Assembly: GCA_025934735.1 (NCBI GenBank)
Contig: JAICWP010000010.1
Coordinates: forward strand, 62,001-126,000
Direction: 5' to 3'
Length of the DNA: 64,000 nt
Source of the DNA: Terriglobales bacterium
GTDB taxonomy: Bacteria > Acidobacteriota > Terriglobia > Terriglobales > Acidobacteriaceae
Positions 1 to 64,000 of the stretch are shown here, piece after piece; the stretch's first letter is position 1, and every line of letters begins with the position of its first letter. The position numbers were made by a program, and so were the translations under genes. The notes under the pieces are model-generated. The model saw only the letters and a program-made list of their open reading frames with translations, did no database searches and was not told the origin of the DNA.

Positions 1-883
1 CCTTGTAACCGGCGTCGCCCTGGGTGTGGCAATTGGTGCACACCGAGTGCGCGCTGGTGCCCAGCATGGCGTCGCTGGGCTTGCTGATCCCGTGATTGCT
101 GTGGCAGGTGACGCAACCGGGCAGGCCGGCGGAAGCGAATGCCGCCTTATGCGGACTGGCTTCGAACAGCTGTGCCTGGAAGACGTGGCAGGTGGAGCAA
201 ACGTTGGCCACCGAGCCCACGCCCGGCGGGGTGGCGCCATGATTGCCGTGGCAGGTGGTGCAGGTGGGCGCGCTCAAGTCGCCGCGTTCCACCAGCGCTT
301 CGTGGTGGACGCTGGTCTTATAGTCGGCGAACTGGTTCGTGGGGATCTTGTAAGTGGCCATGTACTCCGCATCGGCGTGGCAGCGGGAACAAGTGGTGGC
401 GATGTTCAGGGGATGAACCTTGGAACGCGTGTCGCTGGCCGGGCGCAGATCATGCACTCCGTGGCAGTCGGTGCAGACTGCCACCTTGGTATCGCCCGCC
501 GCCTGGCGCTTGCCGTGAATGCTGGTCTGGTACTGGCTGAACTGGTCAGTGCGCAACGACGGGTTGTACTGGCGCATGAACGCGGGGTCGGAGTGGCAGG
601 ACCCGCACAGCTTGGGCACGCCGGCGCGCTCGATTTTGCCCTTGAAGCCTGCGGCCTTGCTCATGGCGCTGTCGTCGGTTTTGCTGGGATCGCCGCCATG
701 GCAGCTGGCGCAGGTGAGCCCCTTCTGGGCGTGAATATCCTGCGCGAACTGCTCCTGGGTAACGTGCAGCTCGCCTTCCAGCGCGGAATGGCAATCCACG
801 CAGCTGTTGGGCTGCTGCGCCTGGGCGAGGGCAACCGTGATGATGAGTACGAATATTGCACCGAGGCTTCTATTTCGCCACAT
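1..883 (-). CDS. Multiheme c-type cytochrome of a bc-type complex (C-terminus beyond the window)
   Basis: The frame starts at ATG 883, overlaps the end of the cytochrome b gene by 14 nt, and is still open at base 1, so the C-terminus is missing. The first 20 or so residues are a signal peptide ending in ALAQA. Nine CxxCH heme sites are visible in order: CVDCH (residues 28-32), CASCH, CGSCH, CTDCH, CSRCH, CTTCH, CSTCH, CVTCH and CTNCH. That is about one heme per 30 residues, typical of periplasmic electron-wiring cytochromes. Its place at the end of the Rieske/cytochrome b operon suggests it replaces cytochrome c1 or f as electron exit. The total heme number and exact family are unknown. Confidence 0.9.
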
Positions 884-1949
884 AACCGTATGCCGTCATC
901 ATTCCCATGTAGGCCACCACAAACATGGCCGCTCCCGTAACCAGGCGCTGGGTGCGCTTGGTGCCGTCAAGAAAAGGCACCAGCAGCCATATGAGGCCGG
1001 CCAGGGAAAATGTCAGGATGCCCACCACCTCGCCGTCCAGCAGGCCCAGCTTGGCGGGAATGAGTTTCAAAGTCTGGAACATGAACAGGAAGTACCACTC
1101 CGGCTTGATGCCGGCGGGCGCGGGCGCAAAGGGATCAGCCTTGGTTCCCAGTCCCCAGGGCGAGAACGCCGCCAGGGCGCCGAGCACGCCAAGCGCGATG
1201 TACCAGGCCATCAGTTCGCGCAGCAGAAAGCTGGGAAAGAAGCGCATCTCCCGCTTCTCCTGCGGCAACTCGCGCCATTCAGGCTCAATACGCGCGGGCA
1301 CGCTGATGCCGAAACGCTGGATCAGCAGCAGGTGTACGCCGACCAGCAAGGTGGTCAGCCCGGGCAGGACTGCCACATGGAAACCGAAGAAGCGGCTGAG
1401 CGTGGCCCCGGTCACCTCTTCGCCGCCGCGCAGGAAGATCATGGTGCGATGGCCGACGAAGGGCACCTGGCCGGCGATGTCGGTGCCTACCTTGGTGGCA
1501 AAGAAGGCGAGCGTGTTCCAGGGCAGCAGATAGCCGCTGAACCCAAATCCCATGGCAAGGAAAAGCAGCAGCATGCCGCTGACCCAGGTGAGCTCCCGCG
1601 GCTTGCGGTAGGCGCGCAGGAAAACCACGCTGAACATGTGCAGAAAGGCGGTTAAGATCATCAGGTTGGCGGCCCAGGAATGCACTGAGCGCACCAACCA
1701 GCCGAACTTTACCTGGGTCATCAGGTACTGCACGCTCTCAAAGGCTTCGTTGGCGCTGGGCCGGTAATAGAGCAGAAGAAGAATGCCGGTACACACCTGC
1801 ACGCCAAACAGGAATAGCGTGATGCCGCCCAGAAAGTACCAATAAGAATAGCGATGAATGGGGACCGTCTTATGGCGCAAAGGAGCCAGCAGTTCATCCC
1901 AGCCGAAACGTTCATCCAGCCAGTTGCGGACACGGGCCAGAGGAGCCAT
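870..1949 (-). CDS. Cytochrome b, b6-subunit IV-like fusion
   Basis: A 359-residue integral membrane protein combines the heme-binding b6 half with a subunit IV-like C-terminal part. Four heme-ligand histidines are visible at about 90, 104, 191 and 206. The second pair has 14 residues between them, as in cytochrome b6f. The quinol-site PEWYF motif lies at 283-287. The residue equivalent to the b6f Cys35 that anchors the extra c-type heme is not a Cys here, although Cys53 is nearby. The start ATG abuts the Rieske stop codon and the end overlaps the multiheme cytochrome gene, so this is a tight operon. It should oxidise quinol and pass electrons to the Rieske protein. Confidence 0.93.
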
Positions 1950-2414
1950 CTATGCCTCCCGCCGGCGGCTGACGATAATTTCGTCGCCGCGGACATGCAC
2001 GTCGTATTGCTCCAGGGGCCGGGGAGGCGGCCCGGAAAGATTGCGTCCCGCCAGGTCGTACATGCCGTTGTGGCAGGCGCACCACACCTGGCGCAGGTCG
2101 CCGCGGTACTGCACGGTGCAGCTCAGGTGGGTGCAGGTGGCGGAGAGCGCCCGATACTGACCGTCGGAACCCAGCATGAGCAAGCCAGGGCGGCTGCCGA
2201 AGCGGAAAATCTTGCCGCTATTGGGACGGAGTTCGCCGACTTTGCCGGCCACCACGGTGTCGCCGCCCATATCAGTGAGCCGCGGCGGCACCAGATAGCG
2301 CAAGACTGGATAGAAGAAAGACAGGGCAGAGGCAAACAAGCCGCCTCCCAACAGCATGCCCAAAAAGCGCCGCCTTCCCGGCGCTGCTACTTCGGCTTCT
2401 CGAGCACAGTGCAT
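1950..2414 (-). CDS. Rieske [2Fe-2S] protein of the bc-type complex
   Basis: This 154-residue protein has an N-terminal membrane anchor (about residues 17-38) preceded by Arg-rich residues (GRRRF), as in Tat-dependent Rieske proteins. The cluster-binding boxes are CTHLSC (94-99) and CACHNGMYD (112-120). They supply Cys94, His96, Cys112 and His115 as ligands and Cys99 and Cys114 for the usual disulfide. It sits directly upstream of cytochrome b with no gap. Its role is to carry electrons from quinol at cytochrome b to the multiheme cytochrome. Confidence 0.93.
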   Translation of the reverse strand: MHCAREAEVAAPGRRRFLGMLLGGGLFASALSFFYPVLRYLVPPRLTDMGGDTVVAGKVGELRPNSGKIFRFGSRPGLLMLGSDGQYRALSATCTHLSCTVQYRGDLRQVWCACHNGMYDLAGRNLSGPPPRPLEQYDVHVRGDEIIVSRRREA

Positions 2415-2423
2415 AATCCTCGC

Positions 2424-2651
2424 CTAGTGTTTGCGGGCAGCCGCTGAGCGGACCGCCGGCCGTTCCGAAAAAGTTCCGGCACGCCAGATGATCCAACCCA
2501 GCAGCACGCCGAAACCGACAAACCAAATACAGGTTCCCGTCATCCAGTACAGCCAGGTCAATTCACTTTCCGAGCCGGTGAGGAACAGGATCGCTCCCAT
2601 CACCAGCATGCCGAGGCCCGCAAACCCGATGACATCCGTGCGCCGGAGCAT
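2424..2651 (-). CDS. Small two-helix membrane protein at the head of the bc-type operon
   Basis: The likely product is 75 residues, starting MLRRTD at 2651, because a strong AAGGAGG ribosome-binding site lies 4-5 nt upstream. The same frame is open for 12 more codons upstream, but without such a site. Two hydrophobic helices are visible (about residues 7-26 and 32-53), followed by a basic tail. No cofactor motif is present. Gene order (9 nt before the Rieske gene) suggests an accessory or assembly subunit of the quinol-oxidising complex. I do not recognise the family. Confidence 0.7.
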   Translation of the reverse strand: MLRRTDVIGFAGLGMLVMGAILFLTGSESELTWLYWMTGTCIWFVGFGVLLGWIIWRAGTFSERPAVRSAAARKH

Positions 2652-2714
2652 ACCGCCTCCTTGTTGCGTGTCCGGCGGCAGCGGCACCGGGGGACATGCG
2701 CGGGCCGAGATTAG

Positions 2715-2730
2715 TCACAGCCTGATGTGA
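2715..2730. promoter_or_regulatory. Inverted repeat TCACA-N6-TGTGA between divergent genes
   Basis: Perfect 5-bp arms flank a 6-nt spacer in the gap between the bc-type operon (minus) and the HEAT-repeat gene (plus). The arms face the opposite way to a classical CRP half-site pair. A regulator site is possible, but a chance palindrome cannot be excluded. Confidence 0.25.
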
Positions 2731-2887
2731 TGTTATGGAGCAGAAGGTCACGCGACGTCTGTGGCACACATCACCGATGACTGTGACGGTTGAACAGCGG
2801 TTCCAGGCACTCGCCGAATATCCCGCAGCTTGGCGGCAGTTACGGAGGTCACGTGTTGCTGGCCGGCCAAGAGGATACACTTCCAGG

Positions 2888-3868
2888 ATGGACACCTCGC
2901 CCAACCTGGGCCCGGCAGGGCAGAGCCTGAACGGCGGTTCCCCCGAGCCGATCGGCCCGGGCAAGAGTTCGTGGCGAGGGTTGTGGCTTGTAGCTGGGGT
3001 TCTTCTAGTGGCGTCCGTTTTCGGAACGCCCGTGGCCCGCGCGGCCTGGCAGCAAGTGGCGCAGTTCCTCAGCCTGCAAGGCAAACCGGCGCCAGCTTCG
3101 GCCAACGTCCTCTCCGAGCATGAAACCGAGGAACTGGACCACATGAGCCTGCAATCGCAAGCTGGGCTCCTGCTGGAGCGCTCCATCAATCATTACAAGG
3201 GCGCGAATGACCAGATCGCAACCCGGGTGGAGCAGTGGCGGGGAAAGATCAAAATGGATGGCCGGCTGAACAACCTGTTCATCACCGCGCTCAATTCCGA
3301 CGACCTGCGGGTGCGGGCGGCAGGCATCGAAGTGGACCTGGCAGCGCGCAATCTGGAAAAAACCGCGGCCACGGTGGACCGACTGGAGCCGGACGCCAAC
3401 ACGGGAGAGCAGGGGCCGCGCGCCAACGCGCTGTGGGATCTGGGACTCCTGGGCGGGCGTGGGATTGAGCCGGAGCGGGCTGCGCAAATCCTGTTGGCTT
3501 CCCTCCACGACTCCAATGTGAATATCCGGTATTGGGCAGTGGAGGGCCTGTCTTATCTGGGCAGCGACGAAACCATCCCGCCGCTCCTGGGGGTGCTGCA
3601 CGATGATCCCTCACCCATGATCCGTGAGCGCGCGGCTTGCGCGCTGGCGCAGTCGGGCATGCTGAGCGAAAAGCAGCGCCGCGGAGCCGTGCCCAAGCTG
3701 CTCGATTTTGCCGACGACTCGGCAGTGGATGCGCAAACCCGCACCTGGGTGTTCCAGGCACTGCGCGACATTACCGGGCAGAACCTTCCTCATGATGCGG
3801 CCGCGTGGCGAAACTGGTACAGCTCCAATGACGGGCGCTGGAACCCGGTGACGCGCGACAGCCAGTAA
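2888..3868 (+). CDS. Membrane-anchored HEAT-repeat protein
   Basis: The ATG at 2888 gives 326 residues beginning MDTSPNLGP. The frame is open to 2735, but that N-terminal extension looks non-coding. One transmembrane helix (WLVAGVLLVASVF, about residues 30-45) anchors a helical domain. The C-terminal half contains HEAT-like repeats such as SNVNIRYWAVEGLSYLGSDE followed by PMIRERAACALAQSG. Such repeats make protein-binding scaffolds. The gene is divergent from the bc-type operon and has no obvious operon partner. The specific partner and role are unknown. Confidence 0.8.
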   Translation: MDTSPNLGPAGQSLNGGSPEPIGPGKSSWRGLWLVAGVLLVASVFGTPVARAAWQQVAQFLSLQGKPAPASANVLSEHETEELDHMSLQSQAGLLLERSINHYKGANDQIATRVEQWRGKIKMDGRLNNLFITALNSDDLRVRAAGIEVDLAARNLEKTAATVDRLEPDANTGEQGPRANALWDLGLLGGRGIEPERAAQILLASLHDSNVNIRYWAVEGLSYLGSDETIPPLLGVLHDDPSPMIRERAACALAQSGMLSEKQRRGAVPKLLDFADDSAVDAQTRTWVFQALRDITGQNLPHDAAAWRNWYSSNDGRWNPVTRDSQ

Positions 3869-4226
3869 CGCGTTCTCGAACCGTTGCAAGCAAGCTTTGT
3901 CATAGTGCACGCGAGAGTCCCTCGAGCCTGAATGCCCTCGGGATGACGCCGGTTGCGGGGGTCTTCCGGCTTTTCCTTATCCCAGATCCCGATATCCGCA
4001 CATCCCCAGATCCCCAACGGTTCGTGCACCCTTCGTGGCCTTTGTGGTGAATGGTTGGAACGGTTTTCGCATCACAATAGGGTGTGACCTGCGTGGCTGC
4101 AGGAAGCGTGGACTTACGGAAAAATGAACAGTTCACGGGCCTGGAGGCCCGTTTTGGAGGCAGGGCTGGGCCGGCCGGTCACAAGCTGGAGCCGCTGGCC
4201 GGGTCGTATAATGCCCTGTTTATGCG
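3869..4226 (+). other. Intergenic region with a possible promoter for the aminotransferase
   Basis: No gene is supported in these 358 bases. A short GC-rich hairpin occurs near 4137-4152 (cgggcct-gga-ggcccg). A perfect TATAAT hexamer lies at 4207-4212, only 14 nt before the aminotransferase ATG, which would leave a very short leader. No convincing -35 box is seen at the right spacing. Confidence 0.35.
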
Positions 4227-5423
4227 ATGGCAACTATGAGCAAAACCATTCCTGGGTTGCGTTTGGCGCGCCGCATGTCGCGGCTGGGCACGGAAACCGC
4301 GTTTGAGGTGCTGGTGAAGGCGCGCGCCCTGGAGCGGGAGGGCAAACATGTGGTGCACCTGGAGATCGGCGAGCCCGACTTCGCCACTCCCTCCAATATC
4401 GTGGACGCGGCGGTCGAGGCGCTGCACAAAGGCTGGACCCATTACGGGCCGTCCGCCGGTCTGCCCGACCTGCGCCAAGCCATCGCCGACGAAGTGAGCC
4501 GCAGCCGCGGGGTGCCCGTCTCGCCCGACGAGGTGGTGGTGGTGCCCGGCGGCAAGCCAATCATTTTCTTTCTCATCATGGCTCTGGTTGAAGAAGAAGA
4601 TGAGGTCATCTATCCCAATCCCGGCTTCCCCATCTACGAATCCATGATCCGCTTTGTGGGCGCCCGGCCGGTGCCAATCCGCCTGCGGGAAGAGCTGGAT
4701 TTCTGCCTAGACGTGAATGAACTGGCTGACCTGATTACCGACCGCACCAAGCTCATCATCCTCAACTCGCCGCAGAACCCCACCGGCGGCGTGCTCAGCC
4801 AGCGCGACATTCGCAACATCGCCGCCGCCATCGGTGACCGCGACGTCATGGTGCTCTCCGACGAGATCTACAGCCGGCTGATCTTTGATGGGGAACACCA
4901 CTCCATTGTGGCGGAAGACGGCTTCAAGGAACGCACCGTAATTCTCGACGGCTTCTCCAAGACCTACGCCATGACCGGGTGGCGCATGGGTTACGGAGTG
5001 ATGCGCCCCGACCTGGCCACCCACATCGCCCGCCTGATGACGAACTCCAACTCCTGCACCGCCAGCTTTACCCAGGTGGCCGGGATCGAGGCGCTGCGGG
5101 GCGAGCAGTCTTCGGTGGAGTACATGCGGCGCGAGTTCCAGCACCGCCGCGATGTGTTCGTGGACGGCATCAACCGCATTCGCGGCTTCTCCTGCCGCCG
5201 GCCAAAAGGCGCGTTTTACACCTTTCCCAACATCAAGCAGACGGGCTGGCCGTCTAAGAAACTGGCCGACGCTCTGCTGGAAGAAGCCGGTGTGGCCTGC
5301 TTGTCGGGCACAGCCTTTGGCGAATACGGCGAAGGCTATCTGCGTTTCAGCGTGGCCAATTCGATTGACAACATTCAGTGGGCGTTGCGCTCCATCGAGG
5401 AGTGGACAAAGAAAAACCTGTAA
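4227..5423 (+). CDS. Class I/II PLP-dependent aminotransferase (aspartate aminotransferase-like)
   Basis: A 398-residue fold-type I aminotransferase. Key residues are visible: Asn184 in SPQNPTGG, Asp212 and Tyr215 in SDEIY, the PLP-binding Lys245 in DGFSKTYAMTGWRMGY, and Arg253. The motif set matches the aspartate/aromatic/alanine aminotransferase branch that moves the amino group from an amino acid to 2-oxoglutarate. Substrate cannot be fixed from sequence alone. An ATG at 4236 is an alternative start. The transketolase follows after a 142-nt gap holding a palindromic site, so it is probably separately regulated. Confidence 0.9.
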   Translation: MATMSKTIPGLRLARRMSRLGTETAFEVLVKARALEREGKHVVHLEIGEPDFATPSNIVDAAVEALHKGWTHYGPSAGLPDLRQAIADEVSRSRGVPVSPDEVVVVPGGKPIIFFLIMALVEEEDEVIYPNPGFPIYESMIRFVGARPVPIRLREELDFCLDVNELADLITDRTKLIILNSPQNPTGGVLSQRDIRNIAAAIGDRDVMVLSDEIYSRLIFDGEHHSIVAEDGFKERTVILDGFSKTYAMTGWRMGYGVMRPDLATHIARLMTNSNSCTASFTQVAGIEALRGEQSSVEYMRREFQHRRDVFVDGINRIRGFSCRRPKGAFYTFPNIKQTGWPSKKLADALLEEAGVACLSGTAFGEYGEGYLRFSVANSIDNIQWALRSIEEWTKKNL

Positions 5424-5488
5424 ACGGTTGAATGCTTGAATTATTCGATCCCTGCATCAATCAGTCCTGCCGCTAATCAGTGGCTCCT

Positions 5489-5502
5489 GTGATGAACATC
5501 AC
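5489..5502. promoter_or_regulatory. CRP/FNR-like palindrome upstream of transketolase
   Basis: GTGATGAACATCAC has 6-bp inverted arms around a 2-nt centre and fits the CRP-family pattern GTGA-N6-TCAC. It lies 64 nt before the transketolase ATG, a normal distance for an activator site. The same pattern recurs at 55445, 56262 and 56293 in this window. Confidence 0.45.
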
Positions 5503-5565
5503 TGACCCCCGGTACATACCGGCATAGCTTCATGAGTTGGACTATGTCTGTACCAGGGGCGCTCT

Positions 5566-7617
5566 ATGGCACTGATTGATTCGAAGAGCGGCAAGCACAC
5601 CCGCGACTATTCCATTGAGCAGTTAGCCGAAGCCGCCAACCTGATGCGCGGCTACGATCTGGTGGCGCTGGCCGCGGCCGGCTCGGGCCATGCCGGGGGC
5701 ACGCTTTCCATCATGGATATTGTGGCCGCGCTGTACCTGCGCGTGGCTGATCTTGATCCTAGCGATCCCAACTGGGAGCACCGCGACCGCATCATCTGGT
5801 CAGCAGGGCACAAGGCGCCGGCTCTGTATCTGGGTCTGGCGTTTGCCGGATTCTGCAAGCCGGAAGATGTAGTCACGCTGCGCAAATTGGGGTCGCCGTT
5901 TCAGGGACACCCGCACTGGCCCAAAGTGCCTGGCGTGGAGGTTTCCAGCGGCTCGTTGGGGCAAGGATTGAGCGTGGCGGTGGGCGCGGCGCTCGCTGCC
6001 AAGCTGGACGGGCGCAAGAACAAGGTGTTCTGCCTGATGGGCGACGGCGAGCAGCAGGAGGGCAACATCTGGGAAGCCGCTATGGAAGCGGCGCACTACC
6101 AGCTCGGCAACCTGGTCGGGATTGTGGATTTCAACCGGCTGCAGATTGACGGCCCGGTGTGCGAGGTGATGAACATCGAGCCGCTGGAGGAAAAGTACCG
6201 CGCCTTCGGCTGGGAGGTGGCGCGCGTGGACGGGCACGACATGAAGCAGATTGTCGCCGCCCTGGAAGAGGCCAAAACCCGCCCGGGCGCGGGCAAGCCT
6301 CTGCTGATCATCGCCGCCACCGTGAAGGGCAAGGGCGTCAGCTTCATGGAGAATGTTGCCGGCTGGCACGGCAAATCGCCCAACCGGGAAGAAATGCTCA
6401 AGGGTCTGCAGGAACTCGGCCTGTCGGAGAAGATCCCTTACGAGCGATTGCTGGCCTCAGCTCGCCACTACCAGGCGGAGGTGGAGGAGAAACTGGCCGC
6501 CAAGCAGCCCAAGTTCCGCCGGGATTATTGGTGGAACGCCGCCCGCAACATGAAAGTGAAGATGGAGCCCACGCGCAAGGGCTTCGGCCAGTCGCTGGCG
6601 CAAAACGGCGATGACCCGCGCGTGGTCTGCCTGGGCCTGGACATTTCCGGTTCCATTACCATTAGCGAGTTCTACGCCAACCAGCCGGAGCGCAAGCCGC
6701 GCTGGCTCAGCATGGGAATTGCCGAGCAGTCGGCCACCGCCGCCGCCGCCGGTCTCGCTAAGGAAGGGAAGCTGCCGGTACTGGGCACCTACGCTGCCTT
6801 TGCGGCCGCCCGCAACCTTGACCAGCTGAGGGTTTCGGTCTGTTACGGCAACTTCAATGTGATGGTGGCGGGGGCGCATGGCGGAGTTTCCGTCGGCCCG
6901 GACGGCGCTACCCACCAAGCGCTAGAGGATCTGTTCGCGGTATGCGGCCTGCCCAATATGGTTGTGGTGGTACCGTGCGACGCGATCGAAACGAAAAAGG
7001 CCACCGACTATCTGCTGCTGGAGCACGTTGGCCCGAAGTACGTGCGGTTTGCCCGGGAGGCGACGCCTGTTGTTACTACTGAGGACACACCTTTCGTTTT
7101 CGGACAGGCTAACGTGAGTCGCCTGCGTGGCGAGGCCGAGCAGTTTGTGGATGCGTTCGAGACTGTTCTGGCCTCCGAGTACAGCAATGAATCGGAAGAC
7201 CTGAGCATCATCGCCTGCGGGCCGATGGTGCCGGAGGCGATGCGCGCCGCCTACATTCTGAAGCGGGATTTCGATTGCGAGACGCGCGTTATCAACCTGC
7301 ATACCCCGAAGCCGCTCGACCGCGCTGCTATCATCCGCGCCGCCAAGGAAACCGGGGTGGTCATCACCGCCGAAGAGCACCAGATCGGCGCGCTGTCGGG
7401 CCGGGTGAGTGAGGTGATTACCGGCAGCGGACAGCTCTACGGCTTGCCCGTGATCACCGGAGCTATCGGTGTGAAGGACCGCTTCGGCGATTCCGGCGCG
7501 CCCTGGGAGCTAATCAAGGAATTCGAGGTCAGCGCCGAACACATTGCGCAGAAGGCGGTGGAGTTGCTGGCCATCAAGAAATCACACGCGCGCGAACATG
7601 CCATGGCGGCGATGTAA
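5566..7617 (+). CDS. tkt: Transketolase
   Basis: A full-length 683-residue thiamine-diphosphate enzyme of the pentose phosphate and sugar-interconversion pathways. Visible are GHAGG (His42), SAGHKAP (His82), the ThDP/Mg motif GDGEQQEGNIWE (about 159-170) with Asn190, and the pyrimidine-domain glutamate in MGIAEQSATAAAAGLA. N- and C-terminal halves are in one chain, unlike the split archaeal-type enzymes. ATG 5566 directly precedes the conserved region. A CRP/FNR-like palindrome lies 64 nt upstream. Dihydroxyacetone synthase-like specificity cannot be excluded, but transketolase is much more likely. Confidence 0.93.
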   Translation: MALIDSKSGKHTRDYSIEQLAEAANLMRGYDLVALAAAGSGHAGGTLSIMDIVAALYLRVADLDPSDPNWEHRDRIIWSAGHKAPALYLGLAFAGFCKPEDVVTLRKLGSPFQGHPHWPKVPGVEVSSGSLGQGLSVAVGAALAAKLDGRKNKVFCLMGDGEQQEGNIWEAAMEAAHYQLGNLVGIVDFNRLQIDGPVCEVMNIEPLEEKYRAFGWEVARVDGHDMKQIVAALEEAKTRPGAGKPLLIIAATVKGKGVSFMENVAGWHGKSPNREEMLKGLQELGLSEKIPYERLLASARHYQAEVEEKLAAKQPKFRRDYWWNAARNMKVKMEPTRKGFGQSLAQNGDDPRVVCLGLDISGSITISEFYANQPERKPRWLSMGIAEQSATAAAAGLAKEGKLPVLGTYAAFAAARNLDQLRVSVCYGNFNVMVAGAHGGVSVGPDGATHQALEDLFAVCGLPNMVVVVPCDAIETKKATDYLLLEHVGPKYVRFAREATPVVTTEDTPFVFGQANVSRLRGEAEQFVDAFETVLASEYSNESEDLSIIACGPMVPEAMRAAYILKRDFDCETRVINLHTPKPLDRAAIIRAAKETGVVITAEEHQIGALSGRVSEVITGSGQLYGLPVITGAIGVKDRFGDSGAPWELIKEFEVSAEHIAQKAVELLAIKKSHAREHAMAAM

Positions 7618-7636
7618 AATCCAGCAATAAGCAGCG

Positions 7637-7764
7637 GTTCAGCACTCAGCATTCAGCGCGCGAACAGTTATCACTCAGCAATGAGCACTTGGCCTTTTGC
7701 GAATCTTCCAGCCATTCCGCAAAAGACTTCAGTGGCTAAATGCTAAGTGCTAATTGCTAATTGC
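7637..7764. repeat. Degenerate AGC/TGCTAA-type intergenic microrepeats
   Basis: The gap between transketolase and the dehydrogenase holds several imperfect copies of a short word family: cagcactcagcattcagc, tcactcagcaatgagcact, and ctaagtgctaattgctaa followed by another ttgct. Copies occur in both orientations. Similar material occurs at 12290-12408. No coding potential is seen here. Confidence 0.55.
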
Positions 7765-7837
7765 TCCCTTTCGCTTTCTCCCACCTGCGATAGAATCTCC
7801 AGTTTCGACTGTAGGGTACTGACGGACAGAGGCGATC

Positions 7838-8956
7838 ATGCCCGAGAAGAGCAGCTTTCGTGTGTTTGCCACGTGCGATATCGGAGGCGAGGCGCTCGAC
7901 CGCTTGCGGCAGCGCGGTTATGAGGTGGAGGTTTATCCCAGCCCGGAGCCGCCGCCGAAGAAGGTGATCCTCGACAAGTTGCGCCAGGGCGTGGACGCGC
8001 TCATCACCACATTGCGCGATCCCATTGATGCCGAGGTGTTCGAAGCAGGGAAGCCGCGCTTAAAAGTGGTGGCCCAGTACGCGGTTGGCTTCGACAACAT
8101 CAACCGGGCCGACGCCAACCAGTATCGTATTCCCTTCACCCACACCCCCGACGTGCTCACCGAGGCCACGGCGGAGTTCGCCTTCTTCATCATGGGCGCG
8201 CTGGCGCGCAAGCTGTGGAACAGCGAGAAGCTGGTGCGCGAGAACAAATGGGGTTCCTGGCACCCGTACCTGCCGTTCCTGGGTGACGAGGTGACGGGCA
8301 AGACCATCGCGATCATAGGTACCGGCCGCATCGGCCTAGCGATGATGAAGAAGTCCACTGGCTTCGACATGAACATCCTGTGCTACGACCCGGTGTACCA
8401 GAATCACGACTACATTCAGGCGATCCAGCAGATCAAGGACCTGCGGTACGAGCGGCACCTGAACCCGGAGCGCACCTGGATCAAGTACACCAGCTTCGAG
8501 GACGCTATCCGGAACGCCGATTTCGTCAGCGTGCACGTGCCGCTCTTGCGGGAAGGCGAGGCCAAGGCGCCCACCTATCATCTGTTTAACGAATTCACCC
8601 TGCGCATGATGAAGCCCTCAGCCTACCTGGTGAACACTTCGCGGGGCCCGGTAATAGATGAGGGGGCGCTCTACAAGGCTCTGAAGGAGAAGTGGATTGC
8701 CGGCGCAGCGCTCGACGTCTTCGAAAAGGAGCCGCTGCCAGCCGATTCACCCCTGCGCGATCCTGTGCTGGCGGACCGGTTGCGCCTGTTTAACCACTTT
8801 GCCAGCGGAGCCACTATCACGCGCCTCTCCCCCGATCCCAATAAGGGCATGGCCGGCCGCTGCGTTCAGGCCGTCATTGATGTGCTGGAAAAGAATTACG
8901 GCGGCGACCTCACCAAGGTGCCAAACGTAGTGAACAAAGAGGCCTTTGGGAAGTAG
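7838..8956 (+). CDS. D-isomer-specific 2-hydroxyacid dehydrogenase
   Basis: A 372-residue NAD(P)-dependent oxidoreductase interconverting 2-hydroxy and 2-oxo acids, of the glyoxylate/hydroxypyruvate reductase and phosphoglycerate dehydrogenase superfamily. The Rossmann glycine motif GTGRIG lies at 161-166. The catalytic Arg is in VNTSRGPVIDE, the Glu in DVFEKEPL and the His in LFNHFASGA. An insert of about 30 residues after the nucleotide-binding loop (around 180-210, rich in Tyr and Gln) is longer than in simple homologues. The true substrate is unknown. The gene appears monocistronic. Confidence 0.88.
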   Translation: MPEKSSFRVFATCDIGGEALDRLRQRGYEVEVYPSPEPPPKKVILDKLRQGVDALITTLRDPIDAEVFEAGKPRLKVVAQYAVGFDNINRADANQYRIPFTHTPDVLTEATAEFAFFIMGALARKLWNSEKLVRENKWGSWHPYLPFLGDEVTGKTIAIIGTGRIGLAMMKKSTGFDMNILCYDPVYQNHDYIQAIQQIKDLRYERHLNPERTWIKYTSFEDAIRNADFVSVHVPLLREGEAKAPTYHLFNEFTLRMMKPSAYLVNTSRGPVIDEGALYKALKEKWIAGAALDVFEKEPLPADSPLRDPVLADRLRLFNHFASGATITRLSPDPNKGMAGRCVQAVIDVLEKNYGGDLTKVPNVVNKEAFGK

Positions 8957-9016
8957 TTCGCAGGTTGCCGCCGTGTTGGAGGGCGCGGCAGAAGCCGCGC
9001 CCGTCCTTCCGAACGC

Positions 9017-9553
9017 TCACAATCCGCTCGGCCGCTTTACCTGCAATTCGTTGATCACCTGCTGCACGTTGGGCACGCTGGAGGCGAGCTGCTGGGCGGT
9101 CTGGCGATCGTCGGGCGTGTCCACCTTGCCGGTGAGCGTGAGAACCCCGTTCTTCGCTTTGTAATGAATGCCTTTGTCCAGGTGATTGGCAATTAAAACC
9201 GCCTGGTATTCCTTTTCGATGGCTGTGTCCACGTCGCCAGAGATCTTTTTGGCGGCCGACTCCTGGTCCACAGGTTGCACGCTGATCTGGTTGGCGATCA
9301 CCCGCGTTGGGGCTGCGGCCTTGGCTACGTCCATGGCTTTGTTTTTGGCGTCCGGTGAGTGCACCGTGCCGCCCAGAGTGATGAGGTTCTTGTCGCGGTC
9401 CTCGTCAACCGTAACCTTTTGTAAATCCGCCTGTTGCAGGGCTTTCGTGACCGTATCCTTAAGTGCTGGATTGCTGGAGCGGTTGCTGCTGCACCCCAGG
9501 GCAAAGAAGATTGCCAAAACCGACAACGCAGCCATCAAGCGGGCTGGACGCAT
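9017..9553 (-). CDS. BON-domain lipoprotein
   Basis: The start at 9553 (MRPARLMAALS) is preferred because CAGGAGA lies about 8 nt upstream. It gives 178 residues. A lipoprotein signal peptide ends in FALGCSS, so the Cys is probably lipidated. Two BON domains follow, each with the pattern of a short helix, a conserved Gly in LxGxV and a closing strand (ITLGGTV, LTLTGKV). BON domains bind phospholipid or peptidoglycan surfaces in OsmY-like envelope-stress proteins. Location is the periplasmic face of a membrane. Confidence 0.85.
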   Translation of the reverse strand: MRPARLMAALSVLAIFFALGCSSNRSSNPALKDTVTKALQQADLQKVTVDEDRDKNLITLGGTVHSPDAKNKAMDVAKAAAPTRVIANQISVQPVDQESAAKKISGDVDTAIEKEYQAVLIANHLDKGIHYKAKNGVLTLTGKVDTPDDRQTAQQLASSVPNVQQVINELQVKRPSGL

Positions 9554-9693
9554 AGGTCTTCTCCTGAGTTGGTCTGGGGAACTCAAGACACTCTGATGCT
9601 TGCTGGCGAGTGGAGGAGGGCCGGTGCGAGCCGGGCGGAACTCGCGAATCGAACGGTTCAGCGATCTGAAAACCAGAAACCGGGAACCGAGTC

Positions 9694-10389
9694 CTACCTC
9701 AACGCTAAGGCGGCCACCATGGAATGGAACACCTTAACACCGTCGGTGCCGCCAAGTTCGCGCTCGCTGGCCCGTTCAGGGTGAGGCATCATGCCCAGCA
9801 CGTTGCGGCCTTCGCTGCAGATGCCGGCAATGTTCTCCAGCGAGCCGTTAGGATTGGCCTCGCGGGTAATTTCGCCCTGGGACGAGCAGTAGCGGAAAAC
9901 GATGCGCTGGTCGCGTTTCAGGGCCTCCAGCGTGGGCTGGTCGCAGAAATAGTTGCCGTCCATGTGCCCGATGGGAATGGTGAGCACCTCGCCCTGGCGG
10001 CAGGAGTTGGTGAAAGGCGTATCGGTGTTCTCCACCCGCACCTGCACCGGCTTGCACACGTATTTCAAACCGACGTTGCGCATCAGCGCTCCCGGTAGCA
10101 GCCCCGACTCACAGAGAATCTGGAAGCCGTTGCAGATGCCGATCACCAGGCCGCCGCTCTTGGCGAACTTGCATACGGCATCCATGACCGGGGCGAAGCG
10201 AGCGATAGCGCCGGTGCGCAGGTAATCGCCATAAGCAAAGCCGCCGGGCACAATGATGGCGTCGCAGTTCTCCAGTTCCTGCGACTCGTGCCACAGCAGG
10301 GTCACGGGTTGCTGCGCCACTTGCGACACTACCCAGTAGGCATCGTGATCGCAATTGGAGCCGGGAAATACCAGCACGCCAAATTTCAT
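9694..10389 (-). CDS. purQ: Phosphoribosylformylglycinamidine synthase subunit PurQ (glutaminase)
   Basis: A 231-residue class I glutamine amidotransferase that supplies ammonia to PurL in step four of purine synthesis. The nucleophile Cys86 lies in GICNGFQ, and His203 and Glu205 in MMPHPERA complete the triad. VFPGSNCD at the N-terminus is typical of PurQ. The size matches the small, separate PurQ found where PurS, PurQ and PurL are distinct. purS and purL are not in this window. Confidence 0.94.
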
Positions 10390-10529
10390 GGACTTGGCCT
10401 TTCAGGGATTTCTAGTTCGAGTCTAGCACGACAAAAAAACCACTATCCTGCCCGGAAAGATACGGAACCGGCAAGGGGGCGCTTGCGTAGAAATGGAGTG
10501 GGAAGTGCCCCTACGGGCATCCAATAGTC

Positions 10530-11021
10530 ATGGAATTACAAGCCATGGATTGGCGCGAGCACCTGCGAATTACGGGCGGGGCTTTGCACCGCTGGGTGGT
10601 GGCCCAGACCTATGACGCCCTGATTGTGGGCGCGTTGTGGTACCTCGGGCTGACCATCATCCACGTGCCCTGGGCACCCTTGTGGGCGGTGCTGGGTGGA
10701 ATGCTGCAATTTGTGCCTAACCTTGGACCAGTGCTGGCGCTGATTGGACCGGCCTTTGCCGCCCTGGTCAGCGACGGGGGAATGCGCACGCTTTATGTGC
10801 TCATCCTCTACGCCGTCATCGTGGTGGTGGATGGACTGGTGCTGCAGCCGCTGCTGCAAAAGCGCATGAACCGCGTGCCCATCTGGGCCTCTCTGCTGGC
10901 GCCCATTGTGCTTGGCATTTTGATTCCGTTCTGGGGTGTATTGATAGCAGCGCCGCTGCTGGCCGTGGTTTACGCCTACAAGGCGCACGTGGCCGGCAAC
11001 GGCGCCGGGATGAGGCTCTAG
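10530..11021 (+). CDS. Short AI-2E-family (PerM-like) membrane protein, C-terminal half only
   Basis: The 163 residues match the C-terminal part of AI-2E/PerM family permeases, including the hallmark LQFVPNLGPVLALIGP and several hydrophobic helices. Full family members are about 350 residues, so the N-terminal half is missing. No in-frame continuation is seen upstream of the ATG. An ATG at 10545 is an alternative start. It may be a genuine short paralogue or a remnant of a longer gene. It converges exactly with the DUF4242 gene, whose stop codon begins at the next base. Confidence 0.7.
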   Translation: MELQAMDWREHLRITGGALHRWVVAQTYDALIVGALWYLGLTIIHVPWAPLWAVLGGMLQFVPNLGPVLALIGPAFAALVSDGGMRTLYVLILYAVIVVVDGLVLQPLLQKRMNRVPIWASLLAPIVLGILIPFWGVLIAAPLLAVVYAYKAHVAGNGAGMRL

Positions 11022-11324
11022 TCAGCCCGATTTTCCGACCTTCACCTTCTTTTCTTCGGACGTGGTTGGATCAATGACCGTCTTTACCTCGGAGATGCGG
11101 TTGGCAGGAAATCCGCCCTGAGAAGCGTGCTTGCGGATCAAATCCTCGCTGGGCGCAATGTAGACACAATAAACCTTGTCGCCGGTAACGTAGCTGTGCA
11201 CCCACTGAATCTGCGGACCCAATCCGCGCAGGACTTCGCACGACTTCTGGGAAATGGCTTGCAGTTGATCCACGCTGAGATCGCCTGCCCCGGGGATCTC
11301 GCGTTCAATCACATACTTAGGCAT
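11022..11324 (-). CDS. DUF4242 family protein
   Basis: A 100-residue cytoplasmic protein with the family's hallmarks: IEREIPGAG near the N-terminus, WVHSYVTGDKVYCVY in the middle, and HASQGGFPANRISEVKTVIDP near the end. DUF4242 proteins form small ferredoxin-like dimers, and one characterised member binds nickel. The conserved His residues here fit metal binding, but the function remains open. A Lys-rich tail (SEEKKVKVGKSG) closes the protein. Confidence 0.85.
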   Translation of the reverse strand: MPKYVIEREIPGAGDLSVDQLQAISQKSCEVLRGLGPQIQWVHSYVTGDKVYCVYIAPSEDLIRKHASQGGFPANRISEVKTVIDPTTSEEKKVKVGKSG

Positions 11325-11400
11325 GGTTTTTCCTCCTCGGCTAGAGCAACAGGCGGCAAAATTGTAGCACCGAACGCGGCGGTCCGGCCTGCGCGCACCA

Positions 11401-11409
11401 TGCTATAAT
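11401..11409 (+). promoter_or_regulatory. Extended -10 promoter element for yebC
   Basis: TGCTATAAT is a TGn extended -10 followed by a perfect TATAAT, 83 nt before the YebC start. No good -35 hexamer is seen at 17 nt, which extended -10 promoters can tolerate. Short inverted segments follow in the leader. Confidence 0.45.
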
Positions 11410-11491
11410 TTGTGTTCGCCTGCATCTTTTTGAGGCGCCTTTTGCACTCCCCACGGGCGAACCCTGCGCATTCATAGAAACGAGGTTCATC

Positions 11492-12238
11492 ATGTCTGGC
11501 CACTCAAAATGGGCCACAATTAAGCACAAAAAGGGTGCCTTGGACGCCAAGCGGGGCAAGATTTTCACCCGCCTGATCCGCGAAATCAGCATGGCGGCCA
11601 AGTCGGGCGGCGATCCCGACAAGAACCCGCGCCTGCGCAAAGCCATCAGCGACGCCAAGGCGGAAAACATGCCCGCCGACAACATCAAGCGCGCGGTGCA
11701 GCGGGGCACGGGCGAGCTTCCCGGCGCCACTTACGAAGAGTTCATGCTGGAAGGCTACGGCCCGGGCGGAGTGGCGGTGCTGGTGGAGCTTTCCACCGAT
11801 AACCGCAACCGCACGGTCAGCGAAGTCCGCCACATCTTCACCAAGCACAGCGGCAACCTGGGCGAGGCCGGATCAGTGAACTGGATGTTCCACAAGAAGG
11901 GCGACATCACCCTGCCTAAAGCCGCGGCAAAAGAGGACGACCTCATGAACATTGTCCTGGAAGCCGGCGCCGAGGACATGCGCGAAGATGGCGATAACTG
12001 GGAAGTTCTGACCGATCCGCACGCCTTTGAGCCGGTGCTGGAGGCGCTGAAAAAGGCGAACCTGCAGCCCACCACGGCCGAGGTCGCCATGATTCCGCAG
12101 AACTACATCAAGCTGGAAGGGCCCACCGCCATGCAGATGATCCGCCTGGTGGAGGCGCTGGACGAGCAGGACGACGTGCAGCACGTGTACTCCAATTTTG
12201 ACGTGGATCAGAAGCTGCTGGAGGAAGTGGCCAGCTAG
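11492..12238 (+). CDS. yebC: YebC/PmpR family protein (TACO1-like)
   Basis: A 248-residue protein that starts with the hallmark [23 protein letters not shown] and carries the three-domain YebC pattern, including the acidic EAGAEDM segment and the region around HNYIK-like [10 protein letters not shown]. Family members have been described as DNA-binding regulators and, more recently, as factors that relieve ribosome stalling. It is followed by a strong rho-independent terminator and appears monocistronic, with its own extended -10 promoter. Confidence 0.95.
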
Positions 12239-12260
12239 GACACTACAGATTTTGCAGATC

Positions 12261-12289
12261 GGGCCGCCGTAACCGGCGGCCCTTTTTTT
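12261..12289 (+). terminator. Rho-independent terminator after yebC
   Basis: A stem gggccgccg / cggcggccc with a short loop is followed directly by a run of seven T. It lies 22 nt past the yebC stop codon. Confidence 0.9.
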
Positions 12290-12408
12290 AGCTCTTAGCA
12301 ATCAGCTTTTGGAATTTAGCTCCTGAACATCATCGCTGGAGTCGTAGAACATGGATGATGGCTAAGTGCAAATTGCTAAGGGCTGAGCGCTGACCGGCTG
12401 AGTGCTGG
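12290..12408. repeat. Degenerate intergenic microrepeats, second locus
   Basis: Short imperfect words such as tcttagcaatcagct, ggctaagtgcaaattgctaa and ggctgagcgctgaccggctgagtgctgg resemble those at 7637-7764. They fill the gap between the yebC terminator and the PagL-like gene. Confidence 0.5.
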
Positions 12409-12441
12409 TTGGTGACTACTGGATTCAATCGTGGAGCAACG

Positions 12442-13008
12442 ATGAAACTCGTCACAGCAGTGCTGCTGCTGTGCATTGCAATGACAGCCGCCGCCCAGGA
12501 ACATCCGGCGGCGGGTAACAACGAATTGGCGGTGTGGGCAAGCGGCGGGCATGGCACGACTGGAGCCACCTCCGGTACCGGTATTCTCAGCTTCGGCTTG
12601 CGCTATGGCTGGGTGCTCACCCAGGCCCGCGGACCCAGGCCTCTGCGCGGCCGTTTCGAGTATGTGGTGGACGCTGTGCCGGCCACGCTCGTTTTCCAGC
12701 GCAACAACACGTTCGGTACCGGCATAGATCCGGTGGTGCTGAAGTGGGATTTCGAGCGCCATGGCCGCTGGGCGCCGTATACGGAAATTGACGGCGGACT
12801 GCTCTTCACCAGCGATCAGGTGCCGCCCGGCACCTCCAATGTCAATTTCACCCCTGGGGCGGCGTTGGGTGTTCAGTTCTTCGGCCACCATTGGAATCCG
12901 GTGATCGCCGTACGTTACCTGCACATCTCCAATGCGGGGTTGAGCACGCCCAATCCCGGAATCAATACCGTGCAGGTCATGGTGGGCCTGGGACGGTTCT
13001 TCCGCTAG
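12442..13008 (+). CDS. PagL-like lipid A 3-O-deacylase (acyloxyacyl hydrolase family)
   Basis: The ATG at 12442 follows GGAG and gives 188 residues with a signal peptide ending in MTAAAQ. The remainder is rich in alternating hydrophobic residues, as in a small outer-membrane beta-barrel. The C-terminal segment RYLHISNAGLSTPNPGIN contains the His-x-Ser-Asn motif that forms the PagL active site, and the protein ends in ...FFR. PagL removes a fatty acid from lipid A in the outer membrane. The assignment rests on this motif and the barrel size. Confidence 0.8.
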   Translation: MKLVTAVLLLCIAMTAAAQEHPAAGNNELAVWASGGHGTTGATSGTGILSFGLRYGWVLTQARGPRPLRGRFEYVVDAVPATLVFQRNNTFGTGIDPVVLKWDFERHGRWAPYTEIDGGLLFTSDQVPPGTSNVNFTPGAALGVQFFGHHWNPVIAVRYLHISNAGLSTPNPGINTVQVMVGLGRFFR

Positions 13009-13109
13009 AACTGGAGATCCGAAACGATTGTAGGCTCGAACTAGCTACGAGGAGCTTTCCTGATTGCACCCATTGAAGCAGAGACAATGCGAGCCACCCA
13101 CCAGGCGAG

Positions 13110-13832
13110 CTATTTGAAGACGTTCTCTTCGGGAACGCCGAAATGCGCCGCTTTAGGCGCGCAGGTATCAATCGACGTTAAGATGATGTTGGCCGGTTCA
13201 CCGACCATCTGTCCCGAAATCACGTAGGGGCGGTATTGATCCTTTGGCGTGTGATTATTCAGGAATTTCTGGATGAAAGGGGCGCAGTTGACTGAAAACG
13301 CGGGTTTCTCATCCGTCCACCACACCGCTCTGAATTTAAAAGGCTTTCCCGATTCTGCTACGCCCGAAACGACAGAGTAAGATCCATCCTTGCTGGTCGC
13401 AATAGAACTGAACTCATCAACCTTGAAGACGAGCCAGCGTCCTTTCGGGTCGGGACCAAGGAATTTGCAGGCCTCCGCCTCACAAGTCCTCTTGACCCTG
13501 TAAATGTTGATGGTGACGGGTTCGCCGGATACGTTCTTGTATTGGACCGAGATCTTTCCGGAAATGGGCTGGTATTTCTTTGAGGCCCCCAGGGGCGTAG
13601 CGATCGAGTAATTCACGCCGCCAGTCAGGTCGGTGGCCTGAACACAATTCATCGTGCAGCGCTTAGCCTGGACAGCGAGCCAACCAATCTCCACCTCTTT
13701 GGTAGCCTGAAGAGTGATGGTGGACGCCTCGCCGGGTTTCAGGACAACTCCCGATTTAATCGGAATGTGCGTGACTGCTGCGTGAGCGATACCAGCCCAG
13801 AAGACAAGGAACAGAACTTTTAGAGAGCGCAT
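13110..13832 (-). CDS. Secreted protein of unknown function, low GC
   Basis: The ATG at 13832 gives 240 residues starting MRSLKVLFLVFWAGIAHAAV, a clear signal peptide. The frame is open for 26 more codons upstream, but those residues do not look like a secretory start. The mature part has several paired Cys (KRCTMNC, RTCEAEAC, NCAPF, DTCAPK), which suggests disulfides, and a mostly beta composition. Sampled stretches are about 51% GC, clearly below neighbouring genes, consistent with lateral acquisition. I do not recognise the family. Confidence 0.7.
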   Translation of the reverse strand: MRSLKVLFLVFWAGIAHAAVTHIPIKSGVVLKPGEASTITLQATKEVEIGWLAVQAKRCTMNCVQATDLTGGVNYSIATPLGASKKYQPISGKISVQYKNVSGEPVTINIYRVKRTCEAEACKFLGPDPKGRWLVFKVDEFSSIATSKDGSYSVVSGVAESGKPFKFRAVWWTDEKPAFSVNCAPFIQKFLNNHTPKDQYRPYVISGQMVGEPANIILTSIDTCAPKAAHFGVPEENVFK

Positions 13833-14047
13833 ATATCGGGATTGTATGGCCACCTCAAGCAGTTTGAAATTACCTTCGGGGTGACGATCCAGAAAGCGTG
13901 ACTTCGGCATGACATTGAGAAAATCGCCTAAGCGCTCTTCTTACTCCGGCAACGGCAGGGAATTGAGCAGAAGCCGTGGTATGCGAATCCTTCCTCTGCG
14001 CGACGAATGTTGCTCGCGGTGCCGGTCTCCCGCTATCCTTGTCGCGT

Positions 14048-15514
14048 ATGTCCACCCTGGTTGAATGCGTTCCCAATTTTTCCGAAGGCCGCGACAAGGC
14101 CAAAGTTGACGCCATTATCGAGGCCATGAAGGTGCCCGGCGTTTACCTGCTGGACCGGGAGATGGACGCCGACCACAACCGTTGCGTAATTACCCTGGTG
14201 GGCGACCGCGAATCCATTCAGGAAGCAGCCATTCGCGGGGTGGGCAAAGCCGCGGAATTACTTGACCTCACGCGCCATCAGGGCGCGCACCCGCGCATGG
14301 GCGCGGCCGATGTGGTGCCTTTCATTCCCATCGAGGGTGTCACCCTCGAGGATTGCGTGGCCATGGCGCGGCGCGTGGGCGAGGAGATCTGGCGGCGCTT
14401 TCAGATTCCTGTTTACCTGTACGAGGCGGCGGCAACCTCGCCGGAACGGCAGAATCTGGAGAACATCCGCCGCGGGCAGTTTGAAGGCTTGCTGAAGGAA
14501 GTGGTCACCAATCCGGCGCGGCGGCCCGATTTCGGTGAAGCGCGGCTCCATCCCACCGCGGGCGCTACCGTAGTGGGAGCCCGCAAGTTTCTCATCGCCT
14601 ATAACATTTATCTGAACACCGCCGACGTGGACATCGCCAAGAAGATCGCCAAGGCGGTGCGCTTTTCCAATGGCGGGCTGCGCTACGTAAAGGGGGCCGG
14701 GTTCCCGGTGCGCGGCCAGGCGCAGGTCTCGATGAACCTGACCGACTTCGAGCAGACGCCAATCGCGCGCGTTTTCGAGGTCGTGAAGCGGGAGGCGGCG
14801 CGCTACGGGGTGACGCCCACCAGTAGCGAGATTGTCGGCCTCATCCCCAAGCGAGCCCTGGAAGATGCCGCAGAATGGTTTCTGCAGGTGGAAAACTTCG
14901 AGTCGTCGCTGATCCTGGAGAACCGGCTGGCGGCGGTGATGGGCGGCAAGATGGCGGTGGGTGGCCTGCGCGCGGGCGTGGAGCCGTTCGTGGAACAACT
15001 GGCTGCGCCCACAGCTACTCCCGGCGGGGGGAGCGCTTCTGCGGCGGCTGGCGCCATGGCGGCCGGCCTGGCGCACATGGTGGCGGCTATGTCCCGCGGC
15101 AAAAAGAACTATCTGCAGTATGAGCGCGAGCTCAGCGAGGCCATCGCCCGGCTGGCACAGCTGCGGGAAGAGTTGAAGGCCGCGATTGATGCGGACGCCG
15201 AGTCCTACAACGCAGTGGTGAAGGCGTATAAGCAGGCAAAAGATTCGCCCAACGGCGCGGTCACGGACGCGCTGAAGGGCGCCACCAACGTCCCGCTGGG
15301 CGTGGCGGAACGCGCCCGCGAAGTTGGCAACATGGTGGAGAGGCTGCGTAGCATCACCAACCCGCGCATGGCTTCGGACCTTACGGTCGCCGCGGCCCTG
15401 GCGCGCGCCGCCGTGGAAGGCGCGCTGGCCAACGTGGAGATTAACCTGGAATCGCTGGCGGACCAGGACTTCAATCGCCAAGTTCGGCAGAAGGCCTCTA
15501 CCCTGCGCGGCTAA
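14048..15514 (+). CDS. ftcD: Bifunctional glutamate formimidoyltransferase / formimidoyl-THF cyclodeaminase
   Basis: The ATG at 14048 begins MSTLVECVPNFSEGRD, the canonical start of the formiminotransferase domain (about residues 1-300). The C-terminal cyclodeaminase domain (about 310-488) shows TPGGGSASAAAGAMAAGLAHMVAAMSRGKKNY and a helical DADAESYNAVVKAYK segment. The enzyme transfers the formimino group from formiminoglutamate, a histidine breakdown product, to tetrahydrofolate and then releases ammonia. The other hut genes are not in this window. The two domains are fused as in animals and several bacterial phyla. Confidence 0.92.
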   Translation: MSTLVECVPNFSEGRDKAKVDAIIEAMKVPGVYLLDREMDADHNRCVITLVGDRESIQEAAIRGVGKAAELLDLTRHQGAHPRMGAADVVPFIPIEGVTLEDCVAMARRVGEEIWRRFQIPVYLYEAAATSPERQNLENIRRGQFEGLLKEVVTNPARRPDFGEARLHPTAGATVVGARKFLIAYNIYLNTADVDIAKKIAKAVRFSNGGLRYVKGAGFPVRGQAQVSMNLTDFEQTPIARVFEVVKREAARYGVTPTSSEIVGLIPKRALEDAAEWFLQVENFESSLILENRLAAVMGGKMAVGGLRAGVEPFVEQLAAPTATPGGGSASAAAGAMAAGLAHMVAAMSRGKKNYLQYERELSEAIARLAQLREELKAAIDADAESYNAVVKAYKQAKDSPNGAVTDALKGATNVPLGVAERAREVGNMVERLRSITNPRMASDLTVAAALARAAVEGALANVEINLESLADQDFNRQVRQKASTLRG

Positions 15515-15630
15515 ACAGCGGTCCAATGTTATTGTGAGTCCGCAATCTCTTCGGTCCCCCATTTAGTTGACAACCGCTTTGGGCGGCGCATACTCTGCCT
15601 GCGCATAATCTGCTTTTCCAGGCACTCACT

Positions 15631-17310
15631 ATGAAAATTACTGTCCTCGCATTTTTAGTTTTCGCCTTGGCGTCATTGGCTGGCGCCCAGCAGTTCACGG
15701 CCGCTGATCGGACCGCCGCCGAGGCGGCGATGAAGCAGGTCCGGCCGCAGGGCATTCGCGCACACATGCGGTTTCTGAGTGACGACCTGCTGGAAGGCCG
15801 AGGCACAGGCACGCCCGGGTACCAGATTGCCGCCAAGTACGTGGCTTCCGAGATGGAAGCCATGGGCCTGGAACCGGCCGGGATGAACGGCACCTGGTTT
15901 CAGCCAGTGAAATTTCGCGGCGCCAAGTTGGTCAGTGACCAGAGTTCCTTAGTCGTTGTGCGTGATGGCAAGGAACAGCCATTGAAGGAGGGGGTGGATT
16001 TCGAGACCTCCGGCAGCGAAACTTCCACCGATGAAACGGTGGACGCGCCGGTTGTGTTTGTCGGCTATGGGGTGAGCGCGCCGGAGCGCCATTACGATGA
16101 TTACGCCGGCGTGGACGTACGCGGAAAAATCATTGTCACGCTGCATGGGGCGCCCGCCAGCTTTCCCTCCACCGAACGCGCCTACTACTCAGATGGCATC
16201 GTCAAAGCGGCGAACGCGGTGGCCCACGGCGCGGTCGGTTTGCTGGCCATGCTCTCTCCGGAAGATGCCAAGCGCTATCCGTGGCAGTGGATTGTTCCGC
16301 AGATCCGTTCCGGCTCGCTGCGCTGGCTGGATGAAAAAGGAAATCCACACGACGTATTCCCCCAGTTGCGCGCAGGAGGCCTTCTGAGCCAAACAGGCGC
16401 AGAGGCCCTGTTTGCCGGCGCGCCCAAGACTCTGGACCAGGTCTTCGCCGCGGCCAACGCCAGTCAGCCCCAGGCATTTCCACTGGCGGTCTCAGCCAAG
16501 CAGCACACCGTCAGCCAGCACGAGGAAGTCGAGAGTCCCAACATTGTGGGCGTGCTGCGCGGCTCCGACCCCAAACTGCGCGACCAGTACGTGGTTTATA
16601 CCGCGCACGTGGACCATCTGGGACGCTGCCATCCGGTGGAGGGCGATGACATCTGCCATGGCGCTTATGACAATGGTTCTGGAACGGCCGCCCTCCTGGA
16701 GGTGGCACGCGCCTTTACCACCCTGCCCCGCCCGCCGCGCCGTTCCATCCTGTTCGCCTTTGTTACCGGGGAAGAGAAGGGCCTGCTGGGTTCGGACTAC
16801 TTTGCCAACCACCCCACGGTGCCGCGCGAGGACATTGTGGCCAACGTCAACATTGACGGAGCTCCGGGCCTGCTCTATCCACTTAAGGACATCGTAGCCC
16901 TGGGCGTGGAACACTCTTCTCTAAGCGGCGACGTGCAGCAGGCGGCCAAAATGATCGGCTACCAGATCAGTCCCGATCCCATGCCCGAAGAGGTGTTCTT
17001 TATCCGCAGCGACCAGTACTCGTTCGTGCGCCAGGGCATTCCCGCGGTGGACGTCACCGATGGTCTGCAGAGTTCCGACCCCAAGTTGAACGGAGAAAAG
17101 ATCGTCAAGACCTGGATGACAACGCTTTATCACACGCCCAAGGACAACATGAACCAGCCTTTCTACTACGATTCGGCCGCCCAGGGCTCGCGGCTGAATT
17201 TTCTGATCGGCTACGATGTGGCGGAGCAGGCGCAGGCGCCGGTGTGGAACCGCGGCGATTTTTTTGCCGAGAAATTCGCGCACGGCTCCGGCGCCAGCGC
17301 GGGGAAGTAA
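15631..17310 (+). CDS. Secreted M28 family zinc aminopeptidase with PA domain
   Basis: A 559-residue exported protein with a signal peptide ending in LASLAGAQ. A PA-type insert (about 135-300) precedes the M28 catalytic core. Zinc and catalytic residues are visible: His326 and Asp328 in TAHVDHLG, Asp347 in AYDNGSG, and Glu381-Glu382 in VTGEEKGLLGS. A later His lies in TLYHTPKDN. It probably trims peptides in the periplasm or outside the cell. A Cys-containing loop, GRCHPVEGDDICHGAYD, next to the zinc site could form a disulfide. Confidence 0.9.
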   Translation: MKITVLAFLVFALASLAGAQQFTAADRTAAEAAMKQVRPQGIRAHMRFLSDDLLEGRGTGTPGYQIAAKYVASEMEAMGLEPAGMNGTWFQPVKFRGAKLVSDQSSLVVVRDGKEQPLKEGVDFETSGSETSTDETVDAPVVFVGYGVSAPERHYDDYAGVDVRGKIIVTLHGAPASFPSTERAYYSDGIVKAANAVAHGAVGLLAMLSPEDAKRYPWQWIVPQIRSGSLRWLDEKGNPHDVFPQLRAGGLLSQTGAEALFAGAPKTLDQVFAAANASQPQAFPLAVSAKQHTVSQHEEVESPNIVGVLRGSDPKLRDQYVVYTAHVDHLGRCHPVEGDDICHGAYDNGSGTAALLEVARAFTTLPRPPRRSILFAFVTGEEKGLLGSDYFANHPTVPREDIVANVNIDGAPGLLYPLKDIVALGVEHSSLSGDVQQAAKMIGYQISPDPMPEEVFFIRSDQYSFVRQGIPAVDVTDGLQSSDPKLNGEKIVKTWMTTLYHTPKDNMNQPFYYDSAAQGSRLNFLIGYDVAEQAQAPVWNRGDFFAEKFAHGSGASAGK

Positions 17311-17394
17311 CTGGACTGTAACGCTCGGCGGCGTAAACAGGCTTCCGCGCTGCGAAACCTGCGGATATAGTGGGAATGTCATTTCGCCGCCACT

Positions 17395-18363
17395 GTGCCT
17401 GCACTGCTCTACTTATCGGCTGCTGATGTAGTCTCGGCCGCGCCTCCAGCGGCTGAAGTCATCAATCTGGTGGCGCTGGCGTTGACGGAAAAAGCGCACG
17501 AGCGCGTGCACATGCCGCCCAAACCAACCATTCTTCCCCGCCCTGGCGCCTTGCTGCAAGCCATGCCGGCGTGGGTGGAGGCGGCGCATGCCGGCGGTAT
17601 GAAGTGGGTCTCCGCCTTTCCGGAAAACAAGACGCGCGGCCTGCCGTCGCTGAGCGGGCTCATCATCCTGAATGATCCTGAAACCGGCCTGCCCGAGGCC
17701 ATCCTGGATGCGGCCTGGATCACGGCGGCGCGCACCGGAGCGGTCACGGCGGTGGCGGCGCGAGCCCTGGCGCGGCCGAATTCGCAAAGCGTCGGAGTGC
17801 TGGGCGCGGGGGTGCAGGCGAGGGCCAACGTGGCAGCGTTGAAGCAGGTTTTGCCCGGACTGAGGCGAGTGCTGGTCTATGCTCCGCGAGCTGATGCAGT
17901 CGAGAGTTTCAGTCATGAGATGAACGCCCTCGGACTTAAAGCGCAGGCTGTTGCCTCGCCGGAGCTGGCGGTGCGCGAAGCCGATGTGGTGGTAACCGCC
18001 ACCCCCTGGCCGCGGCTGACGAGCGAGCCGCCAATTTCGCCCGATTGGCTCCGAGCGGGTGTATTTGCTTCGGTGGTGGACCTGGATGCCAGCTGGACCG
18101 CCGCTGCCGCGGCTCACTTCGACCGGCGTTTCACCGACGATTTGCCCACCATGGCCGCAACCCGCGAGAAGGGCACGTTTCGCGCCTGGCCGGAACCAGA
18201 GGATCTGGGCCGCGTGATCGCCGGCCTGCGCCCGGGACGCCAGCGCGAGGAAGAGCGGCTTTTGACGATCATCCTAGGGCTGGGTATCTACGACGTGGTT
18301 GTGGCTCGGCAGGTAGTGGATGAAGCCCGAAGGCGGGGGATCGGAACAACGCTGCCCTCCTGA
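17395..18363 (+). CDS. Ornithine cyclodeaminase / mu-crystallin family protein
   Basis: The start is GTG at 17395, giving 322 residues. The nearby ATG at 17376 is out of frame. The Rossmann-type NAD(P) motif GVLGAGVQARANVAAL lies at about 140-155, and MKWVSAFPEN, with the conserved Lys, is typical of the family's substrate pocket. Members include ornithine cyclodeaminase, alanine dehydrogenase and ketimine reductases. Which reaction is catalysed cannot be told. The YjbQ gene follows after 69 nt on the same strand. Confidence 0.85.
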   Translation: MPALLYLSAADVVSAAPPAAEVINLVALALTEKAHERVHMPPKPTILPRPGALLQAMPAWVEAAHAGGMKWVSAFPENKTRGLPSLSGLIILNDPETGLPEAILDAAWITAARTGAVTAVAARALARPNSQSVGVLGAGVQARANVAALKQVLPGLRRVLVYAPRADAVESFSHEMNALGLKAQAVASPELAVREADVVVTATPWPRLTSEPPISPDWLRAGVFASVVDLDASWTAAAAAHFDRRFTDDLPTMAATREKGTFRAWPEPEDLGRVIAGLRPGRQREEERLLTIILGLGIYDVVVARQVVDEARRRGIGTTLPS

Positions 18364-18432
18364 TCTTCTCTGGGTGAGTTGCAATGCATCCGCCGTGGCC
18401 GGCATGTGATCCAACCTGGAAAGGGCTCCCCT

Positions 18433-18834
18433 ATGCAAAAGCTGCTCGTAAAAACCCACCGCAAGCGGGAAGTGGTTGACATCACCGACGAGGTTAATCG
18501 GGTGTTGAAGAAGTCCTACGCCGAGCAGAGCGGCATCTGCCATTTGTCCATCCTGCACACCACGGCGGCGCTGACCACCGCCGACCTGGATCCAGGCACC
18601 GACCTCGACATGCTGGACGCCTTTGAAGCCATGATCCCCAAGCTGCGCTACCGCCATCCTCATAACCCAGCCCATGTTCCCGATCACATACTTTCTGCTC
18701 TGATCGGCACATCGGTGGCGCTGCCGGTGGAGCGGGGAAGCCTGATTTTGGGCACGTGGCAGCGAGTGGTGCTGATGGAGTTCGATGGGCCGCGGGAGCG
18801 GCAGAGCGTGCTCAGCTTAGTGGCAGCGAGCTGA
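18433..18834 (+). CDS. YjbQ / UPF0047 family protein
   Basis: The ATG at 18433 gives 133 residues. The conserved family segments are HTTAALTTADLDP near the middle and HIlsALIGTSVALPVERG followed by LGTWQRVVLMEFDGPR toward the end. UPF0047 proteins are small trimeric enzymes with weak reported thiamine-phosphate synthase activity; their real role is uncertain. His residues in HTT and H-P-H-N-P are candidate metal or active-site residues. Confidence 0.88.
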   Translation: MQKLLVKTHRKREVVDITDEVNRVLKKSYAEQSGICHLSILHTTAALTTADLDPGTDLDMLDAFEAMIPKLRYRHPHNPAHVPDHILSALIGTSVALPVERGSLILGTWQRVVLMEFDGPRERQSVLSLVAAS

Positions 18835-19001
18835 CTGTTGATGAATCTGCGTCAGCAGCGCACTGAGCGTGTGGCTTTGAAATCTTAAAAACTTTTGCAG
18901 GGTGAAAAGTTTGAAACCTTTCTTCGCTGTGGGCACATCCCATCAGGAGTAGCGATACCCCCAGGACCGAACTCGCCGGGGTTGCCGGCCGAGGAGGAAC
19001 G

Positions 19002-19667
19002 GTGTTTCAAGACCGTGCGGAAGCGGGCCGTGCGCTGGCCACCCGGCTGATGGGTTTTGCCGGCCGGGGTGATGCGGTTGTGCTGGGGCTGCCGCGAGGT
19101 GGGGCCGTGGTCGGGTATGAAGTAGCCCAGGCGCTGAATGCTCCTTTGGACGTTTTCCTGGTGCGCAAGCTGGGCACGCCGGGCCAGCCCGAGTTGGCCA
19201 TGGGCGCGATAGCATCCGGCGGGGTACTCGTTCTCAATCCGGACATTGTTCACGGCCTGAATATTTCTGATGACACAATTCGCGCCGTTGCCGCGCGAGA
19301 ACAGCAGGAAATCGAGCGCCGCGAGCGCGAGTACCGCGGCAATCACCCCGCTCTGCCGCTGCGCCACCAAGCCGTCATCCTGGTGGACGATGGGTTGGCC
19401 ACCGGCTCTACGATGCGAGCTGCGGTCACAGCCGTGCGCAACCTCGATCCATCTTCCATCATTGTGGCGGTGCCGGTGGCCGCCGCCTCCACTTGCGACG
19501 AGTTGCGATCCGAAACGGAAGTGGATCACGTAATCTGCCTGGCTACTCCGGAGCCGTTTCGGGCCGTGGGACAGTGGTACCGCGAGTTTCCTCAGGTCAG
19601 CGACCAGGAAGTACGGGAGCTGCTGGATCGCTCGGCTGGCGAACAGCGGCCTCTGCGAACAGCCTGA
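19002..19667 (+). CDS. Type I phosphoribosyltransferase-family protein
   Basis: GTG at 19002 follows GAGGAGGAAC, a strong ribosome-binding site. The 221-residue product has the PRPP-binding signature VILVDDGLATGSTMRA (about 125-140) and LGLPRGGAVVGYEVA, typical of the stand-alone phosphoribosyltransferase-like proteins that often accompany dienelactone-hydrolase domains. It heads a three-gene set with a DUF5335 protein and an alpha/beta hydrolase. The substrate base is unknown. Confidence 0.87.
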   Translation: MFQDRAEAGRALATRLMGFAGRGDAVVLGLPRGGAVVGYEVAQALNAPLDVFLVRKLGTPGQPELAMGAIASGGVLVLNPDIVHGLNISDDTIRAVAAREQQEIERREREYRGNHPALPLRHQAVILVDDGLATGSTMRAAVTAVRNLDPSSIIVAVPVAAASTCDELRSETEVDHVICLATPEPFRAVGQWYREFPQVSDQEVRELLDRSAGEQRPLRTA

Positions 19668-19734
19668 CGTTCTCCTGTGCGCTTGTAGAGGAGCGGAGAA
19701 CCTCTACGGGAAAATTTCGAAAAGGAGCAGAACA

Positions 19735-20181
19735 ATGACGGAAGAGCGCAGGCAGGATAATCAGACTAGTGGCGCAATTGCTGGACCCAGGCCGGAGTCG
19801 GCCGAGCCGGTCAGCCAGGAAATTCCCCGCGGAGAGTGGCTGTCGTTTCTCGACGGCTTCAGTCGCCAGCACGAAGGTTGGCTGGTGATCGTGGAAGTAG
19901 CCGAAGGCCAGGGCATGAGCGGGGTGGAAGCCGAGGGCCTGAAGTTCGAGGGCGTCACTCCAGAACACTCTGAGGGTCACGACCGTATCTCCATTGCGCT
20001 CGGCAAGGATCCGGATGATCACCTGACGCATTTTGTAACGGATCCGCTGCGTCTGCTCTTTCTAGAGACAAAGAGCGGCGGCCACCTTGGGTTGCAGATC
20101 GAAGCGGCGGACGGCAGCCGCACCTGGATTCGTTTCCGAGGGCCAGGCAAGCCTGAAACGCTGAGCGACGTTGCCGCCTGA
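19735..20181 (+). CDS. DUF5335 family protein
   Basis: A 148-residue protein with an acidic, disordered N-terminus (about 30 residues). A conserved core follows: IPRGEWLSFLDGFSRQHEGWLVIVEV, then ISIALGKDPDDHLTHFV and a closing ADGSRTWIRFR. This fits DUF5335, a small beta-rich family of unknown function. It starts 67 nt after the phosphoribosyltransferase, behind AAAAGGAG. Genomic pairing with stress-type hydrolases suggests a stress role, but this is inference only. Confidence 0.75.
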   Translation: MTEERRQDNQTSGAIAGPRPESAEPVSQEIPRGEWLSFLDGFSRQHEGWLVIVEVAEGQGMSGVEAEGLKFEGVTPEHSEGHDRISIALGKDPDDHLTHFVTDPLRLLFLETKSGGHLGLQIEAADGSRTWIRFRGPGKPETLSDVAA

Positions 20182-20219
20182 GCTGGGCAGCGAGTTACCG
20201 CGGGAAGTCGGGCGGAATC

Positions 20220-20879
20220 GTGAGTGAAGTGACCATACCGGCGGGGTCGGTGCAGCTCGAGGGCGAGCTGGTGTTGCCGGAGTCTCCGCGGGCTCTCGTG
20301 GTGTTCGCACACGGCAGCGGTAGCAGCCGGCACAGCCCGCGCAATCGCTTTGTGGCCATGGCCCTGCAGGACGGCTCCCTGGCCACGCTGCTGATGGACT
20401 TGCTGACTCCTGCTGAGGAGCAAATTGATTCGCGCACCGCGGAACTGCGCTTCAACATTGACCTTCTTTCCGAGCGGCTGATTGCGGCTGTGGACTGGGT
20501 GCGAAAGCAAGCTGCCACCGAGGTGCTCGACATCGGCCTGTTCGGCGCCAGTACCGGAGCAGCGGCTGCCTTGGTAGCGGCGGCCCATCGGCCCGCCCAG
20601 GTGAGCGCGGTGGTGTCGCGGGGCGGACGTCCTGACCTGGCCGGCTCAGCCTTGCCGCAGGTACGGGCCGCAACCTTGCTCATAGTAGGTGGAGACGATT
20701 GGCAGGTTCTGGAGTTGAACCGCGCGGCGTTGCAGGAGCTGCACGCGGAGAAAGACTTGCAGATCGTTGCTGGAGCTACTCACCTGTTTGAAGAACCCGG
20801 CGCGCTAGCTGAAGTCTCCAAACTGGCCCGGCAATGGTTCGAGACTCACCTAAGGCGCGAGCACATCAACGCCGCCTAG
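20220..20879 (+). CDS. Alpha/beta hydrolase (dienelactone hydrolase-like)
   Basis: GTG at 20220 gives 219 residues. The fold is visible as VVFAHGSGSSRHSPRN (oxyanion strand), the nucleophile elbow GLFGASTGAAAAL with Ser, a LLIVGGDDWQVLELN acid strand and a VAGATHLFEEPGAL catalytic His. This set matches the hydrolases that are fused to, or next to, phosphoribosyltransferase domains in many bacteria. The substrate is unknown. No signal peptide is seen, so it is cytoplasmic. Confidence 0.87.
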   Translation: MSEVTIPAGSVQLEGELVLPESPRALVVFAHGSGSSRHSPRNRFVAMALQDGSLATLLMDLLTPAEEQIDSRTAELRFNIDLLSERLIAAVDWVRKQAATEVLDIGLFGASTGAAAALVAAAHRPAQVSAVVSRGGRPDLAGSALPQVRAATLLIVGGDDWQVLELNRAALQELHAEKDLQIVAGATHLFEEPGALAEVSKLARQWFETHLRREHINAA

Positions 20880-20921
20880 CTGCTCTCTCCAACTACAACA
20901 AGCGGCGGCCAGGATCACGCG

Positions 20922-21197
20922 TCAGGTGGTATTCCGCCTTAAGGCTTTCTCCAGGTCAGACTTCTTAAAGCCGGTTCGCTCCCAGAAATACCAACATTCG
21001 GGGGCCCCCGCCAACTTGCCCAGAGCGACGTAGGTTTGGCCGGGAGGCTCATTTATGCCGCGTTCCCAGCGTGAGACGGCCATGGCCGACACCTCCAGCA
21101 GTTCGGCAAAAGCAGTCTGGCTGAGCTTCAGCTTGTGGCGAAGTTCCTGAATCTTTCTCGCCCATTCCGGATGTGCAAGTTTGGCCCCAGTTCGCAT
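20922..21197 (-). CDS. XRE-family helix-turn-helix regulator
   Basis: A 91-residue protein with a lambda-repressor-like DNA-binding domain: IQELRHKLKLSQTAFAELLEVSAMAVSRWERGINEPPGQTYVALGKLAG covers helices 1-5, with the recognition helix in VSAMAVSRWERG. The tail is short and has no ligand domain. A perfect inverted repeat lies at 21253-21269, about 55 nt upstream of the start, and could be its own operator. Confidence 0.85.
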   Translation of the reverse strand: MRTGAKLAHPEWARKIQELRHKLKLSQTAFAELLEVSAMAVSRWERGINEPPGQTYVALGKLAGAPECWYFWERTGFKKSDLEKALRRNTT

Positions 21198-21252
21198 ATT
21201 CGTTCCCGCAAGATCCTGCTGAACTTTCGATCGTGAGAGGGGAACAGTGTTG

Positions 21253-21269
21253 TGTCACCAACGGTGACA
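21253..21269. promoter_or_regulatory. Inverted repeat, candidate operator of the XRE regulator
   Basis: TGTCACC-aac-GGTGACA has perfect 7-bp arms with a 3-nt spacer. It lies just upstream of the minus-strand regulator gene, where autoregulatory sites are usual. Confidence 0.45.
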
Positions 21270-21408
21270 GTGTGGGAATGCTAACAGAATTTCCAAGCCG
21301 ATTCCAATTGGCTGCCAGGGAAACGCGCAAGCGGCATCACTGCCGGTCAGGAGGGACGTGCGCCAGCAGGATAACGCGAAACCGTTAGGCGCGCCAGGGG
21401 AAGGGAAG

Positions 21409-22911
21409 CTACTGTTCTGTCCAGGCGCGGGAGCGGGCTACGGCTCGTTCCCAGCGTCTGCACAATTGCTCGCGCTGCTGCGCCGAAAGATGGGGGGTGA
21501 ATTCGCGTTCCAGCGACCAATGGGTGGAAATCTCCTCCCGGTTTTTCCAGTAGCCGGTGGCCAGCCCGGCCAGGTAGGCGGCTCCCAGGGCCGTGGTTTC
21601 CACCACCGCCGGCCGGTGCACGGGCACGCCCAGCAGGTCAGCCTGGAACTGCATCAGAAGCGCATTGCAGGCGGCGCCGCCATCCACCTTCAGGTGCGGT
21701 AGCCGTAATCCGGCTTCCTCCTGCATCAGGCGCAGCACGTCGCAGGTCTGGTATGCGATGGATTCCAGCGCGGCGCGCGCAATGTGGGCTCGGGTTGTAT
21801 CGCGAGTGATTCCGATAATGGTGCCGCGGGCGTAAGGGTCCCAGTAGGGCGCGCCCAGGCCCACGAAGGCGGGCACAAAATAAACGCCGGCGGAATCGCG
21901 CGCCGACGCCGCCAGGGCTTCCACCTCGCCGGAGTTGGCGATGATCCGCAAACCATCCCGCAGCCATTGCACCACCGCCCCGGCAATGAAGACGGCGCCT
22001 TCCAGGCAATAGTTGACTTCAGGTCCGATCCTCCAGGCCACCGACGTTAGCAGCCCTTTTTGCGAGGCTACCGGCTTCGCGCCCGTGTTGAGCAAGGCAA
22101 AGCAGCCGGTGCCATAAGTGTTCTTCGCCATTCCCGGCTGGAAGCAGGCCTGGCCAAACAAGGCGGCCTGCTGATCTCCAGCCACTCCGGTGATGGGCAC
22201 GGGGGCACCCAGCAGCGCGGCCTCGGTCTGACCATAAACTTCGCTGCTCGAAAGCACTTCCGGCAGCATGGCGCGTGGCACGCCTAACACTTTGAGCAGC
22301 TCTTCGTCCCAGTTAAGGGTGCGGATGTTGAAGAGGAGGGTGCGGCTGGCATTACTTACATCGGTGGCATGGCGGCGTCCGCCGGTCAGCCGCCACAACA
22401 GGAAGCTGTCCACGGTGCCAAACAGGACTTCGCCCTGCTCAGCGCGAGAACGCAGACCAGGCACGGTGTCCAGGAGGTGCTTGATTTTGGTGCCGGAAAA
22501 ATAGGCGTCGAGCACCAGCCCGGTGCGCTCACGAAAAGTTTTCTCCAGGCCTTCCGCCTTCAGCCGGTCGCAAATGGGCGCACTCACCCGGCTTTGCCAG
22601 ACGATGGCATTGGCCACCGGGCGCCCGGTGGCACGCTCCCACAGAATCGTAGTTTCGCGCTGATTGGTGATGCCGATGGCCGCAACCTGGCCGGCCGAGA
22701 TGCCCGCTCGCTGCAGAGCTTCGCGTGCCACGCTCAGCTGCGAATTCCAGATTGCCTCCGGATCGTGCTCCACCTCGCCCGGTCGGGGATAAATTTGCTC
22801 AAACTCCTGTTGCGCCAAGCTGAGAATTTGACCTTCGTGGCCAAAAACGATGGCCCGGCTCGAAGTTGTGCCCTGGTCGAGAGCGAGGATGTATTTTCCC
22901 GTTACGCTCAT
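21409..22911 (-). CDS. glpK: Glycerol kinase
   Basis: A 500-residue FGGY-family kinase that phosphorylates glycerol to glycerol 3-phosphate in the cytoplasm. Visible are the phosphate-1 motif [15 protein letters not shown] at the N-terminus, [14 protein letters not shown], the ATP-binding [11 protein letters not shown] and the adenosine motif [20 protein letters not shown]. The length is exactly that of GlpK. No glpF, glpD or glpR is adjacent, so it appears to be a stand-alone gene. Confidence 0.95.
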
Positions 22912-23093
22912 CAGCGGCTAAAGCCGACTTCTTTAAAATTCGACATCGGCACGCCTGAAGGCGTGCCCTGATACGGGTCCCCCGGATCCGGATCGGTGCC
23001 AACCGTTGTCGTCACAAATCAGTCGTGAGTTAAACATTGAGGCGTCGCAAGCGACGTCTCTAGCCAAGTTTCTGAGCTAGTCAGCTATCCAGC

Positions 23094-23129
23094 TAAAAAA
23101 CAAAGCGGCGACCGCAGCCGCCGCTTTGT
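23094..23129 (-). terminator. Rho-independent terminator of the oxidoreductase gene (minus strand)
   Basis: An 11-bp perfect stem (23100-23110 with 23119-23129) with an 8-nt loop is followed on the minus strand by TTTTTT. It lies 14 nt past the stop codon of the Gfo/Idh/MocA gene. Two further small GC-rich hairpins lie between it and glpK (near 22950 and 23040). Confidence 0.88.
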
Positions 23130-23143
23130 CTGCCGCGATGACG

Positions 23144-24496
23144 CTAGCTTCGGATGTTTTTCGAAGCCTCATCCCAATAGACGGTCTTCTTGCGGAAGTA
23201 CGCTTCGTTGGCCATGTGGCAGCCGATGGCGGCATGGTTCCCAAACACCGCATCTTCGACCACCGGCTTGCGCGACTTCACCGCCTGGAAGAAGTTCCAC
23301 AAGTGCGGCTTAACGTCGTCCCAGTCGTGCCCGGCGTAAACCGTGGTGGGATACATCGGCTCCTTGCCCAGGGGCGGATCATTCTTGGCGTGCCACTCGG
23401 CCACGTATTCCTCGCGCATTTTCTGCGGAAATCCCGAAGAGTAGTAGCTGGGTGCCAGGTCAATTCCCGGCTGGAATTGATGCCGCAGCTGGAACTCGCC
23501 CGCGTCCAGAATGCCCTTGGGACCCATGAAGCGCGCCAGTTCTTCCGATTCGCAGCCCAGGTCCAGGCGCACGTACACTGGGACGCCGTGATAGTCAAAG
23601 AGCACCACGTGGAAGTCCGGCATGTTGCGCCCGTCATTGAAACGGAAAATGCCGCCTAGCGCCTGTGCCGAGCGCGGCGCTTCATTCCAGTCCAGGGTGT
23701 ACAACATGCCGCTGAGCAGGTGGACCATGAGGTCGCCGGCCACGCCCGTGCCGTACTCCTTCCAGCAGCGCCAGCGCGCGAAGTGATACTTGTTGAAGGG
23801 GATCTTGGGGGCGTCGTTCAGCCAGGTATCCCAGTCCAGGGTTTGCGGCGAGAGATCAAAGGGAGGCGGATACTCCCAGGCCCCGGTGGGATCGTTGCGG
23901 CCCAGAGTCAGTTCCACCATTTCAATGTCGCCGATGGCGCCGTTGTGGTACATCTCGCGCGCCTTGGCGGCCAGGTTGGAGCTGACGCGCTGGGAACCGA
24001 TCTGCACGATGCGGTTATTTCTCTGCGCCGCCTCGACCATGGCAAAGCCATCGGGAATGGTGTGCGACATGGGCTTTTCGCAGTAGATATCTTTGCCGGC
24101 ATTGCAGGCGTCCACCACCACGCGCTTATGCCAGTGGTCGGGAACCGCGGCCACGATGCAGTCAATGTCCTTGCGGTCCAGCAGGTCGTGGTAGCGCCGG
24201 GAAGCGGGCAAGCTGGGATTGTTGGTGATCTCTCTGGCCAGGGTGTGGCGGCCATCATACAGGTCGGCGGCGCCGACGCACTCCACTCCCGGGAGAGTGA
24301 TGGCATTGGTGAGCAGTCCGGAACCCTGCATGCCGATGCCGATCATGCCGAAGCGAACGCGGTCGCTGGGCGCTACCGGCTTGGTTTGCGCACCCAGCGG
24401 GTCCGCATCCAGCAGGATGGTGTTCGCGGCCAGCAGGCCACCGGCGGCCACCGCGCTGCTTTGCAAAAACTGACGACGGGAAAAATCATTCTTCAT
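23144..24496 (-). CDS. Tat-exported Gfo/Idh/MocA family oxidoreductase
   Basis: A 450-residue protein that begins with a twin-arginine signal (SRRQFLQSSAVAAGG) ending near DPLGAQ. The Rossmann motif GMIGIGMQGSGLL follows, and the catalytic Lys of the family lies in EKPMSHT. A large C-terminal alpha/beta domain binds the sugar. Such exported members usually keep NAD(H) tightly bound and act on oxidised sugars. It is encoded 47 nt after the DUF1080 gene on the same strand, ends in a strong terminator, and is divergent from the isomerase/GMC genes. A role in 3-keto-sugar handling is inferred from context. Confidence 0.88.
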   Translation of the reverse strand: MKNDFSRRQFLQSSAVAAGGLLAANTILLDADPLGAQTKPVAPSDRVRFGMIGIGMQGSGLLTNAITLPGVECVGAADLYDGRHTLAREITNNPSLPASRRYHDLLDRKDIDCIVAAVPDHWHKRVVVDACNAGKDIYCEKPMSHTIPDGFAMVEAAQRNNRIVQIGSQRVSSNLAAKAREMYHNGAIGDIEMVELTLGRNDPTGAWEYPPPFDLSPQTLDWDTWLNDAPKIPFNKYHFARWRCWKEYGTGVAGDLMVHLLSGMLYTLDWNEAPRSAQALGGIFRFNDGRNMPDFHVVLFDYHGVPVYVRLDLGCESEELARFMGPKGILDAGEFQLRHQFQPGIDLAPSYYSSGFPQKMREEYVAEWHAKNDPPLGKEPMYPTTVYAGHDWDDVKPHLWNFFQAVKSRKPVVEDAVFGNHAAIGCHMANEAYFRKKTVYWDEASKNIRS

Positions 24497-24543
24497 GGCG
24501 AATATCTCCTCCGCTACACCCTGATCAAAAATATTTCGCCGCC

Positions 24544-25248
24544 TTACTTGAGCGGCTTGATGGCTACTTCCTTGAAAAATACGACGTCGTTGTCGCTGTG
24601 ATTCTGCAGTCCGATGTAACCGAAGTTGGGCCGCGGCCCGCGCTCCGGCTCAAAATCGAATTTCTTGGCCGGCACCGGGTCGCCGGGTTTGAAGTCCACC
24701 ACTTTCTTGCCATTGAGCACCACGATGGTGCGCGGCCCGTCCAGCGTGATGTCCATGGTGTTCCACTCCGGCCCCGGCTTCCAGGCGTGTGGCACCAGCG
24801 GCTTGGTCAAGGAGTAGAGCATGCCGGTCTGGTGGTATTCGTTTTCCGGGGGCTTGGAGCGTTCCGGGTGGTTATCAATTTGCACTTCGTAACCATAATT
24901 GACCGGCATCCACGGTTCGGTAGGCGCAATGGGAATGCGGATGAAAATTCCGGAATTGTCATTCTCGTCGCGCATCCGCCAGACGGTGTGCAGGATGCAG
25001 TTGCCGATTTTCCCTCCCGTCCAGTAGAGAAGGCCCATGCCGCCGTGGGTGTGAATCAGGCCGTCCTTCTCAACTGTCATGTAGCCAGGGCCGACGTGCT
25101 TCCAGCCCTTCAGGTCCTTGCCGTTATAGATTTGGCGCCACTGGTTGGGATTACCCTGGCAAGCATTCTGATCGTCAGAATCAGCGGCCAAGCCAACCGC
25201 CGAACAGAAGGCCAGCAGAAAAATACATACGGTAAGCCGTTTCAGCAT
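24544..25248 (-). CDS. Secreted DUF1080 protein (3-keto-disaccharide hydrolase family)
   Basis: A 234-residue exported protein with a signal peptide ending in AVGLAAD. The mature part is one concanavalin-like beta-sandwich of the DUF1080 family: IYNGKDLKGWKHVG at the start, a central NDNSGIFIRIP and YEVQIDNHP, and GYIGLQNHSD near the end. Family members include lyases or hydrolases that cleave 3-keto-glycosides by elimination rather than classical hydrolysis. It is first in an operon with the Gfo/Idh/MocA gene. Confidence 0.87.
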   Translation of the reverse strand: MLKRLTVCIFLLAFCSAVGLAADSDDQNACQGNPNQWRQIYNGKDLKGWKHVGPGYMTVEKDGLIHTHGGMGLLYWTGGKIGNCILHTVWRMRDENDNSGIFIRIPIAPTEPWMPVNYGYEVQIDNHPERSKPPENEYHQTGMLYSLTKPLVPHAWKPGPEWNTMDITLDGPRTIVVLNGKKVVDFKPGDPVPAKKFDFEPERGPRPNFGYIGLQNHSDNDVVFFKEVAIKPLK

Positions 25249-25459
25249 AATCGCCTCTGGGAATTAAAAATCGAAAGCAAACAAAACCCGCGTCCGGAGG
25301 AAATCGCCCGCAGGCGAACCGCCGCGCCCGGAATTTACAGAGCCCGCCATAATACTCGGAACGCACGAAAAAGTAAGTGCCTCCTTGCACTTTTTCAGTT
25401 GCAACCGCTTGGGCCATGGCAGTAGGGTCGTTGCGCGTCAGGCACCATCAGGGGCAAAC

Positions 25460-26392
25460 ATGAACCGACGAGAGTTTTCGCGCGCCGCCGCCAAGGCGGC
25501 CATGGCAGCCGCCACGTTTCCCGCTGCCACCCGACTGGCGGGCGCCGCAACCCTCGGCGTGGCGGAAGATGAACAGGCGCTGCCCCGGCTTTCGGTGATG
25601 CTGTGGACCGTGTTCAGGAACATGCCTTTCGAGCAGCGCCTGGAGAAGGTGGCCGAAGCCGGGTACCGCGCGGTCGAACTGGTGGATGAATTCAAAACTT
25701 GGCAAGCCGCGGATTTCGCCCGCTCCGCCGCCCGCCGGCGCTCGCTGGGCATTACCTTTGACGCTACTGCTGGACTCTCCTCCGGAATCGCCGATCCCGC
25801 CCAGCGCGGCAAATTCCTGGAAGAAGTGGGCAAGATGCTGCCCATTATTGAGAAGCTGGAGTGCCGCCGTCTGATCGTGCTCTCCGGCAACGTGGTGTCC
25901 GGGCTGAGCAGGGAAGCTCAGCATCAGAGTTGCGTGGAAGGACTGCAGCGCGCCGCCGACCTGGCCGCTCCTCTCGGCGTGACCCTGCTCCTGGAGAACA
26001 TTGATCCTGAGGAGAATCCCCAGTATTACCTGACTTCTTCACGCGAAGGTTTTGCCATTGTGCGCGAGCTCAACCGGCCCAACGTGCAATTTCTTTACGA
26101 CCTTTACCACGAGCAGATCGCGGAGGGAAATCTGCTCGAAACCCTGGAGAAGAATTTTGCCCAGCTGGGACTGGTGCATGTGGCCGACGTGCCCGGAAGA
26201 CAGCAGCCCGGGACGGGCGAAATCAACTTTGCCAACGTCTTCCGCAAGCTGGCCCAGCTCAATTACAGGGGCTACATCGCCATGGAGTTTCTTCCGCAGG
26301 GAGATGCGGTAGCCGCTCTGGCTGACGCCCGCCGTCTGGCGATTAGGTCGTGGAACGAGCCATTCCCCGCCCGTGCCCGAAGTAAAACGTAA
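25460..26392 (+). CDS. Tat-exported xylose-isomerase-like TIM barrel protein (hydroxypyruvate isomerase type)
   Basis: The ATG at 25460 gives 310 residues starting with a Tat signal, NRREFSRAAAKAAMAAATF. The TIM-barrel core has AVELVDE, a metal-site Glu in LLLENIDPEENP, DLYHEQIAEGNL and LVHVADVPGRQQPGTGEINFANVF, which match the sugar phosphate isomerase/epimerase family (IolE, hydroxypyruvate isomerase, YcjR). It is first in the plus-strand cluster, divergent from DUF1080. Substrate is unknown; epimerisation or isomerisation of a keto-sugar is inferred. Confidence 0.85.
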   Translation: MNRREFSRAAAKAAMAAATFPAATRLAGAATLGVAEDEQALPRLSVMLWTVFRNMPFEQRLEKVAEAGYRAVELVDEFKTWQAADFARSAARRRSLGITFDATAGLSSGIADPAQRGKFLEEVGKMLPIIEKLECRRLIVLSGNVVSGLSREAQHQSCVEGLQRAADLAAPLGVTLLLENIDPEENPQYYLTSSREGFAIVRELNRPNVQFLYDLYHEQIAEGNLLETLEKNFAQLGLVHVADVPGRQQPGTGEINFANVFRKLAQLNYRGYIAMEFLPQGDAVAALADARRLAIRSWNEPFPARARSKT

Positions 26393-26538
26393 AGATGTGA
26401 AAGGCCGGGTATTTGACTTTGCCGGCTTCGCGGGAGTATCTTGCGCCCACTGCTTACCGAGGTCTCCCGGCTCGGATCGGCTGGCCGTGCCTCGCTTCGG
26501 CCTCTCAGAGATAAGGGCTCTCGGTTCGCCACCGATTC

Positions 26539-27168
26539 ATGAAACGACGCGACGCACTCAAGCTGATCGCCGGCGCGGCCGCCCTCCCCGCTTTTTATTC
26601 CCAGGACCTGTTTGCTCTGGGCCGCGAAATCCATCAACAACTCGCCTCGGCCGCCGCTCCGAAGACTCTGAACCCTCACCAGAACGCCACGATTACCGCT
26701 ATTGCGGAGATGATTATTCCGGCTACCGACACGCCCGGCGCCAAAGCAGCGCGGGTGCCCGAATTCATTGACCTCATCCTCACCGAATGGTGCACCGGCG
26801 ACGACTGCGGGCAGTTTCTCAGCGGCCTGGCTGATACCGACGCCCGCAGCCGTAAAACGTTTTCAAAAGATTTCGTGGACTGCAGTTCCCAGCAGCAAAC
26901 GGAACTGCTCACCGCCCTGGATGAAGAGCTCACGCAATTGCGCGAGGCCAATGTGCGCGGCCGTCCTCATGCCAGCGCCGCCCGCCGCGAGCTTGAAACG
27001 CCGGTGGAACGCAATTTCTTTTACATAATGAAGCGCCTGACCTTGATCGGGTACTACACCTCGGAAGTTGGCTGGACCAAGGAATTGGGCCGGCCTCCGG
27101 TCCACATGGGTCCCTACCAGGGCTGTGTTCCTCTCGCTGACGCGCCAGGGAAGACGAATGCCAGCTAA
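26539..27168 (+). CDS. Tat-signal small subunit of GMC sugar dehydrogenase (gluconate 2-dehydrogenase subunit 3 family)
   Basis: A 209-residue protein with a Tat signal (KRRDALKLIAGAAALPAF). The helical body has the family pattern ITAIAEMIIPATDTPGAKAARVPEFIDLILTEW, and later FFYIMKRLTLIGYYTSEVGW. In FAD-dependent sugar dehydrogenases this small subunit carries the export signal and takes the folded catalytic subunit out with it. Its stop overlaps the start of the GMC gene by 11 nt, so the two are translationally coupled. Confidence 0.9.
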   Translation: MKRRDALKLIAGAAALPAFYSQDLFALGREIHQQLASAAAPKTLNPHQNATITAIAEMIIPATDTPGAKAARVPEFIDLILTEWCTGDDCGQFLSGLADTDARSRKTFSKDFVDCSSQQQTELLTALDEELTQLREANVRGRPHASAARRELETPVERNFFYIMKRLTLIGYYTSEVGWTKELGRPPVHMGPYQGCVPLADAPGKTNAS

Positions 27169-28840
27169 CACCTACGATGCCATCGTGATCGGCTCCGGCA
27201 TGACCGGCGGCTGGGCAGCCAAGGAACTGGGACAGAAAGGGCTCAACACGCTGGTGCTGGAAGCCGGGCGTTCCATTGATCCGGCCAAAGACTACTGCGA
27301 GCACGTGCCCACCTGGGGAGTCAAGTTTCACGGCTTGCGCGACCGCCGCAAGGAACTCAAGACCCAGCCCATTCAGCGCACCTGCTATGCCTGCGATGAG
27401 TGGGCCGCGAAGTTTTTCGTCAACGACCTGGAAAATCCCTACACCACGCCGGCGGACAAGCCGTTCAGTTTTATTCGCGGGCGGCACGTGGGTGGGCGCT
27501 CCATCATGTGGGGAAGGCAGACCTACCGCTGGAGCGATCTGGATTTTGAGGCCAACGCCCGCGAAGGCATCGGCGTGGACTGGCCCATCCGCTACGCCGA
27601 TGTCGCTCCCTGGTACGACTATGTAGAGGAGTTTGCCGGCATCAGCGGGCAGGCGGAAAACTTGCCGCAGCTGCCCGACGGCCGTTTCCTTCCCCCGATG
27701 GCGATGAACTGCGCCGAGGTGGTGGTGAAGGACGCCATCGCCAAAACCTGGCCCGGCGAGCGCCTGATGACCATCGGCCGCTGCGCCATCCTCACTCGTC
27801 CCCATAACGGGCGCATGGCCTGCCATTATTGCGGCGAGTGCCATCGCGGCTGCATATCGCGCGCCTACTTCAGCAGCCTGAATGCCACGTTGCCAGTGGC
27901 GCTGGCGACGGGCAAGGTGACCCTGCGGCCCTACAGCATCGTTCACGGCCTAAACTATGATGGTCAGACAGGACGGGTGACGGGCGTGCGCGTGATTGAC
28001 GCGCAAACCCGCCAAGCGCTGGAGTACCGCGCCAAAGTCATTTTCCTCTGCGCTTCCACGCTCGAGTCGGCGCGCATTCTGCTGAACTCCTCTACCTCAC
28101 AATTCCCTAATGGCCTGGCCAATTCCAGCGGAGAACTCGGCCATAACCTTATGGATCACGCCATGGGCAGTGGCGCTTCCGGGATGATTCCGGGCTACGA
28201 GGACAAGATTGACGTTGGCGAGCGGCCCAACGGCATCTACGTACCCCGGTTCCGAAATGTGAAAGCCAAGTCGCCGTTCCTGCGCGGCTATGGCTACCAG
28301 GGAGGAGCAGGGCGCTCAGATTGGGAACGTGGCGAAAATCTCGCCGGTTTCGGCGCCGAGTTCAAGCGTTCCTTGAAGAAGCCCGGGCCTTGGCATTTCG
28401 ACATGGGCAGCTTCTGCGAATGCTTGCCCGATCATAACAATTACGTTGAACTGGATCGCTCGCACACCGACGCCTGGGGTGTTCCGATTTTAAAGATCAA
28501 CTGCGCCTACGGACCGAATGAGAAAGCGTTGCTGCAGGACGCCGCCATCGCCGCCGCGGAAATGCTGGCCGCCGCCGGGGCGCGCGACATTCAGACCTTC
28601 GTGGAAGACAATGCACCCGGGCTGGCCATTCACGAAATGGGCACGGCCCGCATGGGGCGCGATCCCAAAACTTCCATCCTCAATGCCTACAACCAGGCGC
28701 ACGATATCAAGAACCTGTTCGTTACCGATGGGGCCTGCATGGCTTCATCATCCTGCGTCAATCCCTCCATCACTTACATGGCGCTCACTGCGCGCGCCTG
28801 CCACTATGCCGTCGAGCAGATGAAACGAGGAGAAATCTAG
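27158..28840 (+). CDS. GMC-family FAD sugar dehydrogenase, catalytic subunit 1
   Basis: ATG at 27158 gives 560 residues. The FAD-binding GSGMTGGWAAKELG lies at 12-25, GRHVGGRSIMWGRQTYRW is the GMC signature, and the catalytic His lies in HEMGTARMG with Asn in NPSITYMAL. A Cys cluster, CHYCGECHRGC, has the spacing of the Fe-S ligand motif of FAD-dependent glucose and fructose dehydrogenases. The enzyme likely oxidises a sugar or glycoside, possibly at C3, and passes electrons to a cytochrome. It has no signal peptide and probably rides out with the upstream Tat subunit. Confidence 0.9.
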   Translation: MPANTYDAIVIGSGMTGGWAAKELGQKGLNTLVLEAGRSIDPAKDYCEHVPTWGVKFHGLRDRRKELKTQPIQRTCYACDEWAAKFFVNDLENPYTTPADKPFSFIRGRHVGGRSIMWGRQTYRWSDLDFEANAREGIGVDWPIRYADVAPWYDYVEEFAGISGQAENLPQLPDGRFLPPMAMNCAEVVVKDAIAKTWPGERLMTIGRCAILTRPHNGRMACHYCGECHRGCISRAYFSSLNATLPVALATGKVTLRPYSIVHGLNYDGQTGRVTGVRVIDAQTRQALEYRAKVIFLCASTLESARILLNSSTSQFPNGLANSSGELGHNLMDHAMGSGASGMIPGYEDKIDVGERPNGIYVPRFRNVKAKSPFLRGYGYQGGAGRSDWERGENLAGFGAEFKRSLKKPGPWHFDMGSFCECLPDHNNYVELDRSHTDAWGVPILKINCAYGPNEKALLQDAAIAAAEMLAAAGARDIQTFVEDNAPGLAIHEMGTARMGRDPKTSILNAYNQAHDIKNLFVTDGACMASSSCVNPSITYMALTARACHYAVEQMKRGEI

Positions 28841-28842
28841 CC

Positions 28843-29703
28843 ATGATGAACCGCCGGGAATTTATGGGAGCAGTTTCCGCCACGGTGCTGCTGAGCCGCT
28901 TCGCCGCGTTTGCCGCCGATGAGCACAAGCTCGGCAATATTGGCTTGCAGCTCTACACCGTTCGTGACCAGATGGCCAAGGATTTCGACGGTACCATCGC
29001 CAAGGTGGCCGCCACCGGCTACAAGGAAGCGGAGTTTGCGGGTTATTTCAGCCGCACGCCGCAGCAGGTGAAGGCGGTGCTGGAGCGCAATCACATGGTC
29101 GCGCCCTCGGCCCACATCCCCATCGAGGACCTTCGCGCCAAGCTGCCGCAGGTGATCGAGGCTGCCCACGTCATCGGCCACGAATACATCGTCAATCCCT
29201 GGATCAACCAGGAAGACCGGGGTTCGCTCGACGATTGGAAGAAGATTGCCGCCTTCTTCAACGAAACCGGGCGCAAGGTTAAGGATGCCGGGCTGCAGTT
29301 CGCCCACCATAACCATGATTTCGAGTTCAAGCCCACCGGCGGACAAGTGCCTTACGATCTGCTGCTGAAGGAAACCGATCCCAACCTGGTCAAAATGGAA
29401 ATGGACCTGTACTGGATTACCGCCGCCGGCCAGGACCCGCTCAAGTACTTCAATGAATATCCCGGCCGTTATCCCATGTTGCATGTGAAGGACCGGCCCA
29501 CCAAGCTGGCCCACCCTATCTATGTCACAGAGGACGCAAAGTTCGCTCCCGTAGGCCGCGGTGTGGTTGACTTCAAGCGCGTATTCGCCCATGCCGACAA
29601 GGGCGGGGTGAGGCACTACTACGTGGAGCAGGACTACACTGAGGGCTCGCCCTTTGAGGCCATCAAGATCAGTTACGAAGACCTGCGCAAGATGCGGTTC
29701 TAG
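28843..29703 (+). CDS. Exported xylose-isomerase-like TIM barrel protein 2
   Basis: The 286-residue product starts MMNRREFMGAVSATVLL, a short Tat-like signal ending near FAAFAAD. The barrel core contains LGNIGLQLYTVRDQM, HHNHDFEF with conserved His and Glu, VKMEMDLYWITAAG and MLHVKDRP. These are the metal-ligand positions of the family. It starts only 2 nt after the GMC stop. The protein is a candidate epimerase or isomerase for the 3-keto-sugar produced by the dehydrogenase. Confidence 0.88.
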   Translation: MMNRREFMGAVSATVLLSRFAAFAADEHKLGNIGLQLYTVRDQMAKDFDGTIAKVAATGYKEAEFAGYFSRTPQQVKAVLERNHMVAPSAHIPIEDLRAKLPQVIEAAHVIGHEYIVNPWINQEDRGSLDDWKKIAAFFNETGRKVKDAGLQFAHHNHDFEFKPTGGQVPYDLLLKETDPNLVKMEMDLYWITAAGQDPLKYFNEYPGRYPMLHVKDRPTKLAHPIYVTEDAKFAPVGRGVVDFKRVFAHADKGGVRHYYVEQDYTEGSPFEAIKISYEDLRKMRF

Positions 29704-29723
29704 ATTGCGCTCAGGAGAGGCAT

Positions 29724-30674
29724 ACGAAACGCAGAGATTTTCTCACCCGAGTCGGCCAGGGCGTGGTCGCGGCAGCAGTCTCCAGCGGAGCCGGCGACCT
29801 GCTTTTTGCGGAACAAAATAAAGGCGCGAGAGCGGCCTCGCCCAAGCTGCGGCGAGTTTGTATTTCCAGTTGGAGCTTCCATAACTATTTCCCTTCCACC
29901 CGCGAGAAAGACTTCAAACTTCCCGGCGAAATGCTCAAACTGGTGGACTTTCCCGAGATGGTGGCCGACCGCTATCACGTGCACACCATGGAGTTCGTGG
30001 CGCCACATTTTGAATCCACAAGCCCCAGCTATATCAAAGAGCTCAAGTCGCGCCTGGCCAAAGCGCACTCGCGCGTGGTCAACATTCCCGTGGACATCGA
30101 CGAGTTCTCGACAGGCGGCGGCCTCTCCGATCAGAACGACGCTGTCCGCAACAAGGCCATTGAGGGCGCAAGGAAGTGGGTCGACGTGGGTCACCAGTTG
30201 GGCTGCCAATCCGTGCGTTGCGATCCCGGCAAGATGAATCCTCAGAATCTCACGCCCACAGCCGACTCCTACAAGAACATTGGCGCCTACGGCCAGCAGA
30301 AGGGAATTAAGGTCATCATCGAGAACCACGACGAGATCGGTTCCACCCATCCGGAAGTGCTGGTCAATTTATTCAACCAGGTGGGTGGCCGACGGGTGGG
30401 CGCTCTGCCCGATTTCGGCAATTTTTCCGACGAAGCCACGCGTGAACGCGGCCTGGCGCTGCTGTTTCCCTGGGCCTTTGATGTGTGCCACGCCAAGGGC
30501 TACGAGTTCGACAGTGCCGGCAAGGAAACCAAGTTCAACTTTCCCAAGTGCATGGAGATTTCTAAGAAGGCCAACTTCCATGGCGTTTACTCCATCGAGT
30601 TCGAAGGCCCCAACAGCTACGATCCCTATGACGGGGTGCAGAAGGTGGTCAACGAGCTCGTGATGTATCTGTAG
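29724..30674 (+). CDS. Tat-exported xylose-isomerase-like TIM barrel protein 3 (apparent ACG start)
   Basis: The Tat signal KRRDFLTRVGQGVVAAAV is encoded in frame, but no ATG, GTG or TTG precedes it. The codon before Lys is ACG at 29724, with AGGAG 6 nt upstream, so ACG (or a recent ATG-to-ACG change) is the likely start, giving 316 residues. A GTG start at 29763 would remove the whole signal. The body shows the family pattern: HTMEFVAPHFES, GVKVIIENHDEIGSTHPEV-like metal site, LPDFGNFSD and YSIEFEGP. It lies in the same operon as its neighbours. Confidence 0.82.
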   Translation, partial: TKRRDFLTRVGQGVVAAAVSSGAGDLLFAEQNKGARAASPKLRRVCISSWSFHNYFPSTREKDFKLPGEMLKLVDFPEMVADRYHVHTMEFVAPHFESTSPSYIKELKSRLAKAHSRVVNIPVDIDEFSTGGGLSDQNDAVRNKAIEGARKWVDVGHQLGCQSVRCDPGKMNPQNLTPTADSYKNIGAYGQQKGIKVIIENHDEIGSTHPEVLVNLFNQVGGRRVGALPDFGNFSDEATRERGLALLFPWAFDVCHAKGYEFDSAGKETKFNFPKCMEISKKANFHGVYSIEFEGPNSYDPYDGVQKVVNELVMYL

Positions 30675-30749
30675 GGGCCATGCTTCTGCCATGATAAATC
30701 GAAGTTGTAGCACGGGCTTCGGCCCCCGACATTCGCCCCAGGTCACTTC

Positions 30750-32453
30750 ATGCTCCAGGTAATTCGCTCACCCAAGGTTTACGACGTCTGCATCATCGGT
30801 TCTGGCGCCGCCGGCGGCACCGCCGCCAAAATTCTCACCGAGGGCGGCCTCAACGTGGTCCTGCTGGAAGCCGGACCACCGGTGGTCCCCGCTCGCGATT
30901 TCAAAGAGCACATGTGGCCCTACGACCTGCCCCATCGCGGCGAGGGGGTGGGCGGCAAACATCGCGACGGTATTGAATCGGTAAACGACGAGTTCCTCGC
31001 GCCCAACGGCTTCTGGAACATTGAAGGCGAGCCCTACACCAGCGCTCCCGGCTCCACCTTCTATTGGTTCCGTTCGCGCATTGTGGGCGGGCGCACCAAC
31101 CATTGGGGCCGAATCGCCCTGCGTTTTGCTCCCGTGGATTTCAAGGCCCGCTCCCACGATGGCATGGGCGACGACTGGCCCATCACTTATGAAGATGTGG
31201 CTCCCTACTATGACAAGGTGGAGTCCTACATCGGCGTGTTCGGCACCAAGGAGAACATTCCCAGCGCGCCTGATGGCGTCTTCCTGCCGCCTCCCAAGCC
31301 GCGCTGCACGGAAGTGTTCATCAAGCGGGCCTGCGACAAGATTGGCGTAACCTGCGTTCCCTCGCGCCTGGCTATCATCACCAAGCCGCACAACGGGCGT
31401 GCTGCCTGCCACTACTGCGGCCAATGCGGCCGAGGCTGCATTCCCGCCTCCAACTTCAGTTCCAGCCAGGTGATGATTCCGCCGGCGCAGAAAACCGGTC
31501 GCCTCACCATGATCACCGAAGCCATGGCGCGCGAACTGATGGTGGGCAAATCGGGCAAGGTGGAGGCGGTTTCCTACATTGATAAGAAGACGCGTACCGA
31601 GCAGCAGGTGCGCGCCCGCGCCGTGGTGCTGGGCGCCAGTGCCTGCGAATCCGCCCGCCTGCTGCTCAACTCTCGCTCGCCGCTGTTTCCGGATGGCCTG
31701 GCCAACGGCTCCGGCGTGGTCGGCCGCTACCTGACGGACAGCGTGGGCAGCAACGGCGCCGGCTACTTCCCGCAATTGGCCAAGATTCCGCCGCACAACC
31801 ACGATGGCGTAGGCGGAATGCACTTGTATATGCCGTGGTGGAAGTACGACCGCAAAAACGAGTTTCTGCGCGGCTACCACATTGAGTTCGGCGGCGGCCG
31901 CTTTATGCCGTCGGTTGGAGAATTCGATGACGTTTGCGAGCAGTTCGAGGGCTACGGCGCCAGCCTGAAGAAAAAATGCCGCGACAGCTACGGGACTACC
32001 ATCGGCTTCGCCGGCCGCGGCGAGATGATTCCCAATCCCGACTGCTACTGCGAAATTGACCCCAACCAGGTGGACGAGTGGGGCATTCCCGTGCTGCGCT
32101 TCCACTGGAAGTGGGGCGACAACGAGCTGGCCATGGCGGAGGACATGCAGAACACCTTCCGGCAAATCGTGGAGGCCGCTGGGGGAACCTATCTGGAATC
32201 GCGTCTTCCGGAGAGCCACATCTCCAACGGCGGCGAGATCATCCACGAACTGGGGGTGGTGCGCATGGGCTCAGACCCGCGCAAGTCGGCGCTCAACGGC
32301 TATAGCCAGGCGCACGAGGTCAAAAACCTTTTCGTCACCGATGCCGCATCCTTCGTGAGCAATGCCGACAAGAACCCGACGCTGACCATCATGGCGCTGT
32401 GCTGGCGCGCCTCCGAGTACTTGCTGAGCGAGGCCAAGAAGGGAAACATCTGA
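30750..32453 (+). CDS. GMC-family FAD sugar dehydrogenase, catalytic subunit 2
   Basis: A 567-residue paralogue of the GMC protein at 27158. FAD-binding GSGAAGGTAAKIL lies at 17-29, RIVGGRTNHWGRIALRF is the signature, the Cys cluster is CHYCGQCGRGC, and HELGVVRMG with NPTLTIMAL supply the active site. There is no signal peptide. The stop TGA overlaps the ATG of the next gene by one base, so export with that Tat subunit is likely. Sequence differences from copy 1 suggest a different substrate. Confidence 0.9.
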   Translation: MLQVIRSPKVYDVCIIGSGAAGGTAAKILTEGGLNVVLLEAGPPVVPARDFKEHMWPYDLPHRGEGVGGKHRDGIESVNDEFLAPNGFWNIEGEPYTSAPGSTFYWFRSRIVGGRTNHWGRIALRFAPVDFKARSHDGMGDDWPITYEDVAPYYDKVESYIGVFGTKENIPSAPDGVFLPPPKPRCTEVFIKRACDKIGVTCVPSRLAIITKPHNGRAACHYCGQCGRGCIPASNFSSSQVMIPPAQKTGRLTMITEAMARELMVGKSGKVEAVSYIDKKTRTEQQVRARAVVLGASACESARLLLNSRSPLFPDGLANGSGVVGRYLTDSVGSNGAGYFPQLAKIPPHNHDGVGGMHLYMPWWKYDRKNEFLRGYHIEFGGGRFMPSVGEFDDVCEQFEGYGASLKKKCRDSYGTTIGFAGRGEMIPNPDCYCEIDPNQVDEWGIPVLRFHWKWGDNELAMAEDMQNTFRQIVEAAGGTYLESRLPESHISNGGEIIHELGVVRMGSDPRKSALNGYSQAHEVKNLFVTDAASFVSNADKNPTLTIMALCWRASEYLLSEAKKGNI

Positions 32454-33043
32454 TGTCCGATTCCATCACTCGACGCGACATTCTGAAGACCCTGGGCGTG
32501 GGCGTAGTCGCCGGTTCCGTGCTCAAGGTGATCCCGGCGCAGGCGGCGGAATACGCGCACCGCATGGTGCAGCAGGAAAAGGCCGCTTCCGGCGCTCATC
32601 ACCCCAAGTTCTTCCCAGCGCACCAGTACGCCACCTTGCGCAACCTGTGCCAGACCATCATCCCGCCCGACGACCACTCCGGCGGCGCCATCGAGGCGGG
32701 CGCGCCCGAGTTCATTGACCTGCTCACCAGCGAGAACACCGATTACCAGCTCACCCTGGGTGGCGGCCTGATGTGGCTGGATTCCACTTGCGCCGACCGC
32801 TACGGCAAGGCTTACCTTGACTGCGCTCCGGCGCAGCAGAAGGAAGTCCTCGATCTGATTGCCTACAGCGCCAACGGTGTGAAGGAAACTCGCCTCAGCC
32901 AGGGCACAAACTTCTTCGCCCTGCTGCGCAAGATGACCTGCGACGGCTTTTTTACCAGCGAAATCGGCATCAAGGACCTGCAGTACATCGGCAATACTTT
33001 TCGCCGCGATTTTCCCGGCTGTCCACCCCCGCCCGAATCGTAG
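32453..33043 (+). CDS. Tat-signal small subunit of GMC sugar dehydrogenase 2
   Basis: A 196-residue protein of the gluconate 2-dehydrogenase subunit 3 family. The Tat signal is TRRDILKTLGVGVVAG, ending near AQAAEYA. The body holds YATLRNLCQTIIPPDDHSGGAIEAGAPEFIDLL and FFALLRKMTCDGFFTSEIG. Here the small subunit follows its GMC partner, the reverse of the order in pair 1. It should anchor and export the catalytic subunit. Confidence 0.88.
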   Translation: MSDSITRRDILKTLGVGVVAGSVLKVIPAQAAEYAHRMVQQEKAASGAHHPKFFPAHQYATLRNLCQTIIPPDDHSGGAIEAGAPEFIDLLTSENTDYQLTLGGGLMWLDSTCADRYGKAYLDCAPAQQKEVLDLIAYSANGVKETRLSQGTNFFALLRKMTCDGFFTSEIGIKDLQYIGNTFRRDFPGCPPPPES

Positions 33044-33089
33044 TGATAGAGATATTGCTGGGGACGTCTCAAAACTTGGGAGCTGACCT

Positions 33090-34247
33090 ATGAGCGACAA
33101 CAACTGGCGTTCCAATCGCCGCGAATTTCTAACCGCCACCGGCGGCCTAGTGGCAGCCACCCTGGCCGCGGCGGAACCTCTCTCCGCGCTGGCTGCTTCT
33201 CCGGGAAGCGGTCTGCCTGCTGCTCCCCAGCCCAGCCCCGGGCAGGGCTCAAGTGCTAACGCGCCTCGCAAGCTGCTGATCGGCGTCTTCGATCCCGTTT
33301 ACAACACTCTCAGTCTCGACCAGATGCTGGAGAAGATCAGCGCCTTGCGCCTGGAGGCGGTGGAGATCGGCACCGGCGGCTATCCCGGCGCCAGCCATTG
33401 CCCAGTGCAGGAACTACTGGCTGATGCCGCCAAGGCGCGCGCCTGGAAGAAGAAGTTTGAAGACCGCAACATCCAGGTGGCCGCCTTCAGCTGCCACGGC
33501 AACCCGGTTCACCCGGACGCCAAAATCGCCGCCCGTGAAGCCCAGATTTTCCGCAACACCGTGCTGCTCGCCGAGCGTCTGGAAGTGCCCGTCATTGTGG
33601 GTTTCTCTGGCTGTCCCGGCGGCAGCCCCACGGACACCATGCCCAACTGGGCCACCTATCGCTGGCCTCCCGAATATGCGCAGATTCTCGACTGGCAGTG
33701 GAAGGAGAGAATCATCCCCTACTGGAAAGAGGCTGCCAGATTCGCGCGCGAGCACAACGTGCACAAGCTGGCTTTCGAAATGCACCCTGGCTTTTGCGTT
33801 TACAATCCGAAAACCCTGATGCGCCTGCGGGAAGCGGTGGGCGAGGAGATCGGAGCCAACTGCGACCTAAGCCATTTGTTTTGGCAGGAGTGCGACCCGG
33901 TGGAGGTCATTCATTTCCTGGGCAAGCAGGGCGCCATCTATCACGCCCACATGAAAGACACGGTCCTGTTCAAAGACAACATTGAAAGATATGGCGTGCT
34001 CAACTTTGCCTTTGAGCCCAAGGACATACCCAGTGCGTCCGCCATCTTCCGCGCTGTCGGTTACGGGCACGGCGCAAACCTGTGGAAGGACGTGATGCGC
34101 GCCTACATGGAAGTGGGCTATGACGGCATTCTCAGCATTGAGAACGAGGATCCCATCCTGCCCGGCGAGGTAGGCGTGGAGCGAGCCGCCTATGTGCTGC
34201 AGAATGTTCGCGAGGAACTGCTGAATTCCAACTCCGGCGCTGCTTAA
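33090..34247 (+). CDS. Tat-exported xylose-isomerase-like TIM barrel protein 4
   Basis: A 385-residue protein with a Tat signal (NRREFLTATGGLVAATLA) followed by a Pro/Ser-rich linker to about residue 60. The barrel includes AVEIGTGGYPG, FSCHGNPVHP, KLAFEMHPGFCVYNP, NCDLSHLFWQECD, HAHMKDT and GILSIENEDP, which give the expected Glu, Asp, His and Glu metal ligands. It is the largest of the four and resembles IolE/YcjR-type epimerases. It ends the sugar-oxidation cluster. Confidence 0.87.
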   Translation: MSDNNWRSNRREFLTATGGLVAATLAAAEPLSALAASPGSGLPAAPQPSPGQGSSANAPRKLLIGVFDPVYNTLSLDQMLEKISALRLEAVEIGTGGYPGASHCPVQELLADAAKARAWKKKFEDRNIQVAAFSCHGNPVHPDAKIAAREAQIFRNTVLLAERLEVPVIVGFSGCPGGSPTDTMPNWATYRWPPEYAQILDWQWKERIIPYWKEAARFAREHNVHKLAFEMHPGFCVYNPKTLMRLREAVGEEIGANCDLSHLFWQECDPVEVIHFLGKQGAIYHAHMKDTVLFKDNIERYGVLNFAFEPKDIPSASAIFRAVGYGHGANLWKDVMRAYMEVGYDGILSIENEDPILPGEVGVERAAYVLQNVREELLNSNSGAA

Positions 34248-34462
34248 GCGCCTGCGAAAAGGTAACTGTTGCGTTTTGCAACGTGCGCCTGGGGGCGTGT
34301 CAAATGGCTGTCAAGCTCCCCGTGTATCCCTTTCGTTACCTCGGTGCGCGACTTTTTCGCGACGGTGTGACCTTCATCACTGCCTCTTCCTCGATTGCCC
34401 GGTACAGTACCTGCAATCATTACGGCTACGCCGCAAAATTACCATGCATACGGGGAAGTGTG

Positions 34463-34855
34463 ATGGACATGCAACGCAAGACGATCTTGATTGTGGATGA
34501 CGATGAGCAGGTGCTGATTGAACTGGAGCGTCTGCTGGAAGACCAGGGCTACAACACCACTACCGCCTGGAGCGGCCGTCAGGCACTGGAGTTTCTGCGG
34601 TCTACATCGTTCGATTTTGTTCTGCTGGATGGGGATCTTCCTGACCTGACCCGCGATGAACTGGTGCGGCAGGCGCAGCCGTGTTCCAAGGCATACTGGA
34701 TCGTGCTGCAGCCGCAAACCCGCTTCCGCCCGGAATCAGCTTCTGCCAATTCCGTCTGCAAGTGGGAGCACGGCGCCATTCTCTCCAAGCTCCGCGAATG
34801 CCTTTCCGGGCGCGAGCACATCACCGCCGGAAAGCGTACCGGGAATGTGGCCTGA
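34463..34855 (+). CDS. Stand-alone response-regulator receiver domain
   Basis: ATG at 34463 gives 130 residues. The acidic pocket is IVDDDE (Asp12-Asp13), the phospho-acceptor Asp56 is in LLDGDLPD and the conserved Lys is probably Lys100. The usual Ser or Thr switch residue after strand 4 appears to be Gln83. There is no output domain. No histidine kinase is adjacent, so partner and target are unknown. The frame is open upstream to 34283 but without plausible coding content. Confidence 0.8.
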   Translation: MDMQRKTILIVDDDEQVLIELERLLEDQGYNTTTAWSGRQALEFLRSTSFDFVLLDGDLPDLTRDELVRQAQPCSKAYWIVLQPQTRFRPESASANSVCKWEHGAILSKLRECLSGREHITAGKRTGNVA

Positions 34856-34946
34856 CCTTTCGGGCTGACAATAGATGAGGACCGCAGAAGGGAAGACGAG
34901 TATCGCCTGATCTTCTCCGGCCAGTTTGCCCGCAATACCAGCCAGC

Positions 34947-35168
34947 TCAGGAATTCACGTCATTGAGGAAGGACGAGAGATCACCCTTGTCTTCCTGACG
35001 GGAGGTGGAAGGAATCACCGTAACATTGCCGCCGCCGGCGCCGGCGCCCGCTGCCGCCGCTTGCTCCGCGCCCAGCATCGGCGCAACCACGCGCAGTGCC
35101 TCGATTTCCACGCGCAATTGCTGCATGCGCGCTTCCTTCTGCTTCAGCACTTCTTCCAGGTTTCTCAT
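34947..35168 (-). CDS. Small coiled-coil protein
   Basis: The 73-residue product starts MRNLEEVLKQKEARMQQLRVEIEALRVVA, a heptad-like amphipathic helix, followed by an Ala/Gly linker and an acidic SSFLNDVNS tail. A GGGATAACC leader precedes the ATG. Similar short coiled-coil proteins exist in Acidobacteriota genomes, as far as I recall, but no function is known. Confidence 0.6.
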   Translation of the reverse strand: MRNLEEVLKQKEARMQQLRVEIEALRVVAPMLGAEQAAAAGAGAGGGNVTVIPSTSRQEDKGDLSSFLNDVNS

Positions 35169-35449
35169 GGTTATCCCCGCTTGCTAATGGAAGTGCAAGG
35201 CGACAGGCCTAAGCGGCCGCTGTCATCAGGAGAGTAAACATCACCCCCACCCTCAGCCAGATAACCAAAGGCATTGGCCCTGCGCCCCCTCGTCTGCTCG
35301 CCGCCGCAACCCATTGCAGGGTCTGAGTTTGATTGTTTTTCCGCTTCCTTTTACCATACGCCCGCGACTGTGCCGCGGATTCTTTGCGTCGTCTCCTAGA
35401 CCAATGGGATGGACCACGGACAGCCGCCGCAAGGCATCCAGGAATCCCT

Positions 35450-36295
35450 TTGATCTCGCCCAATTACCATTCTGCCGCGTTCAGCCTGGCTACCATCTTG
35501 TGCTGGGGAAGCGCCGACTTCCTCGGCGGCCTGGCCGCCAAAACCGCCGATTCTTTTCTGGTAACCGCCCTGGCCCATGCCAGCGGATTTGCCGTGATGG
35601 CCTCCCTGGCGCTGCTGGCTCATGCGCCTTTTCCCGCCACTGGCCCCATGCTCTGGGCTTTGGCGGCGGGCGCGTGCGGGGGAGTGGCCCTGGCCATCTT
35701 TTACCGAGCCTTGGCCTCGGGCCACATGGGTTTGAATGCGCCGGTGGCGGCCCTGCTGGCGGCAGCCATCCCGGTGGCCTTCGCCTTTAGCGTAGAAGGT
35801 ATCCCTCATCTGGTTCAGATTGCGGGATTTGTGCTTGCCGGCTTGGGCATCTGGTTCATCTCCAAACCGGACCACATCACCGGTCGCCCCCGAGGGCTGG
35901 GCCTGGCCCTGTTAGCGGGATTCGGTTTTGCCGGTTTCTTCCTGTGCATCAACCAGACCGGCAACAGTTCCGCACTATGGGGCGCGGCGCTCTCCCGCTG
36001 TCTCGCCTTTTTGATGGTTTCGGCCATCCTGGTGACGAAGTGGTCGCGAGGCGCCGTGGTCAAGCGCTTTGCCTGGCTGGGACTGGTGGCAGGGGTCCTG
36101 GACGTGAGCGGAACCGCATTTTTCATCCGGGCTGATCAGACCGGGCGGTTGGATGTTTCCGTTGTTCTCTGTTCCCTGTATCCCATGATCACGGTTCTGC
36201 TTGCCATGTGTTTCCTGAAGGAACGCTTCACCCGGCTGAAGCTGGCGGGAATCGCGGCGGCGTTGGCGGCCGTGCCGCTGATTGTGCTGAGATAG
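35450..36295 (+). CDS. EamA/DMT-family transporter
   Basis: About ten hydrophobic helices over 281 residues, in two repeated halves, fit the drug/metabolite transporter family. The likely start is TTG at 35450, with CCAGGA about 8 nt upstream, because helix 1 begins right after it. An in-frame ATG lies at 35333, but that extension is Arg-rich and unlike the family. Conserved features are CWGSADFLGG in helix 1, GGVALAIFYRALASG, NAPVAALLAAAIPV and, near the end, YPMITVLLAMCFLKERF. The substrate is unknown. Confidence 0.82.
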   Translation: MISPNYHSAAFSLATILCWGSADFLGGLAAKTADSFLVTALAHASGFAVMASLALLAHAPFPATGPMLWALAAGACGGVALAIFYRALASGHMGLNAPVAALLAAAIPVAFAFSVEGIPHLVQIAGFVLAGLGIWFISKPDHITGRPRGLGLALLAGFGFAGFFLCINQTGNSSALWGAALSRCLAFLMVSAILVTKWSRGAVVKRFAWLGLVAGVLDVSGTAFFIRADQTGRLDVSVVLCSLYPMITVLLAMCFLKERFTRLKLAGIAAALAAVPLIVLR

Positions 36296-36336
36296 GACAG
36301 GTTTCAAGCAAACTACCGACTGCCTTCTACCAACTG

Positions 36337-36723
36337 CTACTGTCCAAAATTCCTTTTCCTCGCTGCCTCCACCCGGCTAAGCCCCCCGAGGAAATCACCA
36401 TAGAGGTAGTACGAGACGTCACTACTACCCGCCGGAACCAGATCGCGAACGCGGTTGCCGTACTTCTGCCGCAGCAGCCGCGCGAGCAATTCAAAACGGT
36501 GGTAGTCCTCCTGCCGGGCCGGCTCCCGGAAAATCACGTGGCTGTCATGCCGGATCACCCAATGGCGCACCTCTTCGGAGCCGCTATTGCTGGTTTCCAT
36601 ATCCCAGGCGAGGGTGAACTCGGGGTCAGCAATTTCCGGCAGCCGTTCCAGGATCGCTTCGGCTTCTTTCTGACGTTGCTCGCGCCAGGCCCGGGGGGTG
36701 GGGAGTTTGCTCGTTCCGCTCAT
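36337..36723 (-). CDS. Hypothetical cytoplasmic protein
   Basis: A 128-residue soluble protein with an N-terminal Arg/Glu-rich helix (WREQRQKEAEAILERLPEI) and a central EVRHWVIRHDSHVIFREP. The C-terminus is basic. There is no signal peptide or known motif. AGGTCG lies upstream. The coding frame follows the high-GC third-position pattern of its neighbours. I do not recognise the family. Confidence 0.55.
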   Translation of the reverse strand: MSGTSKLPTPRAWREQRQKEAEAILERLPEIADPEFTLAWDMETSNSGSEEVRHWVIRHDSHVIFREPARQEDYHRFELLARLLRQKYGNRVRDLVPAGSSDVSYYLYGDFLGGLSRVEAARKRNFGQ

Positions 36724-36825
36724 AGTTCGACCTCCATTGTAATAAGTGGGCTTGGGACGGGGCGAATGTGAGAACTCCCTGTAATTGCGCTAGAGGTGTG
36801 AACAGGGTAGGGGTGCTTCGACTGT

Positions 36826-36857
36826 GCAGGCTCGATTCGCTTGCGAATCGAGCCTGC
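36826..36857. repeat. Perfect 15-bp inverted repeat (hairpin)
   Basis: The first 15 bases, gcaggctcgattcgc, are followed by tt and their exact reverse complement. It lies in the 198-nt gap between two minus-strand hypothetical genes. No T-run follows closely on either strand, so it is not a standard terminator. Confidence 0.8.
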
Positions 36858-36921
36858 TTCGCTCAGCGCTACAGAAGTTAACGCGCGCGTGCGGCAGAGC
36901 ACAGCAGTTCGGCGGAACACT

Positions 36922-37605
36922 TTACTCGGTTGCGATTTTCCAGCCCTTGTCGGTGCGCATCAGGTTTACCGAGGCGCGTGATGGAGCGGCATGGTAGAAA
37001 TCGGCTCCGTATTTGTCAATCAGGGTAGCCCGGTCCCAGGTGTTAAAGCTTTTTACCCCCGCGCCGGCCGCATCAAAATCGTCGCCTAGTTCGTTAGGCA
37101 CCCACTTCCAGGTGTACTGCACCGCGGCGTCGTTCACGCCGTTCATGGTCACGCTGGAGATCTCGACCAGTTGCCGGTCCGCCAGGGGTATGGCATATGA
37201 GGTAGTCCCGTCGGTATTTTTCCACTTCTTGAAACCGGAAATGGAAGTTGCCAGTCGCTGGCCCAGCGGGGTTACCGTAACCATGGTTCCGCCCCCCATT
37301 GTCTTTCCGGTCTTTACAAGTCCCGCCTTCTCCAGCAGCCGGTAATGTGGATCGCGGGGCTTTTCGTCCACACTGGGCATCACCAGCCCGGCATGGAAAT
37401 GGGTGATCGCGGGGCCTTGGGCTTTCAGGATGCTTTCCACGACGCTGCCTGCTTCCTTCGCTGATAATGGCTGGCGGGCGCGAACTTCCAACACCACGTA
37501 AGCCACCACTCCCAGCACCGCTGCCATCAGGGATAAGAGCAGGAGGAGCGGCAGAATAGTCGACTGCTTTTCCATCTTCACTTCGGCTTCAAAGATTTCT
37601 GACAT
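36922..37605 (-). CDS. Hypothetical membrane-anchored protein
   Basis: A 227-residue protein with one N-terminal transmembrane helix (ILPLLLLLSLMAAVLGVVAYVVL) and an extracytoplasmic domain of mixed alpha/beta character. M11 (MEKQSTI, at 37575) is an alternative start. The C-terminal part contains YTWKWVPNELGDDFDAAG and a closing SRASVNLMRTDKGWKIATE. No known motif is visible. Confidence 0.6.
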   Translation of the reverse strand: MSEIFEAEVKMEKQSTILPLLLLLSLMAAVLGVVAYVVLEVRARQPLSAKEAGSVVESILKAQGPAITHFHAGLVMPSVDEKPRDPHYRLLEKAGLVKTGKTMGGGTMVTVTPLGQRLATSISGFKKWKNTDGTTSYAIPLADRQLVEISSVTMNGVNDAAVQYTWKWVPNELGDDFDAAGAGVKSFNTWDRATLIDKYGADFYHAAPSRASVNLMRTDKGWKIATE

Positions 37606-37962
37606 AGCGCTTCTCCCTGACCGCTCACCAGCACGGTCACTTCAGCACCAGTCTCTGCTTTCTGTTCCCCCCGGGCAGTGATGTAGGTCACATCTGGGCA
37701 TAGAGCTCGTCTTGTAGCATTTTGACGGGCGCACTTCGCCGGCATCTCAGTGCCTGCCGGCACGACACCCTGTGCCCGGCCCTGTACAATGGCCCACGGA
37801 CACCGGCAACCCTGGGCCAGAGTTTCTCCGTGGCTGAGACGCGGCTTTTCCCGGCTCGTCCGCGGGCGAAACAACCTATGACTTAGATATTTGCTCCAAC
37901 TTCACACGAAGCGCAGTTCAGGAGTGTTGCGGACCCGGAGAAACTCCGGACAAGGCTCAAGG
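37606..37962. other. Intergenic region, divergent promoters expected
   Basis: These 357 bases separate a minus-strand membrane protein from a plus-strand methyltransferase. I see no gene, RNA or strong hairpin in them. The divergent arrangement implies promoters for both sides, but no clear -35/-10 pair was found. Confidence 0.4.
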
Positions 37963-38568
37963 ATGAACACACAAGAAACGTTGCTGCCCCGGCAGCGCTC
38001 CGGGACGCTTTCCCGTCAGCTTTTCCTGTTCGCCAGAAACTTCCTTCGTTATCCCAAGCTGCTGGGTTCGGTGATCCCCAGCTCCCGCTTCCTGGTCAAA
38101 CACGTGCTTTCCCTGGTGGACTGGGAGCGGGCGCGTGTGGTGGTGGAGTACGGCCCTGGGGTGGGCACCATCACGCAGGAGATTCTGAAGCGCATCCGTC
38201 CCGACGCTACTCTGGTGGCCATCGAACTGAATCCCTGCTTCGTGGAATTTCTGCAAAACGAAATTGATGATCCCCGCCTGCGCGTGGTTTACGGCTCGGC
38301 TACGGATGTCCGCCGCATTCTCGACGAGCTGCATCTTCCTCAGGCCGACTACGTCATTTCCGGCATCCCGTACACCTTGCTGCCCGATGGAGTACGCCGG
38401 GTTGTCACACGCGAAACCCATCACGTTCTGCAACCCGAGGGCGCATTCGTCGTCTACCAGTTCACCCGCACTGTGTTGCGCTATGTAGAGCCCACCTTCG
38501 CCAGCGTGCAGCAGGATTTCAATCTGTTTAATATCCTGCCCGCGCGCATCTTCTACTGCACTCCGTAA
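37963..38568 (+). CDS. Class I SAM-dependent methyltransferase (rRNA/phospholipid methyltransferase-like)
   Basis: ATG at 37963, with AAGGCTCAAGG just upstream, gives 201 residues. The SAM motif I is VVEYGPGVGTITQEIL (about 60-75), followed by LVAIELNPCFVEFL and a catalytic-region ADYVISGIPYTLL that resembles KsgA and PmtA. PmtA-type enzymes N-methylate phosphatidylethanolamine. The N-terminal basic helix (RNFLRYPKLLGSVIPSSR) fits membrane binding. Phospholipid methyltransferase is the better guess, but rRNA methylation is not excluded. Confidence 0.8.
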   Translation: MNTQETLLPRQRSGTLSRQLFLFARNFLRYPKLLGSVIPSSRFLVKHVLSLVDWERARVVVEYGPGVGTITQEILKRIRPDATLVAIELNPCFVEFLQNEIDDPRLRVVYGSATDVRRILDELHLPQADYVISGIPYTLLPDGVRRVVTRETHHVLQPEGAFVVYQFTRTVLRYVEPTFASVQQDFNLFNILPARIFYCTP

Positions 38569-38657
38569 AGGCGGCCGGCAACACCATAGCGTACAGTTTT
38601 GATAACATTTGTTGCGGACAAGGCTTTGCCTGGCCACTCACCACCCCACGATTTTGC

Positions 38658-39287
38658 ATGATCCACGAAATCATTCCCGTCGGCCCGCTGCAGTGCAATT
38701 GCTCCGTTATTGGCGACGAGGGCACGCACGAGGCTATGGTCATTGATCCCGGCGACGATGTTAACGACGTTCTCGAATTGGTGCGGAAACACGCGCTGAC
38801 CGTTAAGCAAATCGTGGTAACCCACGCGCACATTGATCACGTGGGTGGCGCCATGAAGCTGCGCCAGATGACCGGCGCGCCTATCCTGCTCAATCAGAAC
38901 GATTACGCTCTGCTCAAAATGCTGGACGTGCAGGCGGCGTGGGTGGGCATGGCTTCGCCCGGCAAGGTGGAAATTGACCAGCCTCTGGCCGAAGGCGACA
39001 AGCTTCGTGCGGGCAGCCTGGAAGCCACCGTTCTGCATACTCCGGGGCATACCGAGGGCAGCGTCTGCCTCTTTTTCCCCGCCCAGCAGAAGCTGATTGC
39101 CGGGGACACGCTGTTTGCCGGCAGCATTGGGCGCACTGATCTGCCCGGCGGCTCCTTCGATAAAATCATCCGCTCGCTGCACCAGCGCGTCCTGGTGTTG
39201 CCCGACGAAACCATCGTGGTTCCCGGGCACGGCCCGCTGACCACCATCGGCGAGGAGCGCGAAAGCAATCCCTTCCTGACCGGCTGA
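38658..39287 (+). CDS. MBL-fold metallo-hydrolase (glyoxalase II-like)
   Basis: A 209-residue cytoplasmic enzyme. The metal-binding motif is THAHIDHVGG (about 55-64), with a further His in HTPGHTEGS, Asp in AGDTLFAGSIGRTDLPGG, and His in VVPGHGPLT. This set of ligands fits the glyoxalase II-like group that hydrolyses thioesters such as S-lactoylglutathione, but the substrate here is unknown. Confidence 0.88.
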   Translation: MIHEIIPVGPLQCNCSVIGDEGTHEAMVIDPGDDVNDVLELVRKHALTVKQIVVTHAHIDHVGGAMKLRQMTGAPILLNQNDYALLKMLDVQAAWVGMASPGKVEIDQPLAEGDKLRAGSLEATVLHTPGHTEGSVCLFFPAQQKLIAGDTLFAGSIGRTDLPGGSFDKIIRSLHQRVLVLPDETIVVPGHGPLTTIGEERESNPFLTG

Positions 39288-39299
39288 GGTGCGGGACGT

Positions 39300-40481
39300 C
39301 TATGGCATTTCAGAAATGTGCTGCAGCAGGCGCTTTACTCCCTCCTGGAACCGCTGCGTCGGCGTAATCAGGCTGAGCACCAGGTTTCCCTCCCCAGGAA
39401 AATCGTAGAAGTGCCCGGGATGCACCAGCACGCGCTGCCGCTCCAGCAACTCCAGGGCCAGTTCTTCGTCTGAACGCGTTACCGGAACGCGCAATACCCC
39501 GTACCATCCGCCTTCGACCTCCAGACGCCGGCACGCTCCCTGATTTGCCAGTTGTGCGTCCAGTTCGGCGATATTCGCGGCAATGCGTTCCAGGATTTGG
39601 CCGCGCATAGCGTGCCTCTGCTGCAACAGCCGTGGCGTTGCCAGTTGCAGCGGCGCGCTTAGGGAAAGATATGTGTCGGCAATCATCTCCAGCCGCTCGC
39701 CCGCGTGGGCTGCCAGTTCCTCCGGCCCGCTGGTCACGATCCAGGCTACTTTCATTTGCGGCAAGGCCGCGATCTTCGACAGCCCGCTGAGCGTGAAGGT
39801 GAGCGCACCCTGGTTGCGGACAAAACTGTCCCGCGGCAGCCCGCTATGCGCGAAGTCCAGAAAAACCTCATCCGCCACGAGCGCCAGCTCCCGCTCGCGG
39901 CATAGCTGGTTCAGTGCCTCAGCCTCCGTGGTTTTTACATAGGAGCCGGTGGGGTTATTGGGGTGGACCACCATGATCGCGCGCGTTCGCTCGGTGAGCA
40001 CCGCCTTCACCGCATGAAGATCAAGGTGCCAGCCGTGGTCATAGAAGAGAGGATAGGGAACCAGCTTGACGTCCTGCACATCGGCCAGCAGCTCGAAGAG
40101 CGGGTAGCTGGGGAAGGGAACCAGGACCTCGTCGCCAGGATCGCACAGCAAGCGGAACAAAAAGGAGTAGCCCTCGCTGGTGCTGGTGGTGAGCACGATC
40201 CTCTCCGGGTCAACCCGCGTGCCCTCGGCGGCCCCGCGCTCCACGTAGTAGGCAGCCACGGCTTCGCGCGCGCTGGCCAAGCCTTTTGGGTCAGGGTCGT
40301 AGCGCAACGACTCCGGGTGCGACAGTGCCGCCAGAATCCGCGCGCCCTCATAGCGCAAGTCGCAACGTGTGGGATTGGATTCGGTGAGATCGAGAATTTC
40401 CGTTTCCGCGGCTCGCAGTTGCCGCAGCTTCTGCGTCAGCCGATTGGGCGCCAGCTTCCACTCTGTGCGTCTCGCAAACAC
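39300..40481 (-). CDS. PLP-dependent aminotransferase (class I/II)
   Basis: The likely start is GTG at 40481 (product MFARRTEWKLAPNRL), since that is how close relatives begin. The frame is open to 40571. The 393 residues include DLTESNPTRCDL, the phosphate-binding and substrate loop LTTSTSEGYSFLFRLL, VVHPNNPTGSY (Asn pairing with PLP), DEVFLDF and the PLP Lys in FTLSGLSKIAALPQMKVAWI. This branch includes MocR-free alanine- or aromatic-type aminotransferases. The substrate is unknown. Confidence 0.85.
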   Translation of the reverse strand: MFARRTEWKLAPNRLTQKLRQLRAAETEILDLTESNPTRCDLRYEGARILAALSHPESLRYDPDPKGLASAREAVAAYYVERGAAEGTRVDPERIVLTTSTSEGYSFLFRLLCDPGDEVLVPFPSYPLFELLADVQDVKLVPYPLFYDHGWHLDLHAVKAVLTERTRAIMVVHPNNPTGSYVKTTEAEALNQLCRERELALVADEVFLDFAHSGLPRDSFVRNQGALTFTLSGLSKIAALPQMKVAWIVTSGPEELAAHAGERLEMIADTYLSLSAPLQLATPRLLQQRHAMRGQILERIAANIAELDAQLANQGACRRLEVEGGWYGVLRVPVTRSDEELALELLERQRVLVHPGHFYDFPGEGNLVLSLITPTQRFQEGVKRLLQHISEMP

Positions 40482-40633
40482 CGCATCATTGTACCGAGTA
40501 CTGTGGTGACTCCTGACTGCCGACTCGTAAATGTCGACCATCCCGCTATTTGACCCACGCTTCGCCAGCACATAAAATTAAATCGGCGTGCATGGCTGCG
40601 CCTTTGGTGAGTCCCGCATGGCAGCCAGCCTGC

Positions 40634-40707
40634 TGCCCCCTCGTTCAACGGCAGGACAGCTGACTCTGGATCAGCATATCGGGGTTCGAATCCCTGGGGG
40701 GCAGCCA
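40634..40707 (+). tRNA. tRNA-Gln (anticodon CTG)
   Basis: A complete cloverleaf can be folded by eye. The acceptor stem is TGCCCCC with GGGGGCA, the D stem GTTC/GGAC, the anticodon stem GCTGA/TCAGC with loop CTCTGGA, and the T arm has the TTCGAAT loop. The discriminator is G and the CCA end is encoded (40705-40707). The anticodon CUG reads CAG glutamine codons. Confidence 0.96.
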
Positions 40708-40864
40708 AGTAGTTGCAGTAAGTTCCGCACTTTCCTCTCTTTCGCGAGCGCACGCGCGAAGCCCTATGCGGAGCGACACCAACTATCACGCAGTGAATGT
40801 CGCCGTGGCAGAGAGTCGGATCGAACCCGGTGTCATGGACTTCCGGCGTCGCATCAAAATCGGC

Positions 40865-41251
40865 ATGACTGACTTCCAAGTTGAATCGAATGGCGCTCAG
40901 GGCGATGCGACGATCCATCAAACTTTCTCGTTTGACTTGGCAGCTGAAATTCGAGCGCTTCAGGCCGAGCCGTCTCCAGTTGTGGGCCGCTCCACGCGAA
41001 CTCTGGTATCGCTTCCGGCATTGCGGGTCTTGCTTGTCGCCATGAAAGCCGGTGCGCGATGGGACGAGCATGTTGCTCCGGGCCGTATCACGGTACAAAT
41101 GCTCGTCGGCCGCATTCGCCTGTCAGCGGCCAGAAGGCGAATCGAGATGCCAGCCGGTCACCTTGCAGCGCTTGGCACCAGGGTCCCTCATGACGTGGAG
41201 GCGGTGGAAGAAAGCGTGTTTTTGCTGACTGTGGATCGAGACGCCCAGTAA
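40865..41251 (+). CDS. Cupin-fold protein
   Basis: From ATG 40865 the product is 128 residues (the frame is open to ATG 40766, and no ribosome-binding site settles the start). The single cupin barrel shows VLLVAMKAGARWDEHVAPGRITVQMLVGRIRL and EMPAGHLAALGTRVPHDVEAVEE. The first cupin box has only EH and the second has H in PHDVEA, so the usual two-His-one-Glu metal site is reduced. The role is unknown. It directly follows the tRNA gene. Confidence 0.72.
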   Translation: MTDFQVESNGAQGDATIHQTFSFDLAAEIRALQAEPSPVVGRSTRTLVSLPALRVLLVAMKAGARWDEHVAPGRITVQMLVGRIRLSAARRRIEMPAGHLAALGTRVPHDVEAVEESVFLLTVDRDAQ

Positions 41252-41312
41252 CGCCATCTTTTAAATGGCATGATGTGAAAACGGCGGCAGGCGCTACAGG
41301 CGTGGCCGCTGA

Positions 41313-42665
41313 TCAACGCAGACGAGCGTCGGCACCGCGCTCACGATCTACCAAATAACTGGCGGCATTGGACATGTGATTCTTCACCGACGCTACCCCC
41401 ACTGCCTTCACCAACAAGAAGTACTTGCCCGCTGGCAGCCGGTATCGGCCCAATTCAAGGCTGTGGACGCCCCTGGGCAGCGAGGCCAGCCGCATCAGGT
41501 TTTCGCCATCGCGCGAGATAAACACCACGTAGTGGCTGATGGTGTCTTCCTTCGTGGTGTCCCGCCCGCTTATGCTCCACTGCAGGTCATCTCCCCTTAT
41601 GCTGGCGGAAACCACGGCACAGTTTTCCACGCCGCTTTCAATTTCCGTGCCTTCTTCGTAGTCGTTCCAGGTCACGATCTGCAAGGCATCCAGCTGGTTT
41701 GAAGCGGAATAAAAGTTTTTTACTTCGGCAAATGTCTTGAGCCAGGTCTGCCCGCAATTGCGGTTGATGACGCGATTCAGGCTCCATGAGGCAAACCGGT
41801 CGTTGAATCCCGGTTTCACCGAGCCGATGGTGTAGGCGCGTTTTTGGCGCCCCTCCGCGTAAAACTCATCGAGATATTTCTTACCCCAGTCGTTGGCGTC
41901 AGATTTGTTGATGGCGATCCAGGAATAGCTCCCGGAACTGTAAGGGTGCTCAAAGCCGGAGGCATGCTGGAAGAGATAAATAGGATCGCCCGGCACCTCT
42001 TTAACCACTCGTGACCAGTCAATCTTGTATTTGCCCTCCAGTTCGAAGTTGGCCAGAACGGGCCGCCCGCCAATCCGCATGTAGGCCGGGGAGGGGAAAT
42101 AAGTCTTAGCGACGTATTTCAGCTGGTGAATCAACTCCTTCGTGCCATCCCCGGCTCTTTGTACGCTGGCCAGCGCCTGCGGATCTACCACGGTCTCGAA
42201 CGTGAACCCCGGATGCCGCTCCGCTTCTTTCATCAGCAGTCGGGTGGCCCGGTTGGTGATGTCGCTCGCAGAAGAGCCGCGCCAATCAATCATTACGCCA
42301 TCAATTCCGCGGCTGATCATGTCTTCGATCTGCCGGTGCACCTGGGCAGGATCGTCGGAGCGGTAGCCCACGTTCATGTGCCGGGGATCGCCAAACCAGC
42401 CCATGAAGTGGGCGTAGATTTTAGTGGTTGCGCCAGGGTACAGAAGCGAGCGGATAGATTCCTTGCTGATGTTCCCACTCGCGGCATTGCCGTTGGACTG
42501 CGATTGGAAATCGTCGGCTGCGCTGGTATTGTTCGCCATTTCGGCACGCAGCGTGGTCGTGGGCGTAACCGTCAATATCTGGGCATGCGTGGGCCCGGGT
42601 AGTAGCGGGAAGAAAAGCAAGAGCAAGGGAAGATTTCCCGCTCGCCTGGAACATTTCAGAAGCAT
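41313..42665 (-). CDS. Secreted GH99/GH71-like glycan-processing protein
   Basis: ATG at 42665 gives 450 residues with a signal peptide (LPLLLLFFPLLPGPTHAQ). The TIM-barrel part shows KIYAHFMGWFGDP, IEDMISRGIDGVMIDWRG, LKYVAKTYF and FELEGKYKI, which fit the GH71/GH99 (endo-alpha-mannosidase-like) group. The segment DGVMIDWRG has the right place for an acidic active-site residue. A C-terminal beta-rich extension (about 330-450) follows, possibly a binding domain. Enzyme activity is inferred only. Confidence 0.7.
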   Translation of the reverse strand: MLLKCSRRAGNLPLLLLFFPLLPGPTHAQILTVTPTTTLRAEMANNTSAADDFQSQSNGNAASGNISKESIRSLLYPGATTKIYAHFMGWFGDPRHMNVGYRSDDPAQVHRQIEDMISRGIDGVMIDWRGSSASDITNRATRLLMKEAERHPGFTFETVVDPQALASVQRAGDGTKELIHQLKYVAKTYFPSPAYMRIGGRPVLANFELEGKYKIDWSRVVKEVPGDPIYLFQHASGFEHPYSSGSYSWIAINKSDANDWGKKYLDEFYAEGRQKRAYTIGSVKPGFNDRFASWSLNRVINRNCGQTWLKTFAEVKNFYSASNQLDALQIVTWNDYEEGTEIESGVENCAVVSASIRGDDLQWSISGRDTTKEDTISHYVVFISRDGENLMRLASLPRGVHSLELGRYRLPAGKYFLLVKAVGVASVKNHMSNAASYLVDRERGADARLR

Positions 42666-42758
42666 GTGAGTACAACGTGTGTACACCCAAGAATGCTACC
42701 CGCTATTGATGAGTGGCTGTCAAGCTCAGGTGACTGACTACCGCACCCAACGCGGGGC

Positions 42759-43685
42759 TCAGGGCCGAATGGAGTTGGCCATCATGAGCGCGAACAGCAG
42801 AGGCAGGTAAAACACGGTGGCCTGCAGCAGGTGGCGAGCGCGCAGTTTGGAGGCGCCGCTGGCCAGGGGCTTGTCAAACAGCGCCAGGCGCGCGCCAAAG
42901 TAGACCAGGCTGAGACTCAGAAGGGTGGCGCCCACCATGTACGTCTTCCCCGTCATTCCCAAAAAAGTGGGCAAGACACTGGCTGGAACCAGCACCAGCG
43001 AATAGAGCAGGATGCGCCGCGCAGTGGAGCGGCCATCCGGATCCACCACCGGCAGCATGCGGATGCCGCCCTGCGCATAATCATCGCGGTACAGCCAGGC
43101 AATGGAGAAGAAATGCGGAAATTGCCACAGGAACATGATGGCAAACAGCACCAGCGCGCCCCATTCCAGGCGCCCGCGCACGGCCGCCCAGCCCAGCACG
43201 CCCGGCATGGCTCCGGGAATGGCGCCCACCGCGGTGCATACCGGCGATACCCGCTTCAGCGGCGTGTAGATCGCCAGGTAAACCACCGACGTCAAAAACG
43301 TCAACAAGCCGGTGAGCGGATTCGTGAGCAGCAGCAGGTAAATGGAGCCGCCAATCGTCAGCAGCAGGCCCACGGCGGCGCCATGCAGCAGGCTCATGCG
43401 GCCGGCGGGCAGCGGCCGTCGCGCAGTGCGTTTCATATTGCGGTCTATGTTGTGCTCAATGACCTCATTGAGGGCAGCGGTCCCGCTGGAAACCATCCCG
43501 ATGCCCAGCAGGGCGTGCAGCAGGCGCCAGGTGAGCCAGGGCATGCCCGCCACTTGGGCGGCGAAGAAGAATCCGCATCCCGCGGTCATGATGATCAGGG
43601 TGGTGACGCCGGCCTTGGTGAGCTCGGCGTAATCCTGCAGCAGGAGGTTAACTCGGTTCGACTTTTGCGCTGCCATGTGGTTCAT
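42759..43685 (-). CDS. ctaB: Protoheme IX farnesyltransferase (heme O synthase)
   Basis: A 308-residue multi-pass membrane prenyltransferase of the UbiA superfamily that adds farnesyl to heme B for aa3 oxidases. The first Asp-rich motif is NEVIEHNIDRNMKRTARRPLP, the YTPLKR loop and DDYAQGGIRMLP complete the active site. Seven or more helices follow. It is the last gene of a three-gene minus-strand unit that faces away from the oxidase operon. The frame also offers ATG at 43676. Confidence 0.93.
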   Translation of the reverse strand: MNHMAAQKSNRVNLLLQDYAELTKAGVTTLIIMTAGCGFFFAAQVAGMPWLTWRLLHALLGIGMVSSGTAALNEVIEHNIDRNMKRTARRPLPAGRMSLLHGAAVGLLLTIGGSIYLLLLTNPLTGLLTFLTSVVYLAIYTPLKRVSPVCTAVGAIPGAMPGVLGWAAVRGRLEWGALVLFAIMFLWQFPHFFSIAWLYRDDYAQGGIRMLPVVDPDGRSTARRILLYSLVLVPASVLPTFLGMTGKTYMVGATLLSLSLVYFGARLALFDKPLASGASKLRARHLLQATVFYLPLLFALMMANSIRP

Positions 43686-43720
43686 GAGCGGCTCCGATCG
43701 CTGCTTTCCGATGCCAACAA

Positions 43721-44965
43721 CTAGTCCTTCAACTTGAAAGCTTCCGCGGGATCAAACCAGCACTGCTTCCAGAAAATGTTGTCGGTCATGTGGTGAGCGT
43801 TCCACTGCTGCAGGGTGGCCAGCGTTGCTGCCGCCATGCCGCCGTCTTCGGAATCGAACACGATGACCACTCCCGCCAGCGGCGGGCTGGAGTGGAGCAG
43901 TTCCGGAAACGCCTTGCGGAATACCGACTTGGCGTAACTGAACTTGTCGGCATCGCTGGCGCTGCTCGCCGGCTGCACCCAGATGACCTTCACCTGTTTT
44001 CCCTTCAACTCTTCCCAGTTGCCGGGGAAGGCCGCCGTTTCCTGCCGGGTTTGCCGGAAGGGAGTGGAGGGGGCCCGTTCGGCGGCTGTAACCGGTGCGG
44101 CGCCCTCGTAGGCGGCAGGAAGCTGCAACTCCGAACGGCGAATCCAGCCGCGCGACAGCCCAGAAACCTGCACGTGCACCCAGGGGCCGGCGGTGTCCAC
44201 GATCTGGAACTCGTCTTCCGCGTCGGCCAGGAACAAAACCTTTGCATTGTCGTCCGGCTGTTCCACAACTGGGATGCTGGGATTTTTTACGACCGCCAGA
44301 TTCTCGGGATGGGCCTGGTTGCGCAGGATCTGTTCCAGGTTTTTGGCTTCCCTGCTGAGCTGTTCAATACGCGCGTCGCCGTTCGACGGTTCCGCCGCCG
44401 AGGATTCCGTCCTCGAGGGCAGCGAGGGTGCGGCGGCGAAGCGGGGAAGCGCTGCCACGGGCGGCCCGCGTTTAATATACGCTGGAGCCGAGGCTTCCGG
44501 AACGGTCGCAGTTGCGGTCGGTTTCGATGCGGGGACTGCCGGCGGTTCGGCTGCGCTGGCCGTGGCGCCCAGCGTATCCTGCAACCGGTCCAGCAGGTCG
44601 GCCTCGAGCCGGCCATTCGACGCCAGCACCCGGTAGCCGGACTGCGAAGGGCTCGGGTCGGCGTACCAGGCCGTGATCCGCGCTCCCACTCGCACCGTGC
44701 AGGAGTCAGCACCCGCGCACGTCAGCTGCAGCGAGTACTGGTAAAAGGGGCGCTGATATCGTTCCAGCGACTTCTCCGCCACAAATCCATCCAGAATGGG
44801 CAACCGCCCGCCGCTGTAGGCTCCCAGATGGCGCAGCGCTTCTTCCAACTCGGCTTTGGAATGAGGGAAGGTGCGTTGCAGCGGAGTTTGTGCCGCGGCC
44901 AGGGGCACACCCAAGCTCAATAGCAGCGCAATCACCAGCAGCCAGCGGACACGATTTCTATGCAT
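43721..44965 (-). CDS. Secreted SH3-domain protein A
   Basis: ATG at 44965 overlaps the stop of the upstream gene by one base; a GTG lies one codon earlier. The product is 414 residues with a signal peptide ending in PLAAAQ. A first beta-rich domain has Cys residues in QLTCAGADSCTVRVG. A low-complexity Pro/Ala/Ser linker and a coiled region follow, then an SH3-like fold (KVLFLADAEDEFQIVDTAGPWVHVQVSGLSRGWIRRSEL). A C-terminal conserved domain ends with HMTDNIFWKQCWFDPAEAF. Cell-envelope binding is likely; the exact job is unknown. Confidence 0.7.
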   Translation of the reverse strand: MHRNRVRWLLVIALLLSLGVPLAAAQTPLQRTFPHSKAELEEALRHLGAYSGGRLPILDGFVAEKSLERYQRPFYQYSLQLTCAGADSCTVRVGARITAWYADPSPSQSGYRVLASNGRLEADLLDRLQDTLGATASAAEPPAVPASKPTATATVPEASAPAYIKRGPPVAALPRFAAAPSLPSRTESSAAEPSNGDARIEQLSREAKNLEQILRNQAHPENLAVVKNPSIPVVEQPDDNAKVLFLADAEDEFQIVDTAGPWVHVQVSGLSRGWIRRSELQLPAAYEGAAPVTAAERAPSTPFRQTRQETAAFPGNWEELKGKQVKVIWVQPASSASDADKFSYAKSVFRKAFPELLHSSPPLAGVVIVFDSEDGGMAAATLATLQQWNAHHMTDNIFWKQCWFDPAEAFKLKD

Positions 44966-45858
44966 CACGGCAGCGGCTCCAATTGGCTGTGGTGCACCCA
45001 GCCATGATGCCCGTTATCGGTCTCAATGCCGTACCAGTAGGGGGTTACGATCAGCAGCAGCACCTCGGCGTTGGCGGGCAGCTTCTCCACCGTGGTGGCG
45101 CTTTGGAAGGGCGCCGACTTTAGCTGGGCGCCGTCCGCCTTGACGCGCCGTTCCACCTGGTGGCGGAGACTGCTGACCCGCTGTTCCAGTTCCTGCTCGG
45201 CGGAAACCGCACCCGTGGCGGTGCTTACCGGCGTCGCCTCCCCGTACTCCTGCCGGCCGGAGGCGGACGAACTGCTGCGGGACGAAGACTCGTTGCCTTG
45301 GGGCTGGCGGCGGAGAGACTGCAGTTGCCGTATTTGCTGCTGCACGGCGCCGTATTCCGCCGATTCCACCCCGCCTTCTGACCAATGCACGCCGTGCCGC
45401 GCGTCTACAAAAACCGCGTCAATGCGAACATCCGTCTGGGTGGGATTTACTCCGTGCACCACATAACGCACGGTGATGGTGCCAATGTCGCCAGTCTCCG
45501 CGAAGTAGCGCGGCGCCAGCACGTTGTCGTCCACTTTGTAGAACACCTTGCCCGGGCCATCCCACTTGCCAAAGAATCGCGAAGCCTCGGCCGGGTGAGC
45601 GCCTACTAGAATTTTTTCTTTTTCGTAGGAGTAGGTTCCGTAAAGGATGGGATCCTGGCTTACCGCCTGGACAGCCTGGACGACGTCAGCTTCGGGAGCG
45701 TCAATCTGCAATTCCAGGGTGTGCGGCGGATGCGCTGCGCTGGGCAAAGCCCAGGCGCCCAAAGGCAGAAATATCAGCAGCAGCCAGCAGGCGAGCGCTA
45801 AGGGCGACGCGAATCCCTGGGCGGCAGACTTGGCCGCCCGCCATCCGAAGGTGGGCAT
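44965..45858 (-). CDS. Secreted SH3-domain protein B
   Basis: The ATG at 45858 gives 297 residues; the frame stays open to 46110. A signal peptide (LALACWLLLIFLPLGAWALPSA) is followed by a beta-rich domain (residues 50-150), a coiled and Ser/Arg-rich linker, and a short SH3-like segment, LLLIVTPYWYGIETDNGHHGWVHHSQLEPLP. It is related in layout to protein A, to which it is translationally coupled. The three-gene unit with ctaB suggests a link to oxidase assembly or the envelope. Confidence 0.68.
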   Translation of the reverse strand: MPTFGWRAAKSAAQGFASPLALACWLLLIFLPLGAWALPSAAHPPHTLELQIDAPEADVVQAVQAVSQDPILYGTYSYEKEKILVGAHPAEASRFFGKWDGPGKVFYKVDDNVLAPRYFAETGDIGTITVRYVVHGVNPTQTDVRIDAVFVDARHGVHWSEGGVESAEYGAVQQQIRQLQSLRRQPQGNESSSRSSSSASGRQEYGEATPVSTATGAVSAEQELEQRVSSLRHQVERRVKADGAQLKSAPFQSATTVEKLPANAEVLLLIVTPYWYGIETDNGHHGWVHHSQLEPLP

Positions 45859-46237
45859 GAGTGACGGAACGCCCGCGTGGAGCGTGTCCGAGGTTTGTAA
45901 TTGGCCCCAACCCTGACTGTCAAGGTGAAACTGGCGGCGCCCGTCGGCAGCTCGTGCCCGCGGTGCAGAACTCCTCACGTAGCCGCGCTTTCCCGCCCAT
46001 GTCCAAACCTTAGACAAATAGTGTTGGGTCAAAATCATGTCCCTGACGCAAAGAATGCCGCCCAATATATCGCATCGGGACGCAAAGCCCAAAAGTTTTT
46101 CTTGACTCACATCCTAGTGGCATGGTACTTACTCCAAACCTTTGTGTGGTCCGACAGTACAACGGCTCTGTTGGTCGCGGGCACTGTCGGAAGTTGGGGT
46201 CATAGCAAATTGTTGACTTATCTCAGGAGGACGTTGA
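45859..46237. other. Divergent promoter region between the ctaB unit and the oxidase operon
   Basis: These 379 bases hold no convincing gene. AT-richer stretches occur around 46000-46130 (for example ttgggtcaaaatcatg and caaaagtttttcttgactc), where promoters for both divergent units would be expected. TTGACT at about 46100 could be a -35, but no good -10 follows. AGGAGG lies just before the porin-cytochrome start. Confidence 0.35.
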
Positions 46238-47563
46238 ATGCCCTCTTTCGCGCGAGGCAGTATTGCCGCTGCGCTGTTTGCTGTGTGTATAGTGCTGGGA
46301 TGCGCGCCAAGCTCGTTTGCCATCCCCGCGTTCGCCCGCAAATACGGGCTTCCCTGCTCGGCCTGCCATGAGGCATGGCCCAAGCTGAATGTATTCGGCC
46401 AGACTTTCAAGGACAACGGCTATCAACTGATGAACGACCGGGATTCGCCCATCTGGCAGAACCCCTCGTATTGGCCTGTGGCCTTCCGCAACACACCGAA
46501 CTGGCACCGGGAGAGTGTGAACCGTGTGGCGGTGGACGTCCCCGCCGGCCTGGCGGAGCAAAAGATCATTACTCATGGCTTCGACCTCTCCGGCATGGAC
46601 GTTCTCAGTGGTGGCACCCTCTACAACAACATCTCCTTCCTTTTGGTTCCTTCTATGGAAAACACGGGAGAGTTCGGGCTGGAGTCGGCCTGGGTGCGTT
46701 TTGACAACCTGCTCAAGAGCCCATGGGTGAATTTCAAGTTTGGCAAGTTCGAACTGGATAACGTCATCTCCGAAAAACGCATCATGAACTTGTCGAATCT
46801 TGGGGGAGCGTACCAGATCTACCATTTCATTCCCGCTGGCGACAGCAATGCTTTCGGGCAGTTGGGAGACAACCAGTTGGGCATGGAATGGATGGGGCAC
46901 TCGAAGAATGACCGCAGCCGTTTGTCGGCGGCACTGCTGAGCTCCAACGATGGGTCGGTGAATCTGCCCAACGCCAATTCCTACGCCGGTTTCTTTACCG
47001 CCAGCCAGGCATTCGATACCGGCAAGCTGGGAGTGGATCGATTCGGCGCCTACGCTATGTTTGGACAAGCACCAACCTTCACCTTGAACCAGCTGGGCAA
47101 TCCGTTTCTCGCGGTGGGCAACAAAAACTTCTCCCGCGAGGGCGCGTTCGGCCTGTTCTACCTGAAGAAACTCGACTTTTCGCTGTTCTTCCAGCATGGC
47201 TCCGACAACCCGTATCTAGGGCTCAGCCTGGCTTCCAACCAGCCCTTGCCCGCGGGTGCTCAGTCGCCCACCTGGAACGGCGGCTTTGTAGAGACCCACT
47301 ACACCGTGAACCCGCAACTGATCTTTATCCAGCGCGACGAATTCATACGCATGTCCAAGCAAGCCTTGCCGACCCTGCCTTCCAGCTTGGGCGACGTTGA
47401 TGCGTACACCTTCTCGTTCCGCTGGTATCCCATTATGTTCAGCCGGGCCGGATTCGCGATCGAGCCGGAATACTCGCTGATGCGGCAGCAAGGCATGGCG
47501 CCGGTCACCGGCACCAGCCTATCCAGTAGCAGTGCATTCATTGGATTCGACTTCGATTTCTAA
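46238..47563 (+). CDS. Cyc2-like outer-membrane monoheme cytochrome-porin
   Basis: A 441-residue protein with a signal peptide ending in SSFA. It continues as IPAFARKYGLPCSACHEAWPKL, with one heme site (Cys40, Cys43, His44), then NVFGQTFKDNGY, the pattern at the N-terminus of Cyc2 iron oxidases. The rest is beta-strand-rich with many aromatic residues and ends in GFDFDF; a terminal Phe is typical of outer-membrane barrels. Cyc2 draws electrons from Fe(II) through the barrel into the periplasm. Here it heads an operon with a diheme cytochrome, a cupredoxin and an aa3 oxidase. Other monoheme porins exist, so iron oxidation is an inference. Confidence 0.78.
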   Translation: MPSFARGSIAAALFAVCIVLGCAPSSFAIPAFARKYGLPCSACHEAWPKLNVFGQTFKDNGYQLMNDRDSPIWQNPSYWPVAFRNTPNWHRESVNRVAVDVPAGLAEQKIITHGFDLSGMDVLSGGTLYNNISFLLVPSMENTGEFGLESAWVRFDNLLKSPWVNFKFGKFELDNVISEKRIMNLSNLGGAYQIYHFIPAGDSNAFGQLGDNQLGMEWMGHSKNDRSRLSAALLSSNDGSVNLPNANSYAGFFTASQAFDTGKLGVDRFGAYAMFGQAPTFTLNQLGNPFLAVGNKNFSREGAFGLFYLKKLDFSLFFQHGSDNPYLGLSLASNQPLPAGAQSPTWNGGFVETHYTVNPQLIFIQRDEFIRMSKQALPTLPSSLGDVDAYTFSFRWYPIMFSRAGFAIEPEYSLMRQQGMAPVTGTSLSSSSAFIGFDFDF

Positions 47564-47574
47564 AGAGGCATCGG

Positions 47575-48447
47575 ATGCGCAAAAGATCAATTACTTGGTC
47601 GTTGTTGCTGTCAGCTGCCGTTGTATTCGCCTTCTCTGCCGCTTGCTGGGCTCAGGTCACGCAGTACGACGAAGAACAGCGCATGAATATGGAGAGCCAT
47701 ATCGGCAAGCTCACAGGTCACGCCACCGCCGGGGAGCCTCTCTATCGCCGCTTCTGCATCGGCTGCCACGGACCGATCGGCGATGGCGAGGGAGAGAACG
47801 CGCAGTGGATTGATCCCAAGCCGCGCAATTTCACCTTGGGCATCTTCAAGTGCCGTTCCACTCCCACCGGCACCCTGCCCACCGACGAAGACCTGTACGA
47901 CACCATCGGGCGGGGACTGGTCAACTCCAACATGCCGCGCTGGTTTCCCCTCTCTGACCAGGACCGCGCGGACCTGATTGCCTACGTCAAACATTTTTCC
48001 CCGCGCTTCGCCAAGGAAAAACCGGGCTCAGTCCTGCAGATTCCACCCGAGCCGCCGGTCACCGAGGAGCGCGTCAAAGCCGGCCAGGAGGTGTTCCGCC
48101 ACACGGAATGCTGGAAGTGTCACGGCGTGACCGGGAGGGCCAATGGTCCTTCCGCGGACACTCTGACGGACGACTTCAACCGTCCCATCAAGCCGTTCAA
48201 TTTTCACGACGGCACTCGCTTCAAGTGCGGCGAAACCGATCGTGACCTGTACCGGATCTTCATGACCGGCTTGGACAGCACCCCTATGCCTTCTTTTGCC
48301 GATAACCTCAAGCCGGAAGAGGCTTGGGACTTGGTTATGTACCTGCGCAGTTTGCAGCCCATGAACACTCCGGAAAAGGCGATTGCAAAAAAACTAGGAT
48401 TGAAGCCGATCAACCCCAATGCGGCGGCTCAGCCCCAAACCAAGTAA
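47575..48447 (+). CDS. Diheme periplasmic cytochrome c
   Basis: A 290-residue protein with a signal peptide (SLLLSAAVVFAFSAACWAQ). Two class I cytochrome c domains carry CIGCH (61-65) and CWKCH (179-183), with distal Met candidates in NSNMPRWFPL and STPMPSFADNL. Linker and tail are Pro-rich. In position and heme number it matches Cyc1, the diheme cytochrome that links Cyc2 to the oxidase in the Acidithiobacillus rus operon. It starts 12 nt after the porin stop. Confidence 0.9.
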   Translation: MRKRSITWSLLLSAAVVFAFSAACWAQVTQYDEEQRMNMESHIGKLTGHATAGEPLYRRFCIGCHGPIGDGEGENAQWIDPKPRNFTLGIFKCRSTPTGTLPTDEDLYDTIGRGLVNSNMPRWFPLSDQDRADLIAYVKHFSPRFAKEKPGSVLQIPPEPPVTEERVKAGQEVFRHTECWKCHGVTGRANGPSADTLTDDFNRPIKPFNFHDGTRFKCGETDRDLYRIFMTGLDSTPMPSFADNLKPEEAWDLVMYLRSLQPMNTPEKAIAKKLGLKPINPNAAAQPQTK

Positions 48448-48472
48448 GCAACCAGTCAGGAGAGAACATTCC

Positions 48473-49216
48473 ATGAAAACTGTGTACAAACCCGCAGCGA
48501 TTTTGGCCGTTCTGGTCGTGGTCGCGTTGGGACTGTTGTCCACGGGTCGGCATGTGAGTGCCGCGTCGGAAGGCAAGGTGACCGGCAGTATCAAGCTGGA
48601 GGGAACTGCGCCGCACATGCGCGCCATTGACATGTCCAAAGATCCAACTTGTTCGAAGCAGCACTCCACTCCGGTGCACCTGGAAAACGTCGTGGTGGGA
48701 TCCGGCGGAAGCTTAGCCAATGTGGTGGTTTACATTTCCCAGGGTCTGCCTGCTTCCGCGGCTGCTGCCGTGCCCTCCAAGCCGATCGAGTGGGATCAGA
48801 AGGGTTGCATGTACCAGCCCCATGTGGCCGGCATGGATGTAGGCCAGCAGTTGAAGGTGATTAACAGCGACCCTACCACTCACAACATCCATCCCATGCC
48901 CCAGCCGGGCGGCGGCAACATCGGCTGGAACAAATCGCAGCCCCAGGGTTCTCCGCCGTTCACCACTAGCTGGAAAGCGGAAGAGGTAGCTATCCCCGTG
49001 AAGTGCAACATCCATCCATGGATGCACGGTTACATGGTGGTGGTTAAGGGACCGTATGGGGTGAGCGACGAGAGCGGCTCGTTCTCCCTCGACAACGTTC
49101 CTCCCGGCAGCTACACCCTGACCGCCTGGCACGAGACCTATGGCACGCAAACCCAGAAGGTGACGGTCACAGCCGGCAAACCGGCCACGGTTAATTTCAC
49201 CTTCAAGGCGAAGTAA
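48473..49216 (+). CDS. Secreted blue-copper (cupredoxin) protein with C-terminal beta domain
   Basis: ATG at 48473 gives 247 residues with a signal peptide (LAVLVVVALGLLSTGRHVSA). The type 1 copper ligands are His137 in TTHNIHP, and Cys178, His181 and Met184 in VKCNIHPWM. The C-terminal beta-rich part (about 195-247, SGSFSLDNVPPGSYTLTAW) resembles a carboxypeptidase-regulatory-like domain. It is a candidate one-electron carrier between cytochromes and the oxidase, occupying the role that rusticyanin plays in the rus operon. An earlier in-frame ATG at 48419 overlaps the cytochrome and is unlikely. Confidence 0.85.
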   Translation: MKTVYKPAAILAVLVVVALGLLSTGRHVSAASEGKVTGSIKLEGTAPHMRAIDMSKDPTCSKQHSTPVHLENVVVGSGGSLANVVVYISQGLPASAAAAVPSKPIEWDQKGCMYQPHVAGMDVGQQLKVINSDPTTHNIHPMPQPGGGNIGWNKSQPQGSPPFTTSWKAEEVAIPVKCNIHPWMHGYMVVVKGPYGVSDESGSFSLDNVPPGSYTLTAWHETYGTQTQKVTVTAGKPATVNFTFKAK

Positions 49217-49290
49217 CCATCGCTACGGGGGCCCGGAGCGGCCCCCAATTCACCAGGTCAGGCCGGCACCCGCCGGCAGAGGCAGGCACT

Positions 49291-50094
49291 ATGGGCAAGA
49301 TTCTCGCGGTAACCATTATCCTGATTGCCATTCTTTCGGCGGTTCCCATTGTCATGCACACCTGGAACCCGCCCGCCGACGTCTCCACCCATGGTCACCT
49401 CATTGACGAGCAAATGTCTGAAACCATGGCGGAGGCGGGCATTGCCTTCCTCGCCGGCCAAATTCTGCTGGCTTTCTTCATCTGGAAATTTTCCAACGTG
49501 AAGCCCGGCGCCAGAATCAAGAACTTCCCCGGCGGCGCCATGGGTCTGGTGCTGGCCGCGTTTTTGCTCGTGGGCACGGAGGTGCTCGCCCTGGGAGTCT
49601 TCGGCGTCAAAGCCTGGTCGCAGGTGTACTTCACGCCCCCCGCGGCTGATGCCATGCCCGTCCAGGTGCAGGCGGGGCAATTTGCTTTTTACTTCCGCTA
49701 TCCCGGCGCGGATGGAAAGTTCGGTCCCCTCCATCCTGAACTGGTCAACGAAGGCACCCAGAACTTGTTCGGCCTGGATCCGGATCACGACCCCGCTTCC
49801 AAGGACGACATCGTGACCGCCGAGATGGCCATTCCCGTCAACAAGGAAGTTCATCTCCTCATGCACAGCAAAGATGTTGGGCACTCGTTTTATGTCCCGG
49901 CATTGCGCGTGCAGCAGGATTTCGTTCCGGGATTGGATGTGTCGCTGCATTTCACCGCCACCAAGGTGGGCAAATACGAGATTGTCTGTACCCAGCTCTG
50001 CGGCCTGGGACACTACAACATGAAAGCGTATCTAGAGGTAATGTCGCAGCAAGATTTCGACAGCTGGTTGAAGCAGCAGGCGGCGAACCAGTAA
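49291..50094 (+). CDS. coxB: Cytochrome c oxidase subunit II
   Basis: A 267-residue protein with two N-terminal membrane helices and a periplasmic CuA domain. Ligands are His198 in KDVGHSFYVP and Cys233, Cys237, His241 and Met244 in CTQLCGLGHYNM. The usual Glu between the two Cys is a Gln here. There is no fused cytochrome c domain, so electrons must come from a separate carrier, probably the cytochrome or cupredoxin upstream. Gene order coxB-coxA is standard. Confidence 0.93.
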   Translation: MGKILAVTIILIAILSAVPIVMHTWNPPADVSTHGHLIDEQMSETMAEAGIAFLAGQILLAFFIWKFSNVKPGARIKNFPGGAMGLVLAAFLLVGTEVLALGVFGVKAWSQVYFTPPAADAMPVQVQAGQFAFYFRYPGADGKFGPLHPELVNEGTQNLFGLDPDHDPASKDDIVTAEMAIPVNKEVHLLMHSKDVGHSFYVPALRVQQDFVPGLDVSLHFTATKVGKYEIVCTQLCGLGHYNMKAYLEVMSQQDFDSWLKQQAANQ

Positions 50095-50145
50095 GCCGGG
50101 CCCGGCGCAGCCGCCGGCAGAAAAGATCTCTGTTGAGGTGACCCT

Positions 50146-51933
50146 ATGCACGACACGTCAGCGCATGCCGTACATCAGCACGCTGCTCCCACAAGTTTTA
50201 TTCGCAAGTACGTCTTCAGCCTCGATCACAAGGTCATCGGCAAGCAGTATTACGGACTGGCCCTGCTCGCGGTTCTCACCGGCATGGTTCTTTCCTGGCT
50301 TATGCGCCTCCACCTGGGCTGGACCGACCTGAAGATTCCCGGCTTGCACCTGCTCTCCGCCTCCGGGGCCCCGGGCGACGTGATGACGCCGGAGTATTAC
50401 CTCCAATTGATGACCATGCACGGCACCATCATGGTCTTCTTCGTGCTCACCACGGCTCCTTTCGCCGCCTTCGGCAATTACTTCCTGCCCATCCAGGTGG
50501 GCGCCGAGGACATGCCTTTCCCCCGCTTCAACATGATGTCGTTCTGGGTGACCTTCACCGCTTTCCTGGTTTTGATTTCCTCTTTCTTCTTTGGCGACGG
50601 GCCGACCCTTGCCGGCTGGACACAGTACGCGCCCTTGAGTGCGGTGGGCGCGGTTGCCGGCCCTGGACAAGGCACGGGTGAAGTGCTGTGGGCGAGTTCC
50701 ATCGCCATCTTCTGCGTCGGTCAGTTGCTAGGCTCCTTGAACTTCATCACCACCACGCTGGACATGCGTACCAAGGGTATGAGCCTGTGGCGGCTTCCCC
50801 TCACCGCCTGGGGATGGTTCATCACCTCGGTGATGGGCCTTACCGCTTTCGCTGTGTTGATGCCCGCCTGCATCCTGCTCATCCTTGACCACGTGGCCGG
50901 AACCAGCTTCTTCGTGGCCTCCAACCTGGTACTCAACGACCAGCTGCAGCCCCACTCCGGCGGGTCCACCCTGTTGTGGCAGCACTTGTTCTGGTTTTTC
51001 GGCCACCCCGAGGTTTACATCGCCATTGTGCCCGGCATGGGAGTCGTTTCCCACATTCTGGTCGCCAATATGCGCCGCCCGATGCTTAGCCATCGCGTGA
51101 TCGTCTACTCCATGGGCGCGCTCGCCGTGCTCAGCTACATGGTGTACGGGCACCACATGTTCGTCAGCGGCATGAATCCGTTCTCCTCCCTGGTGTTCTC
51201 CTTCCCCACGCTGGTCATCACCATTCCCTCCACCATCCTGGTGTTGATCTGGATTGGCAGTCTCTACGGCTCCAAGCTGCGCATTAACACCGCCTCGCTG
51301 TTCGCCCTGGGATTTATTTCCATGTTCATCAGCGGCGGGGTAAGCGGCTTCTTCCTGGCCCAGCCCTCCATCGACATCATGCTGCACGCCACCTACTTCG
51401 TGGTCGGACACTTCCACCTGGTCATGGCGGTCGCCGCCATCTTCGGCATCTTTGCCGGAACGTATTTCTGGTACCCCAAAGTCACCGGCCGGATGATGAA
51501 CGAGACGTTGGGCAAGATTCACTTCTGGCTCACCTTCGTGGGGGCGTACTGCATATTCATGCCCTTCCACTACCTGGGAATCGCGGGCAATGTGCGCCGC
51601 TACCAGGCGTTTGTGGATGACTACCTGGTGCGTTTGATTCCACTGCATCGCTTCATTACCGTCGCCGCTCTGTGCACAGGCGCTGTGCAGCTCATTTTCC
51701 TTTACAACCTGTTCTACAGCCGCTTCCGCGGCGAGGAAGCTCCGCTGAACCCCTGGCAGGCCACTTCGCTGGAGTGGAGCACACCCTCATCGCCGCCGCC
51801 CTTCGATAATTTCGGCGGACGGCACGTCGTCGTCTATCACGATCCCTATCAGTACGGCATTGAGGGCTCAACCGACGACTACGTCATGCAGGATTCGCCC
51901 GCACAAATTCAGTCTGTGCGGGACGAGAAGTAA
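50146..51933 (+). CDS. coxA: Cytochrome c oxidase subunit I (aa3-type)
   Basis: A 595-residue, 12-helix heme-copper oxidase core that reduces O2 to water and pumps protons. The active-site motif FGHPEVYIAIVPGMG holds the His-Tyr crosslink and the Glu of A1-type oxidases. GHHMFVSGM carries the CuB histidines, and HFHLVMAV the heme ligands near residue 420. The Tyr/Glu arrangement rules out cbb3. AGGTGACC precedes the ATG by 5 nt. Confidence 0.95.
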   Translation: MHDTSAHAVHQHAAPTSFIRKYVFSLDHKVIGKQYYGLALLAVLTGMVLSWLMRLHLGWTDLKIPGLHLLSASGAPGDVMTPEYYLQLMTMHGTIMVFFVLTTAPFAAFGNYFLPIQVGAEDMPFPRFNMMSFWVTFTAFLVLISSFFFGDGPTLAGWTQYAPLSAVGAVAGPGQGTGEVLWASSIAIFCVGQLLGSLNFITTTLDMRTKGMSLWRLPLTAWGWFITSVMGLTAFAVLMPACILLILDHVAGTSFFVASNLVLNDQLQPHSGGSTLLWQHLFWFFGHPEVYIAIVPGMGVVSHILVANMRRPMLSHRVIVYSMGALAVLSYMVYGHHMFVSGMNPFSSLVFSFPTLVITIPSTILVLIWIGSLYGSKLRINTASLFALGFISMFISGGVSGFFLAQPSIDIMLHATYFVVGHFHLVMAVAAIFGIFAGTYFWYPKVTGRMMNETLGKIHFWLTFVGAYCIFMPFHYLGIAGNVRRYQAFVDDYLVRLIPLHRFITVAALCTGAVQLIFLYNLFYSRFRGEEAPLNPWQATSLEWSTPSSPPPFDNFGGRHVVVYHDPYQYGIEGSTDDYVMQDSPAQIQSVRDEK

Positions 51934-51961
51934 GTAGGGACTAACCCTGGGAGTTGTAGAG

Positions 51962-52642
51962 ATGGCAACCACAGTTGATAAGCCGGTGGATCTGGAGCAG
52001 CGCGATGACTATCTGCGCCGCACTGCCCACTCCGGCAACGGCGGAGGCCGCGACCTCGTTCCCGCGGACGGCAGCCTGCGTGCTGTCCAGGACCACTCGC
52101 CCGCCGCCAGCACCGGCATCTGGGTAGGCCTCACCGCCATCTCCATGACCTTTGCCGCACTCACCAGCGCTCTGGTCGTGCGCAAGGGCGCCTCCACGGA
52201 TTGGCAGCACTTCACGCTGCCTTCCGTGCTCTATCTGGATACCTGCATCCTGCTGGGCAGCAGCGTGACTCTGGAGTTGTCGCGGCGGTACTTTGCCCGC
52301 TCCCTGGCCGGCCTGCGGGCCGGTTTGGCGGATTCGGCGCGCTGGCTCTATCTCACTCTGCTGATGGGCGTGGTTTTCGTCTCCGGCCAGTATGTTGCCT
52401 GGCTGCAGTTGCGCCACCAGGGACTGTATCTCTCCACCAATCCCAGCAGCTCGTTTTTTTACGTGCTCACCGCGGCCCACGCTCTCCACGTACTGGGCGG
52501 CCTGGGCGGACTAGTCCTGGTTACCTACAGGTTGAGCCGCTCCCGACTGCGGCGCAGCACCCTGGATATCGCTTCCCGCTACTGGCATTTCATGGATGTC
52601 CTTTGGATTTACCTGTTCTTGCTGCTGTGGTTCAAGATGTAG
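51962..52642 (+). CDS. coxC: Cytochrome c oxidase subunit III, copy 1
   Basis: A 226-residue membrane protein. After a polar N-terminal 50 residues, five helices are seen. AHALHVLGGLGGLVLVTY and SRYWHFMDVLWIYLFLLLWF match the family's conserved last two helices (WHFVD-type motif). It starts 28 nt after coxA. The extended, charged N-terminus distinguishes it from copy 2. Confidence 0.88.
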   Translation: MATTVDKPVDLEQRDDYLRRTAHSGNGGGRDLVPADGSLRAVQDHSPAASTGIWVGLTAISMTFAALTSALVVRKGASTDWQHFTLPSVLYLDTCILLGSSVTLELSRRYFARSLAGLRAGLADSARWLYLTLLMGVVFVSGQYVAWLQLRHQGLYLSTNPSSSFFYVLTAAHALHVLGGLGGLVLVTYRLSRSRLRRSTLDIASRYWHFMDVLWIYLFLLLWFKM

Positions 52643-52660
52643 TGCCGTTGGGAGGAATGG

Positions 52661-53287
52661 ATGAGTCAAGCTGACATGGCAATGCATCACCCCGGCGGTG
52701 TGATGACCGAGCCGGCCTTTGCTGTTCCCGCAAGAAAGATGGCGATCTGGCTGTTCATCATCGCCGACGCCGCCACCTTCGCCGCCTGCCTGGTGGCATA
52801 TGGGTTTCTGCGCAACGGCAGCCCCAGCTGGCCCACTCCCTTTAAGTTCTCCCCCACCGTGATCAACGCCATGGTGATGACTTTTATTCTCATCACCAGC
52901 AGCTTGACCATGCTCTTAGGGGTACGCGCCGGCAAGGCTGGCGACCGGGCTGCCGCCTTCCGCTTCACCGTGATCACCGCCGTGGCCGGCATTGTTTTTG
53001 CCTTGCTGCACCTGCGGGAGTGGATGGGCATGATTCATGAGGGCGTTACCCTTTTCCACAACCCCTGGGGCACCGCCCTGTTTGGCGCATCATTCTTCAG
53101 CATTACCGGCCTGCACCTCACCCACGTGGTGGGCGGAGTCGTGGCCCTGCTGGTGGTCGGCGGCCGCTATAAAGCCGGCCGCATGAATGCCGATCACCTG
53201 GAAGTTGTCGGCCTGTACTGGCACTTCGTGGACCTGGTTTGGATGTTCGTGGTTCCCTTTGTGTACTTGTTGAACGTTGCGCGCTGA
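52661..53287 (+). CDS. coxC: Cytochrome c oxidase subunit III, copy 2
   Basis: A 208-residue membrane protein in the same family as its neighbour: five to six helices, TGLHLTHVVGGVVALLVVGGRY and VVGLYWHFVDLVWMFVVPFVYLL at the end. The Met- and His-rich N-terminus (MSQADMAMHHPGGVMTEP) may bind copper. A GGAGG site lies just before the ATG. Two subunit III genes in tandem suggest either a duplicated subunit or two different III-like proteins in one complex. Confidence 0.9.
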   Translation: MSQADMAMHHPGGVMTEPAFAVPARKMAIWLFIIADAATFAACLVAYGFLRNGSPSWPTPFKFSPTVINAMVMTFILITSSLTMLLGVRAGKAGDRAAAFRFTVITAVAGIVFALLHLREWMGMIHEGVTLFHNPWGTALFGASFFSITGLHLTHVVGGVVALLVVGGRYKAGRMNADHLEVVGLYWHFVDLVWMFVVPFVYLLNVAR

Positions 53288-53310
53288 GATCAAGAGGGGA
53301 GAAGCGATCT

Positions 53311-53670
53311 ATGGTGGATGCGCCTGATGTCCTGCAGACTGAGCCGGCGGCACAGTACACCGATAGCCTGGGCAAATATATTGTGATTTACCTCTGCATC
53401 CTCGCTCTGGCGGGGGTGCAATTCGTCTTTGCCTATAGCGGCGTGCACGCTGGGGGAAGGTTCGCCCGCATGTTCCTGGTGGCCCTGGCCGAAGGCGGGC
53501 TCGCTCTTCTGTTCTTCATGCACCTATGGGCGGAGAAACGCGGATTTCTGCTGTTCGTTCTGGTTTTCACCGGATTTGTCCTGGCCGCCATGCAGTACGG
53601 CTGGACCGACAGCAACCGCATGGAGCGCGGGGTTCCCAACTCCCAGCCACAGATTGGCTCGGTTCGCTAG
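53311..53670 (+). CDS. coxD: Cytochrome c oxidase subunit IV (prokaryotic type)
   Basis: ATG at 53311 follows GAGGGGAG and gives 119 residues. Three hydrophobic helices (YIVIYLCILALAGVQFVFAY, FLVALAEGGLALLFFMHLWAE and LLFVLVFTGFVLAAMQYGW) fit the bacterial subunit IV family, with FMHLWAEK as the usual motif. It probably stabilises subunits I and III. Confidence 0.85.
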   Translation: MVDAPDVLQTEPAAQYTDSLGKYIVIYLCILALAGVQFVFAYSGVHAGGRFARMFLVALAEGGLALLFFMHLWAEKRGFLLFVLVFTGFVLAAMQYGWTDSNRMERGVPNSQPQIGSVR

Positions 53671-53682
53671 GTAACCCGGCAA

Positions 53683-53937
53683 ATGAATAGTCGGCGATTA
53701 ATACGGTGGCTCGGCCTTTCGCTTCTGGTGCTCAGTTCGGCGGTTCCGGCTTTGGCTCAGAGTTGCGCCCTTTGCTATACCCAGGCCGCGTCCTCCGGCA
53801 CGCGCATGATTCAAGCCTTGCAGGCTGGAATTCTAATTCTGGTCATTCCGCCCACTTTTGGATCCTTGGTGGTCATCGGCATCCTCTATCGTAAGCGCAA
53901 TCATTTTTACCAAGCGGATGCCAATAACGGCGCCTGA
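53683..53937 (+). CDS. Small exported/membrane protein at the end of the oxidase operon
   Basis: An 84-residue protein with a signal peptide ending in VPALAQ, followed by SCALCYTQAA and one transmembrane helix (AGILILVIPPTFGSLVVIGILYR). The CxxC pair just after the cleavage site could bind copper or form a disulfide, which fits an oxidase assembly role, though the family is not one I recognise. It starts 12 nt after coxD. Confidence 0.68.
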   Translation: MNSRRLIRWLGLSLLVLSSAVPALAQSCALCYTQAASSGTRMIQALQAGILILVIPPTFGSLVVIGILYRKRNHFYQADANNGA

Positions 53938-54125
53938 CCCAGCCCTTGAACAGAAACCTCCTTCCTTCCGAAGATGTCGCTGTCCGCCCGCCCGCACCGT
54001 CTGAGGTTTTTATAACGCTAAGCCCGGCCCACGCAGACTGGGCAGGGGGATAAGATTTTCTTTGCCCCTGAATCCGGCGCCGGGCGATACCATTTTCCCG
54101 GGCACAACCTACGAGGCTAGCGGTA

Positions 54126-55130
54126 TTGCGATCTGTGTTCATGAACGGTGTGGCGGTCCTTCTTCTGTTCGCTCTCTCCGGCGCAGCCCAGGAGCAAACT
54201 CCCCTTTGGGTGGTCAACCTGCATGGCAAGTTCGGCTATATCAACCGCCAGGGCCAAATGGTGATACCGGCGAATTTTGCCTTTGCCTGGCCTTTCAGCG
54301 AGGGGCTGGCCTCTGCTTGGATAGGCGATCAGCAGAGTTCCAAGGCCGGTTACATTGACCCAAGCGGAAAGCTGGTGATCGGCGCCCGCTTCGATGACGC
54401 CCGTGCCTTCCACGATGGCCTGGCAGCGGTCTCCATTGGCGGCCAGTGGAGCTTTATTGACAAGGTTGGAGCCCGGCTGACAACCGAAGATTACGAGGAC
54501 CTCCACGACTTCAGCCAGGACCGCGGTGCTTTCCGGCTAAAAATGAAATGGGGTTATCTCGACCCCCAGGGGCACACCGTTATTCCTGCTCAGTACAACC
54601 TGGCTGGTTCCTTCAGCCAGGGTCTGGCCTGGGTATTCCGCGGCAGCCATTGTGGCTTCATTGACCTCAAGGGTCACATCGTCATCCCCGTCACCTTCGA
54701 CCGCTGCTCCGATTTTTCCCAGGGGCTGGCGGCGGTCGAAATCGAGGAACACTGGGGCTATATCAACCCGGCCGGTAAGTTTCAGATTAGGCCGCGCTTT
54801 GTTTCGGCGCTCTCCTTCTCCGAAGGGCTCGCAGCGGTGGAGTTCCGGGGCGCATGGGGTTATATCAACCCCAGCGGGCGCTTTGCGGTTCGGCCCCAGT
54901 TTTTTAGCGTTAACGGGCGCCAGGCGGCCACCAGCTTCTCCCAGGGTAAGGCCTGCGTGAAGCTCCGGGACAGGTGGGGCTTTATTAACCAGCAGGGAAA
55001 AGTAGTGATACCGCCCAAATTTGTCCAAGGCGGCAAGTTCCAGGACGGGCTGGCGGACGTTTGCGATACCCCTTCCCATTGCGGCTACATTGATGGCAAC
55101 GGGCAGTACGTTTGGTCAGGCGACCGCTAG
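54126..55130 (+). CDS. Secreted WG-repeat protein
   Basis: The start is TTG at 54126 or ATG at 54141; the first gives 334 residues. A signal peptide ends in LSGAAQ. Eight or more WG-type repeats of about 40 residues follow, each ending with a pattern such as WGYINPAGKFQIRPRF, WGFINQQGKVVIPPKF or CGFIDLKGHIVIPVTF. WG repeats form beta-propeller-like binding domains with no known enzyme activity. It lies downstream of the oxidase operon on the same strand. Confidence 0.85.
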   Translation: MRSVFMNGVAVLLLFALSGAAQEQTPLWVVNLHGKFGYINRQGQMVIPANFAFAWPFSEGLASAWIGDQQSSKAGYIDPSGKLVIGARFDDARAFHDGLAAVSIGGQWSFIDKVGARLTTEDYEDLHDFSQDRGAFRLKMKWGYLDPQGHTVIPAQYNLAGSFSQGLAWVFRGSHCGFIDLKGHIVIPVTFDRCSDFSQGLAAVEIEEHWGYINPAGKFQIRPRFVSALSFSEGLAAVEFRGAWGYINPSGRFAVRPQFFSVNGRQAATSFSQGKACVKLRDRWGFINQQGKVVIPPKFVQGGKFQDGLADVCDTPSHCGYIDGNGQYVWSGDR

Positions 55131-55191
55131 CCGTCTGCCTGCCATTCCGGCCGCTTTTTTTTGGTGTATCCTCTGTTCGCCTCAGGGGTCT

Positions 55192-55416
55192 ATGCGGAGA
55201 AAGAGGCCCCGCATGACCTTCATGCATACCCCCGAGTTCCGCAGGCGTGAACAACTGCGCAGAAATCAGACCCACTGCCACGCCGGTCACCCCCTGACTC
55301 CGCACAACACCCGCGAGGAGGTCTGTACGCGCAATGGAAGGGAGTACACTCTCCGCATCTGCAAAGCCTGTGAGCGGCAAAGGCACAGGCAAAAGAAGAG
55401 AGCCTCAGGCCGATAA
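55192..55416 (+). CDS. Small zinc-finger-like basic protein
   Basis: ATG at 55192 gives 74 residues (a second ATG lies at 55213). The sequence is strongly basic and contains THCHAGHPLTPHNT followed, after a Cys-containing loop, by LRICKACERQR. The C-x-x-G-H ... C-x-x-C pattern matches small zinc-binding domains that often sit next to HNH nucleases or in phage proteins. No such neighbour is present here. Function unknown. Confidence 0.6.
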   Translation: MRRKRPRMTFMHTPEFRRREQLRRNQTHCHAGHPLTPHNTREEVCTRNGREYTLRICKACERQRHRQKKRASGR

Positions 55417-55443
55417 ACCGTTTTGACTCAAGGTCCGCCCCAT

Positions 55444-55459
55444 TGTGATGGCCATCACA
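55444..55459. promoter_or_regulatory. CRP/FNR-like palindrome upstream of the cupredoxin gene
   Basis: TGTGATGGCCATCACA is a perfect 16-bp palindrome of the CRP type (TGTGA-N6-TCACA). It lies about 115 nt before the cupredoxin ATG, consistent with an activator site for this gene. Confidence 0.6.
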
Positions 55460-55575
55460 TTAGCCCGTGATATAAGTCATATCCCCCTTGTGACGACTTT
55501 CCTATCCTGAACCTGCATTGAAAACCCCAAGCTTCAGCTCAGGAAAGGGCTGAAATTCAGGAAAGGTCAGAACTC

Positions 55576-56160
55576 ATGAAAAAGAATCTTCTCATTGCGG
55601 TTATCAGTTTCCTGGCTCTGAGCCTGGTGGCCAGCGCCGGCACCCTCAGCGGCAGTGTCAAGGGCGCCCAGGGACAATCGGTGGTTTATCTGGAACCGGT
55701 GCAGGCCGCCGCGCCCGCGCCCGCTCCGACCCAGGTGTACAAGATGGATCAGCGGGGCATGAAGTTCATCCCCAGCGTGCTGGTGGTTCCGGTGGGCGCT
55801 ACCGTGGAATTCGACAACGACGATGCCGGCGCCCACAACGTGCGCTGGGCTTCCATCGGCGGCCAGACCCGCTTCGGACACAACCTGGGCAACTTCGCCG
55901 CCGGGCAGAAGGGAACCTGGAAATTTGAGCACGCCGGCGTGGTGCCGCTGATGTGCACCATGCATCCCGATATGTCCGCTTACATCGTCGTGACCCCCAG
56001 CCCCTACTACGCGCAGACCGACCAGATCCTGGGCGATTTCTTCATCCAGAACGTCCCCGATGGCCAATACAAGGCCGTGGTGTGGCACAACGGCAAGACC
56101 ACCTCGCAGGTGGTTAAAGTCGCCGGCAACACCAAGGTGGATCTGGCGGCTGGCAAGTAG
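55576..56160 (+). CDS. Secreted cupredoxin (plastocyanin-like) protein 2
   Basis: A 194-residue exported protein with a signal peptide ending near LVASAG. Type 1 copper ligands are His87 in AHNVRW, and Cys127, His130 and Met133 in MCTMHPDM. An N-terminal beta segment and Ala/Pro linker precede the core. A C-terminal strand pair (PDGQYKAVVWHNGKTTSQVVKVAG) resembles the one in the first cupredoxin. It is a likely electron carrier in the periplasm. A strong terminator follows. Confidence 0.85.
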   Translation: MKKNLLIAVISFLALSLVASAGTLSGSVKGAQGQSVVYLEPVQAAAPAPAPTQVYKMDQRGMKFIPSVLVVPVGATVEFDNDDAGAHNVRWASIGGQTRFGHNLGNFAAGQKGTWKFEHAGVVPLMCTMHPDMSAYIVVTPSPYYAQTDQILGDFFIQNVPDGQYKAVVWHNGKTTSQVVKVAGNTKVDLAAGK

Positions 56161-56188
56161 AACCGGATTCCTCCTCCTGGTAAATGGC

Positions 56189-56222
56189 AAGGCGCGGACT
56201 GCAAACTCCGCGCCTTCTTTTT
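56189..56222 (+). terminator. Rho-independent terminator after cupredoxin 2
   Basis: A perfect 10-bp stem, aaggcgcgga / tccgcgcctt, with an 8-nt loop is followed by a T-rich tract (ctttttc). It starts 29 nt past the stop codon. Confidence 0.9.
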
Positions 56223-56261
56223 CCCCACAAACAAACGTGCAGCCTCCCCAACATGCGATGT

Positions 56262-56275
56262 GTGACCGAGGTCAC
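56262..56275. promoter_or_regulatory. CRP/FNR-like palindrome A upstream of the second cytochrome-porin
   Basis: GTGACCGAGGTCAC has 6-bp inverted arms and fits GTGA-N6-TCAC. It lies in the 303-nt gap before the porin-cytochrome gene. Confidence 0.5.
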
Positions 56276-56292
56276 CCCGCCGGGTGACGCCA

Positions 56293-56310
56293 TTGTGACC
56301 ACGATCACAA
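56293..56310. promoter_or_regulatory. CRP/FNR-like palindrome B upstream of the second cytochrome-porin
   Basis: TTGTGACCACGATCACAA has perfect 6-bp arms with a 6-nt spacer and is the closest match here to the CRP consensus. It lies 31 bp (centre to centre, about three helical turns) from site A. The remaining gap to 56525 has no gene but ends in AAGAGGAGGAG, a strong ribosome-binding site. Confidence 0.6.
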
Positions 56311-56525
56311 ACGGGTGTGACAAGAGTTACAGCGTTATGTACGTCGTGAAGCGACAATTCCCCCAACATCCGTACGCGGGGCGCGGGGCCTCGCTTCCGT
56401 CAATCCGGACTTGGGGTGACGTTCAGCAGTGTGCACGATTCACAGGTGAGGAGCGCGGCATGCGCCTGGCACATGATTCGCAGTCTTGGCATTTATCCGA
56501 TACCCCTCAAGAGGAGGAGAGGTCA

Positions 56526-57860
56526 ATGGGAAAGAGCATCTCGCTGTGGCTGTTTGTCCTGATCGTACTTTCTATCCTGGCGCCCCAGGCAGAGGCGGTA
56601 CCCAGTTATGCGCGCCAGACCGGCTTGTCCTGCAACGGCTGCCACTACACGCCCCCCGAACTGAATCCGGCGGGACGCCTGTTCAAACTCTACGGCTACA
56701 TTGACAAGATGAAGGACGGCGGAATCACCGCCGAGAGCAACAAGCGGGAAGCAGGCCTGGACCTGCTTCGCGTGCTGCCCCTCTCCGCCTGGCTGGAAGC
56801 TTCCTTCACCAACACCAAGACTCCTCAGCCTGGCACTCAGAACGGCAACGTGGAATTCCCCCAGGATATCTCTCTGTTTCTGGCCGGGGCCTGGTCCACC
56901 CACATCGGCAGTTTCCTGCAGGTCACCTACGACACGCAGGGCGACCATTTCAGCATGGATAACACCGACATCCGCTACGCTCGCATCAAGAAGCTGGCGG
57001 GCAAAGAGTGGGTCGTCGGCTTGACCCTCAACAACAATCCCACCGTGGAAGATCTGTGGAACTCCACGCCGGCCTGGGGATATCCCTTTATTGCCAGCGA
57101 CGTCGCGCCGGGTCCCACGGCCGCCCCCATCATTCAAGGCGCTCTGGGACAGGATGTGGGCGGATTGGGCGCCTACACCATGTGGGACCAGCATTTATAT
57201 TTCGCGGGAACCCTCTACCGTTCCAGCCACATCGGCACGCCCGAGCCAACTACCGGGCAGGACCTGGCGTTCAACATACGCGGCGTGGCCCCCTACTGGC
57301 GCCTAGCCTGGCAGCAAGATGGAATCAAGAATAATTTCGAAGTCGGCACGTATGGCATCCACATGAATTCCACTCCCGGCGCTATTACCGGCCTGGAAGA
57401 CACCTACACTGACTATGGGTTTGACTTCCAGTACGACCGCACGATCGGCAAGGACGTGTTGTCCTGGCGTGGTACCTACGTTCGGGAGAACTCAGCGTTA
57501 GCCGCCACCCTGGCTGCTGGCGCCGCCGCTGTCAATAATCATCATCTGGATTCGTTCAACACCAACGCCGAGTACCACTTCGGCAACCGTTATTCCGCAG
57601 CCCTCGGCTGGTTCACCACCTCGGGCACCACCGACCCCCTCTTGTTTACGCCGGCGCCCGTGACCGGCAGCGCCAACGGCAGCCCCAAGAGCCGTGGCTA
57701 CTCCCTTAATTTCTCGGTGTGGCCTATCCAGAATCTCGACCTCGGCCTGCAATACACCGGCTACACCAGCTTCAACGGTTTGGCCAATAACTATGACGCT
57801 GCCGGCCGCAACGCCAGCGGCAATAACACGGTTTACCTGCTGGCGCGTTTCATCTTCTAA
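56526..57860 (+). CDS. Cyc2-like outer-membrane monoheme cytochrome-porin 2
   Basis: ATG at 56526, behind GAGGAGGAGAGG, gives 444 residues. A signal peptide ends near PQAEA. VPSYARQTGLSCNGCHYTPPEL holds the single heme motif (Cys36, Cys39, His40), followed by NPAGRLFKLYGY, again the Cyc2-type N-terminus. The rest is strand-rich and ends in LLARFIF, with a C-terminal Phe. The frame is open upstream, but that part contains the palindromes and is not coding. Iron or other extracellular electron uptake is inferred. Confidence 0.78.
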   Translation: MGKSISLWLFVLIVLSILAPQAEAVPSYARQTGLSCNGCHYTPPELNPAGRLFKLYGYIDKMKDGGITAESNKREAGLDLLRVLPLSAWLEASFTNTKTPQPGTQNGNVEFPQDISLFLAGAWSTHIGSFLQVTYDTQGDHFSMDNTDIRYARIKKLAGKEWVVGLTLNNNPTVEDLWNSTPAWGYPFIASDVAPGPTAAPIIQGALGQDVGGLGAYTMWDQHLYFAGTLYRSSHIGTPEPTTGQDLAFNIRGVAPYWRLAWQQDGIKNNFEVGTYGIHMNSTPGAITGLEDTYTDYGFDFQYDRTIGKDVLSWRGTYVRENSALAATLAAGAAAVNNHHLDSFNTNAEYHFGNRYSAALGWFTTSGTTDPLLFTPAPVTGSANGSPKSRGYSLNFSVWPIQNLDLGLQYTGYTSFNGLANNYDAAGRNASGNNTVYLLARFIF

Positions 57861-57865
57861 TCCAC

Positions 57866-57899
57866 GGCGTAGCTGCGGAGGCCACTCGGTAGCTACGCC
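57866..57899 (+). terminator. Possible terminator hairpin after the second cytochrome-porin
   Basis: A 9-bp stem, ggcgtagct / agctacgcc, with a 16-nt loop begins 6 nt after the stop codon. Only a weak T-rich tail (attcctt) follows, so terminator function is uncertain. Confidence 0.4.
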
Positions 57900-58007
57900 A
57901 TTCCTTGTATGTGCACGGAACCGTGTGGGCACGGGGCTTTGCCCCAAGCAGGGCGAGTGCTCGCCTTCGGGTTTGCATCCTGAGCAGCCAAGGACCTGCT
58001 TTGTGAT

Positions 58008-60137
58008 TTACCACACTACGCACCGGTCCTTCCGCACCAGCGGCGTATTCGCCTTGCAGTGGAACGCTTCCTGGAACTGCGGCATGTTCACCACCACTCC
58101 ATTGATGCGGTACTGCGCCGGCGAGTGCTCATCGGTCATGGCGCGCAGCCGCAGGTTCTCCGGGCGCTCATTGGAGCAAGCCCACTGCGCGAAGCCTACG
58201 AAGTAGCGCTGCTCCGGAGTCAGCCCGTCGCGGCCCTCCAGTTTCTGCCCCTTGGTAGCCGCCTGCCATGCCTTATAGGCCAGAATCGTGCCGCCCAGGT
58301 CGGCCACGTCTTCGCCCAGAGTCAAACGGCTGTTGATTTTGATGTTGTCCACCACCGTGTATTGAGCGTACTGGTCGGCCACGCAGGTTGTGCGGCGGTT
58401 GAACTCTGCTCCGTCCTGCTTGCTCCACCAGTCGCGCAGGTTGCCGCGAGCGTCGAATTTGCTGCCTTCATCATCGAAGCCGTGGGTCAACTCGTGCCCG
58501 ATGGTCGAGCCGGTGTCGCCGTAATTGGGCGCGTCGTCCAGCTTGGGATCGTAGAGCGGCGGCTGCAGCACCCCAGCGGGGAAGTTGATGTCGTTCATCT
58601 GCGGATTGTAGTAAGCGTTCACCGTGGGCGCCGGCATCGTCCACTCCGTGCGGTCCGGCGGCTTGCCGATCTTGTTCAGCTCGCGCTGCGATTCAAACAC
58701 GGTGGCGCGCTCCACGTTGCCCAGGAAGTCATTGCGCGCAACCCTCACCGAGCTGTAGTCGCGCCACTTATCGGGATAGCCGATCTTGTTCACGATAGTG
58801 TGCAGCTTGAGCAGCGCCTGCTGCTTGGTTGGCGGGGTCATCCAGGTCAGCCCCTTAATTTCCTCTTCCATCGCCTGTTCGATCCCGCGCGTCATCTTTA
58901 GAGTGCGTTGTTTCATCTCCGGGGTAAACGTGCGGGCGACGAATTCCTTGCCCAGCGGATCGGTCAGGTCGCGGTTCACCAGGCGCACACACCGTTTCCA
59001 CCGTGCCGGCATCTGCTCCACTCCGCGCAGAGTCCGCGAGTAAAAGTTGAAGTCTTCCTGCACGAAAGCGGCGGAGAGATAAGGCGCGTTCTCATGCAGC
59101 AGGTGCCATCGCAAGTAGGCTTGCAGCTCGGTCATCGGAGTCTGGCTGATGATCCGGCCCACTTCCTGGTAAAACGCCGGTTCGGTGACGTTAAATTCGC
59201 TGAGCTGCGGATGCCCGATCGCCTGCAGGTAGGCGCTCCAGTCGAAATCCGGCGTCAGCGCCTGCAGTTGCGGCCGGGTCATCTTGTGGTAAAGCTTATA
59301 AGGATCGCGCTGCTCCACCCGCGTCAGCGAAGCCTTGGCCAGCTCCGTTTCAAGGCGCAAAATCGTGCTGGCATCGCCCTGGGCCGCAGCCGCGGCTTCG
59401 CCCGCAAGCTGCAGCATTTTGCTCACATGGGCCACGTACTGCTGCCGGATCTCCTGCGACTTGGCGTCTGCCTTGGTGTAGTAATCGCGGTCGGGCAGGC
59501 CCAGTCCGCCGGCCAGCGCGTACGCGATTACCTGCTCGGAATTGCCCAGGTCCTGGTCCGAGGTGAAGCGAAACAAGGTGCCGCTGGAGCCGCGGCCATA
59601 TTCGTACATATGTCCCAGCAGGTGCTCGCTGCCCAGGTAGGCGGGGATCTCGTTCTTCGATTTCAGCGCGGCAATGCGCTCCAGGCGCGGCTGCAGCCCC
59701 GTCAGGCCAAGCTTCTCGACCGCCTGGGTATCCATGCAGGCGGCGAAGTAATCCCCGATTTTCTGCTGGTCGGCAGTGCGGTTGGCAGTGCGTTGCGATG
59801 AATCCTGCAGAATGCCCCACAGGAAGCGTTGGTTGTCTTCGTAGAGCTTGCCGTATACGTCCCACGAAGCCTGGTCCGCGGGAATTGGATTCTTCTTCAT
59901 CCACCCGCCGCAGGAGTACGTGTAGAGGTCCGTGCATGGATCCACGGACCGGTCCATGGCAGCAGGGTCGAGGCTGGGCGAATATGGCAGCGCGGTAATA
60001 GGCCGATCCTGTTCGGCAGTGGCGGCGGTGGTCGCTGGTTTTGCGTTGCTCGGCGTTTGTTGCGCCAGCGGCAGGACCACTGCGATTCCACTCAGAAACA
60101 GCGCAAGAGCCGCAACCTTCAGAGCTCGAGTTCTCAT
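58008..60137 (-). CDS. Secreted M13 family zinc metallopeptidase (neprilysin-like)
   Basis: A 709-residue exported protein with a signal peptide (LALFLSGIAVVLPLAQ). SVDPCTDLYTYSCGGW opens the peptidase. The zinc site is HELTH in TIGHELTHGFDDEG, the third ligand lies in LGEDVADLGG, and the conserved VNAYYNPQMNDINFPAG precedes it. The C-terminus ends in DRCVVW, the CxxW ending of the neprilysin family. It likely degrades peptides in the periplasm. No operon partner. Confidence 0.94.
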   Translation of the reverse strand: MRTRALKVAALALFLSGIAVVLPLAQQTPSNAKPATTAATAEQDRPITALPYSPSLDPAAMDRSVDPCTDLYTYSCGGWMKKNPIPADQASWDVYGKLYEDNQRFLWGILQDSSQRTANRTADQQKIGDYFAACMDTQAVEKLGLTGLQPRLERIAALKSKNEIPAYLGSEHLLGHMYEYGRGSSGTLFRFTSDQDLGNSEQVIAYALAGGLGLPDRDYYTKADAKSQEIRQQYVAHVSKMLQLAGEAAAAAQGDASTILRLETELAKASLTRVEQRDPYKLYHKMTRPQLQALTPDFDWSAYLQAIGHPQLSEFNVTEPAFYQEVGRIISQTPMTELQAYLRWHLLHENAPYLSAAFVQEDFNFYSRTLRGVEQMPARWKRCVRLVNRDLTDPLGKEFVARTFTPEMKQRTLKMTRGIEQAMEEEIKGLTWMTPPTKQQALLKLHTIVNKIGYPDKWRDYSSVRVARNDFLGNVERATVFESQRELNKIGKPPDRTEWTMPAPTVNAYYNPQMNDINFPAGVLQPPLYDPKLDDAPNYGDTGSTIGHELTHGFDDEGSKFDARGNLRDWWSKQDGAEFNRRTTCVADQYAQYTVVDNIKINSRLTLGEDVADLGGTILAYKAWQAATKGQKLEGRDGLTPEQRYFVGFAQWACSNERPENLRLRAMTDEHSPAQYRINGVVVNMPQFQEAFHCKANTPLVRKDRCVVW

Positions 60138-60335
60138 CAGCTTCTCCTCATCAACGGGCCGCTGGTCGCGGCGCGAACCCCGCAGTGTACCCTAAGACGA
60201 AATTCCACCACACGGACGCAAACGAAAATCATTGTCGATTGATGATTTACGATTCTTGAAAAGCTCCAGGCTGAAACAAATCGGCAATCGAAAATCTTAA
60301 ATCTCCCTTGTGTCTCTTTGGTGAGGAGTGAGGTT

Positions 60336-60872
60336 TTAGACCTTCTCGGCCTTCTCATAGATGACCAGATCGCCCTGGCGGCGCAGGTCTTCGGGATGGT
60401 AGCGGGGAATAGGTAACTCGGTTTGCTTGAACTCTACCGGCGCGGCTTTCTTCTCCATCAGACCCAATGCCACGGCAACGCCGTAGATGATGGCCTCCGG
60501 CCGCGGCGGGCAGCCAAGGATGTAGTAATTCACCGGCACGACTTTCTCCACCGGCCCCAGCACAGAGTAGCTGTCGAACCACATGCCGCCGCCGCAGGCG
60601 CAGGACCCGATGGCAAACACCAGCTTGGGCGCGGGCATGGCCTCATACGCGGCCCGGAGGGCGCGGGCGGTCGCCCGCATGCCTGGACCCTGGCACAACA
60701 TAACATCGGCGTGGCGTGGCGAGCCCACCAGCCGGATGCCGAAGCGCTCCGCGTCATAATACGGCGTCAGCGCGTTCAGCACCTCGATGTCGCACCCGTT
60801 GCACCCGCCGCTATTGGCGTGGTACACCCACAGCGAACGGCCGAACATTTTCTGGCACAGCTCCTTCAGCAT
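60336..60872 (-). CDS. Group 4 [NiFe]-hydrogenase small subunit (HycG/HyfI-like)
   Basis: A 178-residue soluble iron-sulfur protein homologous to NuoB. Proximal-cluster ligands are Cys24 and Cys27 in SGGCNGCDIEVL, Cys91 in GSCACGGG and Cys121 in GCPPRPE. The SGGCNGCDIE form is typical of energy-converting hydrogenases rather than complex I. It is the last of four genes; its start is 6 nt after the stop of the ferredoxin gene. Confidence 0.88.
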   Translation of the reverse strand: MLKELCQKMFGRSLWVYHANSGGCNGCDIEVLNALTPYYDAERFGIRLVGSPRHADVMLCQGPGMRATARALRAAYEAMPAPKLVFAIGSCACGGGMWFDSYSVLGPVEKVVPVNYYILGCPPRPEAIIYGVAVALGLMEKKAAPVEFKQTELPIPRYHPEDLRRQGDLVIYEKAEKV

Positions 60873-60878
60873 GGCCGC

Positions 60879-61406
60879 CTACCAATCCATTTCGATGAAA
60901 ATATCCTTCACCGCCGGCTGGTTCTCCTGATATGCGCCGGCGCCAAATATCCAGCGCTGGTTTTGTAGATCGTCGAAGCGATACCCCGTCAGCTTCAGCT
61001 TTTCTAGTGCCGACTCGTCCTTGAAGCAGCGCCCGCAGCGCTGGCACGTGCTCATGAACAGCTCCATGCGCTGCTGCGCGTCGCCAATGTCGTTGGTGCT
61101 GGTTTCAAATTCGCGGCTCATAGTGATGGCTTTTTCCGGGCAGACCTCCGCGCATCGGCCGCAGTAGGTGCAGCGCCCGCCTACGTACTGCAGAATGCGC
61201 AGCTCCTGGCAGACGTCGAAAATCAGGATGGACCGCGCGGGGCAGTTGTTGGCGCACCCGCCGCAGCCCACACACTTGTTTCCGTCGAATACCGGGCGTC
61301 CCCGGAAACCCTCCGGCACGGCTTGCCCCAGCGGGGGGTAGGGCAGCGTGACTTTCCCTGCGCCCAGGCAGAGCAGCGTTTCCTCGAGTTTGCTCAGCAG
61401 CGAAAT
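60879..61406 (-). CDS. Polyferredoxin subunit of group 4 hydrogenase (HyfH/NuoI-like), apparent ATT start
   Basis: Two 4Fe-4S motifs, CVGCGGCANNCP and CTYCGRCAEVCP, are followed by CQRCGRC. The conserved N-terminus LLSKLEETLLCLGAGKVTLPYP is encoded in frame, but no ATG, GTG or TTG occurs before it. ATT at 61406 lies 8 nt after GAGGAG, which itself overlaps the stop of the upstream gene, and gives 175 residues. GTG at 61319 is the only standard start and would remove 29 residues. It should pass electrons between ferredoxin and the hydrogenase. Confidence 0.85.
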   Translation of the reverse strand: MSLLSKLEETLLCLGAGKVTLPYPPLGQAVPEGFRGRPVFDGNKCVGCGGCANNCPARSILIFDVCQELRILQYVGGRCTYCGRCAEVCPEKAITMSREFETSTNDIGDAQQRMELFMSTCQRCGRCFKDESALEKLKLTGYRFDDLQNQRWIFGAGAYQENQPAVKDIFIEMDW

Positions 61407-61418
61407 AGCTTCATCTCC

Positions 61419-62339
61419 TCAATAACCGAATGTGGCCAGCACCAGCGCCACCGCCGAAACTCCCAGAAGGCTGGCGAAGTACCGCAGCGCCTGATCTATC
61501 CGATAGCGCGCGTGCGTGGCCGCTACCAATGTAACCAGCAGCACCAGGGCAAACACTTTCACCCAGAACAGCAGCCATCCCAGCGGAAATGGCATCTGCG
61601 AGCCCCAGGGCAGGAACAGGCCGGCAAAAACCGCGCAGTAGATTACCAGCCGCGCCATGTTGGCCAGTTGGAACAGCGCCAGTTTGGGCCCGGAGTACTC
61701 CATCAGGGGGCCCTCCATTAATTCTGTTTCAGCTCCCGCCACGTCAAAGGGCACTCGCTGCACAAACGCCTGCAGCGAGAGCAGCATCACGGTCACCATG
61801 ATCAGTCCCGACCAGGGCACCGAGCCGCCCATGTACACCGAGCCGTTCAGCACCGCATCCAGCCGCAGCGATCCCGCATGCAGCGCGCCTACCACCAGGG
61901 CCATCGCCAGCAGCGGCTCGAGCGTGATCATGGTCATCATTTCCCGGCTCACTCCAATCAGCGAATAGGTGGAACCCGCCGCCATGCCCGCCAGCAGCGT
62001 GCTCACTCCGCACAGCGTCAGCAGGTAAATCAGCAGGATGACGTCGCCTGCCAGGTTCAGAGGCGCGCCGAAGCCCATGGGCAGCAGGCACGCTACCGCC
62101 AGCACTGCTGCCAGCGACAGCCACGCGGCTAAGCGCTGCATGCCCGGTGTTTCCCCGGATTCGATGTCTTCCTTGCCCAGCAGCTTCAGCAGATCGAAAT
62201 ACGGCTGCAGCAGCGGCGGTCCCTGCCGCGATTGAATGCGGGCGGTGATTCTGCGCATCACCCCATGCAGCAGGGGCGCCAGCGACAGCACCAGCGCTAT
62301 GTTCAGCGCGCTGCCGAAAATTGCCCAAACCACCTGCAT
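61419..62339 (-). CDS. Group 4 hydrogenase membrane subunit (HyfC/HycD/NuoH-like)
   Basis: A 306-residue protein with about eight helices. Conserved NuoH-family segments are ITARIQSRQGPPLLQPYFDLLKLLGKEDIE near the N-terminus, RVPFDVAGAETELMEGPLMEYSG and RYRIDQALRYF at the end. It couples the peripheral hydrogenase to the ion-pumping membrane part. It starts 4 nt after the stop of the large subunit gene. HyfB/HyfF-like pump genes would be expected further along the operon, outside the window. Confidence 0.9.
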   Translation of the reverse strand: MQVVWAIFGSALNIALVLSLAPLLHGVMRRITARIQSRQGPPLLQPYFDLLKLLGKEDIESGETPGMQRLAAWLSLAAVLAVACLLPMGFGAPLNLAGDVILLIYLLTLCGVSTLLAGMAAGSTYSLIGVSREMMTMITLEPLLAMALVVGALHAGSLRLDAVLNGSVYMGGSVPWSGLIMVTVMLLSLQAFVQRVPFDVAGAETELMEGPLMEYSGPKLALFQLANMARLVIYCAVFAGLFLPWGSQMPFPLGWLLFWVKVFALVLLVTLVAATHARYRIDQALRYFASLLGVSAVALVLATFGY

Positions 62340-62343
62340 GCCG

Positions 62344-64000
62344 TTACTTCTTTCCCTGGCTCAAGGCCAGCAGTTCCTTCTGCGGCCAGGTCTTCCTCTC
62401 GCCCGAACGCAGTTCGATCGTCTCCATCCGGTCGGTGCAGGAAAAACATGGGTCAATGCTGCCCAGCGAAATCGTCATGTCGGCAATCTGCTGATCGCGA
62501 ATCATGGCCGGCACCGCCTGCAGGTTCTGATAGGTGGGGGCGCGCACCCGCCAGCGCCGCGGCCGGTTGTTCTCCCCGGTGATGACGAAGTGATGGCTCT
62601 CGCCCCGTGGCGCCTCCACCGACGACAGCCCGATGCGCCCCACCGGCAGCTCGTCCTTGATCTCCAGTTGCAGCGGACCGGGCTCCATCTTTTCCAGGCA
62701 CTGCCGGATGATGGCAATGGACTCGAACACTTCCTTCATGCGCACCACCACCCGCGACCACACGTCGCATCCCGTCGCCGTGATGACCCGGAAATCCACC
62801 CGGTCGTATGCGGCATACGGGTGGTCGCGCCGGCAATCAATATCTACGCCCGCCGCCCGCGCCACCGGGCCCACCGCCCCCGCGTTCTTCACCACGTTTC
62901 TATCAGCCACGCCCACGCCTCGCGTGCGCTTCTGGATGTTCTTGTCGCGGCTGACCGCCCCAACCAGCGGCTCCCACTCGGCCTGCAGCTTGTTCAGCGT
63001 CTGGTTGAGCTCGGCCTTCAGTTCCGGCGTGATGTCCCAACGCACGCCGCCCACCACGCACAGCCCATAGGTTTTGCGGTTGCCGGTGATCTTTTCCGCC
63101 ATCCACATCACCGGTTCGCGGATACGGAACGCCTGCATGAACAGCGTGTCGAATCCCACGATGTGGCAGGCCAGCCCCACCCACAGCAGGTGGCTGTGCA
63201 GCCGCTCCATTTCCAGCAGGATAGTGCGGATGTACTCAGCTCGAGGCGGCGGGCGGAGAGCCGCCGCGGCCTCCACCGCCTGCGTGTAAGCCACGCTGTG
63301 CACGCAGCCGCAGATGCCGCAGATGCGCTCTGCCAGCACCGGTATATCGTTGTAGCTCATTACCGATTCCGCCAGCTTCTCAATGCCGCGGTGTGCCATG
63401 AAGCCGCGGTACTCGCAGCCCCGCACCATCTCCCCTTCCACGTACAGCCGGAAATGCGCCGGCTCATCCAGGGTGGGATGGAAAGGACCGAAAGGCACCA
63501 CCGTGCAGCCCTCCGGCGTCTTCTCGAATTCGAAGCTGGCTCCTTCTTTGAACTCCGGTGGCACGTGATTCCAGGGCACGTCCTTGCGCAGCGGGTGCAC
63601 GTCTTCCGGCCAGCCATCCGGCAGCACCAGCCGCTTGGGATAGGGATGGCCCACCGACTCAATGCCCACCAGGTCGCGCATCTCGCGCTCTGCCCAGTTG
63701 GCTGCCGGCACCACCCCGGAAATGCTCTCGATTTTTGGCTCATCTCCTGGAAGCTGCGCCAGCAGGCTGCACAGCACATGGTCCGTGTCGAAGGCAAAGT
63801 CATGGGCCACGATGAATTTGCCGGAAAACGGCCGGTCATCGGCGCCGATGCTGATCACATAGCGTGCGTCCAGATCGCGGAAGATGTGCCGGCATAGCTC
63901 CTTTACGGCCTCGGGCTGCACCCATACAAACAGCTGGCGGTCGCTGGGCAGGTCGGCGCGCAAAATGGCGCTGCCGAACTTGTCCTTCAGCTGGTTGAGC
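62344..64000 (-). CDS. Group 4 [NiFe]-hydrogenase large subunit with NuoC-like domain (N-terminus beyond the window)
   Basis: The frame is open to base 64000, so the start is missing; TTG at 63963 is inside the reading frame and probably not the true start. The N-terminal NuoC-like part (IFRDLDARYVISIGADDRP, AEREMRDLVGIESVGHPYPKRLVLPDGWP) is fused to the catalytic part. All four Ni ligands are present: RICGICGCVH and DPCFSCTDR. The tail after the second motif is about 30 residues and may be cleaved on maturation. It resembles HycE/HyfG. Confidence 0.9.
   Translation of the reverse strand, partial: LNQLKDKFGSAILRADLPSDRQLFVWVQPEAVKELCRHIFRDLDARYVISIGADDRPFSGKFIVAHDFAFDTDHVLCSLLAQLPGDEPKIESISGVVPAANWAEREMRDLVGIESVGHPYPKRLVLPDGWPEDVHPLRKDVPWNHVPPEFKEGASFEFEKTPEGCTVVPFGPFHPTLDEPAHFRLYVEGEMVRGCEYRGFMAHRGIEKLAESVMSYNDIPVLAERICGICGCVHSVAYTQAVEAAAALRPPPRAEYIRTILLEMERLHSHLLWVGLACHIVGFDTLFMQAFRIREPVMWMAEKITGNRKTYGLCVVGGVRWDITPELKAELNQTLNKLQAEWEPLVGAVSRDKNIQKRTRGVGVADRNVVKNAGAVGPVARAAGVDIDCRRDHPYAAYDRVDFRVITATGCDVWSRVVVRMKEVFESIAIIRQCLEKMEPGPLQLEIKDELPVGRIGLSSVEAPRGESHHFVITGENNRPRRWRVRAPTYQNLQAVPAMIRDQQIADMTISLGSIDPCFSCTDRMETIELRSGERKTWPQKELLALSQGKK

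Follow-up and report, generated by a model that had tools for sequence, protein, structure and literature searches.

The rus operon of Acidithiobacillus (cyc2-cyc1-cup-coxBACD-rus) begins with the heme-porin gene cyc2, whose product belongs to the wider Cyc2 family of Keffer et al. 2021. In that work (PMC8406198), the wide family is characterized by the motif AXPXFAR[Q/K][T/Y], a single CxxCH, PXL, a length of at least 365 residues and a 16-stranded outer-membrane porin fused to the heme domain; dissolved Fe(II) is the substrate predicted for monoheme Cyc2, and the function of Cluster 3 members is rated the most uncertain. A second described route is that of Leptospirillum, for which PMC10654088 reports that Cyc572 falls into a network cluster with homologues from Acidobacteria and Nitrospira and feeds Cyc579, bc1 and cbb3. 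Cyc2 or Cyc572 homologues in Acidobacteriota are already on record (PMC10367259 and PMC10654088). Our literature search, conducted mostly at the level of listings, returned no report of the nine-gene operon described here.

Organization of the operon

Within the 64,000-nucleotide stretch of acidobacterial DNA analyzed here (the window), nine consecutive plus-strand open reading frames occupy positions 46238–53937, confirming the original prediction of a compact gene row, with computed intergenic gaps of 11, 25, 74, 51, 28, 18, 29 and 12 bp. The row opens with a 441-aa monoheme cytochrome-porin (46238–47563), which combines a Cyc2-like heme head (AIPAFARKY-CSACH-PKL) with a putative different barrel, followed by a 290-aa diheme cytochrome c (47575–48447) and a cupredoxin-type protein (48473–49216). 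The oxidase genes encode CoxB (subunit II, 49291–50094), the 595-aa CoxA (aa3-type subunit I, 50146–51933), two copies of CoxC (subunit III, 51962–52642 and 52661–53287) and CoxD (subunit IV, 53311–53670). Reading of the sequence makes ATG 53311 a likelier coxD start than TTG 53239; if this ATG is used, the seventh gap is 23 bp. The conserved final gene (53683–53937) encodes a small membrane protein that matched no Pfam or NCBIfam family above the cutoff and keeps its CxLCYTQAA motif across a 13-row alignment.

The order and kinds of genes (heme-porin, diheme cytochrome c, copper protein and oxidase subunits II-I-III-IV) are those of cyc2-cyc1-cup-coxBACD with a second coxC added, in support of the predicted rus-like layout. 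The heme head, CoxA and CoxB are homologous to their rus counterparts. By contrast, the host diheme cytochrome shares only 23% identity with Cyc1 (E 7e-6), while neither the host cupredoxin compared to AcoP (E 0.11) nor the host CoxC compared to rus CoxC (E 1.5 or worse) gave a significant match, and none of 12 window genes compared matched rusticyanin significantly. The host operon further differs in its two CoxC copies, the extra CxxC gene and an adjoining pair of SH3-domain genes. At the sensitivity used, the genes of the operon are not orthologues of their rus counterparts. These sequence comparisons suggest the parallel, independent assembly that had been predicted; the uptake of electrons from outside the cell, which formed part of the same claim, is something that we infer.

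Conservation across genomes

Our search set comprised 61 genomes including the host genome, and a porin orthologue was present in 15 of these, host included (E 1.1e-100 or better). The nine-gene order is kept at 12 of the 14 other orthologue loci, the remaining two lying on contigs that stop within the operon. Because porin homologues and an identical order recur in other genomes, the row represents more than a chance arrangement. The porin has a patchy distribution, occurring in 13 of 36 genomes from the same family and in one of 24 order or class relatives, which counts against electron uptake from outside, and G008 carries a second, broken copy. A plasmid search with the porin yielded only three records, covering at most 37% of the query.

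Related loci of other composition were also detected. G334 encodes a COX1 subunit and a FixO/CcoO-like protein, which assign its terminal oxidase to the cbb3 type, and ahead of them lie homologues of the porin, the diheme cytochrome and the cupredoxin-type protein; the same input module is there paired with another terminal oxidase. G133 (locus L125) has the porin, diheme cytochrome, SH3 pair and cupredoxin with no oxidase within 19.6 kb, and G228 (L120) has the porin and diheme cytochrome with no oxidase on a 9.2-kb contig ending 0.4 kb upstream. As these two loci show, the other genes need not be accompanied by an oxidase, a point that counts against the function favored below.

Relation of the porin to Cyc2

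The porin contains a single CxxCH, with AIPAFARKY at residue 28 and CSACH at residue 40. These motifs, a PXL within CSACHEAWPKL and a length of 441 aa versus the required 365 or more agree with the Cyc2 family as delimited for Clusters 1–3 by Keffer et al. 2021 (PMC8406198), and the porin may, because it carries the wide motif, count as a Cluster 3-type Cyc2.

Only the heme head is common to the operon porin and Acidithiobacillus Cyc2. A full-length hhalign probability of 99.8% between two mixed alignments was set aside, as the heme head could carry such a score; we, therefore, compared the barrels alone, with reversed controls. Of 15 group pairs, four reached probabilities of 97.6–99.7 and the other 11 remained below 10. 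For the porin and Acidithiobacillus Cyc2, the value was 1.2 (reversed control, 0.5), that is, no barrel kinship was detected at this sensitivity. A clade uniting the two was rejected by approximately unbiased (AU) tests on the full length (p 1e-82) and on the heme domain alone (p 6.6e-5, from as few as 45 columns), leaving the porin outside Cluster 2, the clade of Acidithiobacillus Cyc2, in both cases. Tests and trees were based on 42 rows chosen from 106, since the 106-row tree warns of long branches meeting. Grouping with unrelated monoheme porins had been named beforehand as the tree result that speaks against a Cyc2 link, and the outcome went against that link. A specific relationship to the rus Cyc2 is, thus, not supported, and the C-terminal Phe once cited in its favor is not evidence, as the rus-operon Cyc2 proteins compared end in Tyr.

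The barrel of the operon porin, originally predicted to have 16 strands, is itself putative. Single-sequence AlphaFold2 prediction gave a pLDDT of 29 and no usable fold, compared to 33 for a neighboring Cyc2 homologue modeled with a six-row alignment. A home-made score for amphipathic alternation counted eight peaks in the porin, no excess over shuffles (6.4 ± 2.3), and 11 in the Cyc2 set, only weakly separated from shuffles (6.1 ± 2.0, reaching 12); it is not barrel-specific, with CoxB scoring 9 versus 6.7 ± 1.9. Porin-type Pfam matches comprised BBP2 in one of 14 members (E 3.2e-5) and Porin_O_P in one of 17 (E 0.024), and neither the porin nor its family retrieved a relative from the PDB.

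Electron carriers and terminal oxidase

Pfam analysis placed two class I cytochrome c domains above the cutoff in the diheme cytochrome (PF00034 and PF13442). The protein aligns over 210 residues (52–261) with PDB 6h5l chain B (E 6.5e-59), a match by which it belongs with the 6h5l_B family. We take this chain to be Kustc0457, the partner of the HAO-like Kustc0458, from Kuenenia. The gene pair is described in PMC12485887. There, the cytochrome is the redox partner of an HAO-like enzyme, whereas the host gene lies between those for a porin and an oxidase. Among NCBIfam models, cytochrome579 was the best match of the diheme cytochrome (E 1e-14), at 54.7 bits versus a cutoff of 280. It was also the best for one of four other cytochromes scanned (L046); two of the four score another model higher and one lacks a cytochrome579 match at threshold. 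An identification of the diheme cytochrome as Cyt579 is weakened by this score far below the cutoff and by the much better fit of 6h5l_B.

The cupredoxin-type protein had no Pfam cupredoxin match, and a C-terminal CarboxypepD_reg domain was matched instead. Its copper motifs, read from the sequence, are HNIHP and KCNxHPWM (KCNIHPWM in the host); both are conserved in a 15-row alignment, as are the CxxCH motifs in the alignment of orthologues, and HNIHP and KCNIHPWM probably supply type 1 copper ligands.

All oxidase subunits were recognized by Pfam, with CoxB (PF00116), CoxA (PF00115) and both CoxC copies (PF00510, E 1e-11 and 2.7e-13) above and CoxD (PF03626, E 8.3e-6) below the respective cutoffs. 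Matches to the NCBIfam models TIGR02866 (CoxB) and TIGR02891 (CoxA; E 2.8e-162, 540.9 bits versus a cutoff of 670.75) also fell below. By direct reading, CoxB retains CTQLCGLGHYNM, which we take to be the Cu-A motif. With these ligands in CoxB and a CoxA of the heme-copper family, the enzyme qualifies as an aa3-type cytochrome c oxidase. CoxA is 59% identical to the other aa3 oxidase of the host genome and 31–32% identical to rus CoxA. The genes of that other oxidase are preceded, on the same strand, by those for a cytochrome b and a protein with nine CxxCH motifs; the operon, unlike that locus, has no quinol:cytochrome c reductase, and the porin would for this reason take the place of the electron source.

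Flanking genes

Upstream and divergently oriented, two minus-strand genes encode SH3-domain proteins A (44965–46110, 381 aa as listed, with the conserved part beginning later) and B (43721–44968, 415 aa), each with a weak SH3_3 match below the cutoff. Protein A had no PDB relative up to E 0.1. The pair accompanies the operon at 12 of the 14 orthologue loci and is also present in G133; at the two loci without it, only about 0.8 kb of contig precedes the porin. Together with the small CxxC protein, the SH3-domain proteins are probably accessory or assembly factors.

Downstream and outside the conserved unit are two further plus-strand genes. One encodes a second cupredoxin (55576–56160; PF00127, E 5.6e-6), for which no orthologue was found beside the operon at the 14 loci, where it matched, weakly, just the cupredoxin encoded in the operon itself. 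It is located upstream of a full-length, 444-aa Cyc2 homologue (56526–57860), which begins 2.6 kb downstream of the operon. This homologue aligns with Acidithiobacillus Cyc2 at 32% identity over 492 columns (E 4e-50) and, with the other Cyc2 rows, forms one side of a branch with 100/100 support. The original prediction had overlooked both genes as well as the divergent pair (43721–46110).

Proposed function

We favor, with moderate confidence, the view that the operon is a separately assembled respiratory branch running to O2 from a donor at the outer membrane or beyond it. Electrons would pass from the donor to the porin heme at the outer membrane, then to the periplasmic diheme cytochrome c, the cupredoxin or both, further to Cu-A of CoxB and finally to heme a/a3-CuB of CoxA, accompanied by proton pumping. 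Such a line would function like the Acidithiobacillus rus pathway but with an assembly history of its own: its Cyc2-type heme head would sit on another barrel, its diheme cytochrome would come from a different family, its cupredoxin would not be the rus one and its aa3 oxidase would be of local origin. In favor of this view are the compact and conserved gene row, the porin in place of a quinol:cytochrome c reductase, the reuse of the input module in G334, the heme head with its Cyc2-like motif and the conserved copper and CxxCH motifs, whereas the putative barrel and the RuBisCO result count against it. RuBisCO was searched for and not found; growth on the donor would, therefore, not involve the Calvin cycle.

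Fe(II) would be the likeliest single donor, at a likelihood near one in three. In a variant that we hold possible though rather less than probable, electrons also come from outside but from reduced humics or phenolics, Mn(II) or neighboring cells. The presence of two different porins, one in the operon and one downstream of it, suggests two donors, of which the downstream Cyc2-type porin with its own cupredoxin could serve Fe(II); the function of Cluster 3, moreover, is rated the most uncertain (PMC8406198). These alternative donors are hypothetical, however, and the same source predicts dissolved Fe(II) for monoheme Cyc2.

Somewhat unlikely in our estimate, and compatible with the favored branch, is a reading of the operon as the Acidobacteriota version of Fe(II) oxidation via Cyt572/Cyt579 in Leptospirillum (Cyc2 Cluster 3) instead of a rus counterpart, with a Cyt572-like porin, the diheme cytochrome at the place of Cyt579 and an oxidase that is aa3 in the host and cbb3-type in G334. 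That route likewise leads from a heme-porin to a periplasmic c-type cytochrome, and the clustering of Cyc572 with Acidobacteria homologues and its delivery to Cyc579, bc1 and cbb3 (PMC10654088), the ARKY motif permitted in the wide Cyc2 family (PMC8406198), the cbb3-type operon version and the top rank of cytochrome579 for the host and L046 cytochromes all fit. Against it stand the low cytochrome579 score, the three of four other cytochromes that do not favor this model, the much better fit of 6h5l_B and the unclustered genes of the Leptospirillum route (PMC10654088).

An ordinary alternative cytochrome c oxidase on a quinol branch, with the porin as a redox-sensing or heme-bearing transporter and no electrons from outside, appears clearly unlikely: the G133 and G228 loci with no oxidase nearby, the paralogy of CoxA to the host's own aa3 enzyme, the RuBisCO result and a barrel that is putative by both structure prediction and alternation would suit it, but porin, diheme cytochrome, cupredoxin and oxidase occur together at 12 of 14 orthologue loci and the module recurs ahead of a cbb3-type oxidase.

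Implications

Beyond the separately assembled respiratory branch, we tentatively propose, at somewhat less than even confidence, that the rus architecture arose a second time in Acidobacteriota. Parts that are not orthologous to those of rus would have been recruited around a single heme head, shared and mobile, that has been grafted onto three or more unrelated types of barrel, and soil bacteria considered heterotrophic could in this way feed their respiration with electrons from the exterior. If true, some members of the soil phylum Acidobacteriota would possess a dedicated electron line from the outer membrane to O2, and the rus layout would be a solution reached twice. The small heme head would then be a portable electron-entry part, and marker searches on the Cyc2 motif, which lies in that head, would lump together three or more kinds of porin.

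Gene content of the operon and its surroundings

The genome carrying the window (4.94 Mb, 50 contigs, 99.8% complete) places it at positions 62001–126000 of contig 17. The nine-gene operon originally reported at 46238–53937 was confirmed, with all genes tightly packed on one strand. These encode, in order, a 441-residue porin with one CxxCH motif (46238–47563 (+)), a cytochrome with two CxxCH motifs, a cupredoxin-type protein ending in a CarboxypepD_reg domain, CoxB, CoxA, two CoxC proteins, CoxD and an 84-residue CxxC protein. The porin had no family match at E 0.1 in Pfam or NCBIfam. For the third protein, the Pfam match was limited to the C-terminal domain; its designation as a putative cupredoxin rests on copper-type motifs read in the sequence and kept in relatives. 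A WG-repeat protein with seven repeats (54138–55127 (+)) lies between the operon and a second cupredoxin gene (55576–56160 (+)). Near the window end, a cluster at 60336–63963 (−) resembles complex I or membrane-bound hydrogenases and comprises 20 kDa, ferredoxin-type, NADHdh (NuoH-like) and fused 30/49 kDa subunits; by eye, CxxC pairs are kept near both ends of its large subunit.

Conservation among relatives

Porin orthologues were sought in 61 genomes, comprising the window genome and 36, 14 and 10 genomes of the same family, order and class, respectively. Fifteen contained one at E 1.1e-100 or better: the window genome, 13 of the 36 family members and 1 of the 24 order or class members. One of these orthologues, in G013, is split across two frames, and in many genomes without an orthologue the porin match was confined to the heme domain. 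We compared the surroundings of the 14 orthologues other than that of the window genome. All nine genes occurred in the same order and direction in 12 of these loci; in L041 and L049, the contig stops inside the operon, with all genes expected up to the break present, and in L039 coxB is broken over two frames.

Divergent from the operon are two genes at 43721–46110 (−), each with a weak SH3_3 match. In 12 of the 14 loci, homologues of this SH3 pair flank the operon in divergent orientation, and the remaining two contigs (L039 and L049) end ~0.8 kb upstream of the porin, leaving no room for the pair. The conserved unit therefore comprises eleven genes rather than nine, which upholds the initial observation but enlarges the unit. 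Partial versions also exist. The same-family genome G133 encodes the porin, diheme cytochrome, both SH3 proteins and cupredoxin in one direction, with an oxidase absent from the 19.6 kb of surroundings examined. G008 contains, besides its L041 copy, a second set of cupredoxin, porin and diheme cytochrome genes (L052, contig C219, 5358–7822) with in-frame stops in the porin, which may reflect decay or an assembly fault.

Relationship of the porin to Cyc2

For reference, Cyc2 and the remaining rus operon proteins were obtained from named Acidithiobacillus loci located via rusticyanin. Only 63 residues of the operon porin, those of its signal peptide and its heme head, aligned to Acidithiobacillus Cyc2 (37%, E 5e-10), and profile–profile alignment spanned only 51 columns. 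In a quick tree of 106 porins, which drew long-branch warnings, the two window porins fell on opposite sides. More careful trees were built from 42 of these rows. The full-length tree united rus, Acidobacteriota and proteobacterial Cyc2 rows on one side with 100/100 support and rejected a clade of operon porins and rus Cyc2 (AU p 1e-82); the tree of 45 heme columns also rejected this clade (p 6.6e-5).

After removal of the heme part, porin groups were compared as 15 pairs with reversed controls. Two further groups of porins from Acidobacteriota matched the operon porin (99.7 and 99.3%). Cyc2 did not (1.2%; 0.5 for its reversed control), and neither did a proteobacterial group sharing the ARKY motif (0.1%, control 0.2); Cyc2 barrels matched a further proteobacterial group (97.6%). 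Altogether, four pairs matched and the other 11 all remained under 10%. We read these sequence comparisons as one heme head carried on at least three putative barrel types. Because porins diverge fast, undetected barrel kinship is no proof of separate origin. Of the rows from the Acidithiobacillus phylum (L156–L182), 22 formed another monoheme porin group (for example, AIPVFARKYGMACSSCHTMFPKL), whose barrel has no detectable kinship to Cyc2 or the operon porin.

The suggested specific kinship of the operon porin to rus Cyc2 thus did not survive: the heme head alone is shared, and both 42-row trees reject a common clade. At this locus, such kinship belongs instead to the neighboring gene at 56526–57860 (+), overlooked originally, which aligns end to end with Acidithiobacillus Cyc2 (32% identity over 492 columns, E 4e-50) and by sequence is a full-length Cyc2 homologue with a predicted rus/Cluster 2 barrel. 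Relatives of it at E 1e-15 or better occur in 20 of the 61 genomes, including the window genome. The second cupredoxin accompanies it here; a similar cupredoxin adjoins it in only some of the relatives' loci.

An excerpt of PMC8406198 gives a motif defining Cyc2-like proteins, and the operon porin shows it (AIPAFARKY, CSACH, PKL, 441 residues). By this published motif the porin counts as putatively Cyc2-like; assignment to Cluster 2 was rejected, grouping with rus Cyc2 being excluded in the trees. Leptospirillum Cyt572 (Cyc572) belongs to Cluster 3, of which the operon porin may also be a member. Acidobacteria homologues are reported around Cyc572 in part of PMC10654088, and a section of PMC13264449 treats the function of Cluster 3 genes as uncertain.

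Comparison with rus and other systems

The rus-like layout is real; the rus order, as given in an excerpt of PMC10654088, likewise places a copper gene between cyc1 and coxB. Protein similarity to the eight rus proteins was limited. The diheme cytochrome matched Cyc1 (23%, E 7e-6), and CoxB matched along a 94-residue stretch (28%, E 7e-14). CoxA shared about 31–32% identity with rus CoxA, whereas the cupredoxin and both CoxC proteins had no significant match. Operon CoxA is 59% identical to its counterpart in a second aa3 oxidase, whose genes lie immediately upstream of the window, and 36% to that of a third oxidase. The locus of this second aa3 oxidase (L050, contig 17, 46001–64000), overlapping the window start, contains two CoxC genes behind cytochrome b and a nine-CxxCH cytochrome. 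A quinol:cytochrome c reductase, present beside this other oxidase as cytochrome b plus the nine-CxxCH protein, is absent from the operon genes. Among PDB chains, the diheme cytochrome matched 6h5l chain B (E 6.5e-59, 210 residues), and no other chain passed 1e-5. We take 6h5l to be the Kustc0457/Kustc0458 pair of Kuenenia. An excerpt of PMC12485887 describes kustc0457 as the redox partner of HAO-like kustc0458.

Distribution in two phyla

Ten of 396 genomes sampled from the phylum of the window organism matched the profile of the porin (E 1e-30 or better); four of the ten, including the window genome, are of the same family. G334 encodes (L119, contig C59, 8303–14456 (−)) homologues of the cupredoxin-type protein (35%), porin (34%) and diheme cytochrome (47%). 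A COX1 subunit comes next, together with a FixO/CcoO-like protein that carries cytochrome c domains, so that the input module of the operon is joined to cbb3-type oxidase subunits in place of aa3. G228 carries porin and diheme cytochrome on a 9.2-kb contig on which an oxidase was not found. The other four matches (L121–L124) showed no additional gene of the operon close to the porin; in L122 and L124, more distant porins of the operon barrel type adjoin ORFs with two CxxCH, by motif count only. In the Acidithiobacillus phylum, 86 of 398 genomes matched the profile at E 1e-5; among the matches listed, all ended by position 177 of the 446-position model, the majority before position 80.

Proposed electron route

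The redox motifs of the operon proteins are conserved in relatives. We infer that the porin, a putative outer-membrane barrel, would serve as electron entry, with periplasmic electron transfer by the diheme cytochrome and cupredoxin and final delivery to O2 by the oxidase. Fe(II) in acidic soil is a plausible donor. No RuBisCO match was detected in the window genome; Fe(II) would therefore do no more than add to growth on organic matter, drive a different route of carbon fixation or be detoxified.
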